Positions 1-64,000 of a stretch of DNA of 64,000 nucleotides are shown here, piece by piece. How positions within the stretch are numbered: position 1 is the stretch's first letter; every line of letters begins with the position of its first letter. The notes beneath the pieces were generated by a model, which was given only the letters and a program-made list of their open reading frames with translations, was not told where the DNA came from and did not search any database. The stretch is from Mycobacteriales bacterium (GTDB lineage: Bacteria > Actinomycetota > Actinomycetes > Mycobacteriales > SCTD01), in the NCBI GenBank assembly GCA_030697205.1, contig JAUYQP010000025.1:1-64000 (forward strand), read 5' to 3'. The translations under genes were made by a program, and so were the position numbers.

Positions 1-141
1 AGCGTCAAGGAACTCGTCTCCGCGATCAGCCGGTTCATCGAAGGCTGGAACGACCGCTGCCACCCCTTCACCTGGACCAAGACCGCCGACGAGATCCTCA
101 CCCACGCCGTCCGTAAGACAACTTCAGACGCGGACCACTAG
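1..141 (+). CDS. IS630-family transposase, C-terminal end (partial)
   Basis: The window opens inside a reading frame that runs 46 codons to a TAG at 139-141. The peptide contains FIEGWNDRCHPFTWTKTADE, the C-terminal signature of IS630-type (DDE) transposases. The catalytic core lies outside the window. The stop overlaps the stop of the convergent secreted-protein gene, and I see no terminal inverted repeat after it, so the right end of the element is either very short or lost. Family assignment is from motif recognition; whether the element is intact cannot be judged here. Confidence 0.85.
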   Translation, partial: SVKELVSAISRFIEGWNDRCHPFTWTKTADEILTHAVRKTTSDADH

Positions 142-986
142 CCGAACGAGATGTTGAGCCCGGTGCCCTTGCCGCTCGCGATCTCCACGATCTTGACGAC
201 CGTGCGCTTCACGCCCCCGCAGGTGCAGTCCAGGAAGATGTTGTAGAGCTGCGTCGCCTGGCCGCAGCGGCCACCGGCGAGGTGGTCGAGGCGGTAGTAG
301 GTCGCCGGACGCGACGAGCTCTTCGCGATCTGGTCGGCGTTGGCGGTGAAGCCCTCGATGCCGCACTCCGAGCCTGCACGGCGTGGGAAGGCCCGCGCAC
401 GGGTGATCTGCGACGGCTCGATCGCCTTGCCCTGGTAGCTGAGGTAGCCGTTGAGATAGCCGGTGATGCCGCCCGGGAAGTCGCGCCGCAGCGGGGTGCG
501 CAGGACGATGTCGTGCTTGGCGCCTGCCGTGAGGACCTGCGCGTGGTGGGCGGCAGCGCCGTACCTCGTCTTGGTCGTGACGTTGCTGGAGTTCTGCGGG
601 TAGACCTCCATGTAGGCGTACTTCACCTTGCTGGACACGCAGAAGACGCCGGTGGTCGACGGGTCGCCCCAGGTGCGGGTGAGGCTCTTGTCGTCGGAGC
701 CGTCGGCGGAGATGTCCGAGTTGATGCGCTCGCGGTAGAGGTAGGTGCCGCTGGTGCTCGCCGCCCCGTCACGGTCGACCTTCTTGCGGTTGGCGTCCTG
801 CAGGTCGATGCCGATCAGCACGTTGACCGACCGGTTGTCGGGGTAGCCGTAGATCGCGCCGCCGATGCTCGTCGGGCGGGCGCTCGTGCAGCCCGGCGCC
901 GCGGCGACCGCAGGGGTGGGCGCGAGCGGCGCGAGCAGCGACGTGGCAGCGATGACGGTCAGCAGCATCCGGCGCATGCCGGACAT
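138..986 (-). CDS. secreted protein of unknown function
   Basis: A 282-residue protein. The N-terminus is a clear Sec signal peptide: Arg at 5-6, a hydrophobic run to about residue 22, and an Ala-rich cleavage region ending near AVAA at 27-30. The mature part is hydrophilic, has no membrane segment and carries at least six cysteines, including SECG and DCTCGG near the C-terminus, which suggests disulfides in an exported protein. I do not recognise the family. ATG at 986 is used; a second in-frame ATG three codons in is an alternative. Its end abuts the IS630 remnant. Confidence 0.75.
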   Translation of the reverse strand: MSGMRRMLLTVIAATSLLAPLAPTPAVAAAPGCTSARPTSIGGAIYGYPDNRSVNVLIGIDLQDANRKKVDRDGAASTSGTYLYRERINSDISADGSDDKSLTRTWGDPSTTGVFCVSSKVKYAYMEVYPQNSSNVTTKTRYGAAAHHAQVLTAGAKHDIVLRTPLRRDFPGGITGYLNGYLSYQGKAIEPSQITRARAFPRRAGSECGIEGFTANADQIAKSSSRPATYYRLDHLAGGRCGQATQLYNIFLDCTCGGVKRTVVKIVEIASGKGTGLNISFG

Positions 987-996
987 CGTGCACCCG

Positions 997-1902
997 TCAG
1001 GCCGATCGCGCAGCCCCCTCAGGTGTCTTCATCCCGACACCCGACGAACCGATACGGGCCAGGGTCACCACCGCGGCGATCACCAGCGCGCCCCCTGCAG
1101 CCTGCACGGGCGTGAGGACCTCGTCGAGCACGACCATCGCGACGACCACCGAGACGACCGGCTCGACGGTGCTCAGCACCGCGGTGTCGCTCGGCCCGAG
1201 CAGCGCCAGCGCGCCGAAGAAGCAGGCCACCGCGACGACGGTGCCGAGCAGGGCGACGCCGACGAGCGCGGTCCAGGCGGTCCCGGAGGAGGGGTACGCC
1301 GCGCCGCGGGTGAGCGCGATCGCGACGTAGACGAGGCCGCACGCACCCATCACGACCGCCGCCGTGGCGAAGGGTCCAACACCGGTGGTGAGGCGGCTGC
1401 CCACCACGATGTAGACGCTGTAGGAGACCGCCGCGCCGAGGCCGAGCAGCACACCGGTGAGCTGGCCACCGGCGACGGGGCCGACGGTGAGGGCGGTGCC
1501 GGCGGTGGCCGCCGCGACGCAGAGGGCCGCCTTGCGGCTCGGGCGCTGGTGGAGGAAGGCGGCGGCGAGCAGGACCACGAGCGCGGGGTAGAGGTAGAGC
1601 AGCAGCGCGGTGAGGCCGGCCGAGATCCGCTCGAGGGCCTGGAAGTAGCACAGCGACTCGACGACGTAGCCGACCCCGCCGAGCAGCGCGAGCGCCCCGA
1701 GCTGGCGGCCGCGGGGGAGCTGCTCGCGCCGGATCCTCGCCAGCACGAGCAGGACGACGGCCGCGAGGGTGAAGCGGAACGACAGCACGCCGTAGGTGTC
1801 CGCGCCGTCGTCGTAGACCACCTTGGTCAGCACCGGCATCACGCCGAACGACGTCGCGCTCGTCACCGCGAGCGCGACGCCGAAGGCACGTCGCTGGTCC
1901 AC
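997..1902 (-). CDS. EamA/DMT-family transporter
   Basis: A 301-residue integral membrane protein with about ten hydrophobic helices arranged as two tandem EamA repeats (roughly residues 8-140 and 155-290), the standard length for drug/metabolite exporters of the RhaT/YdcZ kind. The N-terminal repeat contains TSATSFGVMPVLTKVVYDDG and the second ends with the LDEVLTP loop typical of EamA proteins. Substrate cannot be predicted. The GTG start at 1902 is supported by a TAGCGT box 7 nt upstream (1910-1915 on the top strand), which fits a leaderless transcript. The only same-strand neighbour upstream is the secreted-protein gene at 1942-2883. Confidence 0.9.
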   Translation of the reverse strand: MDQRRAFGVALAVTSATSFGVMPVLTKVVYDDGADTYGVLSFRFTLAAVVLLVLARIRREQLPRGRQLGALALLGGVGYVVESLCYFQALERISAGLTALLLYLYPALVVLLAAAFLHQRPSRKAALCVAAATAGTALTVGPVAGGQLTGVLLGLGAAVSYSVYIVVGSRLTTGVGPFATAAVVMGACGLVYVAIALTRGAAYPSSGTAWTALVGVALLGTVVAVACFFGALALLGPSDTAVLSTVEPVVSVVVAMVVLDEVLTPVQAAGGALVIAAVVTLARIGSSGVGMKTPEGAARSA

Positions 1903-1909
1903 CGCGCCG

Positions 1910-1915
1910 ACGCTA
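1910..1915 (-). promoter_or_regulatory. leaderless -10 box (TAGCGT) for the EamA transporter
   Basis: On the minus strand TAGCGT lies exactly 7 nt before the GTG at 1902. The same TANNNT-N6/7-start arrangement recurs at many genes here, so I read it as a -10 element whose transcript begins at the start codon. No convincing -35 is visible. Confidence 0.55.
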
Positions 1916-1941
1916 GCGGCAGCGTCGACCGGGTTGCTCGG

Positions 1942-2883
1942 CTACTGCGGCAGCTGGTCCAGCCAGACGCCGAGCGTCTCGCCGAGGGTCACGCCGTCGG
2001 AGTCACGGAAGCCGCCACCGAGCCCGGCGGGCGCGGTCGGCTCGGCCGAGCTCGCGCTGACGAACCCCGACGAGGTCGTGTACTCCTGGCCGCCGAGGCG
2101 GACGGTGCGCTGGGTCGCGCCGCCGTCGCCGCCCGCGCAGGTGCTGTCGTAGGCGAAGGGCGGGGGAGGGCCGTCGTCGGCCCGGCTGCAGCGCGAGGCC
2201 TCCTCGAGGGTCCCGGTGCCGCTCAGGGTCGCGTTGGCGAAGACCGCGCCGTCGAGGGCTCCGGTGAGGCCCGTGGCGCCGTAGGTCACGACCTGGTCGC
2301 CGATCGCGTCGAGGGCAGGAAGCGGCTTCTGCAGGCTGCGCAGCCGGTTGACGGTGCGCAGGGTCGTCTCGCCCTCGTCGAGGCCCTCGAGGTCCAAGGT
2401 GATGCGCACCGGGGCGCCGTCGGTGACGACGCGGATCCGGTAGCGGCCCTGCAGCAGCTCGATGCGCTGCTGCTCGGGGTAGGTGCACTGCTCGGGCAGC
2501 GGGTCGCCGGGCAGCAGCTCGGCCTCGCACTCCGGCGGCGGCGTGCCGTCGCCCCAGGTGCGGGTGCCGAGTGCGGTGAACCCCGGGTAGCGGAAGGTGC
2601 TGAGGGAGGGGATCGCGTAGCCGAACTGCGCGTCCTTGCGGTACATCTCGAGCCCCACGAAGCGGCCGGTGCCGGAGATGGTCACGTCGGGATTGCCGAG
2701 CAGGGCCTTGTCCATCACCGCGTCCTCAGGGACGACGACGTCGAGCCAGCCGCTCGTGCTGGAGACGAACGTGGTGGTGCGGGTGAGCTCGACCGGCCGG
2801 GCAACGCGGGCGTCGGCGGGCAGGGAGGTGGCCGCTGCGGCGACGAGGGCTGCAGCGAGCGCGGGACGGAGCAGGTGCTTCAC
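1942..2883 (-). CDS. secreted protein of unknown function
   Basis: A 313-residue protein with an N-terminal signal peptide (basic KHLLRP, then an Ala-rich hydrophobic core, cleavage near PADA at about residue 24). The rest is hydrophilic and beta-rich with several cysteine pairs (ECEAE, EQCTYPEQ, RCSRADDG, TCAGGDGG). The GTG at 2881-2883 is chosen over a longer frame because an AGGAGGA Shine-Dalgarno sits 5 nt upstream (2889-2895) and the signal peptide begins there. It is divergent from the ECF sigma gene across about 150 bp holding a perfect inverted repeat, so it may belong to that regulon. Family not recognised. Confidence 0.75.
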   Translation of the reverse strand: MKHLLRPALAAALVAAAATSLPADARVARPVELTRTTTFVSSTSGWLDVVVPEDAVMDKALLGNPDVTISGTGRFVGLEMYRKDAQFGYAIPSLSTFRYPGFTALGTRTWGDGTPPPECEAELLPGDPLPEQCTYPEQQRIELLQGRYRIRVVTDGAPVRITLDLEGLDEGETTLRTVNRLRSLQKPLPALDAIGDQVVTYGATGLTGALDGAVFANATLSGTGTLEEASRCSRADDGPPPPFAYDSTCAGGDGGATQRTVRLGGQEYTTSSGFVSASSAEPTAPAGLGGGFRDSDGVTLGETLGVWLDQLPQ

Positions 2884-2937
2884 GGATGTCCTCCTCTGGG
2901 TGGTGACACCCCGTGACGAGCCAGTTCGACACGAAAC

Positions 2938-2962
2938 GGTTCGGTTCCTCCCTGACCGAACC
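2938..2962. promoter_or_regulatory. inverted repeat between divergent secreted-protein and ECF sigma genes
   Basis: GGTTCGGT (2938-2945) and ACCGAACC (2955-2962) form a perfect 8-bp inverted repeat with a 9-nt spacer, midway between the starts at 2883 and 3035. It could be an operator or part of overlapping promoters; no binding protein is known. Confidence 0.45.
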
Positions 2963-3034
2963 ATCCGGGTCACCAGCGGCTCGTTGTGGTTCGTGAGCGT
3001 CCTGACGGCCGGAGGAGGAGCGCTGCCTGCCACG

Positions 3035-3556
3035 ATGCCCCCCGTGCGGGGGCGGGAGGAGGCAGCGGGCTCCCGCGCCGATGCCCGCGAGGCGGAGTTC
3101 CGCGCCTTCTACGCGCTGGAGTACCCCGCGCTCGCCCGCTACTGCCACAAGCTCGTCGCCGACCGCGAGCTCGCCCACGACCTCGCGCAGGAGGCCTTCA
3201 CCCGCATGATCGGGCGCTGGGTGAAGGTCGACGAGCCGCGCGCCTACCTCTACGGCGTCGCGACGAATCTGTGCCGCCGGGCCTGGAAGAAGCGCGCCCA
3301 GGACGTCGTCGCCGTCGGGCGGCTCGCGGCCGAGCCGGCCGCCGACGCCGCCTCTCCTGACGGGGCCGTCGTCATGCGCGCTGCCGTCGATGCGCTGCCG
3401 CCCAAGCTGCGCGACGTCCTGCTCCTGCACTACTACGCCGACCTCACGGTCACCGACGTCGCTGCCGCCACCGGACGCCCCGTCGGCACCGTCAAGCGCC
3501 AGCTGTCGGAGGCCCGCGCGGTCCTCGGCGGCCTGCTGGGAGCCTCCCGTGACTGA
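3035..3556 (+). CDS. ECF-family RNA polymerase sigma factor
   Basis: A 173-residue sigma-70-family protein. Region 2 spans about residues 20-85 (FRAFYALEYPALARYCHKL, AHDLAQEAFTRM, then the -10-recognition stretch AYLYGVATNLCRRAWKKR). Region 4 spans about 115-165 (LPPKLRDVLLLHYYADLTVT, GTVKRQLSEAR helix-turn-helix). Region 3 is absent, as in ECF sigmas of the SigE/SigM type. ATG at 3035 is chosen; a GTG nine bases on is an alternative, and a GGAGGAGGAG run lies upstream at 3011-3020. It overlaps the next gene by 8 nt, which points to translational coupling with a membrane-anchored partner and probable autoregulation. Confidence 0.9.
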   Translation: MPPVRGREEAAGSRADAREAEFRAFYALEYPALARYCHKLVADRELAHDLAQEAFTRMIGRWVKVDEPRAYLYGVATNLCRRAWKKRAQDVVAVGRLAAEPAADAASPDGAVVMRAAVDALPPKLRDVLLLHYYADLTVTDVAAATGRPVGTVKRQLSEARAVLGGLLGASRD

Positions 3557-4379
3557 CTTCCCCGTGCGCCCCGGTGGCGCCGACGCCGTGCTCGCCGCCG
3601 CGCGGGTCCGTCGCCTGCGTCGGGCGCTCGCGTCCGGCGGCGCGGCCCTCGCGCTCACCGCGGTGCCCCTGGTCGTGGTCGCGAGCGCCGGCGCTCCGCG
3701 CAACGACTCGCTCGTTGCGGTGTCGCCCACGGTGACGTCGCAGCCGGCGGAAGCTCCTGCCTCCGCCTCGCCGTCTGCCTCTGCGTCGTCGTCCGACCCG
3801 ACTCCGTCGCCGCCGTCCAGCGCTGCCTCCCCGACCTCGTCGCCGCCTGCGGTCCCCGAGGCGTCCGAGGACACGGAGTCGCCCGTCATCAGCCGGCCCG
3901 CGACGACGCCCCGCCCGCCGCGTCAGTCCGCCGCCGCGCCGGTCACCCGCAGCTCGTCCACGATCGAGACTGTCGACCTGTGCGACGGCGGGCTGACCGA
4001 CGCGACGTCGTCGTGGTGCGCCCGCTACACCGGCCCGGCCACCGCGCGACGTGGCCAGAGCGTCCTGCTGTCCTTCGAGCTCTGCCGCTACCCCACCGCT
4101 GGCGACGCGACGATCTCCTACGACAGCGAGCTCGAGGTCGACGCCTACGTCGGGAGCTACGACACCCCCGACTGGCGCGCCGGTCAGGGCATCGCCTACT
4201 CCGCCACTCCGCACAGCGAGGTCCTGCGCGCCGGCTCCTGCATCGTGTGGTCCTCGCCCTGGGACACCCGCGGCGCCGACGGCTTCCTCGTCGTCCCGGG
4301 GGAGTACTCGTTCAGCGGCTCGGCCAACGCCGTGCAGGGCCTGCCCGGTGCCAGCGGCTCCTTCCGCGTGGTGGCCTGA
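3549..4379 (+). CDS. membrane-anchored protein coupled to ECF sigma; possible BsuPI-like domain
   Basis: A 276-residue protein starting at GTG 3549 inside the end of the sigma gene. It has a short cytoplasmic N-terminus (about 30 residues), one membrane helix (about 30-52, ALTAVPLVVVASAG), a long Ser/Pro/Ala linker (about 65-140), and an exposed beta-rich domain (about 150-276). That domain includes WSSPWDTRG followed by a VVPGEYSFSG strand, a pattern resembling BsuPI-type proteinase-inhibitor folds. Position and topology suggest a sensor or anti-sigma partner of the ECF factor, but no zinc-type anti-sigma motif is visible and the cytoplasmic part is short. Role inferred from context only. 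Confidence 0.7.
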   Translation: MTDFPVRPGGADAVLAAARVRRLRRALASGGAALALTAVPLVVVASAGAPRNDSLVAVSPTVTSQPAEAPASASPSASASSSDPTPSPPSSAASPTSSPPAVPEASEDTESPVISRPATTPRPPRQSAAAPVTRSSSTIETVDLCDGGLTDATSSWCARYTGPATARRGQSVLLSFELCRYPTAGDATISYDSELEVDAYVGSYDTPDWRAGQGIAYSATPHSEVLRAGSCIVWSSPWDTRGADGFLVVPGEYSFSGSANAVQGLPGASGSFRVVA

Positions 4380-4401
4380 CCGGTCTGGCAGGCTCGTCCC
4401 C

Positions 4402-4542
4402 CTGGCGGATGCCGCGAAGGGACCGGCGAGCTACTTCCCCTCGATCGAGGCGAAGTACGGTCTCCCGGTCAGCGAGTGGATCGATCTCGTCCGCGGCCAC
4501 GCCAACGCCCTGGTCGCTCTCGCGACCGACCCGACGCCGTGA
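4402..4542 (+). pseudogene. DUF4287-family protein gene with internal deletion
   Basis: The 46-codon frame reads ADAAKGPASYFPSIEAKYG, then EWIDLVR joined directly to GHANALVA. In the family as I know it, these two conserved blocks are separated by about 20 residues (a segment with a KHMELVSWLKTEHG-like core). The gap is in frame, so roughly 60-70 bp have been lost. The expected start Met is CTG here (4402-4404) with no Shine-Dalgarno, so the reading frame is probably not expressed. It sits directly behind the sigma-factor operon in a decayed stretch. Domain identity is from memory of the family. Confidence 0.7.
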
Positions 4543-4575
4543 CCGTCGTCGCCTGCCTCGAACCGCTCTCTGCAG

Positions 4576-4800
4576 TTGGGCCTGACGGCTGGTCAGGCTT
4601 CCGGAAGGACGAGGCTTGCCGCTGTCGTCCTTCTCGGCGCGATGGGGGTGGTGCTCGCAGCCCTGCTCGCTGTGGTTGTCGCCAGCTGGCTGCATGAGCG
4701 TGGGGGCTGCTGGCCGTGGCAGGAGCGGGTCTCGCGGGCGGGGGGATCACCTGCGACGGCGGGCCAGCCCACTTCGGTGTGGAGTAGCCGCCACTGCTGA
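4576..4800 (+). CDS. possible small single-pass membrane protein
   Basis: A 74-codon frame with a TTG start and a 26-residue hydrophobic stretch (about residues 14-39) flanked by basic residues, then a hydrophilic tail. No family is recognised. Against it: GC-rich DNA gives such hydrophobic frames by chance, there is no good ribosome site, and the 5' end overlaps a hairpin (GCCTGAC 4580-4586 with GTCAGGC 4592-4598) that could be a weak terminator for upstream genes. I list it as a possibility only. Confidence 0.25.
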   Translation: MGLTAGQASGRTRLAAVVLLGAMGVVLAALLAVVVASWLHERGGCWPWQERVSRAGGSPATAGQPTSVWSSRHC

Positions 4801-4884
4801 GCGGTGAACACCCGGACTCTGGGAACGGCAGACAGTCGGGGTTGCGACGAACACCTCCGCGGCGGCGGCCTCCGCACCCTGAGG

Positions 4885-4981
4885 TCGTGAAGATCGTCGT
4901 GTAGTGGGCTCAGGTGCGGGCGCGCGAAAGCGCTGGTCCGCGGCCCGCCGGCTCGCCCCTGCTTCACGACGATCTTCACGA
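4885..4981. repeat. long inverted repeat (17-bp perfect arms)
   Basis: TCGTGAAGATCGTCGTG (4885-4901) is perfectly complementary to 4965-4981, with a 63-nt loop. The loop contains a second, nested hairpin: GCGGGC (4916-4921) pairs with GCCCGC (4943-4948) and CGCG (4923-4926) with CGCG (4939-4942). There is no T-tract, so it is not a standard terminator. It is followed 10 nt later by another long hairpin. It could be a REP/MITE-like element, a recombination site or a structured RNA. Confidence 0.7.
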
Positions 4982-4991
4982 TCGCTTCCGG

Positions 4992-5067
4992 AAGATCAAC
5001 AGCACATCCGGTACGGCGGGCACGCTCGAGCAGCCGCTCGGGCGCGTGCAGATGTGCTGTTGACCTT
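4992..5067. repeat. second long inverted repeat (16 of 17 bp paired)
   Basis: AAGATCAACAGCACATC (4992-5008) pairs with 5051-5067 with one mismatch; the inner 13 bp (4996-5008 with 5051-5063) are perfect. The 42-nt loop holds a nested 6-bp pairing, GCACGC (5020-5025) with GCGTGC (5044-5049). Architecture (17-bp arms plus a nested inner stem) mirrors the hairpin just to its left, though the arm sequences differ. Together they fill the noncoding DNA between the small possible ORF and the gene ending at 5115. Confidence 0.7.
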
Positions 5068-5114
5068 GCTGGCGCCGGGGCCGATCAGCAGGCCGGCTCG
5101 GGAACGGGGCGCGC

Positions 5115-5516
5115 TCAGTCGGTGTACGGAAAGGATCCGTGGAAGTGGCGGAGCCGCCAGCGGTCGTCGCGGAGGACCGCGACGCAGGTGAGGCGGAAGG
5201 GATCGGGATCGCCGTCGGGCACTCCGTCGTCGTCCTCGACACCGGCCGTCCCAAGCACCGCGAAGGCCAGGAGCCCGGGTTCGCTGGCGAGTGGCAGGAC
5301 GTGGTCCCAGCCCCACCGCACAGTCCCGTCCAGCTGCAACAGGGCCGCGAGGTAGGAGGTGGTCTGCTCGAGGCCGAGGTTCGCGGCGGCCGTGCCGAAG
5401 ACCACGACGTCGTCGTCGAGCAGGGCGACCACCCGGTCGAGGTCCTTGCTGGCGACTGCGGTCTGCAGGTCGTCCAGGATCTGCCGCGCCGTCTGCTCCT
5501 CGTCCATGCGGCTCAT
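5115..5516 (-). CDS. SnoaL/NTF2-like protein
   Basis: A 133-residue cone-fold (NTF2-like) protein: N-terminal helices (ARQILDDLQTAVASKDLDRV), the LDDDVVVFGTAAANLGLEQT segment, and C-terminal strands ending WRLRHFHGSFPY, typical of SnoaL_3/DUF4440-type ketosteroid-isomerase-like folds. Reaction and ligand are unknown. ATG 5516 overlaps the TGA of the HAD phosphatase upstream (ATGA), so it is the last gene of a five-gene operon that begins with an acyl carrier protein at 8344. An ATG three codons downstream is a possible alternative start. Confidence 0.8.
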   Translation of the reverse strand: MSRMDEEQTARQILDDLQTAVASKDLDRVVALLDDDVVVFGTAAANLGLEQTTSYLAALLQLDGTVRWGWDHVLPLASEPGLLAFAVLGTAGVEDDDGVPDGDPDPFRLTCVAVLRDDRWRLRHFHGSFPYTD

Positions 5517-6160
5517 CCTGCCGTGAGCGTCCCGGACCGCAGCACCTGCAGGAGGTCGAGAGGGCGTGCCGCCACCTGGGCCGCACCGGCACCTGCGAGC
5601 TCGCCGGGGAGCCCGTAACCCCAGCCGGCGCCGACGAAGCCGACACCCCAGGCGAGCGCACCGACGCAGTCCTCGGCACGGTCGCCGACCATGACCGCGT
5701 CCGACGGTGAGGCGTCGAGCCGGCGCAGCGCCTCGGCGATGACATCGGCCTTGCGAGACCGCGACCCGTCGAGCTCGGACCCGACGGCCTCGTCCAGCGA
5801 CAGGCCGGTTGCGGTGAGGATGCGGCGGGCGAAGACCTCCGGCTTCGAGGTGGCGAGGCACAGCCGCGAGCCGTCGGCCCGCAGGCCCGCGAGGAGGTCG
5901 ACGATCCCGTCGTACACCTCGAGCTCGGTGATGCCGACCTCCCGGTAGCGCTCGCGGTAGAGCGCGACGGCGGGCTCGGGGTCGACGCCGATGCGGGCGA
6001 AGGACTCGTGCAGCGGCGGCCCGAGGAAGGTGCGCAGGACGGCGTCGCCGGGGTCGGGTGCGCCGAGGCCGGCGAGGGCGTGGCGGACGCACCCGACGAT
6101 GCCGGGCGCGGCGTCGGTGAGGCAGCCGTCGAGGTCGAGCAGGACGACGGGCGGGGTCAC
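5513..6160 (-). CDS. HAD-superfamily phosphatase (phosphoglycolate phosphatase-like)
   Basis: A 215-residue HAD hydrolase. Motif I is LLDLDGCLTD near residue 10 (nucleophile and acid aspartates), followed by a helical cap. Motif II is at LATSKP, the motif III Lys is in the SRSRKADV region, and motif IV is VMVGDRAEDCVGA. Length and cap type fit the Gph/PgmB group, which acts on small phosphate monoesters. The substrate is unknown. GTG start overlaps the upstream stop (GTGA), so translation is coupled to the HisN-like phosphatase; two phosphatases side by side in a fatty-acid locus is unusual. Confidence 0.88.
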   Translation of the reverse strand: MTPPVVLLDLDGCLTDAAPGIVGCVRHALAGLGAPDPGDAVLRTFLGPPLHESFARIGVDPEPAVALYRERYREVGITELEVYDGIVDLLAGLRADGSRLCLATSKPEVFARRILTATGLSLDEAVGSELDGSRSRKADVIAEALRRLDASPSDAVMVGDRAEDCVGALAWGVGFVGAGWGYGLPGELAGAGAAQVAARPLDLLQVLRSGTLTAG

Positions 6161-6930
6161 GCGGACAGCGCGTCGAGGACCTCGTCGTGCAGCAAGGCGT
6201 TGCTGCAGACGACCGAGCCACCGTCCGGGCGCGCGTCGCCGGCGAGGTCGGTGAAGCGGCCGCCGGCCTCCTCGACGATGGGCTGCAGGGCGGCGAGGTC
6301 CCAGAGGTTGACCTCGGGCTCGCAGCTGGCGTCGACGGCGCCCTCGGCGACGAGGCAGTGCGACCAGAAGTCGCCGTAGGCGCGGGTGCGCCAGCAGCGG
6401 GCCGACAGGTCGAGCAGGCCGGGCAGTCGACCCTGGGCGTCCCAGCCGGTGAGGGAGGAGTACGACAGGGAGGCGTCCTCGAGGCGGGCGACTCCGGAGA
6501 CCGCGAGGCGGCTGCCGGCGTTGCGATCAGGGCCGGCCCAGGCGCCTTCACCGCGGGCCGCCCACCACCGGCGGCCGAGGGCGGGTGCGGAGACGACGCC
6601 GACGCGTACCGCACCGTCGACCTGCAGGGCGATCAGGGTCGCCCAGACCGGGACCCCGCGCACGAAGTTCTTGGTGCCGTCGATCGGGTCGACGACCCAC
6701 TGCCGCGGGCCGCTGCCGACCAGGCCCTCCTCCTCGCCGAGGACCGCGTCGTCGGGCCGCTGCGCGCCGAGCAGCACGCGGATCGCGGTCTCGACGGCGG
6801 TGTCGGCGTCGGACACCGGCGTGAGGTCGGGCTTGGTGTCGACCCGCAGGTCGAGGGCGCGGAAGCGCGCGAGGGAGATCGCGTCGGCGGCATCGGCGAG
6901 GTCGTGCGCGAGCTGCAGGTCAGGGCTCAT
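6157..6930 (-). CDS. hisN: inositol-monophosphatase family phosphatase, probably histidinol-phosphatase
   Basis: A 257-residue IMPase-fold enzyme. Metal-binding motifs are present: GEEEG in the first half, [15 protein letters not shown] in the middle and [16 protein letters not shown] near the C-terminus. Sequence style ([19 protein letters not shown]) matches actinobacterial HisN-type histidinol-phosphate phosphatases rather than SuhB, so it may supply the penultimate step of histidine synthesis. ATG 6930 overlaps the FabF stop (ATGA). Its place downstream of acp and fabF may reflect operon packing rather than function. Other IMPase substrates cannot be excluded. Confidence 0.85.
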
Positions 6931-8093
6931 CCGGGTGCCAGCACCAGGGTCCCGTTGTGACCGCCGAAGCCGAAGGAGTTCGACAGCGTCGGCCCCGGCT
7001 CCCACGCTCTCGGCTCGAGGACGACGTCGATGTCGAGCTCCGGGTCGATGACCCTCGTGCCCATCGTCGGGGGCAGCTCGCGGTGCAGGAACGACAGCAG
7101 GACCGCGGCCGCCTCGACCGCGCCGGCGGCACCGAGCGAGTGACCGGTGACGCCCTTGACGGAGGTGACGGGGACGCCACGCGGTCCGAAGACCGTGGTG
7201 ATCGCGGCAGCTTCGGCGGCGTCGTTGAGCGGGGTCGACGTGCCGTGGGCGTTGACGTGGCGGACCTGGTCGGCGGTGACGCCCGCGTCGGCCATCGCCA
7301 TCCGCATGCAGGCCGCCGCGCCGACCCCTCCGGGGGAGGGCGCGGTGATGTGGTGGGCGTCGCAGGTGGAGGCGCTGCCGAGGACCTCGCCGTAGACGGT
7401 CGCGCCGCGGGCGAGCGCGGCGTCGCGGTCCTCGAGCAGCAGGACCGCGGCGCCCTCGGCGATGCAGAAGCCGTCGCGGTCGACGTCGAACGGGCGGGAC
7501 AGCCCAGTCTTCGACAGCGCGGTCATGACTGTGAAGGCGGCGACCGTGGTGGGCGTCATCGACGACTCGGCGCCCCCGGCGAGGACCGCGTCGCAGCGGC
7601 CGTCGGCGACCATCCGCGCGCCGGCGGCAACGCTGTGGGTGCCCGCCGCGCAGGCCGTCGTCAGCGTCTCGCACGGCCCCTGCCAGCCGAGCCGCAGCGA
7701 CACCGCGGCCGCACCGGCGTTGGGCATGACCATCGGGATGGTGAAGGGCGAGACGCGCTTGGGGCCCCGCTCGGCGAGGACGCCGACCTGGGTCTCCAGC
7801 GTGCCGACGCCGCCGATACCGGTGCCGAGGTGGACGCCCGCGCGGGTCGGGTCGACTGCCGGGGGACCACCGGCGTGGTCGATCGCCATCTGCGCGGCGG
7901 CCACCGCGAGGTGGGTGAAGCGGTCGTGGTGCCGCGCCTCCTTGCCGGTGAGCCACGGTGAGGGGTCGAAGCCCTCGACGGTGCGCTCGCGCCGGTCGAG
8001 CGGAGTCGTGCGAAGCCCCTGCCAGAAGGCCTCGAGCCCGATGCCCGCGGCAGACACGACGCCGATGCCGGTGACGACGACGCGACGGCCCAT
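6927..8093 (-). CDS. fabF: beta-ketoacyl-ACP synthase II
   Basis: A 388-residue thiolase-fold condensing enzyme. The nucleophile Cys148 is in [10 protein letters not shown], with the catalytic histidines His283 ([11 protein letters not shown]) and His318 ([11 protein letters not shown]), the complete Cys-His-His set of KAS I/II. The C-terminal glycine loop [11 protein letters not shown] is also present. It elongates acyl-ACP with malonyl-ACP. ATG at 8091-8093 is chosen because [11 protein letters not shown] is the conserved beginning; it overlaps the stop of the upstream acp by one base (TGATG), so the carrier protein and synthase are co-expressed and probably partners. Confidence 0.95.
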
Positions 8094-8344
8094 CACGACG
8101 CGCCGACCAGCCGGCCGACGAGGGACTCCACCGCGCCGTAGTCGCGGGTGTGCTCCCAGGCGTCGTCGGGGAAGGCGATCCCGAACTCGTCCTCGATGAC
8201 CATCGCCCACTCGATCGCGGCGAGGCTGTCGACGCCGAGGTCGTCGCCGAGCAGCGCGTCGGGGAGCAGCTCGGTGGGGCTCACGTCGAGCTGGCGGGCC
8301 GACAGGTCACGCAGCCGAGAGGTCAGGTCGGCGGGCAGGGTCAC
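8093..8344 (-). CDS. acyl carrier protein (first copy)
   Basis: An 83-residue ACP. The phosphopantetheine attachment serine is Ser40 in LGVDSLAAIEW, with the acidic recognition helix (EDEFGIAFPDD) after it. It begins at GTG 8344; a TACGCT box exactly 7 nt upstream supports this start and a leaderless transcript. It heads the leftward operon acp-fabF-hisN-HAD-SnoaL and is divergent from fabD, whose start is only 35 bp away. A second, different ACP lies at 9984, so the two may serve different acyl chains or synthases. Confidence 0.92.
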   Translation of the reverse strand: MTLPADLTSRLRDLSARQLDVSPTELLPDALLGDDLGVDSLAAIEWAMVIEDEFGIAFPDDAWEHTRDYGAVESLVGRLVGAS

Positions 8345-8351
8345 GGGCGTC

Positions 8352-8357
8352 AGCGTA
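8352..8357 (-). promoter_or_regulatory. leaderless -10 box (TACGCT) for the acp-fabF operon
   Basis: Minus-strand TACGCT ends 7 nt before the GTG at 8344. With fabD starting at 8379, the whole divergent control region is 34 bp, so both promoters must overlap. A CAGGAT (8365-8370) 8 nt ahead of fabD could be the opposing -10. Confidence 0.55.
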
Positions 8358-8378
8358 GTTGGGGCAGGATGGCGCCCC

Positions 8379-9946
<1,568 letters not shown>

Positions 9947-9970
9947 TCCGTGCTACTCACCGGTCACCAC

Positions 9971-9976
9971 TAGGGT
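9971..9976 (+). promoter_or_regulatory. leaderless -10 box (TAGGGT) for the second acp and fabI
   Basis: TAGGGT lies exactly 7 nt upstream of ATG 9984, in the only real gap (37 bp) of the rightward operon. It suggests that acp2-fabI also have their own internal promoter. Confidence 0.55.
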
Positions 9977-9983
9977 CGGTCGC

Positions 9984-10232
9984 ATGGAGCGCGCAGAGGT
10001 GTTCGGGACGATGCGGGACAAGGCCGTCGAGCTGCTCGAGGTCGCGGCCGACGACGTGCAGGACGACAAGTCCTTCGTCGACGACCTCGAGGTCGACTCG
10101 CTGTCTCTCGTGGAGTACACGATGGACCTCGAGGACGTCTTCGGCATCGAGCTGCCGGAGGAGGAGCTGACCGACCTCAAGACGATCGGCGCCTTCGTCG
10201 ACCTCGTCCACGCCAAGGTGCTCGCGAAGTGA
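9984..10232 (+). CDS. acpP: acyl carrier protein (second copy)
   Basis: An 82-residue ACP with the attachment serine Ser39 in LEVDSLSLVEY and a strongly acidic helix II/III (EDVFGIELPEEELTDL). This is the more canonical of the two ACPs of the locus; helix II reads SLVEYTMDLED as in AcpM-type housekeeping carriers. ATG 9984 has a TAGGGT box 7 nt upstream. It overlaps fabI by GTGA. It carries the growing chain presented to FabG, FabI and FabF. Confidence 0.93.
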   Translation: MERAEVFGTMRDKAVELLEVAADDVQDDKSFVDDLEVDSLSLVEYTMDLEDVFGIELPEEELTDLKTIGAFVDLVHAKVLAK

Positions 10233-10993
10233 TCCTGTCGGGGAAGCGCCTCCTGGTCACCGGGGTGCTGACCGACTCCTCCATCGCCTACTCCGTCGCG
10301 CGGCTGGCCGCGGAGCAGGGCGCGACCGTCGTGCTGTCGTCGTTCGGCCGGCCGATGTCGCTGACCCAGCGGATGGCGCGGCGGCTCCCCGGCGAGCCGC
10401 CGGTCGTCGAGCTCGACGTGTCGTCGGAGGAGCACCTCGCGGCGCTGCCCGACCGGCTGCGCGAGCACGTCGACGGCCTCGACGGCGTCGTGCACGCGAT
10501 CGGCTTCGCGCCCGCGTCCTGCCTCGGCCAGGGCCTGCTCGACACCGCCTGGGAGGACGTCGGCACCGCGATGCAGGTCTCCACCTGGTCCTACGCGTCG
10601 CTCATCCGCGCCTGCCTGCCGCTGCTCGCCGACAAGGCCTCCTACGTCGGCCTCGACTTCGACGCGCGGGTCGCCTGGCCCGGCTACGACTGGATGGGCG
10701 TCGCGAAGGCCGGCCTCGAGTCGGCCAACCGCTACCTCGCCCGCGACCTCGGGCCGCGCGGCTGCCGGGTCAACCTCGTGTCGGCCGGGCCGATCCGCAC
10801 GATGGCCGCGAAGTCGATCCCGGACTTCGCGAAGTTCGAGGACGTGTGGGGTGACCGCGCGCCGCTCGGGTGGGACGTCGGTGATGCCGAGCCGGTCGCG
10901 CAGGCGGTCGTCGCGCTGCTGTCGGACTGGTTCCCCGCCACCACCGGCCAGATCGTCTACGTCGACGGGGGCTTCTCCGCCGTCGGCGTCTGA
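10229..10993 (+). CDS. fabI: enoyl-ACP reductase (InhA-like FabI)
   Basis: A 254-residue atypical SDR. It starts GKRLLVTGVLTDSSIAYSVA, the FabI-type cofactor loop. The catalytic pair is Tyr153 and Lys160 in GYDWMGVAKAGLESANRYLA, and the C-terminal half follows the mycobacterial InhA pattern (AGPIRTMAAKSIPDF, then APLGWDV and LLSDWFPATTGQIVYVDGG). It performs the last, NADH-dependent step of each elongation cycle. Its 3' end overlaps the convergent DUF1697 gene by 37 bp. InhA-type rather than FabL/FabV-type is judged from the motifs. Confidence 0.95.
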   Translation: MILSGKRLLVTGVLTDSSIAYSVARLAAEQGATVVLSSFGRPMSLTQRMARRLPGEPPVVELDVSSEEHLAALPDRLREHVDGLDGVVHAIGFAPASCLGQGLLDTAWEDVGTAMQVSTWSYASLIRACLPLLADKASYVGLDFDARVAWPGYDWMGVAKAGLESANRYLARDLGPRGCRVNLVSAGPIRTMAAKSIPDFAKFEDVWGDRAPLGWDVGDAEPVAQAVVALLSDWFPATTGQIVYVDGGFSAVGV

Positions 10994-11502
10994 CCGGTCC
11001 CCCGTAGCAGGGACTGCAGGGCGAGGACGGTGCGCCAGTTGCGGGCGGTGGCGGCGACGCCGAGCTTCTTGTCCGACAGAGCGAGCTTCGAGCCGTGCAC
11101 GCCGTTGGCGTAGTGGACGTAGAGCGAGCGCGCCGGTCCGGCCACGACCGCCTCCGGCGGTGTCGCCTCCGGCACCGCGACCGGGTCGCCGGACAGGAAG
11201 GCGACGTGCAGGAGCTTGGTTTCGGCGTCGGGGAAGGGGTTGGCCGCGACGACCGCGTCGAGGTCGCGCGCGGTGCGCACCATCACGCGTACGTCGAGAC
11301 CGGTCTGCACCAGCGCCTCACGGACAGCCGCCTCGAGCCCGGCGGGGCGCAGCGGCGACGTGACGACCGCGTTGCCGCTCTGCAGGTAGGTCACGACGTC
11401 GGTGCAGCCGAGGCCCTCCAGCAGCTCGGTCAGGACGGGCATCCGGATCATGTTGCGGCCGCCGACGTTGACCCCGCGCAGAAGCACCACCGCTCTCGCC
11501 AT
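10957..11502 (-). CDS. DUF1697-family protein
   Basis: A 181-residue protein matching DUF1697: the N-terminal VVLLRGVNVGGRNMIRMPVL, then LGCTDVVTYLQSGNAVVTS, and the middle NPFPDAETKLLHVAFL block are characteristic. Function of the family is unknown. ATG 11502 is chosen because this conserved start follows it directly. The last 12 codons overlap the end of fabI on the other strand, an uncommon but plausible convergent overlap in dense genomes. It is divergent from the catabolic operon beginning at 11535. Confidence 0.9.
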   Translation of the reverse strand: MARAVVLLRGVNVGGRNMIRMPVLTELLEGLGCTDVVTYLQSGNAVVTSPLRPAGLEAAVREALVQTGLDVRVMVRTARDLDAVVAANPFPDAETKLLHVAFLSGDPVAVPEATPPEAVVAGPARSLYVHYANGVHGSKLALSDKKLGVAATARNWRTVLALQSLLRGTGQTPTAEKPPST

Positions 11503-11522
11503 GCCCCGCAGTCTGCCCCGCC

Positions 11523-11528
11523 TACGCT
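11523..11528 (+). promoter_or_regulatory. leaderless -10 box (TACGCT) for the catabolic operon
   Basis: TACGCT lies 6 nt before ATG 11535 in a 32-bp divergent gap. A CAGACT 7 nt ahead of the opposite ATG (11502) may serve the DUF1697 gene. Confidence 0.5.
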
Positions 11529-11534
11529 TCGAGC

Positions 11535-12599
11535 ATGACCGCCCTCGACACCGGGTCCCTGACCTCGCCGGTGCTCGCCGCCCGCGCACTCGCTGACGAG
11601 CTGCTGCGCCCCGCCGCCGAGCGGGTCGACGCCACCGTCGTCCCGCGCAGCCACCTCGACGCGCTCGCCACCGCCGGACTTCTCGGGGTGAGCGCGCCCG
11701 CCGAGCTCGGTGGTGGCGGCCACCCGCCCGCCGTCGGGCGCGAGGTCGTCGAGCAGGTCGCCGGCGCGTGCGGCGCGACGTGGTTCGTGTTGACCCAGCA
11801 CGCCCTGCCGATGCTCACTGCCGCCCGCACCGGCCACCCCGTCGCGGCTGACCTCGCGAGCGGCCGGCTGCTCTCCGGGGTCGCCGTCGCCCACCTGCGC
11901 CGCCCCGGCCCGCCCGCGGTCACCGCCCAGCGCGTCGACGGCGGCTGGCGGTTCGACGGCCACGTCGGGTGGATGACGTCGTGGGGGATCTGCGACGTCT
12001 TCCTGCTCGCCGCGGTCGCCGGTGACGAGGTCGTCACTGTCGTGCTCGACGCCGTCGAGCAGCCGGGCCTGACCGCGTCGGAGCCGATGCGGCTGGCTGC
12101 CATGACCGCGACCCGCACGGTCACCCTCGACCTCACCGGGCTGCACGTGCCCGACAGCGCGGTCCTCGAGGTCGCGCCCCTGCAGCCCTGGCTCGAGGCC
12201 GACCGGCAGAAGACCGCGAACCCGAGCGCCCATACCTTCGGCCTGCAGCGCGAATGCGTGGGCCGGCTGCGCGCCACCGGCGAGCGGCGTGGTGAGCAGG
12301 CCGCCCTCGACCTCGCGGAGCAGCTCGCAGAGGAGGGCGAGGTGCTGCGGGCCTCGGCGTACTCCCTGCTCGACGACGTCCACCCGGCCGAGCGCGTCGA
12401 GGACCGGCTGACGACCCGGGCCGCGAGCCTCGACCTCGTCGTGCGGTCCGCGACCGCGCTGGTCGCCGCGACCGGCGGGTCGGCGCTGGCCCTCGACGCC
12501 GCACCGCAGCGGCTGGTCCGCGAGGCCGTCTTCCACGTCGTGCAGGCCCAGACCGGGCCGGTGCGCGAGGCGACGCTCCGACGAATGGCGAGCCGGTGA
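11535..12599 (+). CDS. acyl-CoA dehydrogenase-fold flavoprotein
   Basis: A 354-residue protein with the three-part acyl-CoA dehydrogenase fold: N-terminal helical domain (LATAGLLGVSAPAELGGGG), middle beta domain (FDGHVGWMTSWGICDVFLLA) and a C-terminal helical domain. The catalytic Glu of true acyl-CoA dehydrogenases is not obvious, and the short length and GHVGWMTSWG segment are closer to the DszC/hydroxylase-like branch of the family. First gene of a tightly overlapping operon with sugar-type enzymes, so its substrate may not be an acyl-CoA. Reaction unknown. Confidence 0.8.
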   Translation: MTALDTGSLTSPVLAARALADELLRPAAERVDATVVPRSHLDALATAGLLGVSAPAELGGGGHPPAVGREVVEQVAGACGATWFVLTQHALPMLTAARTGHPVAADLASGRLLSGVAVAHLRRPGPPAVTAQRVDGGWRFDGHVGWMTSWGICDVFLLAAVAGDEVVTVVLDAVEQPGLTASEPMRLAAMTATRTVTLDLTGLHVPDSAVLEVAPLQPWLEADRQKTANPSAHTFGLQRECVGRLRATGERRGEQAALDLAEQLAEEGEVLRASAYSLLDDVHPAERVEDRLTTRAASLDLVVRSATALVAATGGSALALDAAPQRLVREAVFHVVQAQTGPVREATLRRMASR

Positions 12600-13378
12600 C
12601 CTGGCGGCTGACCGACGCGGACTGGAACTCCTGGCCCGACGGCCTGTCCGATGCCGAGGTGTGGCAGCAGACCGCTTCCTTGAGGATCGAGGGCATCGAG
12701 CTCGGGGTCTACGACGCCGCCGTCGAGCTCGCGCCCGCGCGGCTCGAGCAGCTGGCCGCCCTGGCCGCGCAGCACGACGTGCCCGTCGCCGGTGTCCTGC
12801 TGTCGCTGCCGGTCGCGCTGTGGCCGGGCGGTGCGCTGTCCGGTGACGTCGACCGCCTCGTCGCGCAGGTCGCGCACTGCGCCGAGGTGTGCCGCTCGCT
12901 CGGCCTGCCGGTGCTGGGGCTGTGGCCGGGTGCCGACCCCCAGGGCGCGCGGGTCGTCGAGGGCCTGCGCCGGGTCGTCGACGCGGCCGGTGACGTGCGG
13001 GTCGCGCTGGAGTACAAGCCGCAGACCGCCGTCCCCGACAGCCGCGTCGCGATGGACCTCTGCGAGCAGGTGCCGGGCCTCGGCGTGCTGCTCGACACCG
13101 GTCACGCCCACGCCGTCGGCGAGGACCCGGCTCGGGTCGTCGACGACCTCGGCGACCTGCTGCTGCACTGCCACCTCGGCGACGCGGCGCTCGGTGCCGG
13201 CGACGACGACCTGCCCTGTGGTCGGTTGCACGACTTCGGCTCGCTGGTCGCGGCGCTCGACGCGTCGTTCGCCGGCGCGGCGTCGTTCGACCTCTACGGC
13301 GCGGTGTCGTCTGGGGCGATGACCGGCCTCGAGGCTGTCCGGGAGAGCCGCGACCACGTGCTGCTGAGCCGCGCGTGA
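12596..13378 (+). CDS. sugar phosphate isomerase/epimerase-like TIM barrel protein
   Basis: A 260-residue AP-endonuclease-2/xylose-isomerase-like barrel. Visible features include the early IEGIELGVYDAAVEL strand, VALEYKPQTAVPDS (metal-ligand Glu on strand 5), LLDTGHAHAVGEDPARVV (Asp and His ligands) and LLHCHLGDAALGAG. These match the two-metal site of hydroxypyruvate isomerase, L-erythrulose/2-oxotetronate isomerases and tagatose epimerases. Exact substrate unknown. GTG start overlaps the upstream stop (GTGA); the next gene follows by the same overlap, so the operon is translated as a coupled unit. Confidence 0.85.
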   Translation: MTWRLTDADWNSWPDGLSDAEVWQQTASLRIEGIELGVYDAAVELAPARLEQLAALAAQHDVPVAGVLLSLPVALWPGGALSGDVDRLVAQVAHCAEVCRSLGLPVLGLWPGADPQGARVVEGLRRVVDAAGDVRVALEYKPQTAVPDSRVAMDLCEQVPGLGVLLDTGHAHAVGEDPARVVDDLGDLLLHCHLGDAALGAGDDDLPCGRLHDFGSLVAALDASFAGAASFDLYGAVSSGAMTGLEAVRESRDHVLLSRA

Positions 13379-14337
13379 GGGCGGTCGTCGCGCACGGCCC
13401 GGGCGACTTCCGGGTTGCCGAGGCCGACGATCCGAGCGGCACGGTCGTCGAGGTCGAGGCGGCCGGTGTCTGCGCCGCGGACCGGATGCTGTGGACCGGC
13501 GCCCACCCCTGGGGCGAGCTGGCCTGGCCGTTCACCCCCGGTCACGAGCTGCTCGGCCGGGTCGTCTCGTCGGACCGCGACGACCTGCCCGTCGGCACCC
13601 GTGTCACCGCCGAGGTGAAGCTGCCGTGCCGCTCCTGCCCCACCTGCGTGCGCGGCGACGAGCACCTGTGCCCGCACGGCGCGCACCTCGGCAGCGGCTT
13701 CCCCGGGGCCTTCGCCGAGCGGCTCGCCCTGCCGGCCGGCCTGGCCGTCCATGTCGTGCCCGAGTCGCTGTCGACGGATCAGGCCGTCCTCGCCGAGCCG
13801 ATGGCCTGCGCGGTCCACGCCGTCGCGCGCACCGGCGTCCGACCGGGCGACCACGTCGCGATCGCCGGCCTCGGTGGCCTCGGGGCGCTCGCCGTGGTGG
13901 CCGCCCGCGCAGCGGGAGCGGCGTACGTCGTGGCCGTGGTCAGGTCCGACGACAAGGCGCGCCTCGCGCTCTCCCTCGGGTACGACGCTGCCGTCCTCGC
14001 CCCCGACGACGCGGCCTTCGACGCCGTGCTCGACGTGTCGGGCTCGGTCGACGCCGTGGCCGTGCTGCTACGCGCCGTGCGACCCGGTGGGCGGGTCGGG
14101 GTCTACGGCGTCTACGACCGGCCGCTGCCGCTGGACCTCAACGCGCTGGCGGAGTTCGGCGAGCTGTCGGTCGCCGGCGGGCACCTCGCTCCGGGCTGCT
14201 TCCCGACCGCGCTGGCGCTGCTCGCCGGCGTCGACGGTGACCTGGTCGTCAGCGGCCGGCACCCGCTGGAGACGATCAGTGACGCGCTCACCGCCGCGCA
14301 CCCCCGACGCCTCAAGGAGATCGTGTGCCCGACCTGA
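13375..14337 (+). CDS. zinc-dependent alcohol dehydrogenase (polyol/sugar type)
   Basis: A 320-residue medium-chain dehydrogenase. The catalytic zinc site includes Cys in AAGVCAADRM and His-Glu in TPGHELLGRV. A structural zinc lobe is given by CRSCPTCVRGDEHLC. The NAD-binding motif is AGLGGLGALAVVAARAAG. It is slightly short for the family (usually 340-350). In this operon it most likely oxidises a polyol or sugar hydroxyl to a ketone or aldehyde before isomerisation, phosphorylation and aldol cleavage. It overlaps the aldolase gene by 13 nt. Confidence 0.88.
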   Translation: MRAVVAHGPGDFRVAEADDPSGTVVEVEAAGVCAADRMLWTGAHPWGELAWPFTPGHELLGRVVSSDRDDLPVGTRVTAEVKLPCRSCPTCVRGDEHLCPHGAHLGSGFPGAFAERLALPAGLAVHVVPESLSTDQAVLAEPMACAVHAVARTGVRPGDHVAIAGLGGLGALAVVAARAAGAAYVVAVVRSDDKARLALSLGYDAAVLAPDDAAFDAVLDVSGSVDAVAVLLRAVRPGGRVGVYGVYDRPLPLDLNALAEFGELSVAGGHLAPGCFPTALALLAGVDGDLVVSGRHPLETISDALTAAHPRRLKEIVCPT

Positions 14338-14978
14338 TCGACCAGCTCGTCACCGTGGGCCGCAAGGCCGTGGCGGCTGGTCTCGTCATCGGCTCGGGCG
14401 GCAACCTGTCGGCCCGTGAGCCGGGGGCCGACACCTGCGTCGTGACCGCGAGCGGCACCTGGCTCGACGAGCTCGACCGGGAGGCGTTCTCCGTCGTGCG
14501 GATCTCCGACGGGGCCGTGGTCGGCGGGCACCCGACGCCGTCGAGCGAGGTGCCGCTGCACCTCGCGACCTACCGGGTCCGGCCCGACGTCAACGCCGTC
14601 GTGCACCTGCACCCGCAGACCTCGGTGCTGCTCGACGCGCTCGGGCACCAGATCAGGCTGCTGACGATCGACCACGCCTACTACGTCCGCGAGGTCCGCT
14701 CGACGCCCTTCATCCAGAGCGGCACGCAGGAGCTCGCCGACGCGGGGGCCGCTGCTGTGGCCGACGGCTGCAACTGCGTGATCCTCGGCCACCATGGTTG
14801 CTCGGCGCTGGGGACCACGGTCGAGGAGGCCCACAAGCGGGCAGCCAACCTCGAGGAGGCCGCGCGCGCGACGTTGACGATGCTGCAGCTCGGGGACACG
14901 ACGACGGTCTGCCCGCCGTCCTACCTCGAGACGATCCGCGCCAAGGAAGCCGCGGCTGCCGGCCCGGCCGGTCACTAG
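14325..14978 (+). CDS. class II aldolase/adducin family protein (fuculose-phosphate aldolase-like)
   Basis: A 217-residue class II aldolase-fold enzyme. Zinc ligands are visible as the His-X-His of VVHLHPQTS and the later His of ILGHHGCSALGT, with the catalytic Glu in TPSSEVPLHLATYR. The N-terminal GLVIGSGGNLSARE loop binds the substrate phosphate in L-fuculose-1-phosphate, rhamnulose-1-phosphate and ribulose-5-phosphate family members. With the FGGY kinase next door, the likely role is cleavage (or epimerisation) of a ketose 1-phosphate. GTG start. Confidence 0.9.
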   Translation: MPDLIDQLVTVGRKAVAAGLVIGSGGNLSAREPGADTCVVTASGTWLDELDREAFSVVRISDGAVVGGHPTPSSEVPLHLATYRVRPDVNAVVHLHPQTSVLLDALGHQIRLLTIDHAYYVREVRSTPFIQSGTQELADAGAAAVADGCNCVILGHHGCSALGTTVEEAHKRAANLEEAARATLTMLQLGDTTTVCPPSYLETIRAKEAAAAGPAGH

Positions 14979-16378
14979 TGCTGCTCGCGGCCGGGCTCGA
15001 CCTCGGCGGCTCGACGGTCAAGGCCTGGGTCGCCGACCTCGAGACCGGCGCCTGCCTCGCGTCGGCGACGGTCGCCGTCACGACGCTGCGACCGGGACCG
15101 CACCGCGCCGAGCTCGACCCGGTCGAGTGGGAGGCCGCCTGCAGGTCGGCGCTCGGGTCGGCCGTCGCGCAGGCAGACCGCCCGGGAGCGGACTACGCCG
15201 GCGTGACCGTCTGCTCGCTGCGGCAGGGCTTCGTGCTGCTCGACGCGGCCGGTGCGGTGCTCGGCAACGGCGTCCTCAACAGTGACCGCCGAGGCGGGCC
15301 TTACGCCGAGGTGCTCGCCGGCACCCATGGCGTGACCGGACACTGGCCGGCACCCGAGTTGACCCTGCCCAAGCTGCTCGCGGTCGCGGCCGAGGAGCCC
15401 GACCGCTGGGCCGCCACCGCGCGGGTGCTCTTCGTGCACGACTGGGTGCTGTGGCTGCTGACCGGACGGCAGGTCACCGAGACCTCCTACGCCTGCGCCG
15501 GCGGCATGGCCGACGTCGCGCGCCGTGGCTGGGCCGTCGACCTCCTGGAGGTCTCCGGTCTCGGGATGTCGCGGCTTGCGCCGCTGGTCGAGGCCGGCGC
15601 GTTCGTCGGTGAGCTGGTCGACGGCTGGGCGCTGCCGGCGTCCCTGCCGGTCGTCGCCGGCAGCGGTGACACCCAGGTCGCCGCGCTGGGTGTCGGCGGG
15701 CTGGGCGACGGCGTCGTCACGGTGGTGGCCGGGTCGTCGACGCCGATCCAGGTCGCCACCGCCGCACCGGTCACCGACCCGCTGGGGCGTCCCTGGGTGT
15801 CGACGCACGCGGCCCCCGGGCTGTGGGCGGCGGAGGGCAACGCCGGCTACCCCGGCACGATGTCGGGCTGGTGGGCCGACCTCGCGCCGTCGACCGTGGC
15901 GCTGACCCCGAGCCCGGTCGTGGCGGTGACCGCCGCGCCCTGGTGGTCGCGCGAGACCTGGCAGCACAAGCCGCCGGCGTCGCTCGTCGGGCTGGGCCCT
16001 TCCACCACCGCTGCCGACGTGGCTGGCGCGCTGGTCCAGGCGCACGCCTTCGCTGTCGCCGGCGGGATCGCCGACCTCGACCGGGCCGTGGGGCGCCCGT
16101 CGTCCGCCGTCGTCGTCACCGGCGGCGCGGCCTCCGACGGCGTACTGCCCTCACTGCTCGCCGTCGTCCTCGGTCGCGATGTCCACTGGGACGACACCGG
16201 CGCGCCCTCCGCGGTGGTCGGCGGGTGCCACCTCGTGGCGCGCGCCATAGGCGCGCACACCCACGTCCCGTCGCTGCCCACCCGCGTCGTGCCCGCGGGG
16301 GACACCGCGGACTGGACCTCGGCGCGTGAGCGCTGGCTCGAGGTCGAGGCTGCGCTGCGGGCAGGACTCGCGGACTAG
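14978..16378 (+). CDS. FGGY-family carbohydrate kinase
   Basis: A 466-residue sugar kinase with two actin-like domains. The N-terminal phosphate loop is GLDLGGSTVKAWV; the catalytic Asp is in AGSGDTQVAALG; the second domain has VVTGGAASDGVLPSLLAVVLG. It is shorter than xylulokinases (about 500). It would phosphorylate a ketose or polyol for the neighbouring aldolase. GTG 14978 overlaps the aldolase TAG (TAGTG). Whether the sugar has 4, 5 or 6 carbons cannot be read from sequence. Confidence 0.9.
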   Translation: MLLAAGLDLGGSTVKAWVADLETGACLASATVAVTTLRPGPHRAELDPVEWEAACRSALGSAVAQADRPGADYAGVTVCSLRQGFVLLDAAGAVLGNGVLNSDRRGGPYAEVLAGTHGVTGHWPAPELTLPKLLAVAAEEPDRWAATARVLFVHDWVLWLLTGRQVTETSYACAGGMADVARRGWAVDLLEVSGLGMSRLAPLVEAGAFVGELVDGWALPASLPVVAGSGDTQVAALGVGGLGDGVVTVVAGSSTPIQVATAAPVTDPLGRPWVSTHAAPGLWAAEGNAGYPGTMSGWWADLAPSTVALTPSPVVAVTAAPWWSRETWQHKPPASLVGLGPSTTAADVAGALVQAHAFAVAGGIADLDRAVGRPSSAVVVTGGAASDGVLPSLLAVVLGRDVHWDDTGAPSAVVGGCHLVARAIGAHTHVPSLPTRVVPAGDTADWTSARERWLEVEAALRAGLAD

Positions 16379-17643
16379 TCCGAGGAGCAGCGAGCGCCCG
16401 CGAGGACGCGCGCCAGCGTCAACGGTCGGGGCTGGTGGTCTGTCGCGCCGACCGCCGGACCGCCGGGTCGCGCGTCGACGCGCAGCACGTCGATCCCGCG
16501 GTGCAGGTCGAGCGCGTAGACGATCCGCGTGCCCGGGACCCACACCGTCGACCAGGTGCGTGGCTCCGTCGGGACGTAGCTCGCGACCTGGCGCAGCCGG
16601 CGCGGGTCGCTCGCGTCGAAGATCCGCACTCCGGCGCCGAACCACGCCGTGGCGACAAGCGGCCCGCTCGTCGAGAACCAGTGCGCCGAGCAGCCGGCAC
16701 CGGGGCCGGGTGCGGTAGTCGCCTTGCGATCGACCGGTGCGACGCTGTCGAGCACAGTCAGGGGGCGTCCCGTCGCGTGCCCGCGCGCATCGACGCTGTG
16801 CAGGCGACCGCCGTCGAGGCAGTCGTCGGCCGTCGACTCCTCAGCGACGAGAAGCACGTCCCCGCGCCCGAGCGGCCCGCGCCAATCCACGTCGAGCGGG
16901 CGGAGACTGCCATGCGCGACCCCGACCCGGGTCAGCGCACTGGACCCCGCCGGCCCGGTGGAGGTGAGCTCCACGGGCGCGAGGGGGCTCGCCGCAGCGG
17001 TCCGACGGGCCACGCTCGCGCCGAGGTTGCGGACGGGCGCCACGGCCAAGGCGGTGACCCCGCCCTCGCCCGAGAGCCACACCAGCCCACGGTCGTCCTC
17101 GTCCAGGTCGTGCACTGCGCCGCTCGCCGCCGGAAGTGGGACCCGGTGGACGACGGGAGCAGACGGGGATCTCAGGTCGACGGCCACGAGGGTGGCCCCG
17201 TTGCTGGCGTAGGCCCATCGGCACTCCAGCAGGCAGGTCGCGGTGTGGCCCGCGCCGTCGGGCAGCGGCACCTCGGCGAGCACAGCGGGACGGCTCGGGT
17301 CCGCGACTGAGACGACCACCAGCTGCCCGCCCACGGGGGAGTCGGCGGCTCGCACGGGCACGTCCTCGCTGAGCAGCGCGAGGCCACCGCCCACGTCGAG
17401 GTCCTCGTTCTGGAAGGTGGGCAGCGGCAGCCGGCCCAGTTCGAGCGGCGACTCCGGACGGCTGACGTCGTACGTCAGCAGACCTGCTGCCGTGGAGACG
17501 TGCAGCACGGTGCCGACCAGGCGTGCGCTGACCGCGCCCGGCGCTGGGACCGTGGAGAGCAGGGTGATCGGTGAAGGTGGCGCGGCCTGCGCCGGGACGG
17601 TCAGGACCGTGACGGCGAGGACGAGGAGCAGGCGACGGAGCAC
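16375..17643 (-). CDS. secreted LVIVD-type beta-propeller protein
   Basis: About 422 residues with a signal peptide (LRRLLLVLAVTVLTVPAQA) and then repeated blade-like units such as LLTYDVSRPESPLELGRL, VVSVADPSRPAVLAEVPL and VRIFDASDPRRLRQVASYV, the YD/VD-x-S-x-P pattern of LVIVD/choice-of-anchor propellers. Probably exported and involved in protein or surface interactions; no enzyme motif is seen. The start is uncertain: GTG 17643 begins the signal peptide but lacks a ribosome site; longer in-frame starts exist upstream but would bury the signal. Its stop overlaps the end of the kinase gene. Confidence 0.75.
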   Translation of the reverse strand: MLRRLLLVLAVTVLTVPAQAAPPSPITLLSTVPAPGAVSARLVGTVLHVSTAAGLLTYDVSRPESPLELGRLPLPTFQNEDLDVGGGLALLSEDVPVRAADSPVGGQLVVVSVADPSRPAVLAEVPLPDGAGHTATCLLECRWAYASNGATLVAVDLRSPSAPVVHRVPLPAASGAVHDLDEDDRGLVWLSGEGGVTALAVAPVRNLGASVARRTAAASPLAPVELTSTGPAGSSALTRVGVAHGSLRPLDVDWRGPLGRGDVLLVAEESTADDCLDGGRLHSVDARGHATGRPLTVLDSVAPVDRKATTAPGPGAGCSAHWFSTSGPLVATAWFGAGVRIFDASDPRRLRQVASYVPTEPRTWSTVWVPGTRIVYALDLHRGIDVLRVDARPGGPAVGATDHQPRPLTLARVLAGARCSSD

Positions 17644-17695
17644 GCACCGGGGAGCCCGGGGGAGGCGCGAAGGTTCGGTGCGGGACCATCGGACG

Positions 17696-18655
17696 ATGCG
17701 AGCCCTGGTCACCGCCGAGATCACTGAGGACGGCGTACGCCGACTCGAGGCGCTGGGCTACGAGGTCACGCGCGCCGGGTGGGGCATCGACGGGCAGGTG
17801 CTCGACGAGTCGGCGTTCGCCTCCGCGGCCGCCGGCTGCGCGCTGGTGCTGACCGAGATCGAGGTCGTCGGACCGACGCTCGTAGCGGCCGTGCCGGAGC
17901 TGCGGCTGGTGGGGACCGCGCGTGGTGGCCCCGTCAACGTCGATGCCACGGCGTGCCACGCCCGTGGCATCCCGGTGCTCTTCACGCCCGGCCGCAACGC
18001 CGACTCGGTCGCTGACTACGTCGTCGGGCTGCTGCTGTCGGCCACGCGTGGCATCGGTGCCGCCGAGCGCCACCTGCGTGGCACGGGGTGGCACGTCGGG
18101 GACGAGCTGCCCTACCTGCACTTCCGCGGGCCGGAACTGTCCCGGCTGCGGGTCGGGATCGTCGGGATGGGTGCGATCGGGCGCCGCGTCGCGCAGCGGC
18201 TGTCCGACGGCTTCGGCTGCGCGGTCGCCTTCTACGACCCGCAGGTCGACGGCTCGGTCGCCCTCGACGACCTGCTCGCGGGCTCCGACGCGCTCTCGCT
18301 GCACTGCCCGCGCTCGGCTGCCACGATCGGACTGGTCGGTGCCCGCGAGCTCGCGCTGATGCCGTCCGCGTCCTACGTCGTCAACACCGCGGGTGGCGGC
18401 ATCGTCGACGAGACCGCCCTCGTCGACGCGCTCGTTTCGGGTCGGCTGGCCGGAGCGGCGCTGGACGTCTTCGCGTCCGAGCCGCTGCCTCGCGACTCGC
18501 TGCTGCTCACCGCACCCGGTCTCGTGCTGACCCCCCACCTGGCCGGCGCGGCCGATGACGTCGTGCGCCACCACACCGAGATGCTCGTCGGTGACGTCGA
18601 GCGCTTCCACCGCGGGGAGCCGCTCGTCCACGCCCTCTGGCCCCCGACCAGCTGA
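17696..18655 (+). CDS. D-2-hydroxyacid dehydrogenase family protein lacking the catalytic Arg
   Basis: A 319-residue NAD-dependent 2-hydroxyacid dehydrogenase. The cofactor motif GIVGMGAIGRRVAQ is at about 154-167, the catalytic Glu262 in DVFASEPLP and His281 in LTPHLAGA. The strictly conserved Arg of the NxxRG motif is replaced by Gly233 (VVNTAGGGIVDE), a CGT-to-GGT type change, so oxidoreductase activity is doubtful or altered. The N-terminal substrate domain retains VGTARGGPVNVD. It lies divergent from the propeller gene and downstream of the sugar operon, which may feed it a 2-oxo acid. Confidence 0.85.
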   Translation: MRALVTAEITEDGVRRLEALGYEVTRAGWGIDGQVLDESAFASAAAGCALVLTEIEVVGPTLVAAVPELRLVGTARGGPVNVDATACHARGIPVLFTPGRNADSVADYVVGLLLSATRGIGAAERHLRGTGWHVGDELPYLHFRGPELSRLRVGIVGMGAIGRRVAQRLSDGFGCAVAFYDPQVDGSVALDDLLAGSDALSLHCPRSAATIGLVGARELALMPSASYVVNTAGGGIVDETALVDALVSGRLAGAALDVFASEPLPRDSLLLTAPGLVLTPHLAGAADDVVRHHTEMLVGDVERFHRGEPLVHALWPPTS

Positions 18656-18878
18656 CCACGGTCCTTGCCATCCGCTCGCAGACCGAGCAGGTCTTCATCG
18701 ACGTGCTCGAGCGCGGTGTCCGTCTGGGGGCTTCTCCACGACCGACGCGTTCCTCGACGCGAAGGCGTTGGGCGCCATGGGCGTCCGCCTGCCGGAGTGG
18801 TGCACACCGGACGCGCCCCGCACGAAGGAGCAGATCATCGAGCATGACGTCGGCTGCGCGCTCAAGATCGTTTCTTGA
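18652..18878 (+). pseudogene. frameshifted gene remnant, family not recognised
   Basis: Two frames read as one protein if one G is added to the GGGGG run at 18726-18730: LAIRSQTEQVFIDVLERGVR continues into FSTTDAFLDAKALGAMGVRL and ends TKEQIIEHDVGCALKIVS. The composition is clearly protein-like across the junction, so I read it as the C-terminal part of a gene with a one-base deletion, or a sequencing error in the homopolymer. No start codon is evident and the upstream limit is uncertain because it runs into the dehydrogenase end. I do not recognise the family. Confidence 0.5.
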
Positions 18879-18891
18879 CCAACATGTCCGG

Positions 18892-18915
18892 TAGCACAAA
18901 TGCTATCCTTGATAG
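18892..18915 (+). promoter_or_regulatory. operator/promoter of the first toxin-antitoxin operon
   Basis: Two small palindromes abut each other: TAGCA-N4-TGCTA (18892-18905) and CTATC-N3-GATAG (18903-18915), ending right at the antitoxin ATG (18916). They overlap a TATCCT box (18904-18909) 6 nt before the ATG, so bound antitoxin would cover a leaderless promoter. This is the expected layout for autorepression. Confidence 0.6.
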
Positions 18916-19164
18916 ATGACGGACATCGGCCTGCGCGAGGTGCGGCAGAACGCGAGCGACCTCGTTCGCCGCGCCGAGGCTGGTGAGCGCATGACCATCA
19001 CAGTGTCGGGTCGCGCCGCGGCCGAGCTGGGTCCGGTGAGGGCGCAGTCCTGGCTGTCCTGGGACGCGATCGCCGATGTCTTCGTCGGCGACGCCGACCC
19101 GTCCTGGGACGCTGACCGGGACCTGCTCGATCACGGGGTTCGCGACCCCTGGGCCGCGCGGTGA
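18916..19164 (+). CDS. vapB: Phd/YefM-family antitoxin
   Basis: An 82-residue protein with the Phd/YefM N-terminal DNA-binding fold: IGLREVRQNASDLVRRAEAG, then a beta hairpin MTITVSGRAAAELGPV. The C-terminal tail, rich in Asp and Trp, would wrap the toxin. It precedes a PIN-domain toxin with a GTGA overlap. It should neutralise the toxin and repress the operon by binding the palindromes that end at its start codon. AT-richer promoter DNA stands out from the surroundings. Confidence 0.88.
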   Translation: MTDIGLREVRQNASDLVRRAEAGERMTITVSGRAAAELGPVRAQSWLSWDAIADVFVGDADPSWDADRDLLDHGVRDPWAAR

Positions 19165-19544
19165 GCCGAGGGCTCCTCGACACCAGCGTGCTCATCGCCA
19201 CCGACGTCTCGCCCCTGCCCGGTCAACTGGCAGTGAGCGCGGTGAGCATCGCCGAGCTGCACTACGGCGTCCTCGTGGCCGCCTCAGCCGCTGCCCGCGC
19301 CAGTCGGCTGCAGCGGCTGTCCCGTATCCAGCGCCGCTTCGACGCTCTCCCCGTCGATGACGCCGTGGCGGACAGCTACGGCCAGTTGGCCGCAAGGGTG
19401 GCAGCGCAGGGGAGGAGCCCCCGGCCCCGATCGATGGACCTGCTCATCGCGGCGACTGCTCACGCGCACGACGCGGTCCTCTACACCCGCAACGAGCGAG
19501 ACTTCGCGGGCCTCGAAGGCCTCGTGCAGATCGTCACTGCCTAA
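19161..19544 (+). CDS. vapC: PIN-domain ribonuclease toxin (VapC)
   Basis: A 127-residue PIN domain. Acidic metal-binding residues are visible: Asp in LLDTSVLIA (about 7), Glu in SIAELHYGV, Asp in SMDLLIAATAHAHDA, and the final acidic residues in YTRNERDFAGL. VapC toxins cleave tRNA or rRNA when freed from the antitoxin. The GTG start overlaps the antitoxin stop. A 15-bp tandem duplication spans its stop codon and 3' flank (19533-19562). Confidence 0.9.
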   Translation: MSRGLLDTSVLIATDVSPLPGQLAVSAVSIAELHYGVLVAASAAARASRLQRLSRIQRRFDALPVDDAVADSYGQLAARVAAQGRSPRPRSMDLLIAATAHAHDAVLYTRNERDFAGLEGLVQIVTA

Positions 19545-19562
19545 GGCGTCACTGCCTAAGGC
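19533..19562 (+). repeat. 15-bp tandem duplication across the vapC stop
   Basis: GTCACTGCCTAAGGC occurs twice in direct succession (19533-19547, 19548-19562), followed by a diverged partial third copy beginning GTCGCTGC. The first copy supplies the last codons and the TAA of the toxin gene. It looks like replication slippage. Confidence 0.8.
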
Positions 19563-19605
19563 GTCGCTGCTGGTGGCGTCGGGAATGCGGGCGGCGGGCG
19601 CAGCG

Positions 19606-20065
19606 TCACCACTCGGTGCGGTAGACGTCCTCCGGACCGTCGTCGTCGCCGGTGACCTCGCCGGTCGCGACGAAGCCGAGCCGCTCGTAGAAGGGGCCTG
19701 GCGCACCGTCACCGCGGTGGGCGCTCACCTTGAGGAAGGTGCCGCCCGGCCGCATCGCGACGTAGGCCTTGACCTGCTCGACGGTCGCCCGGCCGATCCC
19801 ACGGCCCTGGTGCGGGGCCGCGATCATCAGGCGCACGAGCGTGTAGCCGGGGTGCTCGAGCGAGTCCCACATCATGACGAAGCCGACGAGCTCGCTGTCG
19901 ACGAGGACGGCGCGGCGCCAGGCCTGGGGGTGGACACGACGCCTCGGCGAGCGAGATCGCGTTGGGCGTCACGAAGCCGGTCTGGTGCGGAGCCACCTCG
20001 AGGGCGCAGACGGCGCGGACGTTGTCGGCCGTCACCTCGACGAGCTCGACGAGCGGCTCAGTCAC
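19606..20065 (-). pseudogene. GNAT acetyltransferase (spermine/spermidine type) with a frameshift
   Basis: Two frames form one acetyltransferase: the N-terminal part (VTADNVRAVCALEVAPHQTG, FVTPNAISLAEA) and the C-terminal part (VRLMIAAPHQGRGIGRATVE with the Q/RxxGxG acetyl-CoA loop, then FYERLGFVATGE). Removing one base near 19926-19934, either a C from the C5 run or the adjacent base at 19934, restores an uninterrupted frame of about 150 residues. This is a real lesion or an assembly error. GTG 20065 overlaps the nitrile hydratase accessory gene, so it is the last member of that operon. The family matches BltD/SpeG-like enzymes. Confidence 0.75.
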
Positions 20066-20330
20066 CGGCAGGCAGGTGGGCGAGGTCGTGGGCGGGCACC
20101 AGGCCGCTCGTCGCCAGCAGGTCCTCGAGTGCGGCGGCCCAGCTCTCCCAGTAGGGGCGGGCCTGGTCGGCCGCGACAGCCGCGATGAGGCGTTGCCGGA
20201 AGGGCTCCCAGTCACCAGCGAACGACGTCGACACCACAGCGGCGGCGAGACCGAAGGCGCGCGGTTCCCACGGGGCGTCGAAGGCGAGCTCGCCGTTGCG
20301 CCGCGGCAGCCCCTCGACGTCGACGGTCAC
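20058..20330 (-). CDS. nitrile hydratase accessory/activator protein
   Basis: A 90-residue protein of the nitrile hydratase accessory family (P14K-like): [33 protein letters not shown] and [19 protein letters not shown] are the conserved blocks. In cobalt nitrile hydratases such proteins form a complex with the alpha subunit and deliver cobalt and the modified cysteines by subunit swapping. The gene order beta-alpha-activator is that of cobalt enzymes. It is shorter than classic P14K (about 140). GTG start overlaps the alpha-subunit stop. Confidence 0.88.
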
Positions 20331-20914
20331 AGCCGCGCCACCCCGATCATGGCGTCGCGGGTGACGAGCGCGGCAAGCTCGGCCTCGGACAGCGACTCGG
20401 TGCCGGCGGGGCGCTCGGGCAGGACGAGGTAGCGGTCTTCGGCGGAGCTGTCCCACACCTGCACCTCGATGTCGGCGGGGACGTCGCAGCCCATCTCGGC
20501 CAGCAGCACGCGCGGCTCGCGCACCATGCGCGCTCGGTAGGGCGGGTCCTTGTACCAGGCTGGCGGCAGGCCGAGCACCGGCCACGGGTAGCAGGAGCAC
20601 AGCGTGCAGACGACGACGTTGTGGACCGTCGGGGTGTTGGCGCAGACCTTCATGTGGTCGCCCTCGTTGCCGCCGTAGCCGAGCTCGGCGATGGCCGCGG
20701 TCGCGTCGGTGAGCAGCCGCTCCCGGTAGGCCGGGTCGACCCAGGCCCGCGCGACGACCTTCGCGCCGTTCATCGGGCCGACGTCGTTCTCGTAGGTGCG
20801 GTTGATGTCGTCGACGAAGCCGGGAGGCACCAGGCCGCGCTCGGTCAGGAGCGCCTCGAGCGCGGCGACGCGCTGCTCGATCGGCGCGGGCGCGTCGTCG
20901 TGGTGACCGCTCAC
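20327..20914 (-). CDS. nthA: nitrile hydratase alpha subunit, cobalt type
   Basis: A 195-residue alpha subunit. The metal claw is VCTLCSC with Cys103, Cys106 and Cys108; Thr in CTLC indicates the non-corrin cobalt class (iron enzymes have CSLC). It is followed by [12 protein letters not shown], the usual continuation. The enzyme hydrates nitriles to amides. GTG 20914 is preferred over a longer frame because it gives the GTGA overlap with the beta gene. No amidase is found in the window, so the fate of the amide is open. Confidence 0.95.
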
Positions 20915-21528
20915 TCGTCCTCCAGGTAGCTGTCCCACAGCCCGACGTTGACCGAGGTCGCGGCGGCGGCGTCGTCGAAGAGGTCGGCCGCGTCGAAGCG
21001 CACCGTGTAGAGCCGCTCTGGCACCCGCTCGGTGGAGTGGGCCTCCACGTCCGGCAGGCTGAAGGTGCCCTGCACGTCGACGACGGTGCCGGTGCGCCCG
21101 CGGACGTAGGCAGGGCAGCGCGTGTGCCTGACCGGCACCTCTGCGCGGACCCGGACGCGGTCACCGACCGAGAACCGCTCCCCACCGGGCGTCGGCACCA
21201 CCGCGACCTCGACGGGACGCGACAGCGGGAAGCGACCGCCGGCCCGCTCCTCGAGCTCCTCGACGGTGACGGCACCGCTCTCGACGGCCAGCGTCGCGGC
21301 GGAGGTCAGCCAGTGCTCGTAGTAGCTCGACTCGAGGTAGTGCTGCGGGTCCATCCGCTCGATCGACCAGCGGAACGCCGACGTGTTGGGGTTGTCGGTC
21401 GCCATGATCGCGGCGTAGACGAGTGCCCGGGCGGTGCGCTCCCACGGCTCGTGGAAGACCGGTTCGTCGGGCTCGACCACGACGGCGCCGAAGCCGTCGC
21501 GGCCACCGAGGTCGTGCGCGAGGTCCAC
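20911..21528 (-). CDS. nthB: nitrile hydratase beta subunit
   Basis: A 205-residue beta subunit. It has the N-terminal [20 protein letters not shown] block, the helical [20 protein letters not shown] segment, and a C-terminal SH3-like barrel starting [10 protein letters not shown], with [16 protein letters not shown] characteristic of the family. It pairs with the alpha subunit to form the active site. It follows the ArsR gene by 40 bp in an operon probably started by the nucleoside phosphorylase. Slightly shorter than typical (about 220-230). Confidence 0.93.
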
Positions 21529-21568
21529 GGGCCGGAGCCTGGCACGCCGCGCGCGTCGAGGGAAGGCC

Positions 21569-21880
21569 TCAGCAGCAGTCGGCCGAGGAGGTGACCGCGG
21601 CCCGCTCCGCCATCGCCGACAGCCGGGTGGCGAGCTCCGCGAGGGTGTCGGCTCGCAGCCGGTAGAACGTCTTCGTGCTGCAGGTCGTGGACTCCACGAT
21701 GCCGGCCTCGCGCAGCACCTTGAGGTGGTGGGAGACCAGCGGCTGGGACAGCCCGGTCAGGCCGACGAGGTCCTTCACGGCGAGCTGGCGGTCGACGAGC
21801 AGCTTCACGATCGCGGCCCGGTTGTCCTCCGCGAGCGCGTGCAGGATCACCGAGGTGTCCACGGTCGGCAGGGACGTCAC
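21569..21880 (-). CDS. ArsR-family transcriptional regulator
   Basis: A 103-residue winged-helix repressor: helix-turn-helix VKDLVGLTGLSQPLVSHHLK followed by VLREAGIVE and a wing with TTCSTKTFYRL. The C-terminus ends SSADCC; together with Cys in the wing (STTCST) these cysteines may sense metal or arsenic, but the exact CXC site of ArsR/SmtB is not seen. GTG start overlaps the phosphorylase stop. It sits between the phosphorylase and nitrile hydratase genes and may control the operon, possibly in response to cobalt. Confidence 0.88.
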   Translation of the reverse strand: MTSLPTVDTSVILHALAEDNRAAIVKLLVDRQLAVKDLVGLTGLSQPLVSHHLKVLREAGIVESTTCSTKTFYRLRADTLAELATRLSAMAERAAVTSSADCC

Positions 21881-22608
21881 GTGGCCATCGTGGCACGGAC
21901 CAGTGAGAGCGCGGCGTCGAAGACGGCGACCGACGCCCGGGCCTGCGCCGCCCGCTCCTCGTCGGTGAAGGCGTCGGTCCAGGAGCGTCCCGGCAGCTCG
22001 TCCCAGACGAAGAGCGCGGCGGCCGCGCGCATGCCGAAGGCTGCGGCGGCGCTGAAGACCGCCGAGGTCTCCATGTCCACGCCCAGGTGGCCACCGGCCG
22101 CCCAGGCCTCGACGAGCTCGACCGGCTGCACGAGCAGCGCATCAGTCGTCACCGTCGCGCCGACGTGCCGCGGCACCGCCGGGTCGAGCCCGTCGGCGAG
22201 GCGGCGGACGAGGGCGGGGTCGGCGTACGACTGGATCGACCCTCCGTAGTAGCGCGAGGCTCCCTCGGCGATGGTGGCCGCGGTCGGCAGCACGACGTCG
22301 CCGGTGCTCACGCCCGGCTGGAGGCCGCCGCACGACCCGACCTGCACGACGACGGGGGTGCCGCAGGTGCCGAGCGCGTGGACGGGCTCGACGGCCCGCG
22401 GGGAGCCGTAGGCGGTGCAGTAGGCGACGGGGACCTCGTCGAGGCGGCCCCACCACAGGTCGGGCATCCCGGTCTCGCGGACGTCGGTGAGCAGCGGCAG
22501 TCGCGCGTCGAGCGCCTTCTGCCGCCACCAGGTGCCCTCGAGCACGAGCAGCTGCGGCACCTCGTCGTCGGCGAGGCCCAGCAGGGTCAGCCACTGCGCG
22601 CGGTCCAT
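21877..22608 (-). CDS. nucleoside phosphorylase (purine/uridine phosphorylase family)
   Basis: A 243-residue PNP/UDP-family enzyme. Motifs: VVQVGSCGGLQPGVSTGDVV (phosphate and ribose loop) and GVDMETSAVFSAAAAFGM (ribose-binding Met-Glu and structural Ser), ending with an Asp-containing WDELPGRSWTD loop in the base-binding region. It cleaves nucleosides to base plus ribose 1-phosphate. ATG 22608 has a TAATCT box 6 nt upstream. It is the first gene of the operon that continues through arsR and nitrile hydratase, an unusual pairing suggesting that the nitrile substrate may be nucleoside-derived, for example a preQ0-like base; this is inference. Confidence 0.88.
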   Translation of the reverse strand: MDRAQWLTLLGLADDEVPQLLVLEGTWWRQKALDARLPLLTDVRETGMPDLWWGRLDEVPVAYCTAYGSPRAVEPVHALGTCGTPVVVQVGSCGGLQPGVSTGDVVLPTAATIAEGASRYYGGSIQSYADPALVRRLADGLDPAVPRHVGATVTTDALLVQPVELVEAWAAGGHLGVDMETSAVFSAAAAFGMRAAAALFVWDELPGRSWTDAFTDEERAAQARASVAVFDAALSLVRATMAT

Positions 22609-22614
22609 CAACGC

Positions 22615-22624
22615 AGATTAGGGT
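22615..22624. promoter_or_regulatory. overlapping divergent leaderless -10 boxes
   Basis: Minus-strand TAATCT (22615-22620) is 6 nt from ATG 22608. Plus-strand TAGGGT (22619-22624) is 7 nt from ATG 22632. The two boxes share the bases 22619-22620 in a 23-bp intergenic gap, so polymerase can serve only one direction at a time. Confidence 0.6.
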
Positions 22625-22631
22625 CTTGGGC

Positions 22632-23789
22632 ATGGTGCGCGTCGCGGTGCTGGGTGCAGGTCCGACAGGTCTCGAGACCGCGCTGGCTGCGACGCAGCGC
22701 GGCTGGGACGCGGTCGTCTACGAGCAGGCGCCGACCGTCGCCGGTCACGTCCGGCGGTGGGGGCACGTGCGGCTGTTCACGCCGTGGTCGATGAACGTCT
22801 CGCCGCGCGCCGCATCCGCCGTCGGTGTCCCGGCGGACGGCGAGTGCCCGACGGGGGCGGACTACGCCGAGCACCTCGACCGGGTCGCGGCGCTGCTGCC
22901 CGACGTCCGGTTGTCGACCCAGGTCGTGAGCATCGCCCGCGAGGGCCTGCTGAAGAACGAGGAGATCGGCTCCGACGTCCGCGCCGGTCGTCGCTTCCGG
23001 CTGCTGCTCGACGGCCCGTCCGGCGAGGTGGTCGAGCACGCCGACGTCGTCATCGACACCACCGGCACCTGGTCGAACCCCAACCCGCTCGGCCACGGCG
23101 GCATCCCCGCGCCGGGCGAGCGGTCGCTGGCTGACCGTATCGTCCGCGAGATCCCCGCCGTCGACGCGACCTGGGCCGACCGGGAGGTGCTGCTCGTCGG
23201 TGCGGGCAACAGCGCGCAGACCGTCGCCCGCGACCTCGCCGCCGTCGGTGCCCGCGTCACCTGGGCGGTCCGTCGCGCGACCCCGACGTGGGGTGCGGTC
23301 GAGGGTGACGTCCTGCCCGACCGCGTCGAGCTGGTCGCCTCCTCGCGCCGGATCGCGGCCGGTGAAGTGCCCGGCGCGCGGGTCGTCACCGGTGTCGTCG
23401 TCGAGTCCCTGCGCGACCACGACGGGCGTACGGCGGTGACGCTGCTGTCCCTCGCCGACTCCTCCACCGAGGAGGTCGTCGTCGACGTCGTCGTGTCGAT
23501 GACCGGGGCGGTCGGCGACAGCTCGCTCTACCGCCAGCTGCAGGTCCACGAGTGCTACGCGACCGAGGGCCCGATGAGCCTGGCCGCCACGCTGCTCGGG
23601 TCCGAGGGCGGCGACTGCCTCACCCAGGTCTCCGCGGGCGTCGACGCGCTGCGTAACCCGGAGCCGCGCTTCTTCGTCCTCGGGTCGAAGTCCTACGGGC
23701 GCAACAACACCTTCCTGCTGCGGGTCGGCTGGGAGCAGGTCGAGGAGGTCTTCACCGCCCTCGACGCCGAGCTGCTGGCGCCGGTCTGA
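22632..23789 (+). CDS. FAD-dependent NAD(P)-binding oxidoreductase
   Basis: A 385-residue flavoprotein with two dinucleotide-binding motifs: VAVLGAGPTGLETALAA at the N-terminus (FAD) and VLLVGAGNSAQTVARDLAAV at about residue 190 (NADPH). IDTTGTWSNPNPLGHGG matches the flavin monooxygenase/thioredoxin-reductase-like (Pyr_redox_3) group. The substrate is unknown. The TAGGGT box 7 nt upstream decides for ATG 22632 over a TTG two codons earlier. It is divergent from the nitrile hydratase operon through a shared control site, so co-regulation is likely. Confidence 0.85.
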   Translation: MVRVAVLGAGPTGLETALAATQRGWDAVVYEQAPTVAGHVRRWGHVRLFTPWSMNVSPRAASAVGVPADGECPTGADYAEHLDRVAALLPDVRLSTQVVSIAREGLLKNEEIGSDVRAGRRFRLLLDGPSGEVVEHADVVIDTTGTWSNPNPLGHGGIPAPGERSLADRIVREIPAVDATWADREVLLVGAGNSAQTVARDLAAVGARVTWAVRRATPTWGAVEGDVLPDRVELVASSRRIAAGEVPGARVVTGVVVESLRDHDGRTAVTLLSLADSSTEEVVVDVVVSMTGAVGDSSLYRQLQVHECYATEGPMSLAATLLGSEGGDCLTQVSAGVDALRNPEPRFFVLGSKSYGRNNTFLLRVGWEQVEEVFTALDAELLAPV

Positions 23790-23793
23790 CGCG

Positions 23794-24831
23794 CTACCGC
23801 GTGGCGCCGACGGCGCGGGCGGCGTTGACCTCGCCGTAGCCGTAGACGGGATCGCGGCCTGGCACCCCCAGGTCGGTGGCGGTCGAGGTGAGCCGCTCGA
23901 CGATCTGGGCGTTGGTGAGCCCCTGCTGCACGAGCAGGGCCGCGACGCCGGCCACGAACGGCGCCGCGAAGGAGGTGCCGCGGACCTGGGTCCAGCGCTC
24001 CTGGGTGGGGGTGGTGCCGACACCGACCACGGTCGTCGTCCAGATGTTCTCGTCGTTGCCGACTCCGGTCGGGTTGTCGAAGCCGATGGGGAGGTCCGAG
24101 CCGCCGGGAGCGACGAGGTAGTCGGTGCTCATCGCGGCGTCGTAGGAGCTGAACGCCGGTTTGAGGGCACGCTTGTCGACCGCTCCGACGCACACGACGC
24201 GAGGCAGCGACGCGGGGGAGGAGCAGATCGGCTCGGAGTTGTTGCCGGCGGCGACCACGATGACCGCGCCCTTGGCCCAGGCGTGCTCGATGGCCCGGCG
24301 GATCTCGTCGGCGAGCAGCGCAGGTGAGACGGCGTCGACGCCGGCGAGGGTCTCGGTGGAGATGAGGATCACCTTCGCGCCGCGGTCCGCGGCCCACACC
24401 ACGCCCTTCGGGGTGAGGCTCGCGTCGGGCTGGTACTCACCGTCCTTGACCGGCAGGATCCGCGCGTTGGGCGCGACCCCGGCGATCCCGACCCCGTTGT
24501 CCCGGGTCCCCGCGATGATCCCCGCGACGCTCGTGCCGTGCCCGTCGACGTCGGTCCATGCGTTCTTCGTCCCGTGGACGAGGTCCTTGCCGGGCAGCAC
24601 GTGGCCCCGCAGGTCCGGGTTGGTCGCGTCGACGCCACCGTCGACGACGGCCACGACGACACCCTTGCCGGTCGCGACCTTCCAAGCCTGCTGCGCCTGC
24701 ACCTGCGCCATGCCCCACTGGCGCGGCAGCAGCGGGTCGCCTTTCGCGGGTGCGGCCGAGGCCGCGTGGCCGGCGCAGATCATGACGGTGGCGGCCAGGG
24801 TGAGAGCGGCGGTGGTACGGCGGTGGGGCAA
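23794..24831 (-). CDS. secreted subtilisin-like serine protease (S8)
   Basis: A 345-residue preprotein with a signal peptide (LTLAATVMICAGHAASA) and a complete S8 domain: catalytic Asp in VVAVVDGGVDATNPDL, His in DGHGTSVAGIIAG, oxyanion Asn in VVAAGNNSEP and Ser in RGTSFAAPFVAGVAA. There is almost no propeptide and no C-terminal membrane helix, so it is not a type VII mycosin. The start is TTG 24831, the only candidate ahead of the signal peptide. Expected to be exported and to degrade or process proteins. An 8-bp inverted repeat lies just upstream. Confidence 0.9.
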   Translation of the reverse strand: MPHRRTTAALTLAATVMICAGHAASAAPAKGDPLLPRQWGMAQVQAQQAWKVATGKGVVVAVVDGGVDATNPDLRGHVLPGKDLVHGTKNAWTDVDGHGTSVAGIIAGTRDNGVGIAGVAPNARILPVKDGEYQPDASLTPKGVVWAADRGAKVILISTETLAGVDAVSPALLADEIRRAIEHAWAKGAVIVVAAGNNSEPICSSPASLPRVVCVGAVDKRALKPAFSSYDAAMSTDYLVAPGGSDLPIGFDNPTGVGNDENIWTTTVVGVGTTPTQERWTQVRGTSFAAPFVAGVAALLVQQGLTNAQIVERLTSTATDLGVPGRDPVYGYGEVNAARAVGATR

Positions 24832-24840
24832 GGTCTGACC

Positions 24841-24876
24841 TCGGGCTCGGGGACGGTGTCCTCATGGAGAGCCCGA
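24841..24876. promoter_or_regulatory. inverted repeat upstream of the protease gene
   Basis: TCGGGCTC (24841-24848) and GAGCCCGA (24869-24876) are perfectly complementary with a 20-nt spacer, 10 nt upstream of the TTG start at 24831. It could be an operator or leader hairpin; no T-tract follows. Confidence 0.35.
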
Positions 24877-24949
24877 TCCCTGCGTCGAGGTTCGCGCCCA
24901 CGCGTGACGCTGCTACCCGGAAAGGCGATCGTGCGGCAGGCTGCTACGC

Positions 24950-26074
24950 GTGGAGGACGACACTCTGCTGGTCGGTGCTCCGGACACTGCGATCCGGCAG
25001 GCTCTGGTGGCCCACCTGCGCGCCGCCGGCTACGACGAGCAGCTGCTGCACCAGGCCGCGCAGCACGGCCGGCTCTACGCCCTCGAAGGTGACCAGTTGG
25101 TCCGGCCCGGTGCCGTGCTGCTGACCATCGACGGCGTGGCGTCGCGCCTGGGCCAGGACCCGGCCGCGACGGAGAAGCTGTGGCGGGCGTTGGGGCTCAC
25201 GGAGCCGGTGGCCGACGAGCCGGTGGCCACGGAGGAGGAGGCCGATGCCCTCGGCGTGTGGCCGATCGTCGCGCAGATCGTTGGTGAGCATCAGGCGCTG
25301 GCACTCGCCCGAGTGCACGCATCGGCCGTCGCACGGATGGGTGAAGCGGTGGCCGCGACGTTGGTCGAAGCCCTCCCCGACGTGGACCTGCTGCACAGCT
25401 CTGACGAGCTCGCGACGTCGCGCGCCTTTGCCGCGGCGGCCTCTCTCATGCCGCAGGTCGTGCGGTCGGTTGAGATGATGTACCGACACCACCTGCTGGC
25501 GGCGACACGCCACTTCGAGCAGGCCCAGGCCCCTACAGGATTCGGTCCGTGGGGCGTGCCGTGGTGCGTTGCCTTCGCGGACCTGTGCGGCTTCACTGCG
25601 GCGACAGAGCGGCTCGACTCGGTCACGCTGCACACGTTGCTCGGCGTTTTCGAGAGCGTGGCGCACGACGAAGCGGCCGCGGCGGGCGTCCGTTGCGTGA
25701 AGCTCATCGGTGATGCCGCCATGCTCGTGGGCGCGTCGCCCGACGCTCTCGCCCGAGCCGCGCACGGTGTCATCGTCCGGCTGGCGGAGCTCGAGGAGGC
25801 CTTGCCCGTACGAGTCGGCATGGCTGCTGGCGACGTCATCGTCCGAGCCGGTGACTACTTCGGCCCGGCGGTGAACCTCGCCGCGCGGCTGCTCGAACTG
25901 GCCCTGCCCGGGGAGGTGCTTGCCGAGTCGGTGCTGGCCTCCCGGCTCGGGGCGTCGTGGGACGTTGAGGCGCGCGAGCCGCAGCAGGTGAAGGGCATTG
26001 CCGAGCCCGTCGTCCCGTACGTGATTCAGGGCGTCGTGTGCGACCCTGGCTGCTCTGTTGAAAGCGGCAGGTAG
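24950..26074 (+). CDS. class III adenylate cyclase (Rv1264-like, with N-terminal regulatory domain)
   Basis: A 374-residue cyclase. The N-terminal ~200 residues are helical and resemble the autoinhibitory pH-sensing domain of mycobacterial Rv1264. The catalytic domain has metal-binding Asp211 (FADLCGFTA), purine-binding Lys251 (VKLIGDAAM), second metal Asp255, and transition-state Asn309 and Arg313 (GPAVNLAARLL). All key residues for ATP are present, so it should make cAMP as a homodimer. GTG start. Codon choice is a little less GC-biased than in neighbours, which together with the next genes hints at acquired DNA. Confidence 0.9.
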   Translation: MEDDTLLVGAPDTAIRQALVAHLRAAGYDEQLLHQAAQHGRLYALEGDQLVRPGAVLLTIDGVASRLGQDPAATEKLWRALGLTEPVADEPVATEEEADALGVWPIVAQIVGEHQALALARVHASAVARMGEAVAATLVEALPDVDLLHSSDELATSRAFAAAASLMPQVVRSVEMMYRHHLLAATRHFEQAQAPTGFGPWGVPWCVAFADLCGFTAATERLDSVTLHTLLGVFESVAHDEAAAAGVRCVKLIGDAAMLVGASPDALARAAHGVIVRLAELEEALPVRVGMAAGDVIVRAGDYFGPAVNLAARLLELALPGEVLAESVLASRLGASWDVEAREPQQVKGIAEPVVPYVIQGVVCDPGCSVESGR

Positions 26075-26215
26075 CGCTCAGTGGAATGAGCGTGTGCAAC
26101 CACGGCGCGGAGCGTCATCGAGCCGGGACTGGCAGTGCAGCCTTGTCTGCTGCCATGCTGCGTCAACGTGTGTGCCCGACCATGGGGCCGCGTCGTCCTG
26201 CTGAGGGGGTTCGCG

Positions 26216-26971
26216 GTGCTAGCCCACAGTGAGCTGGTTGCGCTCGAGCGCGAGAACTTCATGGCTTGCTACCGCGCGCTTGCCGAGGCGGCCCCGGGTG
26301 GATCGGTCCGCGACGAGGTCGGGGTCTTTGCGTTCGCGACAGGGCTGTCGATGCCGATGTTCAACGGGTGCATCATCACCGACCCGGATCACACGTCGGG
26401 GCTCGGGGAGGCGTTGACCTGGGTCGCCGAGCACGACCTGCCCTACACCCTCTGGGTCCCCGGCATCGTCCCTGACGAGGTGGATGCCCTAGCCGCGGAA
26501 CACGGGCTCGCCCGGGAGCCGCAGCCGTTGCCAGGCATGGTGCTGAACCCTGTCCCGGCTAGCCCTGCCCTGCCTCCCGGTCTCGTGATCGAACCCGCCG
26601 GCACCGGCCGGGAAAGCGACTTCGCCCGGGTGGTCGTCGGCCTGGGGCTGGGTGAGGAGACAGCCGCGCAACTGACGTCACCGTCGTTCGTCGCTCGTGC
26701 CGACGTGGACCTGTTCGTGGGCTATCTCGACGGCGCGCCCGTCGGGACGTCCGTCGCGGTCAGCAGCGCCGGCGCGGGAGGAGTCGTCAACGTCTTGACC
26801 CTGGAGGAGGCGCGAGGCCGGGGTGTAGGGACCGCCATGACGTGGGCCGCCGCGCAGGCCAGTGTGACCCGCGGGCATAACACCGTGGTGCTGCAGGCGA
26901 CACCGATGGGGCTACCGGTCTATCGCTCTATGGGTTTCGAGACCGTCGTCGAGTACGCCGAGTTCGCGTGA
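26216..26971 (+). CDS. GNAT-family acetyltransferase
   Basis: A 251-residue protein with a C-terminal GNAT domain (about 125-251): strand LFVGYLDGAPVGTSVAV, then NVLTLEEARGRGVGTAMTW with the RxxGxG/A acetyl-CoA loop, and YRSMGFETVVEY at the end. The N-terminal half is a degenerate second domain. Substrate unknown. GTG 26216 is selected because GAGGGGGT lies at proper spacing upstream; the frame is open further up but without a ribosome site. Confidence 0.8.
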   Translation: MLAHSELVALERENFMACYRALAEAAPGGSVRDEVGVFAFATGLSMPMFNGCIITDPDHTSGLGEALTWVAEHDLPYTLWVPGIVPDEVDALAAEHGLAREPQPLPGMVLNPVPASPALPPGLVIEPAGTGRESDFARVVVGLGLGEETAAQLTSPSFVARADVDLFVGYLDGAPVGTSVAVSSAGAGGVVNVLTLEEARGRGVGTAMTWAAAQASVTRGHNTVVLQATPMGLPVYRSMGFETVVEYAEFA

Positions 26972-26994
26972 GTGAGCCGGGGTGCGGCACGTCC

Positions 26995-27120
26995 TCATTG
27001 GTCGACCCGTGTGAAGGCTTCCCTCGTCAGGGCAGTCACCGCTGCAAGGCCCACGGCTTCGCCGGGCATCACCAGATCCCAGATCCGGTCGATCTCTTCC
27101 TGCGTCATTGGAGGAGCCAT
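26995..27120 (-). CDS. 41-residue small protein
   Basis: A short frame starting ATG 27120 with a perfect AGGAGG ribosome site 6 nt upstream. The peptide opens MAPPMTQEEIDRIWDLV, continues with a hydrophobic GEAVGLAAVTALT stretch and ends FTRVDQ; it is amphipathic and acidic at the N-terminus and looks like two short helices. The strong ribosome site and protein-like composition argue that it is real. No family is recognised. It lies convergent to the acetyltransferase and downstream of the SnoaL-like gene, which could share its transcript. Confidence 0.6.
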   Translation of the reverse strand: MAPPMTQEEIDRIWDLVMPGEAVGLAAVTALTREAFTRVDQ

Positions 27121-27152
27121 ACGCCACCTCCTGAGTCATCGCGATCATGATT

Positions 27153-27638
27153 TCAGACCTGGTGCTGCATTGACCCCCCTAATCTCCCGCCAGGCTTGAC
27201 GACGCCGCCGACCTGCAGCACTAGCTCCAGGTGGTCAACGGCGTGCCATAGCTCGGTGATGCGTCCGTCCTCGACACGGAACAGGTCGACACCGACGACT
27301 TCCGTATGGGCCCCGGTCGCCTCAAGACCCCACAGGCTCCCGCTGTGTGTGCCGCGATAGGTGACACGGGAGACCACTCGGTCTTCACCGATCGTCAGTA
27401 CTTCTTCGACCGTCGCGGAGAAGTCCGGGAAGACCTCCCGCCACGCGGTCACGCCTCGCTGGAAGGCACCGACGTCGCTCGGCTCACCGTTCTCCGTCCA
27501 GCGAGGGCCAAGGATGTCAGTCAGGACATCGACCTGTCCGCCTGTCCACACCTCTTCCCAGAACCGCCTCACCGTGTCGCTGGGGATTTCTCTGTCCGCG
27601 GCCTCGTTCACGTCAGTCTCCTCTCCGAAGTGAGCCAT
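27153..27638 (-). CDS. SnoaL-like ester cyclase family protein
   Basis: A 161-residue NTF2-like protein: VRRFWEEVWTGGQVDVLTDI, GVTAWREVFPDFSATVEEVL, VSRVTYRGTHSGSLWGLEAT and DLFRVEDGRITELWHAVDHL are the typical SnoaL/ester-cyclase blocks (helical start, WREVFPD segment, terminal strand with DGRI-E-W). Its substrate is unknown; relatives cyclise polyketides or are cofactor-less hydrolases. ATG 27638 is preferred because a GAGGTGGGA ribosome site precedes it. Confidence 0.85.
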   Translation of the reverse strand: MAHFGEETDVNEAADREIPSDTVRRFWEEVWTGGQVDVLTDILGPRWTENGEPSDVGAFQRGVTAWREVFPDFSATVEEVLTIGEDRVVSRVTYRGTHSGSLWGLEATGAHTEVVGVDLFRVEDGRITELWHAVDHLELVLQVGGVVKPGGRLGGSMQHQV

Positions 27639-27757
27639 AGTCCCACCTCGGCGACGGGTTCCTCGCCTCACGGCTGAGGCCGGACAGCCGCGGGGCGTCA
27701 TCGCGGCTCGGCAATCAGACTGGGTTTCGTTGGCGAGCGTGTGCCGGACGGCACTGG

Positions 27758-29020
27758 TCACAGCAGCTCTTGCCACGTCGTGCCGGTGTCGGTGGTCCGG
27801 AACGTGCGGCTACGGCTGTTGAGCGACAACGTGAGCAGCGCGGAGCGGTCACCGGTCGGCAACAGCTGCACGCGGTAGTCGTCCAGGACAGGGCCGAGGC
27901 CGTCGGGAGCCTCGACAGGCATCCAGGTCGTCGGGTCCGCGTCGACATGGCGCGACAGCGTCGGCCGCAGGCCCCCTTCGCCAAGGGTCCAGAGCGTCGT
28001 GCCTCCTGCCGTCAGGAGCTGCGGCGCGCGACAGGTCGGCCCGGTCTTGAGGTACTCGATCGGCGTGCGCTCCCAGCTCGCTCCGGCGTCGGTCGTTCGC
28101 AGCCGGGTGATGCCGCTGGGGGTCGCCGTTGCGACGAAGGCCTCCGTGGTGCTCACCACGGTCACTGTCACTGTCGACGTCGAGCACGCGCCGGCTGCCT
28201 CGGGCACAGGCCGCCAGGTCCGCCCCCCGTCCGTCGACCGCACGGCCTCGCCCGTGGACGGGCTGGTCTGGAAGGCGACGTCGGCAGTGAGGAACTCCGG
28301 GTGCGCCCTTAGCGGCAGCTCCTCCTGCGCCGACCAGGTGGCACCGCCGTCGGTGGTCCGCATGAGCGAGCTCTCCTCGCCGGCGAAGCTGGTGTAGCTG
28401 ACGACGACCGACTCCGCGCCGAGGACGTGCACGCGCGCGCCCGAGCCGGCAGAGCACGAGACGCCGCGGCGGTAGGCAGTGCGGTCCCAGGAGCGCCCGG
28501 CATCGCCGCTGCGCCACAGCAGGACGCCGCCCCCGGCCACGCAGTCCTGGGTGAGGAGCCACCAGTCCTGTCCCCGCGCGGCGGCGTCCGCCGGGACGTC
28601 GTCCGCAGTCAGGGCTGCGGGGGTGCGGTCGGCCAGCCCTCGCCCGTCGTCCTCGAGCAGCAGCCACCTGCCACTCGGGCTCGACGTGGCGAGCAGCGCT
28701 CGTCCGCCGGTAAGCGAGCGCAGGAGCGACACGTCGTCGCCCAGCTCGGCTGTGACCGTGGAGCCGCTCGGCGTCGGTGAGGTCGGAGGCGGTGAGCTCG
28801 CAGGAGGCGTCGGGTCGTCGGGCTTCGGCAGCGTCACGAGCAGGACAGCCGCCAGGGCGGTCGCCACCACCGCTGCTGCCGCCGCCCACGGCTGCCAGCG
28901 CCCGCTCAGGCGGCTTGGGAGCTTCGGGGGCGGTGACACCAGGTTGGCTGGGGGCGACCCCATGAGCTGTCGCTCGGTCTCGCCCCACGTCCGCATCCGT
29001 GCGTCGAGGTCGTCGGTCAT
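27758..29020 (-). CDS. membrane-anchored BNR-repeat protein coupled to ECF sigma factor
   Basis: A 420-residue single-pass protein: cytoplasmic N-terminus of about 43 residues, membrane helix (about 44-64), Pro/Ser linker, and an extracellular propeller-like domain with at least four Asp-box/BNR repeats (TTDGGATWS, STDGGRTWR, TTDAGASWE, TTDTGTTWQ). ATG 29020 overlaps the sigma stop (ATGA). Topology and coupling suggest a surface sensor that acts as an anti-sigma or partner for the ECF factor, although the short cytoplasmic part has no known anti-sigma motif. Sialidase catalytic residues are not apparent. Confidence 0.8.
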   Translation of the reverse strand: MTDDLDARMRTWGETERQLMGSPPANLVSPPPKLPSRLSGRWQPWAAAAAVVATALAAVLLVTLPKPDDPTPPASSPPPTSPTPSGSTVTAELGDDVSLLRSLTGGRALLATSSPSGRWLLLEDDGRGLADRTPAALTADDVPADAAARGQDWWLLTQDCVAGGGVLLWRSGDAGRSWDRTAYRRGVSCSAGSGARVHVLGAESVVVSYTSFAGEESSLMRTTDGGATWSAQEELPLRAHPEFLTADVAFQTSPSTGEAVRSTDGGRTWRPVPEAAGACSTSTVTVTVVSTTEAFVATATPSGITRLRTTDAGASWERTPIEYLKTGPTCRAPQLLTAGGTTLWTLGEGGLRPTLSRHVDADPTTWMPVEAPDGLGPVLDDYRVQLLPTGDRSALLTLSLNSRSRTFRTTDTGTTWQELL

Positions 29021-29487
29021 CCGGTCACCTCCAGCATGACCCGCAAGCGGGCCCGGGCGTCGAAGAGCGTGGACTTCACGGTGCCGGTCGAGCAGCCCAT
29101 GACGGTGGCGACGTCGGCGACCGGCAGGTCGAGGACGTAGTGCAGCTCGACGGCGAGTCGCTGCCTGTGCGCGAGCCGGGCGACCGCACGGCGAAGATCG
29201 AGGTCCACGTCGTGGTCGCGCGACGCGGCTGCGACCTCCACCAGCGGCGACTCAGTGCGCGCTCGCCGGAGGTGCTTGCGGCAGCGGTCGGCCACGAGCA
29301 CCAGCAGCCAGGTCCGCAGAAAGCCGCGATCTTCGTCGTAGGTCTCCCTGGTCGTACACGCCTTGAGCAGCGCCTCCTGCACGACGTCGGCGGCGTCCTG
29401 GCCGCAGCAGCGTCGGGCCAGCAGCCAGAGCGCGGGCAGGTGCGGCTCGACCCACGCCGCGAACGCGTCGGTCGGCGCGCTGCCCAT
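29017..29487 (-). CDS. ECF-family RNA polymerase sigma factor (SigE-like, SACE-type)
   Basis: A 156-residue ECF sigma: region 2 includes PALWLLARRCCGQDAADVVQ and RTWLLVLVADRCRKHLRRAR; region 4 includes RQRLAVELHYVLDLPVADVA and MGCSTGTVKSTLFDARARL (helix-turn-helix). It is shorter than the sigma at 3035 and belongs to a different ECF subgroup. ATG 29487 precedes the conserved N-terminus (DAFAAWVEPHLPALW). It is translationally coupled to the BNR membrane protein, which probably controls it in response to an outside signal. Confidence 0.88.
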   Translation of the reverse strand: MGSAPTDAFAAWVEPHLPALWLLARRCCGQDAADVVQEALLKACTTRETYDEDRGFLRTWLLVLVADRCRKHLRRARTESPLVEVAAASRDHDVDLDLRRAVARLAHRQRLAVELHYVLDLPVADVATVMGCSTGTVKSTLFDARARLRVMLEVTG

Positions 29488-29548
29488 CAGCGAAGACTGC
29501 CTCACACCAGGTAGTAGCCGCGCGAGGACGCTCCGGTTGGGTGCGGCC

Positions 29549-30214
29549 TCAGGCGAGCGCAGGGGTGAGGTCGACGACCTCGTCGCACAGGCGCTGGACC
29601 TGCGCCGGGTCGTGGCTGACGAGCAGGACGGTACGGCGGCCGCGCAGGCCCTGGACCGAGGCCTCCACCGTCGCGCGGCTGCCGGCGTCGAGCGCAGAGG
29701 TCGGCTCGTCGAGCAGCAGCACGACCGGGTCGAGGGCGAGGGCGCGAGCGAGGCAGAGCCGCTGGCGCTGACCGACCGACAGGGTGTCGGCGCGGTCGTC
29801 GAGCCGGTCCTCGACCTCGGCGAGCAGGCCCGCCTCCTCCAGGGCGGCGACGGCACGAGCGCGCAGGTCGCGGGCCGGCGCGCGCACGACGTGGCGCAGC
29901 CCGAACAGCGCGTTGTCGAGCACCGACCCGGGGAAGACCACGGGTGTCTGGCCGACGAGGAGGGCGCGGGCGCGCAGATCGGCGAGCGAGCCGGCGCCGT
30001 CGAGCCGCTGGCCCAGCAGGCGCAGCTCGCCGTCGGCGGTGAGCCCCTCGGGGAGCAGCCCGACCAGGGCCCGCAGCAGCGTCGACTTGCCCACGCCGGA
30101 CGGTCCGACGAGGCCGACCGTGGTGCCGGCGGCGACAGCGAAGGACACCGGCCCGACGAGGGTCCGCTCGGCGGTGCGGACCGACAGTCCGGTGACGGAG
30201 ACGGCAGCGGTCAC
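29549..30214 (-). CDS. ABC transporter ATP-binding protein (phosphate-type operon)
   Basis: A 221-residue ATPase. Walker A GPSGVGKST, Q-loop VGQTPVVFPGSV, signature LSVGQRQRL (Gly of LSGGQ replaced by Val), Walker B VVLLLDEPTSALD and the switch His in VSHDPAQV are all visible. It is about 30 residues shorter than PstB. Position directly behind the PstS and fused PstC-PstA genes suggests it powers that importer. GTG 30214 is preferred because GGAG lies 8 nt before it. Resemblance to FetA-type ATPases leaves the exact family open. Confidence 0.85.
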   Translation of the reverse strand: MTAAVSVTGLSVRTAERTLVGPVSFAVAAGTTVGLVGPSGVGKSTLLRALVGLLPEGLTADGELRLLGQRLDGAGSLADLRARALLVGQTPVVFPGSVLDNALFGLRHVVRAPARDLRARAVAALEEAGLLAEVEDRLDDRADTLSVGQRQRLCLARALALDPVVLLLDEPTSALDAGSRATVEASVQGLRGRRTVLLVSHDPAQVQRLCDEVVDLTPALA

Positions 30215-30239
30215 GGGGTCCACTCCGGGAGGTGGGAGG

Positions 30240-32021
30240 TCACGAGGTGCGCTCCAGGCGGCGGCGGGCGGGGACGGCGGCGAGCAGCAGCAGGCCGGCG
30301 AGGACGACGAGCACCAGGGCGGCGCCCCAGGCGTTGGCGATCGACGCCGGGTCGGCGGCGTCCTGGGCGAGGGTGAAGACGTGCGACGGCAGCGCCTGCA
30401 CCGGCTGCTGCACGACCCCGCTCGGCAGGGACGGCGCACCCGCGAAGACGGTCGCGGTGAACAGCAGCGGGGCGGTCTCGCCAGCCGCCCGGGCGAGTCC
30501 GAGCAGCAGCCCGGTGAGGACCGCGGGCCGCGCGTGGGGGAGCAGCACGGAGCGGATGAGCTGCGACCTCGACAGTCCGAGCGCGAGGGCCGCCTCGCGC
30601 CGCTCCGGGGCGAGCGAGTCCAGCCGTGCGGCGGTCGTCAGGGCCACGACGGGCACGACGACGATCGCCAGCACGATCGCTCCGGCGAGCCACGACTTGC
30701 CCCAGCCGAGCGCGGTCGAGAAGACGGCGTAGCCGGCGAGGCCCAGCAGGATCGTCGGCACGCCGCCGAGGGTCAGGGTCGCGGTGCGCAGGGCCCGGAC
30801 GGTGCGCGGCGAGGCGTACTCCCCGAGCACCAGCCCGAGGCCGAGACCCACGGGCAGCGCGAGGACCCCGGCTGCCGCGACCAGCAGCACCGTCCCGAGG
30901 ATCTGGTCACGCACTCCGCCACCGCTCGCCCCTGTCGAGGCCGAGGTCCAGAACGCCGGGTCGAGCGCCACCGATCCCCGGTCGAGCAGCAGCACGGCCA
31001 CGCCGGTCAGCAGGGCCAGGGGGAGCGCGACGGCGCCGAGCCGCACGGACCGCCGAGCGGCACAGCGCAGCTCGCGGGCAGGAAGGGCACGACCCCGGCG
31101 TACGCCGGAAGGCCTGCCCCGCCGGCCACTCGCTCCCGCGACCGTGGCTGCGGCGACCGCGAGCAGCAGCAGGAGGCCGACGGCGCAGAGCGCGGCGCGG
31201 TGCGGCCCGACGGCGCCCGCGAGGACGGGCTCGGGCCCGCCGAGCTTGGTCGTGAGGGACTGCCCCGGCTCGAGCATCGAGCGCAGCGCGGAGGCCGGGT
31301 CGGGGAGCCGCCCGTCGGCGCGGCCGATGACGAGGAAGACCGCGATCGTCTCGCCGAGCGCGCGGGCGAGGCCGAGCAGGACCCCGGCCCGCATGCCGGG
31401 GCGGGCCAGCGGCAGGACGGCGGAGCGGACCACCTCCGAGCGGGTCAGGCCGAGCGAGGCCGCGGCCTCCCGGACCGCCGCGGGGACGGCGGCGAGGGCG
31501 TCGACGCTGACCGCGACCACCGTCGGCAGGACCATCACGGCGAGCACCAGTCCCGCGGCCAGCAGGCTGTCGCCGCCGGGCACGTCGCCGAGCCGCGAGA
31601 CGAAGGGCCGCACCGCGGCGATGCCGACCAGGCCGTAGACGATCGAGGGCACCGCCGCGAGCAGCTCGACACCGGTGCGCAGCGGCCGGGCGAGGCCGGG
31701 CGGGACGTGCTCGTGCAGGGCGATCGCCGCCGCCCAGCCGACAGGGACGGCGAGCAGCAGCGCGACGCCACTGACCGCGAGGGTGCCCCAGAGCATCGCC
31801 GTGACGCCGAAGTCGCCGGTGGGCGGGTTCCACGTCGACGAGGTGAGCAGCCGTCCCCAGTCGAGGTCACCGGCGCGCAGCCCGTCGACGAGGAAGCCGA
31901 CGACGAGCAGCGCGGACAGCGCCGCGAGGACGCCACCCGCGGCCCCGAGGGCGGGCACCCAGTGGGGGGCCCGCGGTCGGGGAGTCGCCGCGGCGACCGC
32001 CCGGAGCGCGGTGGAGGTCAC
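30240..32021 (-). CDS. fused phosphate ABC transporter permease (PstC-PstA in one chain)
   Basis: A 593-residue membrane protein made of two permease halves. The first (about 1-295) has PstC features (WNPPTGDFGVTAMLWGTL, VPSIVYGLVG, ARALGETIAVFLVIG). The second (about 320-593) has PstA features (GVRDQILGTVLLVAAAG, GGVPTILLGLAGY, ARAAGETAPLLFTATVF). Each contains the EAA-type cytoplasmic loop (REAAASLGLTRSEVVR; REAALALGLSRSQLIR). In most bacteria these are separate genes pstC and pstA. GTG 32021 overlaps the pstS stop. Confidence 0.9.
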   Translation of the reverse strand: MTSTALRAVAAATPRPRAPHWVPALGAAGGVLAALSALLVVGFLVDGLRAGDLDWGRLLTSSTWNPPTGDFGVTAMLWGTLAVSGVALLLAVPVGWAAAIALHEHVPPGLARPLRTGVELLAAVPSIVYGLVGIAAVRPFVSRLGDVPGGDSLLAAGLVLAVMVLPTVVAVSVDALAAVPAAVREAAASLGLTRSEVVRSAVLPLARPGMRAGVLLGLARALGETIAVFLVIGRADGRLPDPASALRSMLEPGQSLTTKLGGPEPVLAGAVGPHRAALCAVGLLLLLAVAAATVAGASGRRGRPSGVRRGRALPARELRCAARRSVRLGAVALPLALLTGVAVLLLDRGSVALDPAFWTSASTGASGGGVRDQILGTVLLVAAAGVLALPVGLGLGLVLGEYASPRTVRALRTATLTLGGVPTILLGLAGYAVFSTALGWGKSWLAGAIVLAIVVVPVVALTTAARLDSLAPERREAALALGLSRSQLIRSVLLPHARPAVLTGLLLGLARAAGETAPLLFTATVFAGAPSLPSGVVQQPVQALPSHVFTLAQDAADPASIANAWGAALVLVVLAGLLLLAAVPARRRLERTS

Positions 32022-32890
32022 GTCGTCAGCTGGGCCAACGTGAGGTAGCCATGCGTGGTGAGGAGCTCCTGGCCCTTCGCCGACAGGACGTAGTCGATGA
32101 AGGTCTTGGCGGCACCGGTGGGCGGGCCGTCGGTGACGAAGTAGAGCGGGCGCGACATCGGGTAGCTCGAGTCGGCGATCGTGGCCGCCGTCGGCGCGAT
32201 GCCCTCGACGGAGAGCACGGCGAGCTGCGGGTAGCCGTCGGCGAAGGCGCTCGACAGGGGCACGACCGAGCCGGGGGTCGACAGCAGCTTGGTGCGGGTC
32301 TCCTCGTTGCCGCCGACGATGGCGTAGCGGGGGTTGTCGGCCGGCGGTGCCGGGGCCTTCTCGCCCTTGGCGTAGAGGAACGTGTCGAGGACCTCACGGG
32401 TGCCGCGGCCGGGCTCCTTGTCGTAGACGAACGTCTCGAGGTCGGGCCCGCCGATCTCCTTCCAGTTGCGCACCCTGCCCTCGAACAGCGCGCGCAGCTG
32501 GGCCTTGCTGATGTTGCGCAGGCCGCCGTCGACGACCTCCTTGCGGACGACGACACCCACCGCGTCCTGACCGATGAGAGTCGCGGTGAAGTCGATGCCG
32601 GGGGCCTTGGCCTTGTCGTCGTCGGACACCGGCTTGCTGCTCATCGCGATGTCGATCTGCTTCGCGCCGAGCTGGGTGATGCCGCCGGCCGAGCCGCCCT
32701 GGGTGTCGACAGTGATGGTGAGGCTGTCGCTGCGGAGGGCTTCGGCCGCGTCGGCCGCGACCGGGTTGACCGTCGTCGAGCCGCTGATGCGCAGGGTGCT
32801 CGAGGAGGCGGCCTCGGAGCCTCCGCCGCAGCCGGACAGCAGGAGGGCGGCGACGAGGCCGCCGGTGATCAGGGGCAGGGTGCGACGCAC
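32018..32890 (-). CDS. pstS: phosphate-binding lipoprotein (PstS-like)
   Basis: A 290-residue substrate-binding lipoprotein: lipobox LLSGC at about residues 17-21, then the phosphate-family pattern LRISGSTTVNPVAADAAEAL, GGSAGGITQLGAKQIDIAMS, KEPGRGTREVLDTF and the end segment FIDYVLSAKGQELL. SGSTT and GRGTR correspond to phosphate-contact loops. It captures phosphate at the membrane for the fused permease. GTG start. The 110 bp upstream contain a 9-bp direct repeat that could bind a phosphate regulator. Confidence 0.92.
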   Translation of the reverse strand: MRRTLPLITGGLVAALLLSGCGGGSEAASSSTLRISGSTTVNPVAADAAEALRSDSLTITVDTQGGSAGGITQLGAKQIDIAMSSKPVSDDDKAKAPGIDFTATLIGQDAVGVVVRKEVVDGGLRNISKAQLRALFEGRVRNWKEIGGPDLETFVYDKEPGRGTREVLDTFLYAKGEKAPAPPADNPRYAIVGGNEETRTKLLSTPGSVVPLSSAFADGYPQLAVLSVEGIAPTAATIADSSYPMSRPLYFVTDGPPTGAAKTFIDYVLSAKGQELLTTHGYLTLAQLTT

Positions 32891-32954
32891 GCGCAGAGGC
32901 CTTCCGGGTCAGGGTCCGGAGGTCACCCTGCGGACGGTTGCCGGACACCCTTGC

Positions 32955-32979
32955 ATCAACCGCTGTTCATATCAACCGC
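32955..32979. promoter_or_regulatory. direct repeat upstream of pstS
   Basis: ATCAACCGC occurs at 32955-32963 and 32971-32979 (16-bp period), with TGTTCAT between. PhoP boxes of actinobacteria are 11-bp GTTCA-type repeats; the spacing here differs, so assignment is tentative. Position 65-90 bp upstream of the pstS start fits an operator. Confidence 0.4.
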
Positions 32980-33000
32980 GATGGATGGGTTGCTCCGGTC

Positions 33001-34251
33001 TCAGCGCTCCTGCCCGTAGATCGCGGCGGTGTCCTCGTCGACCTTCTTCACCGTCTCATCGAGAGAGGCCTTGCCCGCGAAGTACTGCGTGAGCAGGTCG
33101 TCCGCGGCCTCCTCCACCTCGTCCTGCCCGGCGACGTTGGGCAGTCGCTTCGTGGTGGTGATCGCGTCGAGGAACACCTGGGCTGCCTTCGGGGCGAGAG
33201 ATGGTGCGAGGAACGCCGGGCTCTCTGCGAGGGCCATCTGCACGGGCACGGTCCGACCGCTCTCGGCGAGGATCGTCGCTCCCTGCCCGAAGACGGCGAA
33301 CCGGGCCAGCTCCGCGGCGAGCGTCGGGCTCTTCGACGCCTTGGCCACGCAGTAGGCGTCGGAGGCCAGCAGCGTCGTGCTGGGGGTCGCCGCGTCCTTG
33401 CGGGGGAGCGGCACGACGTCGAAGGCGAGGCCCTCGGCCTTGCGGAAGGCCGGCACCGAGCGCCGGCTGTCGAAGAAGACGGCGAGCTTGCCCTGCTCGA
33501 ACAGGTCCACCGGCTCGGTCGCGGCGCGAGCGGTCGCGTCCACGCCGTAGTCCTGGAGCGACGCGAGGTAGGCGAGCGCCTCCTTGGCCTGCGGGGTGTC
33601 GAGGGTCGTCGAGGTCGGGGCCGCGGTGTCGTCGACGACCTCGCCGCCGGCGGTCCAGACGAAGGGGGCGCTGTTGCGCAGGCCGACCTCGAAGCCGACC
33701 GCCGCGATCCCCTTGGCGTCGAAGGCCTTCGCGGCCGCCGTCAGGTCGTCCCAGGTCCACGCCGACGTCGGCAGCGCGACGCCCGCCTCGGCGAACAGCG
33801 CGGTGTTGACGTAGGCCACCGTCGAGGACGCGTTGGTCGGCAGGCACGCGGGGGCGCCCTCGTAGGTGAAGGCCTCGACCGGCTGCGGATAGAGCTCGTC
33901 AAGGCCCTCGGTCGAGGGCGGCAGCACGACGCCGCGGTCGACGAAGGACCCCAACCGGCGGTAGTTGAGCAGGAACACGTCGGGCGGCGCCCCGCCGGCG
34001 AAGGACGCGGCCAGCTTGGCGATGTGGTCGCCCTGGCTGGGCACGCCGGTGAAGCTGATCTCGAGGCCCGGCTTGCTCGCGGAGAACGCGTCGAGCAGCG
34101 ACTGCACGGCGCGCAGCTCGCCCTCACCGCCAGCGGCCTGGACGGTGAGCGTCAGCGGCTCGTCGGCCGGGTCGACGGGCTCGTTGCTGCTGCCGCAGCC
34201 GGTCAGCGCGAGGGCTCCGGCGAGCAGGATCGGCAGGACGGGAAGGCGCAC
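33001..34251 (-). CDS. extracellular solute-binding lipoprotein (sugar ABC type)
   Basis: A 416-residue family-1 solute-binding protein: lipobox ALTGC, then the cluster pattern LRAVQSLLDAFSASKPGLEI, SFAGGAPPDVFLLNYRRLGS and the C-terminal FAVFGQGATILAESGRTVPV. These proteins deliver sugars or oligosaccharides to MalFG-like permeases. No permease or ATPase gene of that class lies beside it, so it is an orphan here or uses components elsewhere. GTG 34251 has AGGAG at good spacing. Confidence 0.88.
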   Translation of the reverse strand: MRLPVLPILLAGALALTGCGSSNEPVDPADEPLTLTVQAAGGEGELRAVQSLLDAFSASKPGLEISFTGVPSQGDHIAKLAASFAGGAPPDVFLLNYRRLGSFVDRGVVLPPSTEGLDELYPQPVEAFTYEGAPACLPTNASSTVAYVNTALFAEAGVALPTSAWTWDDLTAAAKAFDAKGIAAVGFEVGLRNSAPFVWTAGGEVVDDTAAPTSTTLDTPQAKEALAYLASLQDYGVDATARAATEPVDLFEQGKLAVFFDSRRSVPAFRKAEGLAFDVVPLPRKDAATPSTTLLASDAYCVAKASKSPTLAAELARFAVFGQGATILAESGRTVPVQMALAESPAFLAPSLAPKAAQVFLDAITTTKRLPNVAGQDEVEEAADDLLTQYFAGKASLDETVKKVDEDTAAIYGQER

Positions 34252-34274
34252 GGGTCAAGCTCCTGGGAGGGCGG

Positions 34275-34871
34275 TCAGGGGCGTGAGGGTAGTCGTCGCC
34301 CGGACAGCAGCGCGGCCGCCACGGAGGCGAACCACACGTCGACGACGCCCAGCCCGAGCCGCTGGCACAGCCCCGCGACCTCAGGCACCGCGACCGAGCA
34401 GACCAGCGCGCCCGCGGACACAGCCGTCACGGCGTACGACGCTGCCGCGGTCGGCCCGCGCAGCCGCGCGCGGGCGAGCAGGGCGGGGCTGACAGCGGTC
34501 GCGACGTAGCCGGAGCCGGCGGCGACGGCGTGGAGCAGGTCTGTCGTCGTACCCCCCTCGAGTGAGAGCGGGGTCAGGGCGACGCCGAGGGTGGCGAGGC
34601 CGCTGAACGCCACCGTGGCGGTGACGGCCCGCGGCCCGCCGGCCCGGCCGAGAGCGCGGGCGAAGACCGGCAGCAGCACGCCGAAGCCGACGAAGCCGGC
34701 GGTCATGAGCGGCCGGGTGTCGGCGCCCTGCTCGGCGAGGCGGCTGATCGTGGTCGAGACCGGGTCGTAGCCGTCGCGGCGCGCGCCGGCCACGGCCCAC
34801 GCGGTGATGAAGGACGCGGGGGCAGCGATGCCGCAGGCGAGCGCGAGCCGGCCCGGCGCGGTGCGCTTCAG
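34275..34871 (-). CDS. DUF998-family membrane protein
   Basis: About 198 residues with six hydrophobic helices; the ACGIAAPASFITAWAVAG first helix, DPVSTTISRLAEQGADTRPL loop and following helices match DUF998. Function unknown. The start is unclear: no ATG, GTG or TTG precedes the first helix, and the frame enters from within the methyltransferase gene through CTG codons at 34871, 34874 and 34877. A CTG start overlapping the upstream TGA is assumed; the next standard codon would remove the first helix. Confidence 0.65.
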   Translation of the reverse strand: MKRTAPGRLALACGIAAPASFITAWAVAGARRDGYDPVSTTISRLAEQGADTRPLMTAGFVGFGVLLPVFARALGRAGGPRAVTATVAFSGLATLGVALTPLSLEGGTTTDLLHAVAAGSGYVATAVSPALLARARLRGPTAAASYAVTAVSAGALVCSVAVPEVAGLCQRLGLGVVDVWFASVAAALLSGRRLPSRP

Positions 34872-36037
34872 CAGCAGCCGCTGTCGGGGGCGCAGGCGGC
34901 GGTCGACATGCCGGCCACCGCGCGGCGCAGGGGAGCGGACGTGCCCGTGGCGGTCGCCGTCGCGGGCGGGGCGCAGGCGAACAGCGGGGCGGTCGCCGGG
35001 TCGACCGGCTCGGCCGGCTCGAGCAGCTCGAAGAACTCGCCGTAGGGCGCGCGGCTGAGGATCTCGAAGGTCTTGGCGCAGACCGCGGTCGGGACGCCGC
35101 GCTCGTAGACGTGCTCGTCGTCGTCGACGACCGCGCTCCACGGGCCCTTGAAGATGACGGCCTGGCCGTGGTCGTAGCAGGGGCCCTGCTTGCCCTTGTA
35201 GGCGACGACGGTCACCGAGCGGAACTCGATGCCCTCGACCGTCTGCCACGGGGCGCTGTCGCGCTTGTCGAGCACGACGCCGTAGAAGCCGGCGTCGAGG
35301 AAGGCCTGCAGGAACGCCTCCTCCTGGAAGGCGCCGGAGATGCAGCCGCTCCACAGGTCGGCGTCGGCGCGCAGGTGCTCGGGCACCTCGACGTCGCTGA
35401 CGATGTCGGAGATGACGGCGCGGCCGCCGCGCTTGAGGACGCGGAAGATCTCCGCGAACAGCGCCGGCTTCTCGTCGTGGGCGACGAGGTTGAGCACGCA
35501 GTTGGACACGACCGCGTCGACGGAGGCGTCGCCGACGAGCGGCTGCTCGAGGCGCTGCGTCGCGACGTGGGCCTCGTAGGCCTGCAGCGACGCGAGGTCG
35601 CTGACCGGGTGGGCGGCGAGGTAGGCCTCGGTGCCCGCGACGTCGAGCCGCATGTCCTGGATCTTGCCCTTGCGGAACTCCACGTTGGAGTAGCCGACGG
35701 CCTCGGCGACCTTGGGCTCGGCGCTGCGGGCCAGGTCGAGCATCTCGTCGGTCATGTCGACGCCGATGACGCGACCCTCGGCGCCGACGACCTGCGAGGC
35801 GATGAAGCAGATCTTGCCGCCGCCGCTGCCGAGGTCGAGGACGGTCTCGCCCGCGAGCAGGTGGGTGCTCGGGTCACCGCAGCCGTAGTCACGGTCGAGC
35901 ACCTCCTGCGGGATGACGGTCAGGAAGCGGGGGTCGTAGTCGACGGGGCAGCACAGCGCCGCCTCGACGGCCTGCGCCCCGGCGCCGTAGCGCTCGGAGA
36001 CAGCCTGCTCGACCTCGGTGTTGGTAGTCAGGGTCAC
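34868..36037 (-). CDS. ArsM-like SAM-dependent methyltransferase
   Basis: A 389-residue class I methyltransferase. The SAM motif is ETVLDLGSGGGKICFIASQV (64-83) followed by GVDMTDEML, as in arsenite methyltransferases. Cysteines suited to As(III) binding occur at 29-30 (ALCCPVDYD), 53 (YGCGDPS), in VVSNCVLNLV and at the C-terminus (SGCC). The GKIQDM segment replaces the usual ArsM pattern. A ~130-residue C-terminal extension follows. GTG 36037 has AGAAGGAA upstream, 15 bp after the radical SAM gene, so the two form one operon. Arsenic methylation, or methylation of another soft element or metabolite, is inferred. Confidence 0.8.
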   Translation of the reverse strand: MTLTTNTEVEQAVSERYGAGAQAVEAALCCPVDYDPRFLTVIPQEVLDRDYGCGDPSTHLLAGETVLDLGSGGGKICFIASQVVGAEGRVIGVDMTDEMLDLARSAEPKVAEAVGYSNVEFRKGKIQDMRLDVAGTEAYLAAHPVSDLASLQAYEAHVATQRLEQPLVGDASVDAVVSNCVLNLVAHDEKPALFAEIFRVLKRGGRAVISDIVSDVEVPEHLRADADLWSGCISGAFQEEAFLQAFLDAGFYGVVLDKRDSAPWQTVEGIEFRSVTVVAYKGKQGPCYDHGQAVIFKGPWSAVVDDDEHVYERGVPTAVCAKTFEILSRAPYGEFFELLEPAEPVDPATAPLFACAPPATATATGTSAPLRRAVAGMSTAACAPDSGCC

Positions 36038-36052
36038 GGACGTTCCTTCTCT

Positions 36053-37747
36053 TCAGACGGCGCAGTTGTAGACGAGCGGGAGGGATCCGTCGTTGCGACG
36101 GAGGACGAGGAAGCGCTCCACGGCGAGCCGCTTGGCCTCGGCCAGCGGCACCCACTCGTCGACCGAGGGGTGCCGGGCGAGCAGCATGTCCGGGCTGGTG
36201 CCGACGTCGGCACCAGCCGGGTGCCAGTGGACGCCGTCGGCGGTGACGGCGAGCTCGGGCACGGTGTTGGTGTCGGCGATCTCGGCACCCGTGGTGGACA
36301 CGCCACGGGCGACGAGCGGCCGGACCGCGAAGTCCTTGCCGGTGATGCCCATGTCGGCGAGCAGCGCGCGCAGCGGCTCGACCTCGTGCTCGTTGTCGGG
36401 CGTGGACGTCATGCCGACCCGCACGGGCAGGCCGAGGTCCTTGGCGAGGCGCAGCCCGTCCATGGCCTTCTGCCAGGACCCCTCGCCCCGGTTGACGTCG
36501 TGACCCGCAGGCGACGCGGCGTCGATGGACGTCTGCAGCACCAGACGCTCGCGACCGGCGAGGCGCTTGAGCTGCTCGAGGCGGTAGCCCTGGTAGAGCA
36601 TGCCGTTGGTGAGCAGCACGACGTCGAGCTGCTCGGTCGCGTAGAGGACCATGTCGACGATGTCGGGCTCGAGGAAGGGCTCGCCACCGGTCATGTAGAC
36701 CTCGGTGAAGCCCTCGGCGACGGCCTCGTCGACGAGCATCTTCACCCGCTCCAGCGACACCGACCGGCGCCGGGCCTGCGGGCTGCTCGCCACGCTGCAG
36801 TAGGAGCAGGCGAGGTTGCAGTGGAAGTTGGTGTAGAGCCACAGACGCGGCGGGAACAGCGCCGAGCCGAACAGCGGCACCACCGGCAGGCCGTCGTCGA
36901 CGACTTCGGGCGCGTCGGCCCAGCTGACCTGCTCCTGGTCGAAGGAGTCCGGCAGCGCCGAGCGGTAGAGCTGGTAGCGGCCACGTGACCGCTCGGCAGG
37001 CGGGACGACCTCGAGGCAGGTGGTCCACCAGCCGGTCTCGACGGTCTCGACGAAGGCCTCGGGCAGGCCGCCGGCGCGCATCGACGCGGCCTGGGCCTCC
37101 CAGTCGTACTCCAGCGGGACCAGCTCGGCGGTGGCCTTGCCGTCCTCGAGGTCGACCAGGGCGTACCAGACGTGGCGGCCACCGTCGTTGGCCGGCCGGC
37201 CCAGCACGCCGACGTTGACGACGAGGGTGTCGCCGACCTGCTTCTGCCACGGCAGCCCGGAGTGGGTGCACATGACGAGGTCCGCGCCGGACTCCTGCAC
37301 GCGCAGCGTGTGCTGCAGGTCGTCGAGCGACTCCCACCAGAAGTCGTTGAGGGCCAGCGTCGAGCCGTGGACCAGGTGGATCGACACGCCGTCGACCTCG
37401 AGCCGGCGCTCGGTGTCGAGGGTCGTCATCCACTGCGCGTAGTCGCGGCTGGTGTGGGCGAGGGTGTAGTCGTACATCAGCTGCGCGAACTCGTTGTCGC
37501 GCGGGTCGGTGTAGCCGCAGCCGCACTCGGTGTCGCCGCGGCCGATCGCGACGTCGTAGTTGCCGGCGATGCACTCGATGCCCTCGTCGAGCAGGATCGG
37601 CCAGACCGCGTCGGGCTCGGCGCCGTAGCCCCCGAGGTCGCCGAGGTTGAACAGCCGCTCGGCGCCGCGGGCGCGGGCATCGGCGACGAAGGCGCGCAGC
37701 GCGTAGGGGTTGGAGTAGACACCACCGCTGACGGCGATCCGGGTCAT
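36053..37747 (-). CDS. metallophosphoesterase-like domain fused to radical SAM enzyme
   Basis: A 564-residue two-domain protein. Residues 1-250 follow a calcineurin-like phosphoesterase: FNLGDLGGYG, AGNYD, LVHGST, CTHSGLPW and VNVGVLGRP match the family motifs, but the first metal motif is SGGVYSN instead of D-x-H-x-N and GNHD is GNYD, so metal binding is altered. Residues about 300-500 are a radical SAM domain with the cluster motif Cys310-x3-Cys314-x2-Cys317 (FHCNLACSYC) and MTGGEPFLEP. The junction has GWWTTCLEVVPP. It is coupled to an ArsM-like methyltransferase. Probable role: building a modified, perhaps arsenic-containing, metabolite. Confidence 0.85.
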   Translation of the reverse strand: MTRIAVSGGVYSNPYALRAFVADARARGAERLFNLGDLGGYGAEPDAVWPILLDEGIECIAGNYDVAIGRGDTECGCGYTDPRDNEFAQLMYDYTLAHTSRDYAQWMTTLDTERRLEVDGVSIHLVHGSTLALNDFWWESLDDLQHTLRVQESGADLVMCTHSGLPWQKQVGDTLVVNVGVLGRPANDGGRHVWYALVDLEDGKATAELVPLEYDWEAQAASMRAGGLPEAFVETVETGWWTTCLEVVPPAERSRGRYQLYRSALPDSFDQEQVSWADAPEVVDDGLPVVPLFGSALFPPRLWLYTNFHCNLACSYCSVASSPQARRRSVSLERVKMLVDEAVAEGFTEVYMTGGEPFLEPDIVDMVLYATEQLDVVLLTNGMLYQGYRLEQLKRLAGRERLVLQTSIDAASPAGHDVNRGEGSWQKAMDGLRLAKDLGLPVRVGMTSTPDNEHEVEPLRALLADMGITGKDFAVRPLVARGVSTTGAEIADTNTVPELAVTADGVHWHPAGADVGTSPDMLLARHPSVDEWVPLAEAKRLAVERFLVLRRNDGSLPLVYNCAV

Positions 37748-37814
37748 GCGGTGCTGCTCTCCCCACTCAGGCGGGCCATCAAGGCCCCTTGATCGTGCCA
37801 CGTCGCGGCGGCGA

Positions 37815-39221
37815 TCAGTCGGCCAGCCGGGTGACGACGTGCTTGACCCGGGTGTAGTCACGCAGGGAGTACGCCGACAGGTCGCTGCCCCAGCCGCTGC
37901 TCGCGTAGCCGCCGTGCGGCATCTCCGTCGCGAGGACGGAGTGGCAGTTGACCCACACGGCCCCGAAGTCGAGCGCGGCGGCGCAGCGGTGGGCGCGGGC
38001 GGTCGAGGTCGTCCAGACGCTCGCGGCCAGGCCGTAGGGGGTGTCGTTGGCGACCCGCAGGGCGCTCTCCTCGTCGTCGACGGCCGTCACCGTCACGACC
38101 GGGCCGAAGACCTCCACCTGGGCGAGCTCGTCGTCGGGACGGACCCCGGCGATGACGGTCGGGGCGAAGTAGTAGCCGGTGCCGGGCAGCGGCTGGCCGC
38201 CCGCGACGAGGGAGGAGTGCGGGCCGCGGCGGTCGACCAGGCCGCTCACCCGCGCGAGCTGGTCGGCGTTGTTGAGCGCCCCGACGTAGCCCTCCGGCCC
38301 GACCGGCAGGGCCCGCGCCTCGGCGGCCAGCCGGCGTACGAGCTCGTCGTGGACGCCACGGGTGACCAGCACCTTGGTCGCGGCGGTGCAGGACTGGCCG
38401 GCGTTGTAGTAGCCGATGTCGCGCAGGCCCGCGACCGTGACGTCGAGGTCGGCGTCGTCGAAGACGAGCACAGGGGCCTTGCCGCCGAGCTCGAGGTGCA
38501 GCCGCTTGAGGCCGCCGGCCGCGGCCGCCATGACCTCGCGGCCGGCGCGCACCGAGCCGGTCAGGGCCACCATCGCGGGGACAGGGTGCTCGACCATCAG
38601 CTGTCCGGTGCCGCGGTCGCCGCAGACGACGTTGAGGACGCCGGGCGGCAGGTGCTCGGCGGCGATCTCGGCGAGCATCAGCGGGGTGACCGGGGTGGTC
38701 TCCGCCGACTTCAGCACGACGGTGTTGCCGGCCGCGACGGCCGGCGCCCACTTCCAGGTCGCCATCATCAGCGGGTAGTTCCACGGGGTGATCTGGGCGA
38801 TCACGCCGAGCGGCTCACGGCGCAGCACGGAGGTGTGGCCTTCGGCGTACTCCCCGGCGGCGAGGCCGTCCGGGACGCGGCTCGCCCCGGCGCTGAAGCG
38901 GATGACGTCGACGATGTGGGGAACCTCGGCGCGCATCTGCGCGACCGGCTTGCCGGTGTTGCGGCACTCGGCCTCGACGAGCTCCTCGGTGCGGGCCTCG
39001 AGCGCGTCGGCGAGGCGGAGCAGCGCGAGCGACCGGGCGGCGGGGGTCGTGCGCTTCCAGCCGGGGAAGGCCGCGGCCGCGCTCGCGAAGGCCTCGTCGA
39101 GGTCCTCCTGGCCGGCGACCGGCGCGTCGTCGTAGGGGAGCCCGTCGGAGGGGTCGACGACGCGGGTCGTCAGGTCCGAGCGCGGCGCCTGCCGGGCCCC
39201 GTCGTAGAAGTGGTGCAGCAC
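37815..39221 (-). CDS. aldehyde dehydrogenase (aminobutyraldehyde/betaine aldehyde type)
   Basis: A 468-residue NAD(P)-dependent aldehyde dehydrogenase. Motifs: ITPWNYPLMMATWKWAPAVA, catalytic Glu in LHLELGGKAP, and catalytic Cys in YNAGQSCTAATKV; EVFGPVVTV closes the cofactor site. Sequence style is that of gamma-aminobutyraldehyde or betaine aldehyde dehydrogenases. GTG 39221 lies one base past the stop of the upstream AMP-ligase gene, so both are in one operon. Together they could oxidise an aldehyde and activate the acid; the substrate is unknown. Confidence 0.92.
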   Translation of the reverse strand: MLHHFYDGARQAPRSDLTTRVVDPSDGLPYDDAPVAGQEDLDEAFASAAAAFPGWKRTTPAARSLALLRLADALEARTEELVEAECRNTGKPVAQMRAEVPHIVDVIRFSAGASRVPDGLAAGEYAEGHTSVLRREPLGVIAQITPWNYPLMMATWKWAPAVAAGNTVVLKSAETTPVTPLMLAEIAAEHLPPGVLNVVCGDRGTGQLMVEHPVPAMVALTGSVRAGREVMAAAAGGLKRLHLELGGKAPVLVFDDADLDVTVAGLRDIGYYNAGQSCTAATKVLVTRGVHDELVRRLAAEARALPVGPEGYVGALNNADQLARVSGLVDRRGPHSSLVAGGQPLPGTGYYFAPTVIAGVRPDDELAQVEVFGPVVTVTAVDDEESALRVANDTPYGLAASVWTTSTARAHRCAAALDFGAVWVNCHSVLATEMPHGGYASSGWGSDLSAYSLRDYTRVKHVVTRLAD

Positions 39222-39222
39222 G

Positions 39223-40791
39223 TCACGAGGTTAGGCGAGCGCGCAGGGACTGCTTGTCGGTCTTGCCGACGGCGTTGCGGGGCAGCGCGTCGACGAGCTC
39301 GACGACCTTGGGTGCGGCGTAGTCGGCCATCCCCTCCCGCACCCAGGCCCGCACCTCGGCGGCGGTCAGCGGACCGGCCGCCACCACGAACGCCGCGACC
39401 GCCTCACCGCCGAGTGCGTCCGGGACCCCCACGACCGCGGCGTCGTCGATCGCCGGGTGTCGGCGCAGCAGCTCCTCGACCTCCGCGCTGAAGACCTTCG
39501 TGCCGCCCCGGTTGATCATGTCTTTGGTGCGGTCGAGCACGTAGACGTGGCCGTCGGCGTCGAGCCGCGCGACGTCACCGGTGTCGAACCACCCGTCGAC
39601 GATCGCGGCCGCCGTCGCCTCGGGGTCGCGGCCGTAGCCGGTCGTCACCAGCGACCCGCGCAGCCACAGCTGTCCCGGCTCGCCGGCCGGCAGGACGCGG
39701 CCGTCGTCGTCGCGGACCTCCGCCTCCATGCAGGGCAGCGTCCGCCCGACCGAGCCGGGGTGCGCGCGCACGACGTCGTCGGTCGCGATGCAGCCGGGGG
39801 AGTGCGTCTCGGACAGCCCGTAGACGTCGTGCAGCCGCACCCTGGGCAGTCGCGCCCGCAGCTCGTCGACGAGGTCGGTCGGGAACGGCGCACCGCCCGC
39901 GGCGAGGCGCGTGAGCGACGGCAGGTCGCGGAAGGCCTCGACCCGCAGGCACAGCCGCCACCACGACGGCACGGCGTAGGCCCAGGACACCCGGTGCTCG
40001 CGCAGCAGGGCGACGTAGTCGCGCGGGGACTGGGTGTCGACGAGCACGCAGCTCGCGCCGGCCAGCATCGCCGGCAGCACGTGGGCGTGCATCGCCGAGA
40101 TGTAGTACATCGGGAACAGCACGGCCGTCACGTCGTCGGGCCCGAGCTGCAGCACCCGCTGGTAGCTCATCGCCGAGTGCACCGACGCGCGGTGGACGAC
40201 CTGGCTGGCCTTCGGCCGACCGGTCGTCCCCGAGGTGAAGACCACGGCGTACGTCGAGGACTCCTTGGGCTGGTCAGTCCTGTCGTAGGACCAGGGCTGC
40301 GGGTCGGCCTCGCGCAGCACCTCGGCCAGTGGGAGCGCGCCGGGCAGCGGGAAGCGAGGCTCGGCCAGCACCAGCCGGACCTGCATGTGCTCGACCATGT
40401 AGTCCCACTGCGGCGGGGCGAGCCGGGTGTTGAGCCCGACCATCACCAGCTCGGCGCGGGCGCACGCGAAGAGCAGGGTCGCGAGGTCGAGGGAGTTGCC
40501 GGCGGCGACCGCGACGGCGTCGCCGGGCACGAGCCCGCGGGCCAGCAGCGCGGCGGCCGCGGTCTCGACCCGGTCGGCGAAGGCGGCGTAGGAGACGACC
40601 TCGTCACCGTCGACGAAGGCGGTCCGGTCCGGCCAGCGGCGGACCGCCCGGTCGAGCACGTCGAGGACGGTGGCCGGCCGGCGCGCGTAGGACAGCGCCG
40701 GCGCCCCGAGCCAGGTCTCGACGACGACCGGGTCCCCCGGCCGGTCGTCGACGTCGTGGAGGACGAGGCCGTCCGTGTCTGGCGCTTGCAT
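39223..40791 (-). CDS. AMP-dependent acyl-CoA synthetase/ligase
   Basis: A 522-residue ANL-superfamily enzyme. The AMP-binding P-loop is VVFTSGTTGRPKASQ, followed by YGLSETHSPG (A5 motif), GWFDTGDVARLDADG (A7) and LDRTKDMINRGG (A8 hinge), and the catalytic Lys in LPRNAVGKTDKQ. It activates a carboxylic acid as an adenylate and transfers it, most likely to CoA. It begins at ATG 40791 and is cotranscribed with the aldehyde dehydrogenase. A TA operon is divergent 62 bp away. Confidence 0.92.
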   Translation of the reverse strand: MQAPDTDGLVLHDVDDRPGDPVVVETWLGAPALSYARRPATVLDVLDRAVRRWPDRTAFVDGDEVVSYAAFADRVETAAAALLARGLVPGDAVAVAAGNSLDLATLLFACARAELVMVGLNTRLAPPQWDYMVEHMQVRLVLAEPRFPLPGALPLAEVLREADPQPWSYDRTDQPKESSTYAVVFTSGTTGRPKASQVVHRASVHSAMSYQRVLQLGPDDVTAVLFPMYYISAMHAHVLPAMLAGASCVLVDTQSPRDYVALLREHRVSWAYAVPSWWRLCLRVEAFRDLPSLTRLAAGGAPFPTDLVDELRARLPRVRLHDVYGLSETHSPGCIATDDVVRAHPGSVGRTLPCMEAEVRDDDGRVLPAGEPGQLWLRGSLVTTGYGRDPEATAAAIVDGWFDTGDVARLDADGHVYVLDRTKDMINRGGTKVFSAEVEELLRRHPAIDDAAVVGVPDALGGEAVAAFVVAAGPLTAAEVRAWVREGMADYAAPKVVELVDALPRNAVGKTDKQSLRARLTS

Positions 40792-40812
40792 GACGGCATC
40801 GTGCAGCAGGCA

Positions 40813-40851
40813 GGCATTGCCAGGGCATTGCCCTACGTCGTACCCTACGTC
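40813..40851 (+). promoter_or_regulatory. tandem-repeat operator and promoter of the second toxin-antitoxin operon
   Basis: GGCATTGCC appears at 40813-40821 and 40824-40832 (11-bp period), and CCCTACGTC at 40831-40839 and 40843-40851 (12-bp period). A TACCCT box (40841-40846) lies 6 nt before GTG 40853. The repeats are likely binding sites for the ribbon-helix-helix antitoxin encoded next. Confidence 0.55.
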
Positions 40852-40852
40852 C

Positions 40853-41080
40853 GTGACCGTGAAGACGAGCGTCTACCTCGATGACCGTGACAAGGCTGCG
40901 CTCGCGCGTCTTGCCCAGTCCTCGGGCACCAGCGAGGCCGAGCTGCTCCGTCGTGGGGTCCGGCTCGTCCTCGAGCAGGCAGCCGCGCCGCGCCCACACC
41001 TCGCACTGGGCGCCAGCACCGACGGCAGGTCCGCTGCCGACAGCGACGATCTGCTCGCCCTTCACGGCTTCGGGGAGTGA
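40853..41080 (+). CDS. vapB: ribbon-helix-helix antitoxin (VapB)
   Basis: A 75-residue protein with an N-terminal ribbon-helix-helix: VKTSVYLDDRDKAALARLAQ, then SGTSEAELLRRGVRLVLEQ. The C-terminal tail is acidic (SAADSDDLLALHGFGE), as in toxin-neutralising arms. GTG 40853 is chosen with a TACCCT box 6 nt upstream; GTG 40859 is an alternative. It overlaps the toxin start (GTGA). It should autorepress via the tandem repeats upstream. Confidence 0.88.
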   Translation: MTVKTSVYLDDRDKAALARLAQSSGTSEAELLRRGVRLVLEQAAAPRPHLALGASTDGRSAADSDDLLALHGFGE

Positions 41081-41502
41081 GCCCGCTCGTCTGCGACACG
41101 AGCGGGATCCTCGCGGCGCTCGACACCGCCGACCCGGCGCACGAGCCGTGCCGGGCCGTGCTCCAGACGTGGTCGGGCGCGCTCGTGCTAAGCCCCTTGG
41201 TGCTCGCCGAGCTGGACTTTCTCGTCCGGGCGCGGCTGGGAGCCGACGTGGCGCGTCGCGTCGCCGACGACGTCGCTGCGGGTGCCTACCGGCTCGAGGC
41301 ACTCGGTGCCGAGGACGTCGCGCGCTGTGTCGCGGTGGACCGCTCGCACCGCGACCTGGGCGTCGGCCTCGCAGACGCGAGTGTCGTGGTGCTGGCTGAG
41401 CGGGTCGCGACCAACGCGCTGCTGACCCTCGACGAGCGGCATTTCCGGGTGCTGCGCCCGTTAGGCGGGGGGTCGTTCCGACTGCTTCCCGCTGATGCGT
41501 GA
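41077..41502 (+). CDS. vapC: PIN-domain ribonuclease toxin (VapC)
   Basis: A 141-residue PIN domain of a different subgroup from the one at 19161. Acidic active-site residues: Asp in LVCDTSGILAALD, Glu in VLAELDFLVRAR, Asp in VGLADASVVVLAE and the pair in LLTLDERHFRV. GTG start overlaps the antitoxin stop. It is expected to be an RNase restrained by the RHH antitoxin. Confidence 0.9.
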   Translation: MSPLVCDTSGILAALDTADPAHEPCRAVLQTWSGALVLSPLVLAELDFLVRARLGADVARRVADDVAAGAYRLEALGAEDVARCVAVDRSHRDLGVGLADASVVVLAERVATNALLTLDERHFRVLRPLGGGSFRLLPADA

Positions 41503-41530
41503 CCCTCGAGCGCAGTCTCGCCTGGTCGCG

Positions 41531-42010
41531 TTAGGACGCGGAGCTGCGGCGCTCGAGCAGGACGACGTCGCGCCAGCGGCCGGTGGCGTCGCGGCCGAGC
41601 CGCTCGCGGGTGCCGACGACGCGGAAGCCGCAGCAGGTGTGCAGGGCGAGCGACGCGGTGTTCTCGGCCAGGACGCCGGACTGCAGGGTCCAGAGCCCGT
41701 CGGCCTCGGACCGGGACACCAGCTGCGAGAGCAGCGCGGTGCCCACGCCCCGGCCGTGGGCTGACGGGTCGACGTAGACGCTGACCTCGGCGACACCGGC
41801 GTAGGCGCAGCGGTCGCTGACCGGTGCCAGCGCGGCCCAGCCGACGACCTCGGGGTCGGCCGCCACCAGTCGCGGTGACGCGAGGTGCGAGGCGTCCCAG
41901 TCGGCCCAGTCGGGGACGGTTGTGGCAAAGGACGCGTCACCGCCGGCGAGGCCCGCGGCGTAGACCCGGGCGACGGCCGGCCAGTCGCCCGGCAGCAGGT
42001 CCCGGATCAC
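41531..42010 (-). CDS. GNAT acetyltransferase (phosphinothricin acetyltransferase-like)
   Basis: A 159-residue GNAT protein: IRDLLPGDWPAVARVYAAGL, WAALAPVSDRCAYAGVAEVS, VYVDPSAHGRGVGTALLSQL (acetyl-CoA loop) and NTASLALHTCCGFRVVGTRE. The order and WAALAPVSDR segment fit the PAT/YncA group that acetylates amino-group toxins such as phosphinothricin or methionine sulfoximine. GTG 42010 overlaps the stop of the SBF-type transporter gene, so they form a coupled pair; resistance or export of an amino-acid analogue is a possibility. Confidence 0.85.
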   Translation of the reverse strand: MIRDLLPGDWPAVARVYAAGLAGGDASFATTVPDWADWDASHLASPRLVAADPEVVGWAALAPVSDRCAYAGVAEVSVYVDPSAHGRGVGTALLSQLVSRSEADGLWTLQSGVLAENTASLALHTCCGFRVVGTRERLGRDATGRWRDVVLLERRSSAS

Positions 42011-42818
42011 GTGGCCGATGCTCGCACGCGCAGGACCCGCGCGGCCGCGAGGGCGGAGACGTACATGACGAGGCCGTAGGTGAGGACGACGAGCGAGGTC
42101 GCGTCCGGGTCGGGGGCGGAGCGGGCGACGAGCAGTGCCAGCGAGAGGTTGCGGACCGCGGTCGTCATCGCGGTGGCGCGACGCACCGCGGGCGCGGCCG
42201 GCAGCGCGAGCGTCGTCAGCGAGAAGGCCACGACCAGCGCCATCGCCGTGAGCCCCCGGTGCCGGTACGGTCGAGCTGGTCGAGCTCGGTGACGAGCAGA
42301 CCCACGACGAGGACGAGCAGTGCGGTGTCGGCGACCCGGCGGGCCCGGGGGTGCAGGCGCGCGGCGACAGCGGGTCGGTGGGCCCGCAGCCACGCGCCGA
42401 GCAGCAGTGGTGCGAGCTGGAGCAGCAGCAGGCCGCCGACGACCGGCGCCAGCGGGATGCCGTCGGTGGAGCCCCCGACCCACAGCGGCGTGACGACCAG
42501 CGCCGACACCGCGAGGACCCCCTGCAGGACCACCGCGTGGGCGGCGTCGCCGCGGGCCTGCAGCGACAGCAGCGCTCCGGTGCCACCTCCAGGGCTGGCT
42601 GCGGCGAGCAGGACCCCGAGCCGCACCGGGCCCTCGAGGTCGAGGGCCTCGCACGCGACCAGGGCCGCGAGCGGGACGGTGACAAGGTTGGCCGCCAGGG
42701 CGGGCAGCAGCACCCGCAGGTCCCGGGCCCGAGCGGCGACGAGGTCGCGGTCCAGGACGGTCCCGGTCGCGAGCATCCCGCTCACGAGCAGCAGGACCAC
42801 CAGGGCGTCGACGAGCAC
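42007..42818 (-). pseudogene. bile acid:sodium symporter (SBF)-like transporter with a frameshift
   Basis: Two frames together give one ~270-residue membrane protein with eight to nine helices and the SBF hallmark LLAAASPGGGTGALLSLQAR. The break is at a C5 run on the top strand (42253-42257, G5 on the coding strand); adding one G joins LLVTELDQLDRTGTGG to LTAMALVVAFSLTTLALP. The downstream part still ends with a clean GTGA overlap to the acetyltransferase, so the gene may be intact in reality and the shift a homopolymer error. Substrate unknown. Confidence 0.75.
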
Positions 42819-42831
42819 GCCGCAGACCCTC

Positions 42832-43014
42832 TCAGGCGGGGGAGAGCTCTCCCGTCGTCACCCAGGCGCAGCGGTAGAGCGCGCCCTCGGCGTACTTCAC
42901 GTAGGCCTTGTCCCCGCGCAGCCGCACCACGACGGCGGTGCGCTCGGTGCCGTCGACCACGGCGACGCACGCCGACCCGGGCGCGAGGGTGCCGGCAGGG
43001 ACCTGGGACGACAT
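42832..43014 (-). CDS. 60-residue protein of unknown function
   Basis: A small soluble protein with SH3-like or KOW-like character: SACVAVVDGTERTAVVVRLR, GDKAYVKYAEGALYRCAWVT. The composition (alternating Val, Arg and Tyr) suggests a small beta barrel. ATG 43014 is directly preceded by a perfect 8-bp hairpin that would occupy the ribosome-binding position. It ends 13 bp before the SBF-like gene on the same strand. Family not recognised. Confidence 0.65.
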   Translation of the reverse strand: MSSQVPAGTLAPGSACVAVVDGTERTAVVVRLRGDKAYVKYAEGALYRCAWVTTGELSPA

Positions 43015-43034
43015 GCCCGCACGTTCGTGCGGGC
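43015..43034. promoter_or_regulatory. perfect hairpin adjoining the small gene's start codon
   Basis: GCCCGCAC (43015-43022), loop GTTC, GTGCGGGC (43027-43034). In the minus-strand transcript this 8-bp, 4-nt-loop stem touches the ATG at 43014 and leaves no free Shine-Dalgarno, so translation may be hairpin-controlled, or it is a protein-binding palindrome in the divergent promoter region. Confidence 0.55.
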
Positions 43035-43067
43035 GGCCCAGGTGGTTCGACGTGACCCCGGTCATAT

Positions 43068-43112
43068 GACACCGAGAGCATCGGTGTCTTGACACGGACG
43101 GCATCTGTGTCA
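43068..43112. promoter_or_regulatory. TetR operator with two palindromes
   Basis: GACACCGA (43068-43075) and TCGGTGTC (43081-43088) form a perfect palindrome with a 5-nt centre. A second, looser one follows: TGACAC (43090-43095) and GTGTCA (43107-43112). A TTGACA -35-like hexamer (43089-43094) lies between them, immediately upstream of the TetR gene at 43115. This is the expected position for autorepression. Confidence 0.7.
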
Positions 43113-43114
43113 GG

Positions 43115-43702
43115 GTGTGTGACGTGAGCGACACCCGGGCGGCACTCCTCGACGCGGCGGCCGATGCCGTCCTGCACGGCGACTGGGCGCGCACCCGGAT
43201 GGCCGACGTCGCCCGCGCCGCCGGGGTCTCGCGCCAGACGCTCTACTACGAGTTCGGCACCAAGGACGCCCTCGCCGAGGCGCTCGCGCTGCGCGAGGCG
43301 GAGCGCTACATGACCGGCGCAGAGGCCGCAATGGTCGACCACGACGGCTCGCCCGCGGAGGCGATCGGCGCGGCCACCGAGTTCACCCTGCGCGAGGCCG
43401 CGAGCAACCCGCTGCTCAAGGCGGTGCTCACCGACAGCCGGATGGAGGGGGCCGGCGCGATGCTGCCCTACCTCACGACCCGCGCCGACGGCATCCTCAC
43501 GGCGGTGCGTGAGCGCATCGCGGCGTACTGCTCCTCGCACTGGCCGGACCTGCCCGTCGACGAGGTCGACCTCGTCGCGGACACGGTCGTGCGCCTCACC
43601 GTCTCCCACCTCGTGCTGCCGGGTGCCCGACCTGACCAGACCGCCACCTCCATCGCCCACCTCGTCGACCGACTGCTGCCCTCCGGAAGGACCGCCAGAT
43701 GA
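43115..43702 (+). CDS. TetR-family transcriptional regulator
   Basis: A 195-residue TetR protein: N-terminal helix-turn-helix RTRMADVARAAGVSRQTLYY with the FGTKDALAEALALREAE continuation, then a helical ligand-binding domain. GTG 43115 is used; GTG three codons on is an alternative. It overlaps the diiron gene (ATGA), so it regulates its own operon, probably through the palindromes at 43068-43112. The ligand is unknown; the RQTLYYEF style is frequent in regulators of lipid and xenobiotic genes. Confidence 0.92.
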   Translation: MCDVSDTRAALLDAAADAVLHGDWARTRMADVARAAGVSRQTLYYEFGTKDALAEALALREAERYMTGAEAAMVDHDGSPAEAIGAATEFTLREAASNPLLKAVLTDSRMEGAGAMLPYLTTRADGILTAVRERIAAYCSSHWPDLPVDEVDLVADTVVRLTVSHLVLPGARPDQTATSIAHLVDRLLPSGRTAR

Positions 43703-44802
43703 GCACCCACGAGCTCTACACGATGCCCGCCGAGCTCTCGACCTGGGACGTCGAGGCGCACGGTGCCGCGCGCTTCACCTGGGAGTACGACGACCAGCGC
43801 GACCAGCTGCTGCGGCTCTACCAGAAGGGCAAGGACAAGCAGTGGGACCAGGTGCACCGCATCGACTGGTCCGAGCAGGTCGACCCCTATGACCTGCTGG
43901 GCATGCCGGAGGAGGCCATCTCCATCCACGGCACCCCCATGTGGGACAAGCACTTCGCCAAGGACCAGAAGGCCAAGGACGAGCTCGGCCTGCACCTCGG
44001 GGCGTGGCAGTTCAGCCAGTTCCTGCACGGTGAGCAGGGCGCGATGATCTGCTCCGCGCGCATCGTGGAGTCGGTGCCGGACCTCGACTCGAAGTTCTAC
44101 GCCGCGACGCAGACCATGGACGAGGCGCGCCACGCCGAGACCTACGCCCGCTTCCTGCAGGAGAAGGTCGGGCTGCTCTACCCGATCAACCCGCACCTCA
44201 AGGCGCTGCTCGACGACACGCTGTCCGACAGCCGCTGGGACATGCCCTACCTCGGGATGCAGGTCCTCATCGAGGGCCTCGCGCTGGCCGCCTTCGGTCT
44301 GCTGCGCGACATGACGACCAAGCCCCTGCCCAAGCAGATCCTTGCCTACGTCATGCAGGACGAGGCGCGCCACGTCGCCTTCGGCCGGATCGCCCTGCGC
44401 GACTACTACGCGCAGCTCACGTCGGCCGAGCTGGCCGAGCGCGAGGAGTTCGTCGTCGAGGGCTGCTACCTCATGCGCGACCGCTTCCGGCAGCAGGAGG
44501 TCTGGGAGAACATGGGCCTCGACGTCGAGGCCTGCCTCGAGGCGGTCTCGCAGGCGCCCTACTTCCAGGCCTACCAGTCGCTGCTCTTCCAGCGGATCGT
44601 GCCGTGCGTCAAGGACATCGGGCTGTGGTCGGACAAGGTCCAGAAGGCCTACGCCGACATGGGCGTGCTCGACATGGAGGGCATCGACCTCGACGCCCTC
44701 ATGAAGAACGACGAGGACACCGCCGAGCTCATCGACGCCGAGAAGCGCGAGATGGCCGCCCGCAAGGGCCAGGTCGACCAGGTGATCGCGCTCGCGGACT
44801 GA
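43699..44802 (+). CDS. ferritin-like diiron protein
   Basis: A 367-residue all-helical protein with a carboxylate-bridged diiron site: Glu in FLHGEQGAMI, Glu-x-x-His in DEARHAETYARF, Glu in VLIEGLALAAF and Glu-x-x-His in QDEARHVAFGRI. This two-EXXH layout is that of ribonucleotide-reductase-like/AurF-like oxygenases and other ferritin-like oxidases. Reaction unknown: likely oxygen-dependent hydroxylation, desaturation or N-oxidation. Controlled by the overlapping TetR gene. No reductase partner is adjacent. Confidence 0.85.
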   Translation: MSTHELYTMPAELSTWDVEAHGAARFTWEYDDQRDQLLRLYQKGKDKQWDQVHRIDWSEQVDPYDLLGMPEEAISIHGTPMWDKHFAKDQKAKDELGLHLGAWQFSQFLHGEQGAMICSARIVESVPDLDSKFYAATQTMDEARHAETYARFLQEKVGLLYPINPHLKALLDDTLSDSRWDMPYLGMQVLIEGLALAAFGLLRDMTTKPLPKQILAYVMQDEARHVAFGRIALRDYYAQLTSAELAEREEFVVEGCYLMRDRFRQQEVWENMGLDVEACLEAVSQAPYFQAYQSLLFQRIVPCVKDIGLWSDKVQKAYADMGVLDMEGIDLDALMKNDEDTAELIDAEKREMAARKGQVDQVIALAD

Positions 44803-44815
44803 GCCCTCGGCCGGG

Positions 44816-45310
44816 TCACCGGCGACGGTCGTACGACGTCAAGGCGTGGCGGAGGGCCTCGGCGACCTCGTCGGCGAGCGTGACCACGGCCTCCGCGGCA
44901 CGCGGAGCGTCCGGGTGCACCGACACGGCGTGCTGCGCCTCGTAGCGCAGCGCCCGCACGTGCACCACCTCGCGCGGCATCGGACCGGCGCCCGGGGCGG
45001 ACGCGGACGCGCGCAGCCGGTCCAGCGTGCGGGCCGCGTCACGCAGCCGGCGTACGACGGTGCTCGTGCTCGTGGGCACCGTCGCGACCGCGCAGGTCGG
45101 GCACAGCGCGTCGGCGCGGGCCCGGTCGTAGCGGCGGCTCACCAGCAGGCCCTCGGGCACCAGGCGCAGCGGGCAGGCCGGATCGGTGTGCAGGCGCAGC
45201 AGGAAGCCGGCGCCGTCGCCGGCGCGTGACTCGGCGTGGAAGACGACAGGGGCGTCCCACGCGAGCTCCTCGGGTGGCAGCACGGGGGCCGCCGTGGCTT
45301 CGGTCCGCAC
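44816..45310 (-). CDS. protein of unknown function
   Basis: A 164-residue soluble protein. It has Cys in HTDPACPLRL and a CPTC pair (ADALCPTCAV), suggestive of a metal site, and a helical C-terminal half with DAARTLDRLRASA and AEAVVTLADEVAEALRHAL. GTG 45310 is used without a clear ribosome site. Family not recognised. It is convergent to the diiron gene and divergent from the NUDIX gene. Confidence 0.65.
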   Translation of the reverse strand: MRTEATAAPVLPPEELAWDAPVVFHAESRAGDGAGFLLRLHTDPACPLRLVPEGLLVSRRYDRARADALCPTCAVATVPTSTSTVVRRLRDAARTLDRLRASASAPGAGPMPREVVHVRALRYEAQHAVSVHPDAPRAAEAVVTLADEVAEALRHALTSYDRRR

Positions 45311-45326
45311 CGGGGCCCATCGGCGC

Positions 45327-45332
45327 TAGCGT
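45327..45332 (+). promoter_or_regulatory. leaderless -10 box (TAGCGT) for the NUDIX gene
   Basis: TAGCGT lies 6 nt before GTG 45339 in the 28-bp gap between divergent starts. Confidence 0.5.
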
Positions 45333-45338
45333 CGGGTC

Positions 45339-45890
45339 GTGGAGTGGACGGTGCACGGCGAGCGCTCGGTCTACGACAGCGACTGGGTGTCGCTGCGGCT
45401 CACCGACGTCGAGATCCCCGGGATGCGGCGCTTCGAGCATCACGTCGTGCGGGTGCCTTTCCCGGCGGTGGGCGTGGTCGTCCACGACGAGGCCCGCGGC
45501 GTGCTGCTGCTGTGGCGGCACCGCTTCATCACGGGCACGTGGGGCTACGAGGTGCCGGCCGGTCGCGTCGAGGCGGGAGAGACCCTCGAGGAGGCGGCGG
45601 TGCGCGAGGTCCGCGAGGAGACCGGCTGGGTCCCCACGGGCCTGCGCCTGATGCACGCCTTCCACCCGACCAACGGGCTGTCCGACCACCGCTTCGTGCT
45701 CTTCCTCGCCGACGGCGCCGAGCAGGTCGGCGAGCCCGAGCACCCGGAGGAGTCGGAGCGGGTCGAGTGGCTGCCGGCCGAGGAGGTGGTGGCCCGGCTG
45801 CGCGCAGGTGAGGTCCTCGACGGGCTCAGCCTGGCGGCCCTGCTGTGGTGGACGGCCTTCGAGCGCGCAGGCCCCTCGCCTGCGCGGTGA
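45339..45890 (+). CDS. NUDIX hydrolase
   Basis: A 183-residue NUDIX protein with a complete box: GRVEAGETLEEAAVREVREE followed by TGW. The N-terminal domain (SVYDSDWVSLRLTDVEIPG, FEHHVVRVP) and ESERVEWLPAEEVV resemble ADP-ribose pyrophosphatase-type enzymes. It probably hydrolyses a nucleoside diphosphate derivative. Its last 65 bp overlap the convergent glycosyltransferase gene. Confidence 0.9.
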   Translation: MEWTVHGERSVYDSDWVSLRLTDVEIPGMRRFEHHVVRVPFPAVGVVVHDEARGVLLLWRHRFITGTWGYEVPAGRVEAGETLEEAAVREVREETGWVPTGLRLMHAFHPTNGLSDHRFVLFLADGAEQVGEPEHPEESERVEWLPAEEVVARLRAGEVLDGLSLAALLWWTAFERAGPSPAR

Positions 45891-46785
45891 GCAGCTCCAG
45901 GTGCCGACGGGCCCGCGGGCGCTCGACCGCCCGCCAGGTCGCCGCTGCCACCGGTCGGCGACCGCCGGTGACGGTCGCACGGTCGGTCCAGGCCCGCCGT
46001 AGGCCGGTCGTCACCGCGCCCGGGTGGCCCTTCACCAGACCCAGCACGAGGTCGACGAGCAGCGGCGCGAGCGATCTCGTCCACGGCAGCGGACCGGGCG
46101 CGTTGAGGTAGGCGTACCACCGCCCGTTGCGCACCCGCAGCGCCAGCATCTGCCCGTCGTCGGGTCGCGCGACGGGCGCCTTCATGTGGGTGAAGGACGC
46201 GGCAGGCAGGTAGTCCACCGACCAGCCGGCATCACGCAGTCGCAGGGTCAGGTCGAGCTCAAGCACCCCGCCGTGGCCGTAGCGGTCCTGCCAGGAACCC
46301 ACCGCGAGCACCGCCTCGCGCCGGGCGAGCGCGCCGCAGGCCGGGAAGAAGAACGGCGCGGACACCCGCAGCCACCAGTCGAAGGTCCCGGGCCCGTGGT
46401 CCGCCGACACGGCGCCGGTCGGGTCGACGTCGCGCACGAGCCCGCCGACCACCGCGGTCCCGGGAGACGCGGCCAGGTGGGCGACGAGCAGCTCGAGGGC
46501 GCCGGGGTCGGGCCACGAGTCGTCGTCGAGCATGAGGAGCAGGGGGTACGCCGCAGCGCGCACCCCTGCTGCGCGTGCGGCGATCCCGCGCGGGCCGGGG
46601 TTCTGCAGGACGGTGAGTCGGGGCTCGGTCGCGGCGCGGGCGGTCAGCCACGCCCACGTGCCGTCCGTGGAGGAGTCGTCGACGACGACGACCTGCCCGA
46701 CGCCCGTGGTCAGGACCTCGTCGAGAGCGCGCGGCAGGTGGTCGAGCCGGTTGCGGGTCGCGAGCACCGCGCTCACCGGGGTCAC
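45826..46785 (-). CDS. glycosyltransferase family 2 protein
   Basis: A 319-residue GT-A fold transferase: VSAVLATRNRLDHLPRALDE, VVVVDDSSTDGTW, LLMLDDDSWPDPGALELL (metal-binding DDD) and a C-terminal hydrophobic part. HGPGTFDWWLRVSAPFFFPA and SFTHMKAPVARP are shared with the GT2 protein at 62097, so the two are paralogues. Likely adds a sugar in surface polysaccharide synthesis. GTG 46785 overlaps the rsgA stop. Confidence 0.88.
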   Translation of the reverse strand: MTPVSAVLATRNRLDHLPRALDEVLTTGVGQVVVVDDSSTDGTWAWLTARAATEPRLTVLQNPGPRGIAARAAGVRAAAYPLLLMLDDDSWPDPGALELLVAHLAASPGTAVVGGLVRDVDPTGAVSADHGPGTFDWWLRVSAPFFFPACGALARREAVLAVGSWQDRYGHGGVLELDLTLRLRDAGWSVDYLPAASFTHMKAPVARPDDGQMLALRVRNGRWYAYLNAPGPLPWTRSLAPLLVDLVLGLVKGHPGAVTTGLRRAWTDRATVTGGRRPVAAATWRAVERPRARRHLELLTAQARGLRARRPSTTAGPPG

Positions 46786-47798
46786 CGGGGCACGTCGTCG
46801 GTCTCGGCCTGGTCCGTGCCGCCGAGGGCGTCGAGCAGCCGCCGCAGCGACACCAGCCGCGCGCCGGTCGCGCCGCCTCCGGCGACGAGGGCGTCGAGGG
46901 CGCAGCCGGTCGCGCCCGTGCGGTGCGCGCACCCGGGCGGGCAGAGCTCGGCCTCCTCGGCGAGGTCGGGGAAGGCCGCGAGGACGCCGGCCGGGGTGAC
47001 CGCGCCGAGGCCGAACGACCGCACGCCCGGGGTGTCGACGACGGTGCCGCCACCGGGCAGGGGGAGCGCCACAGCGGACGACGAGGTGTGGCGGCCCTTG
47101 CCGACGCCGGTCACGTCGCCCACGGCCCGGAAGGCATCGGGCACCAGCCGGTTGACCAGCGTCGACTTCCCGACGCCCGACTGCCCGAACAGCACCGAGA
47201 CCCGGCCGGCGAGCAGCGCCCGCAGCTCGTCGACCCCCGCGTCCTTGTCGCCCGGGCCGGTCACCACGGCCCGCACCCCGAGCGGCGTGTAGAGCGCGAG
47301 CAGCTCGGCGGGGTCGGCCAGGTCCGACTTCGTGAGGCACAGCAGGGGTTCGAGGCCCCCGTCGTAGGCCGCGACGAGGCAGCGGTCGACCAGGCGTGGC
47401 CGTGGCACCGGGTCGGCCAGGGCGGTGACGACGACGAGCAGGTCGGCGTTCGCGACGACCGGCCGCTCGATCGGGTCGGTGTCGTCGGGGGTGCGGCGCA
47501 GCAGCGAGGTGCGCTCCTCGACCCGCACGACCCGGCACAGGGCGTCGGGCCCGCCGGACAGGTCGCCCACGACGCCGACGCGGTCCCCGACGACCACAGC
47601 CCGTCGGCCGAGCTCGCGGGCCCGCACGGCGGTGACGAGGACGTCGTCGTCGGTGCGCAGGCGGTAGCGCCCGCGGTCGACGGTCACGACGCTCGCACCT
47701 GAGGCGCTCTCGTGCTTGGGGCGGGTGCGGGTGCGTGGCCGCGAGCCCTTGCCGGGCCGGATGCGGACGTCGTCCTCGTCGAGCTCTCTCGGGCTCAT
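46782..47798 (-). CDS. rsgA: ribosome small subunit-dependent GTPase A
   Basis: A 338-residue circularly permuted GTPase. Order is OB-fold N-terminus (VDRGRYRLRTDDDVLVTAVR), G4 CLTKSDLADP, G1 VLFGQSGVGKSTLVNRL, G3 VDTPGVRSFG, and the C-terminal zinc motif CPPGCAHRTGATGC. It helps late 30S subunit maturation. It follows aroA by 29 bp and is coupled to the glycosyltransferase gene by GTGA. The basic N-terminal extension (residues 1-35) is typical of actinobacteria. Confidence 0.95.
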   Translation of the reverse strand: MSPRELDEDDVRIRPGKGSRPRTRTRPKHESASGASVVTVDRGRYRLRTDDDVLVTAVRARELGRRAVVVGDRVGVVGDLSGGPDALCRVVRVEERTSLLRRTPDDTDPIERPVVANADLLVVVTALADPVPRPRLVDRCLVAAYDGGLEPLLCLTKSDLADPAELLALYTPLGVRAVVTGPGDKDAGVDELRALLAGRVSVLFGQSGVGKSTLVNRLVPDAFRAVGDVTGVGKGRHTSSSAVALPLPGGGTVVDTPGVRSFGLGAVTPAGVLAAFPDLAEEAELCPPGCAHRTGATGCALDALVAGGGATGARLVSLRRLLDALGGTDQAETDDVPR

Positions 47799-47827
47799 CT
47801 GCGGCTCACGACTGGCTCACGCGCGGC

Positions 47828-49111
47828 TCACCCGAGCAGGTCCGTCCACGACCCGACGAAGTCCGGCACCGTCTTGCGGGTCGTCGCGACGTCCTCCACG
47901 AGCACGCCGTCGACGCCCAAGCCCAGCACGGCCCAGGCCATCGCGAGCCGGTGGTCGTCGTAGCTGCGCAGCACCCCACCGGTGAGCGTCCGTGGTCGGA
48001 CCTCGAGGCCGTCGCGGAGCTCGCGCACATCGGCGCCGAGCGCGTTGAGCTCCGTGGCCAGGGCAGCGAGCCGGTCGGTCTCCTGCACCCGCAGGTGCGC
48101 GACGCCGGTGAAGCGCGACGGTGAGTCGGCTAGTGCCGCGAGTGCCGTGAGGACGGGGGTCAGCTCGCCGGCGTCGCGCAGGTCGGCCTCGATCCCGTGC
48201 AGCCCGGAGCCGGCGCTGACGGTGAGGTCGTCGCCGTCGCGTGACACGACGCCGCCCATCTGCGCGAGCAGGTCGGGCAGCACTGCCCCGGGCTGGGTCG
48301 TGGTCGCGGGCCAGTCCGTCACCGTCACGGAGCCGCCGGCGACGAGCGGCGCGGCGAGGTAGGCCGCAGCGGTGGACAGGTCCGGCTCGACCGCGACGTC
48401 GCGGGCGACCAGCGGCCCAGGCGCGACCCGCCAGGTGTCTCCGTCGACCTCCACCCGGGCGCCGGCGGCGCGCAGCGCCTCCACGGTCATCTCCAGGTGG
48501 GGAGCGCTCGGCAGCGGCGGACCGACGTGGCTGAGTTCGACCCCCGAGGAGTACGCCGGGGCGCTCAGCAGCAACCCGCTCACCAGCTGCGACGACAGTG
48601 ACGCGTCCAGCGTGACGCGCCCACCCCTCAGCCCACCGCGGCCGCGGACCTCCACGGGCAGCGCATCGACCCGGTCCAGGTCGGCACCGAGCTCGCGGAG
48701 GGCGGCGAGCAGCGCACCGAGCGGGCGCTCGCGCACCCGGGGGTCGCCGTCGAAGCCGACCGTGCCCGTGGCGAGGGCGGCGAAGGGCGGCAGGAAGCGG
48801 GCGACCGTCCCCGCGTTGCCGACGTCGACGACGGTGTGCCCGCCGGGGACGACGGGTCGGCCTGCGCACCCGGTGACCACCCAGTCCGCGCCGGACGTGT
48901 CCACCGGGGCGCCCAGCGCGGTGAGCGCCGCCGCCATCAGCTCGGTGTCGCGGCTACGCAGGGGGCGGCGCACCATGCTGGTGCCGTCGGCGAGTGCGGC
49001 GAGGACGAGCAGCCGGTTGGTGACGCTCTTGGAACCCGGCAGTGAGACCCGCGACGACAGCGGGGCGCGAGCGCGCGGCGCCGGCCAGGGGTCGGTCGCG
49101 GCGGTCGTCAC
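47828..49111 (-). CDS. aroA: 3-phosphoshikimate 1-carboxyvinyltransferase (EPSP synthase)
   Basis: A 427-residue EPSP synthase: SLPGSKSVTNRLLVLAALAD near the start, VDVGNAGTVARFLPP, and VQETDRLAALATELNALGAD are the substrate motifs. Catalyses shikimate-3-phosphate plus PEP in chorismate synthesis. The DAGELTPVLTALAALAD variant of the central loop is common in actinobacteria. GTG 49111 has TAGCGT exactly 7 nt upstream, supporting the start. First gene of the aroA-rsgA-GT2 operon. Confidence 0.96.
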   Translation of the reverse strand: MTTAATDPWPAPRARAPLSSRVSLPGSKSVTNRLLVLAALADGTSMVRRPLRSRDTELMAAALTALGAPVDTSGADWVVTGCAGRPVVPGGHTVVDVGNAGTVARFLPPFAALATGTVGFDGDPRVRERPLGALLAALRELGADLDRVDALPVEVRGRGGLRGGRVTLDASLSSQLVSGLLLSAPAYSSGVELSHVGPPLPSAPHLEMTVEALRAAGARVEVDGDTWRVAPGPLVARDVAVEPDLSTAAAYLAAPLVAGGSVTVTDWPATTTQPGAVLPDLLAQMGGVVSRDGDDLTVSAGSGLHGIEADLRDAGELTPVLTALAALADSPSRFTGVAHLRVQETDRLAALATELNALGADVRELRDGLEVRPRTLTGGVLRSYDDHRLAMAWAVLGLGVDGVLVEDVATTRKTVPDFVGSWTDLLG

Positions 49112-49118
49112 GGGTACG

Positions 49119-49124
49119 ACGCTA
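49119..49124 (-). promoter_or_regulatory. leaderless -10 box (TAGCGT) for aroA
   Basis: Minus-strand TAGCGT ends 7 nt before the GTG at 49111, in the 51-bp gap to the next gene. Confidence 0.55.
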
Positions 49125-49162
49125 CCGACCGGTCAGGACCGGTCGGCAGCGTCCGTGCGTCG

Positions 49163-49480
49163 TCAGGCGGTGGCGGTGGCGCCGCGGCGCGACCGCCGAC
49201 GACCGGCGATGACCAGGCCTGCGCCCCCGCCGACGGCACCGAGCCCGGTGACGGTGAGAAGGGCCACCTCGGCACCAGTGGACTCGAGCTCCGCAGGCGG
49301 GGTGGGGCGGTTGTTCGTGGGCGGCGGGTTGGTCGGAGTCTCGGCGCAGACCCCGCTGTAGCCCTCGCAGGGCGCGGCCTGAGCAGGGGCGGTGAACAGC
49401 GTCCAAGCCGTGAGGCTCAGTCCGCCGGCCACGAGGGCGCGAGCCACCGAGTTGAGTCGAGCGGTGCGTGCGTCCTGCAT
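49163..49480 (-). CDS. small exported protein with LPXTG-like sorting tail
   Basis: A 105-residue protein: signal peptide (SVARALVAGGLSLTAWTLFT, cleavage near AQAA), a short Cys-pair segment (CEGYSGVC), a Thr/Pro/Asn linker, then LESTG, a hydrophobic helix and RRRSRR. This is the layout of sortase substrates, but the motif is LESTG, not LPXTG or LAXTG, so recognition is uncertain; it may simply be membrane anchored. ATG 49480 has AGGAGA 6 nt upstream. No sortase gene is in the window. Confidence 0.75.
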   Translation of the reverse strand: MQDARTARLNSVARALVAGGLSLTAWTLFTAPAQAAPCEGYSGVCAETPTNPPPTNNRPTPPAELESTGAEVALLTVTGLGAVGGGAGLVIAGRRRSRRGATATA

Positions 49481-49602
49481 GGCTTCTCCTGAGCTGTCAC
49501 AGCGGCCGGTGTGGAGACCGGTCTTCCGTGTCGTGTCGGTGGGCGGTGCTCGGTGATGGGTCGAGGTGCTGTGCGGTCGTACCAGGCTCTCACCCGCTGT
49601 AA

Positions 49603-49655
49603 CCATTGTCAGCCCAATGGAGCACCTTGACTAGACCCCCGAATGGCCCAATTGT
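49603..49655. promoter_or_regulatory. palindrome and possible promoter between sorted protein and sugar transferase
   Basis: CCATTG (49603-49608) and CAATGG (49615-49620) form a perfect 6-bp inverted repeat. TTGACT (49627-49632) is followed after 17 nt by AATTGT (49650-49655), a weak -35/-10 pair toward the polysaccharide genes. The 284-bp gap 49481-49764 holds no gene; the sugar transferase start itself has a strong GAGGAGGAG ribosome site (49752-49760). Confidence 0.35.
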
Positions 49656-49764
49656 GCGCTACGCCGAACGGGTGAGTCACGCCGTCCGGCTGCAGGCGTC
49701 CAGCGCGGGCACTAGCGTGCCGATGGAGCAATGAGGGGCGTCGCGTAGGGCGAGGAGGAGATCG

Positions 49765-51225
49765 GTGGGAGGGTCTCGCACGGTCCGATCGTCACGCGGT
49801 GTGACATCTCTCACCGCCGCCGGTCCGGTCGAGGTCGTCGTGGACCAGCCTCCGGTGCGCCTCAGGGGCATGCGCGGGCGGCTCACCGACCGCACCCTGC
49901 TGCGCTACGGCGTCAGTCCGTTCCTCGTCGTGGCCGACGTCCTGGCCTGGCTCGGGTCCGTCCTGCTCACGGGAGCCGGCACCGGCGGTGAGCTCGTCGT
50001 CCTCGCCCTGACCCTGACCCTCTACGCCTCCGCGCGGCTCTACTCGAGCCGGCTGTCGCTGTCCGCGCTCGACGACCTCCCCGCGCTGGTGGGGCGGGCC
50101 CTCGCTGCCGCTGCCCTCGCCACGTCGTTCGCGCTGCTGCTCGACCCCACGCTCGTCGACGCGGGGCTGCTCGGCACGGCAGCGGTGTTCGCGACGCTGG
50201 CGGTGACGTTGCGCGCGGTCTCCTACGCCGTGGTGCGGCGGTTCCGCTCGCGTGGCTGGGTGTCGCACCCGACCCTCGTCCTCGGGGCGGGGCGGATCGG
50301 CGGGCAGATCGTCCGGATGCTGCTGGAGCACCGGGAGTACGGCCTGCGTCCCGTGGGCTTCCTGGACCGCGACCCGCTCCTGCAGGAGGCCGAGCGCCCG
50401 GTGCCGCTGCTCGGCGGGCACGAGTCGCTGGCGAGCGTCATCGTGGAGTTCGGCGTGCGCGACGTCGTCGTCGCCTTCGGCAACGTCCCCGAGTCCGACA
50501 TGGTCGACATCATCCGCACCTGCGACCGCCTCGAGGCCGAGATCTTCTTCGTGCCTCGGTTGTTCGAGCTCCACACGACCAGCCGCGACATGGACCAGGT
50601 CTGGGGTCTCCCGCTGGTCCGGCTGCGCCGGGCCGCCTTCCGCAGCCCGATGTGGCGGCTCAAGCGGCTCTTCGACATCGTCGCGAGCGGCTCCGCTCTG
50701 CTCGTCCTGGCCCCCGTGATGGGGGCCGTGGCGCTCGGCGTGCGGCTCGAGGGCGGGCCCGGCATCCTGTTCCGCCAGGAGCGGGTCGGCCTTGACGGCC
50801 GTCCCTTCGAGGTCTTGAAGTTCCGCTCGCTCAAGCCCGTCGACGAGTCCGAATCCGCCACGAACTGGAACATCAGCCACGACGACCGGCTCGGCCCGGT
50901 CGGGCGCTTCATCCGCGCGACCAGCCTCGACGAGCTGCCCCAGCTGCTCAACATCCTGCGCGGCGACATGACGGTGGTCGGCCCGCGTCCGGAACGGCCC
51001 CACTTCGTGCAGGAGTTCACCCGGTTGTTCCCCCGCTACACGGCGCGCCACCGGGTGCCGGCCGGGCTGACCGGGTGGGCGCAGGTCCACGGGCTCCGGG
51101 GCGACACCTCCATCGAGGACCGCGCCCGCTTCGACAACTACTACATCGAGAACTGGTCGCTCTGGAGCGACATCAAGATCATCCTGCGCACGGTGTCGGC
51201 CGTGCTGGCGCGCAAGGGCGGCTGA
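49765..51225 (+). CDS. polyprenyl-phosphate sugar-phosphate transferase (WcaJ/exopolysaccharide initiating)
   Basis: A 486-residue membrane enzyme. N-terminal four helices plus a CoA-binding-like domain (LVLGAGRIGGQIVRMLLEH), one further helix, and the C-terminal bacterial sugar transferase domain: RLKRLFDIVASGSALLVLAP, FRQERVGLDGRPFEVLKFRS, RATSLDELPQLLNILRGDMT, VGPRPERP and AGLTGWAQVHGLRG. It transfers a sugar-1-phosphate to undecaprenyl phosphate, the first step of repeat-unit assembly. GTG start with a strong ribosome site. Confidence 0.94.
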   Translation: MGGSRTVRSSRGVTSLTAAGPVEVVVDQPPVRLRGMRGRLTDRTLLRYGVSPFLVVADVLAWLGSVLLTGAGTGGELVVLALTLTLYASARLYSSRLSLSALDDLPALVGRALAAAALATSFALLLDPTLVDAGLLGTAAVFATLAVTLRAVSYAVVRRFRSRGWVSHPTLVLGAGRIGGQIVRMLLEHREYGLRPVGFLDRDPLLQEAERPVPLLGGHESLASVIVEFGVRDVVVAFGNVPESDMVDIIRTCDRLEAEIFFVPRLFELHTTSRDMDQVWGLPLVRLRRAAFRSPMWRLKRLFDIVASGSALLVLAPVMGAVALGVRLEGGPGILFRQERVGLDGRPFEVLKFRSLKPVDESESATNWNISHDDRLGPVGRFIRATSLDELPQLLNILRGDMTVVGPRPERPHFVQEFTRLFPRYTARHRVPAGLTGWAQVHGLRGDTSIEDRARFDNYYIENWSLWSDIKIILRTVSAVLARKGG

Positions 51226-51249
51226 GCGGCCCCACTGCCTACGCGAGCG

Positions 51250-53205
51250 CTACCCGAGCGGCTGGCGCCAGAAGTCCCGGGCGCGGTCGAGGGTGCGCGA
51301 GAGCAGCCCGGGGCGCACGACCTCCAGCTCGACGTCGACCCGCTCCGAGAACGGACCGGACATCGTCAGGCGCCCGGTGGTGAGGTCGGTGCGGGGGTCG
51401 GTCGACCGCAGCTCCAGGCCGGGGTACGCCGAGACCTGGACGAACAGCCCTCCGTCGACCGCGAGCGGCTGCGGGAGGGCTGTGAGCCGGTAGCGACCGT
51501 CGCGCAGGGGGAGGCTGTAGCTGAGGACCCAGGTGGCCGTCGTCCCCGGCGCGAGAGCGGTGGTGTCGGTCACCACCGTGTGGTCGCCCTCGGGGAGCAG
51601 CTCGGTGTTGACCGACCGGCCCTCGCGGCTGAACTCGAGCAGCGACGCGTCGCGCGGCAGGGCGAGGGTGACCAGCGAGTTGAGGATCCCGGGGGTCTCG
51701 AAGCCGGCGACGTAGCGAGGCAGCCCGCGCGCGGGTGCGGTGCTGCGCAATGCCACCTCCTGTCGCACCACCGCGACGTCGCGGCCGAGCTCGACGGTCA
51801 TGGTGGTCTGCCGGCGGGCGTAGTAGTCGAGCTTGTTGCCCTCGCCGCCGCCGCCACCGAAGTTCTGCACGACGAACGACGTCAGGTCTCCGCCGTCGGC
51901 GGCGACCTCGCCGGCGAGGCCCCCCGCGAGCAGGTCGGCCTGCTCGTCGGGCTCGGCCGACCACAGCTTGAGGTGGCGGCCGCGGGCCGCCTCGGCGAGT
52001 GCCAGCCCGAGCCGGCTCGCACTCGTGCTGCCGTCGCCGCCGCCGACGATGCGGTCCAGAACGGCGTCAGCGACGCCGCGCAGCTGTGCCCGGCGCTGCG
52101 ACTGGCCCTCGAGGTCGTCGGGTGCCGTCCGGTAGGCGTCGGAGAGCAGGGTCTTCACGGCGTTGTCGGCGGTGAGCACGGTGCCGTCCTCGAGTTCGGC
52201 CGGACCGGTGGCGCGCAGCACCTGGGCGATCGCCGGGACGTCGAGCCACACCACGGCTGTCGGGCGACGCCCGATGGCCGCGTCGGCGACGTTGGCCAGC
52301 ACTGCCGACGATGTCGGCACGTCGGGCGACATGTTGGTGTTCTTCCACAGCGTGGTGTCGGCGAGGAACCGTCCCCAGAGCTGCTGGTAGTCCTCGGGTG
52401 CGTCGACACGACGCGCCGTGCCCGCCCCGTCCGCGACGTCCTTCACATCGCGGAACCGCCCGACGTCGACGCGGCCGTCGTCGGCCACCGCCTCCGCGAA
52501 GACCGTGACGATGCCGCCGGTGCCCCGCAGTTCGGCGTTGTTCTCCAGCACGAGCAGCAGCTGGCGGGGCTCGTCGCCGCCGAGCACTCCGGACAGGGCG
52601 CGGACCGACCTCGCGGCCCGGTCGAGGGTGTCGGGCACCGCGGCCAGGTCGGCCTGGGCGCCGCGCAGCGGGTCGGCGATGAATGCCGGCACGCCACGGG
52701 TCGGCTGGCTGACGAGGTCGGCCACCGGGCCCCGGCTGTCGGCGGCCGCGTCGGCGAGCACGTCGGCGAGGGCCCGCAGGCCGTCGACGTCGACCCTCCC
52801 CTCGCCGACCAGGCCCGTGCCCCCGGGGTCCGCCGCGTCGAGCGCCGCGCGAGTGCCGCGGACCACCGCGAGCCCGGCCGTCGAGGCCCTCTCGATCCCG
52901 CGGACGGGGCGCCCCACGACGGGCAGCGCGCCGATCAGCGCCGGTCCGGGTGCACGCAGCCGTGACGACGCGCGGTCCAGCCGCTCCTCTGCGTCCGCGA
53001 GCCGGGGGCGGCTCGCGTCGACGTCCCCCGCGTCGCGGGCCTCGGACAGCACCTCGCGCGCCTGCTCGAGGTCGTCGCGCACGCTCAGCAGCGCCACCGC
53101 CGTCCACAGCGCGCTGGTCCCGAGCAGCACGCCGGTGCCGAGCAGCACCCTGCGCACGACGACCCGCCGCGTGGAGGGGTCCGGTTGGTCGCGCTCGCTC
53201 TGCAC
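51250..53205 (-). CDS. DUF4012-domain membrane protein
   Basis: A 651-residue protein with one N-terminal membrane helix (about 17-42) and a large exported part. RQLLLVLENNAELRGTGGIV, FLADTTLWKNTNMSPDVPTS, GRRPTAVVWLDVPAIAQVLR and the terminal beta domain are hallmarks of DUF4012, commonly found in exopolysaccharide and cell-wall loci of actinobacteria. Function unknown; a coiled region follows the helix (LEQAREVLSEARDAG). GTG 53205 is chosen. It is convergent to the sugar transferase and divergent from the flippase. Confidence 0.88.
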   Translation of the reverse strand: MQSERDQPDPSTRRVVVRRVLLGTGVLLGTSALWTAVALLSVRDDLEQAREVLSEARDAGDVDASRPRLADAEERLDRASSRLRAPGPALIGALPVVGRPVRGIERASTAGLAVVRGTRAALDAADPGGTGLVGEGRVDVDGLRALADVLADAAADSRGPVADLVSQPTRGVPAFIADPLRGAQADLAAVPDTLDRAARSVRALSGVLGGDEPRQLLLVLENNAELRGTGGIVTVFAEAVADDGRVDVGRFRDVKDVADGAGTARRVDAPEDYQQLWGRFLADTTLWKNTNMSPDVPTSSAVLANVADAAIGRRPTAVVWLDVPAIAQVLRATGPAELEDGTVLTADNAVKTLLSDAYRTAPDDLEGQSQRRAQLRGVADAVLDRIVGGGDGSTSASRLGLALAEAARGRHLKLWSAEPDEQADLLAGGLAGEVAADGGDLTSFVVQNFGGGGGEGNKLDYYARRQTTMTVELGRDVAVVRQEVALRSTAPARGLPRYVAGFETPGILNSLVTLALPRDASLLEFSREGRSVNTELLPEGDHTVVTDTTALAPGTTATWVLSYSLPLRDGRYRLTALPQPLAVDGGLFVQVSAYPGLELRSTDPRTDLTTGRLTMSGPFSERVDVELEVVRPGLLSRTLDRARDFWRQPLG

Positions 53206-53251
53206 CGCGGGAGCATCGCACCTGAGAGCCCACAGGTGAGGACGGCACACT

Positions 53252-54745
53252 GTGGAGGTGACCACCCCCCAGGACGACGCGGCCGTCCCCGAGGAGGGGT
53301 CCAGGACCGTCGTCGCCGCCCGCAATGCCGCGGTGCGCGGCGTCGCCGAGCTGCTCGGCAAGGTCGCGACGCTCGTGCTCATGGTCGTCGCGGCGCGCAG
53401 CCTCGGCGAGGAGGGCTTCGGCGTCTTCTCCTTCGCCCTCGCCCTGGCGCTGCTGCTCGCCTCAGTCCCCGCAGGCGGCTTCACCACCGTGCTCGTCCAG
53501 CGGGCGAGTGCCGATCCCGCGTCGCTGCCGCTGCTGATGGCCCGGTGCCTGGCGCTCACGACCCTCATCGCGCTGCCGGTCTTCGGGCTGGTCGGCGGTG
53601 CCGCCGCGGTGGCCCGACCGACCCGCGAGGGCGGCATCGCCGTGGGCCTGCTCATGGTGGCCGTGCTGCTCGAGCTGTGGGGCGACGTCCTGCGGGCCGG
53701 TGCCCAGGCCCTCCAGCGCCAGGCGGGGGTCTCGGCGGCGCTGGTCGTCCAGCGGCTCGTGACCACGACCGTCGTGTGCGTCCTGCTCGCCCTCGGCGGC
53801 GGGGTGGTCTCGCTGTGCACCGGCTACCTGGTCGGCAGCGCGCTGGGCCTGGTGGCCTTCGCCGTCGCCGCCCACCGCGCGGGCGTCCGGGTCGACCGGG
53901 CCCTACCGAGCCGCGGCGAGCTCGCCGAGCTGGCCCGGTCGTCGTTCGCCATCGGCGTCGACAGCATCGTGTCCATGGCGCTGTTCCGGCTCGACGCCGT
54001 ACTGCTGGGTCTGCTCGCCGGCGATCGGGCGGTCGGGCACTACTCGGCGGCGTACCGCTTCCTCGAGACGGTGCTGTTCCTCACCTGGGTCGTCAACAGC
54101 GCCGTCTTCCCCTCGGTCTCCGCGGACCCGGAGCCGTGGCGGGTCCGTCGCAGCGTCGACACCGGCCTGGCGGCGATCGCGACCGTCTACGTGCCCTTCG
54201 GTGTCCTCCTGCTGCTGCGGCCCGAGGACCTGCTCCGGCTGCTCTACACGGAGGCCTTCGTCACCGACGGCGCGCTGGTCCTGCGGCTGCTCGCGGGGGC
54301 GCCGTTGGCCTTCGCCCTGGGCTACCTGTGTTCCTACGCCCTGCTCGCCCGCGAGCGCCGCGGGCGGGTGCTGGCTGCGAGCTGCGTTGCAGCGGGCGTG
54401 AACATCGCCGCCAACCTCGCCCTGATCCCGGTGTTCGGGGCGTCCGGCGCGGCGGCGGCCACCACCGGTTCCTACCTGCTGGAGGCGGTCGTGCTCGTCG
54501 TCTGGCTGCGGCGCGAGGTGGGGCTGCAGGCGCAGCAGGTGCTGCGACCGCTGCTGGTGCCCGTGCTGGCCACGGTCCCGCTCGCCGCGGTCCTGCTCAC
54601 CGGCCTGCCGCTGCTCGCCGCGGTCGCCGTCGGCGCGGTGGCGTACGCCGTGGCCTGGCTGCTGCTCGCCGTACGCCTCGCTCCCGAACCGGTGGCGCTG
54701 CTGCGCGGCCTGCTGCCGGGGCGGGCAGCCGAGGAGTCGTCGTGA
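53252..54745 (+). CDS. polysaccharide flippase (Wzx/MOP family)
   Basis: A 497-residue membrane protein with about 14 helices. The beginning (NAAVRGVAELLGKVATLVLM, ARSLGEEGFGVFSFALALAL) and ANLALIPVFGASGAAAATTG near residue 390 are typical of MOP-family oligosaccharide flippases. It should move lipid-linked repeat units outward. GTG 53252 is used, with GTG two codons on as alternative. Its stop overlaps the glycosyltransferase fusion (GTGA). Confidence 0.92.
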   Translation: MEVTTPQDDAAVPEEGSRTVVAARNAAVRGVAELLGKVATLVLMVVAARSLGEEGFGVFSFALALALLLASVPAGGFTTVLVQRASADPASLPLLMARCLALTTLIALPVFGLVGGAAAVARPTREGGIAVGLLMVAVLLELWGDVLRAGAQALQRQAGVSAALVVQRLVTTTVVCVLLALGGGVVSLCTGYLVGSALGLVAFAVAAHRAGVRVDRALPSRGELAELARSSFAIGVDSIVSMALFRLDAVLLGLLAGDRAVGHYSAAYRFLETVLFLTWVVNSAVFPSVSADPEPWRVRRSVDTGLAAIATVYVPFGVLLLLRPEDLLRLLYTEAFVTDGALVLRLLAGAPLAFALGYLCSYALLARERRGRVLAASCVAAGVNIAANLALIPVFGASGAAAATTGSYLLEAVVLVVWLRREVGLQAQQVLRPLLVPVLATVPLAAVLLTGLPLLAAVAVGAVAYAVAWLLLAVRLAPEPVALLRGLLPGRAAEESS

Positions 54746-56871
54746 CCCGGCGGCTGCGGGTGCTCGTCGTCGTCCCGTCGGCGGTGCTGGGCGGGGCCGA
54801 GGGCTGGCTGCTGAAGGTCCTCGCCGCCACCGACCGGCTCGAGCCGGAGGTCCTGCTCCTGCAGGACGGCCCGCTGCGCGCCGCGCTCGAGGCCCGTGGC
54901 GTCCCGGTCGAGCTGCTCCCCGTCGGCAACCGGCCCGTCGACCTGGTCACGGCGACGGCCGGGGTCGGTCGCGTGCTGCGGCGCGTCCGCCCCGACGTGG
55001 TGCTCGCCAACGGCGTGAAGGCTGCGGTCGTGACCGCTCCCGCGTGCCTGCAGGTCGGGTCCCCCCTGGTGTGGGCCAAGCACGACCACTCCTACGACCG
55101 CATCGCACCGCTGCTCGGGCGCCTGTGCACCCGGGTGGTCGCAGCGGTCGAGGAGCTCGGCGAGCCGGTGGGTCGCGACGACGTCGTCGTCGTCCCGCCG
55201 CCACGACCCGACCAGCCACCCCTCGACCGCGCTGCTGCCCGCGCCGAGCTGGCCGGCCACGGCCTCGTGCTCGACGACCGCCCCACTGCGGTCGTGCTCG
55301 GCCGCCTGGTGCCCTACAAGGGCGTCGACGACGCCGTACGCGCCGTGGCTCTCCCCGGCGGCGAGGGCTGGCGCCTCGTCGTCGTCGGTGACGACGACCC
55401 GAGCGCCCCCGGCACCGGGACGGACCTGCGACGGCTGGCCTCCGACCTGGGGCTGTCCGACCGGGTCGCCTTCGTCGACGCGGTGCCCTCGGCGGCCCGC
55501 CTTCTCGCGGCGTTCGACGCGCTGCTGGTCCTCACCAAGCCGACCGACGACCGCCGCTCGCCGTCGAAGGAGGGCTTCGGCACCACCGCGTTCGAGGCGA
55601 TGCTCGCCGGGGTGCCCGTCATCGGCGTCGAGGGCGGGGCCGTCGTCCGACGGCTTGCCGGGCGGGCCGGTGCCGGAGTGCGGCCGGGCGCGCCCGATGA
55701 GGTCGCCTCCGCCCTCGCGCGCCTCGCCGACCCGGCCGCCCGACGGGTCGCGGGAGCGGCCGGTCGCGAGCTCGTCGCCGGGCACCCCAGTGCGGCGCAG
55801 GTCGCCGACCTGCTCGTGCAGGTGCTCGCCCAGGCCGCCGGTCGGCCCGGTGCGGGCCTGTCCAGCGGTCCGGCGATGACGGTCGTGACCCCCGTGCTCG
55901 ACGAGGCCGACGGCATCGCGGCGCTGCTCGCGCTCGTGGTCCCGCAGCTCGGGCCCGACGACCGGGTGCTGGTCGTCGACGGCGGTTCGACCGACGGGAC
56001 GGCGCAGCGGGTCGCCTCCTGGCCCGACGACCGGGTCAGCGTCCTCGTCGCCCCGGGGACCAACATCCCGGCGGCCCGCAACGCCGCGCTGCCGCACGTC
56101 ACGACGCCGTGGGTCGCCGCCACCGACGTGGGTTGCGAGCCGGTGCCCGGGTGGCTCGACGCGCTCCGGGCCGCCGCGGCCGACGGCGAGCCCGAGCTCG
56201 TCACCGGCGTCTACCGCGTCCTGTCGCGCGGTCCCTTCGACGCCGCCATGGCCGCCGCGGGCTACCCCGACCCTGACGAGGTCCGCCGGCCCACCTGGCT
56301 GGTCCGCGGCTACGGAGCGCTGCTCGGTCGCGCCTTCGACCCGTCGCTGCCCACCAACCGCTCCAACGCGGTGCCGGTGGCCGTCGCGCGCGCCGTCGGG
56401 GGCTACGACGAGACGCTCGCCGCAGGCGAGGACGTCAGCTTCGGGCAGGCGGTCGTGCGCCGCGGTGGGATGGCCGTCCTCACCGCCGACGCCGAGGTCG
56501 CCTGGCACCAGCGACCGACGGTCGCGGCCACCGCCCGGATGTACCGCTCCTACGGCCGCGGAGACGGGCTGTCCGGGGAGCGCACCCTCGTCGCGCGCGA
56601 CCTCGCTCGGGCAGTCGCCTACGTCGCCGGTCCGCTGCTCCTGGTGACCGGGCGGCGCGCTCGGGCGGGCGCCCTCGTCGGCGCGGCGGCGTACCTCTCC
56701 CTGCCTCTGGTGCGGGCTGTGCGGGGGCCTGACCCGGTGCGGACGGCCGCGCTGGTCCCCGCCGCCGCGGCGCTCAAGGACGTCGCGAAGGCCCTCGGGT
56801 GCCTGGAGGGGCTGCGGGCCCGTCGGCGCGGCGGGCTCAACCGGGCTACCGAACCGGCCGAGGTCTCCTAG
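54742..56871 (+). CDS. fused glycosyltransferase: GT4 domain plus GT2 domain
   Basis: A 709-residue protein. Residues 1-375 are a GT4 (GT-B fold) transferase: VVPSAVLGGAEGWLLKVLAA, VVLGRLVPYKGVDDAVRAV, KEGFGTTAFEAMLAGVPVIG with the E-x7-E region. Residues from 379 are a GT2 (GT-A) transferase: MTVVTPVLDEADGIAALLAL, VLVVDGGSTDGTAQRV, and a terminal membrane segment (AVAYVAGPLLLVTG). Both halves are normally separate enzymes; no stop lies between them, although an ATG at 55876 could allow internal start. Translation is coupled to the flippase. It would add two sugars of the repeat unit in sequence. Confidence 0.9.
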   Translation: MTRRLRVLVVVPSAVLGGAEGWLLKVLAATDRLEPEVLLLQDGPLRAALEARGVPVELLPVGNRPVDLVTATAGVGRVLRRVRPDVVLANGVKAAVVTAPACLQVGSPLVWAKHDHSYDRIAPLLGRLCTRVVAAVEELGEPVGRDDVVVVPPPRPDQPPLDRAAARAELAGHGLVLDDRPTAVVLGRLVPYKGVDDAVRAVALPGGEGWRLVVVGDDDPSAPGTGTDLRRLASDLGLSDRVAFVDAVPSAARLLAAFDALLVLTKPTDDRRSPSKEGFGTTAFEAMLAGVPVIGVEGGAVVRRLAGRAGAGVRPGAPDEVASALARLADPAARRVAGAAGRELVAGHPSAAQVADLLVQVLAQAAGRPGAGLSSGPAMTVVTPVLDEADGIAALLALVVPQLGPDDRVLVVDGGSTDGTAQRVASWPDDRVSVLVAPGTNIPAARNAALPHVTTPWVAATDVGCEPVPGWLDALRAAAADGEPELVTGVYRVLSRGPFDAAMAAAGYPDPDEVRRPTWLVRGYGALLGRAFDPSLPTNRSNAVPVAVARAVGGYDETLAAGEDVSFGQAVVRRGGMAVLTADAEVAWHQRPTVAATARMYRSYGRGDGLSGERTLVARDLARAVAYVAGPLLLVTGRRARAGALVGAAAYLSLPLVRAVRGPDPVRTAALVPAAAALKDVAKALGCLEGLRARRRGGLNRATEPAEVS

Positions 56872-56911
56872 GCTGGGTGCAGCGCAGCGCTCGCCCAGGA
56901 AGGGGACCCCG

Positions 56912-58300
56912 GTGGCGAAGAAGGACCAGCCGGGACTCGTGCTGTGGGCGCGCAAGTGGCTGATCCTGGCCGGGGTGGTGCTCTTCACGGTCACCGCCTA
57001 CGTCGTCGTGAAGCAGCAGACCCCGATCTACGAGGCCAGCGCGAAGATGGCCGTGACGTTCCCCGAGCGTCCCGACAGCGGTGGGGCGAGCTTCGACCAG
57101 CTGCAGGCCAACCAGGCCCTCGCGCGCACCCTCGTGGACCTCATCGGCAGCCGCCCTGTCGCGGAGTTCGTCATCGCGCGCGAGAAGCTCGACATCGATG
57201 CCGCCGACGCCGTCGACAAGATGACCTTCGACCAGATCACCGAGACGCTGCTCATCGAGCTGACCGCCGAGGACGCCGACCCTGCCTTCGCGCGCGACCT
57301 CGCCAACGCCTGGGCCGACTCCTTCGAGGTCTACGCCGGGAGTCGGCTGTCGGGGCTCAGCCCGGGTTCGGCCGTCCTCGTCGCCGAGCGCGCCGTTCAG
57401 CCCGAGGAGCCGGCCCGCCCGAGGCCGCTGCTGACCGTCGCGATCGCGCTGCTGGTGTCGCTCGTGCTCGCGAGTGCCGCGTCCCTGCTGCACGCGCGCT
57501 TCGATACCCGCCTCGACGTCGACGACCTGGCCGACGACTTCGGCCTGCCGCTGCTCGCGACCCTCCCTCGCAAGGGCCGGACCAAGGTGGCGGGCGAGCG
57601 CTTCGACGAGGCCGTCAGGGTGCTGCGCACCAACCTGCAGTTCGTCTCCGACCGGCCGTTGAGGAGCCTGTCGGTGACCAGCACCGGTGAGGGCGAGGGC
57701 AAGTCGACCGTCACCGCGTCGTTGGCCTGGTCGTCCGCGCTGATGTCGCTCACCAAGGGCGAGGTGCTGGTCGTCGACGCCGACTTGCGGCGCCCGATGC
57801 TGCTCGAGCGCCTGAAGGTCGTGCCGCAGGGCAGCCGCGGCCTGTCGAGCTGGCTGCAGCGGCAGTCGTCCTACGAGGCGTGCACGCAGCAGACCGACCT
57901 CGAGTCGCTCGCCGTCATGCCCCCCGGCCCGCTGCCCACGAACCCCTCCACGCTGCTCGGCTACGCCACGAGCCAGGAGAAGATCAAGGCGCTGTCCGAC
58001 CGCGCCAACCTGGTGCTCTTCGACACCCCACCCGTGTCGGCGGGTGCCGACGCCCAGCTCGTCGCCGCGGCCGTCGACGGCGTGATCCTGGTCGTGGACC
58101 TCGCGAAGGTGCGGCGTCGGGAGCTCGAGAGCACGATCGAGTCCCTGCGCCGGGTGCGCGCCAACGTCGTCGGCATCGTCGTCAACCGGCTCGCCGGCGA
58201 CGACCGGTCGACCTCCGCCTACGGCTACGCCCCCTCGGCGGCGGACCGTCCGGTGACGGAGGCCCCGCGGCGCACCATCAGGTCGTTGCGCTCGTCCTGA
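56912..58300 (+). CDS. Wzz-like chain-length regulator fused to BY-kinase
   Basis: A 462-residue protein: two membrane helices (about 15-33 and 172-193) flanking an extracellular Wzz domain, then a cytoplasmic P-loop kinase with Walker A TSTGEGEGKST (about 256-266), Walker A' VLVVDADLRRP (286-296) and a Walker B-like LVLFDTPPVS. The short tail has few tyrosines (SAYGYAPS), fewer than in classic tyrosine kinases. It controls polymer length and export. GTG 56912 has AGGAAGGGGA upstream. Confidence 0.92.
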   Translation: MAKKDQPGLVLWARKWLILAGVVLFTVTAYVVVKQQTPIYEASAKMAVTFPERPDSGGASFDQLQANQALARTLVDLIGSRPVAEFVIAREKLDIDAADAVDKMTFDQITETLLIELTAEDADPAFARDLANAWADSFEVYAGSRLSGLSPGSAVLVAERAVQPEEPARPRPLLTVAIALLVSLVLASAASLLHARFDTRLDVDDLADDFGLPLLATLPRKGRTKVAGERFDEAVRVLRTNLQFVSDRPLRSLSVTSTGEGEGKSTVTASLAWSSALMSLTKGEVLVVDADLRRPMLLERLKVVPQGSRGLSSWLQRQSSYEACTQQTDLESLAVMPPGPLPTNPSTLLGYATSQEKIKALSDRANLVLFDTPPVSAGADAQLVAAAVDGVILVVDLAKVRRRELESTIESLRRVRANVVGIVVNRLAGDDRSTSAYGYAPSAADRPVTEAPRRTIRSLRSS

Positions 58301-59708
58301 GCGCCGACGCTGCGACGGGCTGCTCGGCGGGCTGCTCGTCGGCGAAGCGCGGGAGCGCAGCCGCGAGGCCGGCCAGCACGAAGAAGGTCCCCCAGATGAT
58401 CTGCACCTGGTAGAGCGTCACCGTCAGGGACTGGAAGGCCCAGCCCGCGAAGGCCGCGGACAGCCCGACCGTGAAGGCGAAGGTCTCCGGCCGCTTGCGC
58501 CGCAGCTCGCGCCACAGGCCCCGTGCGACGACGCCGAGCCACACCAGCAGCGCAGTGATGCCCGCGAGCCCGAGCTCGGCGGCGAGGTTGAGGTAGCTGT
58601 TGTGGGCGTGGCTCAGGGGGGCCCCGCGCTCGACGAGCCCCATCCGCCCGGCGTAGGTCTCGAAGCGGTAGATCCCGATGCCCTCGGGGTGCTGCTGCAC
58701 CAATGTGACGGCTCCGCGCCACAGGTCGAGCCGGGTGTTGGTGCTGGACTGCCCCGAGGTGACGCTGGACAGCCGGGTGCTCACGGTCTCGTAGACGGTG
58801 CTGTTGACGAGCGGGCCCGCGTTGACCGCCAGCGTCGCAGCGAGCGCAACGACAGCGGCGACGGCGAAGCGCCGCGACCGGCTCCAGGCGCTCATCAGCA
58901 GCACGAGGGCGAGGGCGAGCCCCAAGGTGGCACCGCGCGAGAGCGACAGGACGATCCCGGCGACCGAGGACGCGACCGCGACCAGCGCGACCCCCCGCCA
59001 GCGGCCGTGAAGGCCCACGACCAGGCCGAGCGCGGGGATCGCGGCCAGCTGCAGGTAAGCGGCGTAGTAGTTGGGGTCGTCGATGCCGGAGGAGGCCCGC
59101 CCGGACACGGCCGAGCCACCGGCGGAGACGGTCGCGCCACCGGAGGACAGGTAGCTGAGGACACCCTGGGCTCCCAGGACGGCCGCGCCGACTGCCAGCG
59201 ACACGAGCACGAGCACGACCTCGCGGCGGTCGAGCGACTTGGCGACGAGGAAGGCGAGGTAGAACGCCGACCACATCGCTGCCGTCTTGGCGACGTCGGC
59301 GATCTCCGAGCCCAGCACGGCGCTGGGGAGCGCGAGCAGCACCAGTGCGATCACGGGTGCGTCGCCCCAGCTCGGCCACACCGTGCGGCCGTGACCGCTC
59401 ACCGCCCGGGCGACCCAGCCGAGCGCGACGAGCAGCAGCGCAGCCTCGGTGGGGGACAGCGCCCCGGGACCGAGCGGCAGCTGCAGCGACTCCAGGGGCG
59501 ACAGGGTCAGGGCCAGCGCCAGCACGACGGCGGGGCGCGTGACGGTGAGCCAGGCGAGCACGGCGGCGAGCACGAGCGCCGCGGGGACCAGCGGGTGCAG
59601 CTGGCTGTCGAGCAGGGCACTGGCCGCACCGCCGGCGACGGCGAGCGACGCGGCCGAGACCAGCAGGCCGACGCCCCGGGGCCGACCCAGGGCGAAGGGC
59701 AGCGTCAC
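58278..59708 (-). CDS. O-antigen ligase/polymerase-like membrane protein
   Basis: A 476-residue protein with about 11-12 helices. The long extracellular loop has HAHNSYLNLAAELGLAGITA, the Wzy_C/O-antigen ligase signature, and IGIYRFETYAGRMG. In actinobacteria such proteins polymerise or ligate exopolysaccharide repeat units. GTG 59708 is supported by TAGCGT 7 nt upstream. It overlaps the end of the BY-kinase by 23 bp, convergent. Confidence 0.9.
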   Translation of the reverse strand: MTLPFALGRPRGVGLLVSAASLAVAGGAASALLDSQLHPLVPAALVLAAVLAWLTVTRPAVVLALALTLSPLESLQLPLGPGALSPTEAALLLVALGWVARAVSGHGRTVWPSWGDAPVIALVLLALPSAVLGSEIADVAKTAAMWSAFYLAFLVAKSLDRREVVLVLVSLAVGAAVLGAQGVLSYLSSGGATVSAGGSAVSGRASSGIDDPNYYAAYLQLAAIPALGLVVGLHGRWRGVALVAVASSVAGIVLSLSRGATLGLALALVLLMSAWSRSRRFAVAAVVALAATLAVNAGPLVNSTVYETVSTRLSSVTSGQSSTNTRLDLWRGAVTLVQQHPEGIGIYRFETYAGRMGLVERGAPLSHAHNSYLNLAAELGLAGITALLVWLGVVARGLWRELRRKRPETFAFTVGLSAAFAGWAFQSLTVTLYQVQIIWGTFFVLAGLAAALPRFADEQPAEQPVAASALRTSATT

Positions 59709-59715
59709 GCCGGTG

Positions 59716-59721
59716 ACGCTA
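59716..59721 (-). promoter_or_regulatory. leaderless -10 box (TAGCGT) for the ligase gene
   Basis: Minus-strand TAGCGT ends 7 nt before the GTG at 59708 and decides that start. Confidence 0.55.
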
Positions 59722-59784
59722 GCCCGCAGGGCCGCACCGGCGAGGGAGGTCGCGGTACGGCCCTGTCCCGGGAGCGGGTGGCGA

Positions 59785-61062
59785 TCAGGCGGCGAAGGCC
59801 GACTTGAGCGCGCCGTAGACGGGCTTGGCGGCACCGGTGGTGCGGACCAGGCCGAAGTTGTCCTCGCTGTAGGTGCGGTCGGTGCCGCCGTCGAGCAGCG
59901 TGTAGGAGTAGTAGGCCTTGAGCCACGGCCAGCTGCGGGCGATCGTCACGCTGCGCGCGGTCCAGGCGGCCTGCTCGGTCTCCGACACGCACATCATCGA
60001 GCCCGCCGTGCAGTTGGTCCAGCCGGCCTCGGTGATCCACAGCGGCTTCGCGCCCTGGCCCTTGGCCACCATCGCGGCGCGGAAGGCGACCATGCCGGCG
60101 CTGAAGTCGACCTTGCGCCACTCGGCCGAGCCGACCGCGTCGGGGCTGCGCCCGTCGGTGTAGGGGTGGACCGAGAAGCCGTCGTAGCTCTTCAGGCCGG
60201 CCGCGACGAGGGCGTTGTAGAAGCCGGTGTCGGCGTAGGACAGGGCACCGGCGAGGACCGGCACGGAGGGCGCGACGGCCTTCACGGCCGGGTAGGCCGC
60301 CTCGACCATGCGGGCGTAGGCCACGGCCTTGGTCGTCCCGACGCTCTCGGTCCGCAGGTTGACGGTGCCGTAGTCGTCGTAGTTCGGCTCGTTCCACAGC
60401 TCGAGCGCGGCGATCTTGCCGGCGTAGCGCTTGGCGACCCAGGCAGCGGCGCGGGCGAAGTCGCCGGCGTCGGTCGGTGCCCAGTCCTGGGTGCGACGGT
60501 CCCAGTAGCGGCCGGTGCAGCCCTGCTTGAGGGTCTCGGGGGCGCTCGACGCCCAGCACGGCGTCTCGTCGAGGGTGATGAGTGGCGTGATGCCCTTGGC
60601 GTTGGCCTTCGCGACGAAGGTGTCGAGGCGCTGGACGTACCAGCTGGTCCAGCTCGTCGGGCCGCTCTCCTGCAGCGACGCCCAGGCGACGTCGACGCGG
60701 GCCGTGTTGGCGCCGAGCGACGCGAGCAGTCCGACCTGGCGGTCGACCTCGGCCTCGGTGCCGGCGTCCCACAGCACGTGGACCTGCGCGCCCTTCCAGG
60801 CGAGCGAGGGAGCGGCGGGGGCAGGTGCGGGGGCCGGAGCGGGCGCGGTCGTCGTGGTCAGTGCGGGCTTGACGAAGCGGCTGCGGGTGCTCGCGATCTT
60901 CGACCAGTTGGCGACGGCGTTGGTGCGCACCAGCTTGCTGGCCACCACCTTGCGGGTCCGGACCTCGTGGGCGCTCGCCGGCGCGGCGGCGACCAGCGAC
61001 GTCATGGCGAAGGTCCCCACGAGGGTGCCCAGGGTGAGGGCGACTCGGCAGCTGGTGCGCAC
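59785..61062 (-). CDS. secreted glycoside hydrolase (clan GH-A, cellulase/xylosidase-like)
   Basis: A 425-residue preprotein: signal peptide with cleavage near ASA-HE (31-32), a Pro/Ala/Thr linker (about 70-86), then a TIM barrel. Acid/base Glu225 in LELWNEPNYDD and nucleophile Glu345 in PLWITEAGWTN match GH-A retaining enzymes (GH5/GH39-like). It may trim or release the exopolysaccharide made by this locus, or degrade plant glycans. GTG 61062 with GGGAG upstream. Confidence 0.88.
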   Translation of the reverse strand: MRTSCRVALTLGTLVGTFAMTSLVAAAPASAHEVRTRKVVASKLVRTNAVANWSKIASTRSRFVKPALTTTTAPAPAPAPAPAAPSLAWKGAQVHVLWDAGTEAEVDRQVGLLASLGANTARVDVAWASLQESGPTSWTSWYVQRLDTFVAKANAKGITPLITLDETPCWASSAPETLKQGCTGRYWDRRTQDWAPTDAGDFARAAAWVAKRYAGKIAALELWNEPNYDDYGTVNLRTESVGTTKAVAYARMVEAAYPAVKAVAPSVPVLAGALSYADTGFYNALVAAGLKSYDGFSVHPYTDGRSPDAVGSAEWRKVDFSAGMVAFRAAMVAKGQGAKPLWITEAGWTNCTAGSMMCVSETEQAAWTARSVTIARSWPWLKAYYSYTLLDGGTDRTYSEDNFGLVRTTGAAKPVYGALKSAFAA

Positions 61063-61297
61063 GGTGGTTCTCCCGGTTCGGCGGCTGGGTCGCCTCCTGG
61101 AGGCCCCTGGCTCTGCACCCCCGCGTCGCCGCGGGTTCGCCCTTGTCGTCGGTGTTACCTGTCACAGAGAGTAGTCGGCATACCGGGGAAGGCCTGTAGT
61201 CGCGTCACCCGTTCGGACGACGGCGCAGAGCAGTGAGATGCGCCCGGACGGCGGCGCAGACGGGGTGGGAGGATGCTCCTGAGCCGAAGGAGAGGCG

Positions 61298-62125
61298 TTG
61301 GAGCTGCTGGAGGAACTGCCCGCCGCGCTGCGCGCAGAGGTCCAGGCCGCGGTGGCCGCGCTGGGCGCGCGGATCGAGGACGGCTGGCGTGAGGGGCCGC
61401 GCCGCTTCCTGCGGGCCGGCGCATGGTTCGTCACCGTGAGCGACCGACCGTCCGACGTGGCCCCCTTCGCCGTCGAGCGCGCGCGCCGCGCTGTCGTGGG
61501 CTCGAGCGGCCCGCTGCGGGCGCCGGAGGTCGTGGCCTCGGGCGAGGGCTGGTACGTCGCGCCCCGGGTCGAGGCGGTGCCGTTCGAGCAGCTGCCGCCC
61601 GGTGTGGCCGCCGCGGCGTTGGACCGGCTCGCGACCCTCGAGCTCCCGCCGGCCCCACCCGGCCCCGCCGAGGGCGGCCTCGTCCGCAAGGTCGTCCAGC
61701 GGGCCCGCCTCGAGCTCGGCCCGGTGCCGCGCGCTGACCGGGCGCTGGCCCGTCGGTTGCTGGCCCAGGACGGCCCGCAGGTCACCGTCCACGGCGACCT
61801 GCACGCGGGCAACGTCCTGCCGACCCGCGACGCGCTCCACGTCATCGACTGGGAGACGACGACGACCGGGCCGGCCGGCGCCGACGTCGCACGCCTGGCA
61901 GCCCTGCTCGCCCCGGCGACCGGTGACGCCCTGCTGGAGGAGTTCGCGTCGTACCCTCGCTCGCCCTCCCCGGCGCGGCTGCGCGAGCTGCGCTACGCCT
62001 GCACCGTGCAGGCCGCCGCCGATCTGCTGCTCATCGACGGCCGTGATGGTCAGGACCGGGCGCGGGGCCTCGCGATGGTGGCCCGCCTCGACGTCCTCAG
62101 GCCCGCGGCAGCGCCTTCTTCCTGA
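61298..62125 (+). CDS. aminoglycoside phosphotransferase-fold kinase
   Basis: A 275-residue APH/choline-kinase-like protein: catalytic loop VTVHGDLHAGNVLPT and metal motif VIDWETTTTGPAGAD are intact, whereas the N-lobe glycine loop is degenerate. Substrate unknown; relatives phosphorylate maltose, choline or antibiotics. The TTG at 61298 is chosen because AAGGAG lies 5 nt upstream (61287-61292). The last 29 bp overlap the convergent glycosyltransferase gene. Confidence 0.8.
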   Translation: MELLEELPAALRAEVQAAVAALGARIEDGWREGPRRFLRAGAWFVTVSDRPSDVAPFAVERARRAVVGSSGPLRAPEVVASGEGWYVAPRVEAVPFEQLPPGVAAAALDRLATLELPPAPPGPAEGGLVRKVVQRARLELGPVPRADRALARRLLAQDGPQVTVHGDLHAGNVLPTRDALHVIDWETTTTGPAGADVARLAALLAPATGDALLEEFASYPRSPSPARLRELRYACTVQAAADLLLIDGRDGQDRARGLAMVARLDVLRPAAAPSS

Positions 62126-63092
62126 GCTGCACCGCGAGCAGGCGCAGGTGCAGCCGGCCGCGGTCCATCTCCGCACGCCGCAGCACCTCGCGGGGCAACG
62201 GCGCGACGTCGGCCGCGACGGTGTGGCGCAGCGTCCAGGCCTCGCGCACCCCGGTCCACCAGTGCCGCAGCGCGCCTTCGTAGCCGGCCTGGACGAGGTC
62301 GAAGAGCAGGTACGCCGCGATGCGGCGGGCAGCGAGCGCCCTCGGGAAGTGCCGGTGGAAGTACCAGACCTGGTTGCGGACGCGGTAGCGCAGCACGGCG
62401 CTGCTCGCGACCCGGCCGGCGCGCACCTTCATGTGGTCGAAGGCCGCGCCCGGCTGGTAGCGGACCTCGAAGCCGCGGGCGACGAGCCGGGTCGTGAGGT
62501 CGATCTCCGACGTCGCGAAGAAGTAGGGGGCGTAGAAGCCGCCCGCCTCGAGGAAGGGGGTGCGCCGCACCATGCAGCAGCCCTCGGGGAAGAAGAAGGC
62601 GGGCACGCCCTCGGGTCCGACCGGGTGGGTGCGGCCGCGACGGAGCCACCAGTCGAAGGTGCCCGGCCCCTCGTAGCGCACGACGTCGGGGTCAGGGGCG
62701 ATGTCGCTGCCCTCCGGTGGCTCCTCGACGTCACGGACGAGGCCGCCGACCACCGCCGCCGTGGGGACGAGGCGGAAGGTCTCGAGCAGCGCCTCCGCGG
62801 CCCCGGGTCGCGGGTAGGCGTCGTCGTCGAGCATGAGGACGTGCTCGTGACGGGCCTGCTCGACCCCGAGGTTGCGGCCACTGGCCCCGACGTTGCCGCC
62901 CGGGTCGACGACCGTCACCCACGGGTGGGTCTCGGCCAGCATCTGGGCGGTGCCGTCCGAGGACCCGCTGTCGACGACGAGGACGTCGTCGATGCCGAGG
63001 CTGCGCAGCCGGCGCACGACCAGGTCGACCGCGTGCCTCCGGTCGTGGGCGAGCACGACAGCGCTCACAGGCAGCGGTCCGGAGGCGCGCAT
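62097..63092 (-). CDS. glycosyltransferase family 2 protein (rhamnosyltransferase-like)
   Basis: A 331-residue GT-A enzyme: VSAVVLAHDRRHAVDLVVRR, VLVVDSGSSDGTAQML, NVGASGRNLGVEQARHEHVL, MLDDDAYPRPGAAEALLETF. The acceptor half shares GPGTFDWWLR and FDHMKVRAGR with the GT2 at 45826, a paralogue. Likely a surface polysaccharide transferase. ATG 63092 has TACAGT 6 nt upstream. Confidence 0.9.
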   Translation of the reverse strand: MRASGPLPVSAVVLAHDRRHAVDLVVRRLRSLGIDDVLVVDSGSSDGTAQMLAETHPWVTVVDPGGNVGASGRNLGVEQARHEHVLMLDDDAYPRPGAAEALLETFRLVPTAAVVGGLVRDVEEPPEGSDIAPDPDVVRYEGPGTFDWWLRRGRTHPVGPEGVPAFFFPEGCCMVRRTPFLEAGGFYAPYFFATSEIDLTTRLVARGFEVRYQPGAAFDHMKVRAGRVASSAVLRYRVRNQVWYFHRHFPRALAARRIAAYLLFDLVQAGYEGALRHWWTGVREAWTLRHTVAADVAPLPREVLRRAEMDRGRLHLRLLAVQLRKKALPRA

Positions 63093-63098
63093 CGACGC

Positions 63099-63104
63099 AC
63101 TGTA
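63099..63104 (-). promoter_or_regulatory. leaderless -10 box (TACAGT) for the GT2 gene
   Basis: Minus-strand TACAGT ends 6 nt before the ATG at 63092. Confidence 0.45.
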
Positions 63105-63162
63105 GGGCGCAGGGAGCCACCGCGCGGGCAGGTCGCGGGCAGGTCATGGGCGAGACTGCACT

Positions 63163-63861
63163 GTGCTCCAGCGACCTGCCGTCCTCACCTACCACGGTGT
63201 CGGGGCCGCGACCGACGAGCAGGACCCCTCCCGGCTCGTCGTCACGCCCCAGCGCCTGCGCACCCACATCACCCACCTGCAGCGTCGTGGCTACCGCTTC
63301 CTGCGGGCGAGCGACCTGGTCGGACGCGAGGCCGCTGCGGGCGAGGCCGTGCTCACCTTCGACGACGGCTTCCTCGACTGGCGCACCGGGCTGCTGCCCG
63401 TCCTCGAGGAGCTGCAGGTTCCGGCCACGCTCTACGTCAACCCGGGCCTCTGGGGCGCTCAGCACGCCGACGTGCACGGTCCGCCCGGCCGGCTGCTCGA
63501 CCGCGCGCAGGCCGCCGAGCTCGCCGCCTCGCCCTGGGTCGAGCTCGGCTCGCACGCCCTCACCCACCGCGACCTGCGGACGCTGGACGACACGACCCTG
63601 CGCGACGAGCTGGTGGGGTCCAAGGCTGCGCTCGAGGACCTGACCCAGCGGCCCTGCGCCACCCACGCCTACCCCTTCGGGCTCTACGACGACCGGGTGG
63701 TCGCCGCCGCGGCGGACGCCGGTTACCAGCTCGCCTGGGACTGGATGCCCGGCCGGTGGGAGCGCGCGCTCGCCGCGCCGCGGATGCCGGCCCCGACGCG
63801 GGCAGGGGCGCTCGTGCTCGCGCTCAAGCTCGTCGGTGTCCGCAGGCGCTGGGGCCGCTAG
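63163..63861 (+). CDS. polysaccharide deacetylase (NodB domain)
   Basis: A 232-residue CE4 enzyme: LTYHGVGAATDEQDPSRLVV start, catalytic and metal motif LTFDDGFLDWRTG, zinc-histidine motif ELGSHALTHRDLR, and the AYPFGLYDD substrate loop. No signal peptide is seen, so it may act inside or be exported by another route. Probably removes N-acetyl groups from polysaccharide. GTG 63163 is used. Its stop overlaps that of the convergent partial gene. Confidence 0.9.
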   Translation: MLQRPAVLTYHGVGAATDEQDPSRLVVTPQRLRTHITHLQRRGYRFLRASDLVGREAAAGEAVLTFDDGFLDWRTGLLPVLEELQVPATLYVNPGLWGAQHADVHGPPGRLLDRAQAAELAASPWVELGSHALTHRDLRTLDDTTLRDELVGSKAALEDLTQRPCATHAYPFGLYDDRVVAAAADAGYQLAWDWMPGRWERALAAPRMPAPTRAGALVLALKLVGVRRRWGR

Positions 63862-64000
63862 TCCCGCGGAGGCGGCTTGCCCAGGGCGGTGAAGACCCGC
63901 GCCGCGACGGCGCTGTCGGAGCGCAAGGCCCGCCCGCGGGCGGCAGCGTCGTACGGCAGTCGCAGGGTGCGGCTCGACCAGGCGCGCAGCTGGGAGGTCG
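63858..64000 (-). CDS. C-terminus of a gene running off the window (family not recognised)
   Basis: A leftward frame ends with TAG at 63858-63860 and stays open to the window edge. The visible 47 residues include SSRTLRLPYDAAARG and SAVAARVFTALGKPPPRD, a basic helical tail without diagnostic motifs. Context suggests another polysaccharide-locus gene, but this is only position-based. Confidence 0.6.
   Translation of the reverse strand, partial: TSQLRAWSSRTLRLPYDAAARGRALRSDSAVAARVFTALGKPPPRD

Follow-up and report, generated by a model that had tools for sequence, protein, structure and literature searches.

What does a protein do that joins a calcineurin-like domain to a radical SAM domain, and does its place beside a gene for an ArsM-like methyltransferase mean that it handles arsenic? 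The question is raised by a 64,000-nucleotide stretch of contig JAUYQP010000025.1 from a Mycobacteriales bacterium, hereafter the window, for which the original prediction described two open reading frames 15 bp apart and guessed at an organoarsenical product. Both genes were found on the minus strand with the 15-bp gap between them (Table 1), and both Metallophos_2 (2.1e-11) and Radical_SAM (3.4e-24) matched the fusion in Pfam. The predicted motifs, namely SGGVYSN, GNYD and CxxxCxxC in the fusion and a GCC tail that ends the methyltransferase, are all present. The ORF finder also gives a 602-aa form of the fusion that begins at an upstream GTG. Because full-length homologues (58–87% identity) are present in about 50 other genomes and the AlphaFold2 model contains two well-formed domains (mean pLDDT 86.5), a chance origin of the fusion can be ruled out. 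The host is a soil-type actinobacterium.

Table 1. Positions of the gene pair, of the parts of the fusion protein and of neighbouring genes in the window.
Feature	Position	Strand	Remarks
Fusion gene	36053..37747	-	564 aa from ATG at 37747; Car1-like and radical SAM domains
Car1-like (calcineurin-fold) domain	about residues 1-250		part of fusion
Linker	about residues 240-295		part of fusion; low model confidence
Radical SAM domain	about residues 296-564		part of fusion
ArsM-like methyltransferase gene	34868..36037	-	389 aa, GTG start
Aldehyde dehydrogenase	37815..39221	-	aminobutyraldehyde/betaine-aldehyde type; directly upstream of fusion
Acyl-CoA ligase	39223..40791	-	first gene of run
Pst-like phosphate-type ABC importer	29549..32890	-	ATPase 29549-30223, fused permease 30240-32021, PstS-like binding protein 32018-32890
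FAD/NAD(P) oxidoreductase	22626..23789	+	contiguous with cluster in G022
Nucleoside-phosphorylase-family (PNP-family) protein	21877..22611	-	
ArsR-type regulator	21569..21880	-	CC tail; 53% identical to ArsR heading operon in L004
Class II aldolase and FGGY sugar kinase	14325..16378	+	aldolase 14325-14978, kinase 14978-16378
Xylose-isomerase-like TIM barrel and Zn alcohol dehydrogenase	12596..14337	+	

Conservation was assessed in 58 fused proteins, all of which retain the metal ligands D37, N63, H127 and H162, the CxC pair C75/C77 and two new cysteines, C160 and C244. Every fused protein has lost the last His of GHTH together with the motif I Asp and His; one of the two metal sites is missing, and the ligands of the other are kept. 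The standalone proteins used for comparison comprised ten relatives from eight ars operons and two non-ars relatives. All eight CxC-bearing proteins, drawn from the eight ars operons, carry SD[IV]H, GNYD, CGC and GHTH and have an intact metal site; the two ars-operon paralogues without CxC have GNHD, and the two non-ars relatives, also without CxC, have GNH. Because the intact CxC-bearing relatives have GNYD too, this motif cannot be a product of decay. The original prediction of a changed metal motif therefore holds for SGGVYSN, in which the motif I Asp and His are lost, but not for GNYD. Its suggestion that a phosphoesterase of this kind lies outside arsenic systems is not supported, because the nearest standalone relatives sit in ars operons.

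The cysteines C75/C77 align with Cys74/Cys76 of a standalone homologue from Paraclostridium, a pair that is reported to be essential in Car1, an arsenate reductase from Rufibacter (Shen et al. 2024, doi 10.1111/mmi.15289, as cited in PMC12124457). On the basis of these sequence comparisons, the best reading is that the N-terminal domain is either a descendant or a sister lineage of the Car1-type arsenate-reductase branch of the metallophosphoesterases; the tree, which has long branches, places the fused clade only uncertainly with respect to the ars-operon proteins. On a Roseomonas plasmid, the same degenerate domain (FGGPYSN, DCGCGF, GHCG) and a radical SAM enzyme resembling ArsS and Rv1681 are encoded by two distinct genes of one cluster, and this domain groups with the fused clade (support 96/92).

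The loss of one metal site may have ended Car1-type catalysis in the fusion. With motif I and the last GHTH His incomplete in all fused proteins, the domain could serve just to bind or recruit As(III), phosphate or a nucleotide and have no reductase activity. The radical SAM domain would then act at a later step, for instance on the sugar moiety of an arsenical that a different enzyme, such as a 474-aa radical SAM protein present in Streptomyces clusters, had produced. A second radical SAM gene does lie near the fusion in 38 of the 64 fusion loci that we surveyed, as well as in Roseomonas. However, the window has no gene in the sequence cluster of the 474-aa protein, and a CxC pair and four ligands of one metal site that are invariant in 58/58 proteins do not resemble a decaying scaffold. 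We consider this explanation unlikely.

The C-terminal half has both the fold and the CX3CX2C motif of the radical SAM superfamily. The three cysteines (C310/C314/C317) and C562 are invariant in the 58 fused proteins, and structural matches to the domain include SkfB 6efn (VIA Z 22.6) and BlsE 7vob (19.8). Its best family model is that of the Rv1681 family, NF049973, with 277.5 bits against a cut-off of 380, whereas the ArsS model TIGR04167 yields 49 bits against a cut-off of 300. In Marinobacter, a gene related to the radical SAM gene of Roseomonas had an uninformative neighbourhood. Neither the fused homologues nor the Rv1681 family has an activity that we know of.

Whether the methyltransferase cysteines match the arsenic-binding cysteines of ArsM was checked by alignment, and all four do: C53, C180 and C232 correspond to the cysteines of the YGCG, SNC and (GE)C motifs in solved ArsM, and C29/C30 to the N-terminal CC pair seen in other ArsM proteins. 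The best model is that of the arsinothricin ArsM, NF040538 (342 bits, below the cut-off of 500).

We regard the link of this system to arsenic as well supported, and give about an even chance to the following reading: the fusion takes part in organoarsenical biosynthesis as a two-domain enzyme that binds arsenic or reduces it and uses radical SAM chemistry to form a C-As bond, and ArsM methylates. Because the N-terminal domain has kept CxC and one metal site, lost the second site and gained C160 and C244, it would most likely take up an arsenical, either arsenate or an organoarsenical, and then reduce it or hold it as As(III). The Rv1681-type radical SAM domain would join arsenic to carbon, most likely that of 5′-deoxyadenosyl as in ArsS, a partner suggested by the nucleoside-phosphorylase genes nearby (MTAP in Streptomyces clusters, a PNP-family gene in the window). 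The adjacent ArsM would methylate the arsenic before or after this step. In clusters of the Streptomyces type, TIGR04282/TIGR04283 proteins might then carry the product towards an arsenosugar-like glycoside.

The neighbourhoods of the 64 loci place the fusion in clusters whose products are probably complex arsenic-carbon compounds. Genes of TIGR04282/TIGR04283, for which "arsenosugar" is an annotation label and the function is predicted, lie within two genes of the fusion in 57 loci, and TIGR04283-like genes are near it in 55/64; FAD/NAD(P) oxidoreductase homologues are near it in 31. An ArsM homologue is found nearby in 20/64 loci, or 17 of the 37 flanked by 5 kb or more on each side, compared with none at 14 Rv1681-type control loci. 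Nevertheless, most of the 64 loci have no ArsM inside the flanks examined, which rules out a strictly conserved two-gene unit; the predicted pair is real in the window but is part of a larger cluster, and elsewhere the fusion often lacks an adjacent ArsM. The fusion occurs in many Streptomyces and other actinobacteria, and its distribution is patchy, since a class-wide sample of 297 genomes gave only one other match. Taken with the intact ArsM cysteines and the likeness of the N-terminal domain to arsenate reductase, the TIGR04282/TIGR04283 and ArsM genes near relatives strengthen the earlier guess of an organoarsenical as a plausible metabolite.

A pathway for another element or oxyanion, such as phosphonate, selenium or sulfonate, to which arsenic-like parts were recruited for related chemistry, appears improbable. 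PhnD-type binding proteins adjoin the fusion in four relatives and also adjoin Rv1681-type radical SAM genes, one of them (L003) matches a selenate-binding model below its cut-off, and Miltoncostaea has selA/selB/selD next to a related cluster. Against these observations stand an adjoining ArsM with all its cysteines, the Car1-type cysteine pair and an ArsR in the cluster. As proof of arsenic control the ArsR is weak, because the same type heads a fusion-less block in L117.

In the family of the window genome, the cluster contains an acyl-CoA ligase, an aldehyde dehydrogenase, a phosphate or phosphonate importer and an oxidoreductase. The aldehyde dehydrogenase and the acyl-CoA ligase hold the same places in L001/L111, L004/L109 and L108 (the ligase is also found in the fusion-negative L117), and the Pst-like importer is syntenic with ArsM and the fusion in G016, G021 and G022. 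An aldolase orthologue is present in 6/6 fusion-positive and 1/18 fusion-negative family genomes (Fisher p 5e-5) and ArsM in 4/6 and 0/18 (p 0.0014), values that ignore relatedness and come from a small, partly incomplete sample; the TIM barrel was found only in fusion-positive family genomes (3/6). A nucleoside-phosphorylase gene belongs to the cluster in G016, G018, G021 and G022, and its presence in some fusion-negative genomes leaves it unsupported as a family marker of the fusion. Similarly, a dedicated fatty-acid synthase strictly tied to the fusion is unsupported because the KAS gene also occurs in fusion-less family genomes.

These gene contents could instead reflect family synteny, in which case the fusion and ArsM would form a small arsenic detoxification island by unrelated lipid genes. 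We think this rather unlikely. In G017 and other genomes a KAS/ACP/PNP/acyl-CoA ligase block is present with neither the fusion nor ArsM, but even among members of a single genus the aldolase follows the fusion (4/4 versus 0/5), and in several genomes the genes immediately upstream of the fusion are those for the aldehyde dehydrogenase and the acyl-CoA ligase.

If the fusion makes an arsenoribose compound, the sugar kinase, aldolase, aldehyde dehydrogenase and acyl-CoA ligase of the window family could convert it through As-CH2-CHO and arsenoacetate to arsenoacetyl-CoA. Alternatively, these four enzymes may only salvage the 5′-deoxyadenosine that the radical SAM enzyme releases, by way of DHAP and acetaldehyde to acetyl-CoA, and the product of the fusion would bypass them. 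The same enzyme classes are known in the salvage of 5′-deoxyadenosine and methylthioadenosine, and the aldolase co-occurs with the fusion; however, the Streptomyces fusion clusters have TIGR04282/83 genes instead and no such genes within the flanks, and we hold salvage to be a tentative possibility. The boldest extension of our preferred reading is that the cluster starts directly from arsenate and makes an acyl metabolite headed by arsenic, or an arsenolipid: the fusion would form the first C-As bond, and the arsenoribose would be cut to arsenoacetaldehyde, oxidised, activated with CoA and passed to the neighbouring fatty-acid-synthase-type genes. This scheme we consider very doubtful.

The literature searched contained no paper on a metallophosphoesterase/radical SAM fusion and no report of a C-As-forming enzyme with its own arsenate-reductase-like domain, and we regard this combination as an undescribed enzyme. 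To our knowledge, few enzymes make C-As bonds by routes other than methylation. The fusion, like its split counterpart, would couple radical SAM chemistry to an arsenic redox domain; for the uncharacterised Rv1681 family it would suggest a possible chemical role, and it would make a cluster shared by many Streptomyces and other actinobacteria a testable source of organoarsenicals.

Among known systems, the Car1-type arsenate reductase of Rufibacter tibetensis shares with the fusion the metallophosphoesterase fold, a CxC at the aligned place and relatives in ars operons, a likeness judged through the Car1-like Paraclostridium homologue, which also has GNYD, rather than through Car1's own sequence. 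The standalone relatives examined keep both metal sites, whereas the fusion lacks an intact two-metal phosphoesterase site and has two extra cysteines and an added radical SAM domain. The Rv1681 family provides the top match for the radical SAM half and shares the conserved C-terminal Cys-Ala and, in some relatives, a PhnD-type neighbour, but its proteins are about 332 aa long without the N-terminal domain. In the arsinothricin cluster (PMC8552651), a radical SAM gene with CX3CX2C likewise adjoins ArsM, and that ArsM is similar to ours in length and in its four cysteines; apart from the sub-threshold NF040538 score, the clusters differ in that no arsQ was seen in the window and that ArsL is 428 aa long. 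The ArsM and ArsS arsenosugar pathway has the same combination of radical SAM enzyme, ArsM and nucleoside phosphorylase, and most relatives have the TIGR04282/TIGR04283 genes; however, the fusion falls far below the ArsS cut-off, and no protein of the window genome exceeds the TIGR04283 cut-off. Finally, the bisenarsan (bsn) cluster of Streptomyces (PMC12159101), although it lacks SAM-dependent enzymes and takes another route to the C-As bond, is like ours an actinobacterial organoarsenical cluster coupled to acyl chemistry.

Both genes of the pair are present on the minus strand, in the arrangement that the original prediction had described (see table). According to Pfam, residues 16-202 of the fusion are Metallophos_2 and residues 309-460 are Radical_SAM. 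The radical SAM half scores highest with the Rv1681 family, which is uncharacterised (277.5 bits, under the cut-off of 380), and the best matches of the methyltransferase are ArsM models (NF040538, 342 bits, under the cut-off of 500). A collection scan recovered full-length fusions of 58-87% identity from about 50 further genomes; most belong to Actinomycetota, and a few are bins that carry the label Acidobacteriota. In the AlphaFold2 model of the fusion (mean pLDDT 86.5), the N-domain resembles metallophosphoesterases (Z about 25 to 2gju/1nnw and 24.4 to 3qfm) and the C-domain resembles radical SAM enzymes (Z 22.6 to SkfB and 19.8 to BlsE), fold matches that carry no information on function.

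Coordinates of the features discussed (window positions unless a locus is named)
Feature	Position	Strand	Remark
Fusion, 564 aa	36053-37747	minus	
ArsM-like methyltransferase, 389 aa	34868-36037	minus	starts 15 bp past the fusion's stop codon
Class II aldolase	14325-14975		
Additional genes	23.8-29.5 kb		
KAS, two ACPs, FabD, FabG, FabI, acyl-CoA dehydrogenase	6927-12599		block conserved near the cluster; a KAS also seen in fusion-negative family genomes
TetR-like regulator, then AurF-like N-oxygenase homologue	43115-44802		syntenic in the family
Small ribbon-helix-helix-like and PIN-like ORFs	40775-41502		possible VapBC-type toxin-antitoxin pair, judged by eye
527-aa radical SAM protein	L101:9439-11019		matches TrsS and tetraether-synthase models; methyltransferase gene adjoins
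selA/selB/selD close to a window-like radical SAM gene	L100:1724-16047		Miltoncostaea plasmid; GT2, DUF2064, PhnD and another radical SAM gene also present
Fusion-negative family locus L117	G017:C199:8001-28000		shares ArsR, ligase, FabI, PNP and KAS genes; NMT1-type ABC importer in place of the Pst or Phn importers of fusion-bearing genomes

Standalone relatives of the N-domain were taken from plasmids, comprising eight ars-operon neighbourhoods, of which those of Mucilaginibacter and Pedobacter each hold two paralogues, and two non-ars neighbourhoods. SD[IV]H, GNYD, CGC, VHG[ST] and GHTH occur in all eight ars-operon copies that bear the CxC pair; in the second Mucilaginibacter and Pedobacter paralogues and in the two non-ars proteins, the pair is missing and the motif reads GNH. 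One published report describes a Paraclostridium dentum homologue, encoded by an arsR-orf1-acr3-arsM operon, that shares about 40% identity with Car1, an arsenate reductase from Rufibacter tibetensis, and that contains Cys74 and Cys76, the pair essential in Car1 (PMC12124457). The gene order around the P. bifermentans standalone protein is identical to this operon, and its CGC (C74-G75-C76) is aligned to C75-G76-C77 of the window fusion. Because GNYD accompanies the CxC pair in ars-operon copies, whereas copies without the pair have GNH, and because CGC matches the Car1-like pair, GNYD, previously read as a changed motif, marks an arsenic-linked metallophosphoesterase branch rather than decay. 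The phosphoesterase is reinterpreted as an arsenate-reductase-like domain.

D37, N63, H127 and H162, which we take to form one metal site under the general metallophosphoesterase scheme, are unchanged across all 58 fused sequences. All 58 lack the Asp and His of motif I as well as the final GHTH histidine, which by the same scheme are ligands of the other metal site. C75, C77, C160, C244, C310, C314, C317 and C562 are likewise invariant, and C562 corresponds to the Cys-Ala at the C-terminus of Rv1681-family proteins. In the methyltransferase, C29/C30, C53, C180 and C232 align with cysteines of ArsM proteins, solved structures included; therefore, the arsenic-binding set that the original prediction proposed to look for is present.

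Roseomonas haemaphysalidis encodes the same degenerate domain (FGGPYSN, DCGCGF, GHCG) as a stand-alone protein. Its gene lies in a run that also holds phosphonate-type ABC genes and two radical SAM genes, and the product of one of these two is similar to both the Rv1681 and the ArsS family. When 27 domains were placed in a tree, the Roseomonas domain grouped with the fused clade on a long branch (support 96/92), with uncertain placement of the two together with respect to the ars-operon proteins.

Among 64 fusion loci, a non-random sample drawn from a close-relative search, homologues of TIGR04282 or TIGR04283 ("arsenosugar" is NCBI's label) lie within two genes of the fusion in 57, and at one locus (L011) both proteins exceed their cut-offs. 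Elsewhere in the loci are a 474-aa radical SAM protein (38/64), an MTAP homologue (37/64) and a window-type FAD oxidoreductase (31/64). ArsM homologues occur at 20 of the 64, at 17 of the 37 with 5 kb flanks on both sides, and at none of 14 Rv1681-type control loci. Directly upstream of Rv1681-type radical SAM genes (L067-L080) there is often a gene for about 274 aa, PhnD-like in several, and the corresponding gene at L101 is annotated as PhnD/SsuA/transferrin family.

The fusion is present in six of 24 genomes of the window's family. The class II aldolase occurs in 6/6 fusion-positive versus 1/18 fusion-negative genomes (Fisher p 5e-5) and ArsM in 4/6 versus 0/18 (p 0.0014), p values that ignore kinship among the genomes; a TIM-barrel isomerase occurs in 3/6 versus 0/18. 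Fusion-negative genomes also contain the KAS gene and the nucleoside phosphorylase. One gene order in the family (G022, L108) is PNP, FAD oxidoreductase, PstB, PstCA, PstS, ArsR, ArsM, fusion, aldehyde dehydrogenase, FabI-like and acyl-CoA ligase; in L003/L110 and L004/L109, the fusion and ArsM are separated by PhnD-PhnE-PhnC. The window has nearly the gene set of these clusters, plus additional genes at 23.8-29.5 kb.

The domain make-up, motif conservation, split counterpart and gene associations are the established part of this case. The arsenic interpretation of the original prediction is strengthened by the Car1-type CxC pair, the ArsM cysteines and the TIGR04282/TIGR04283 and ArsM neighbours. 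The N-domain would take up arsenate or another arsenical via the CxC pair, and the radical SAM domain would link arsenic to carbon; the nearby nucleoside phosphorylases make the 5'-deoxyadenosyl carbon the probable partner in this C-As bond. In the window's family, the isomerase, sugar kinase, aldolase, aldehyde dehydrogenase and acyl-CoA ligase could convert an arsenoribose to an arsenoacetyl thioester, and they fit 5'-deoxyadenosine salvage equally well. In the proposed C-As pathway, ArsM would methylate, and the known precedents for such chemistry are ArsS and ArsL (PMC8552651, PMC12159101).
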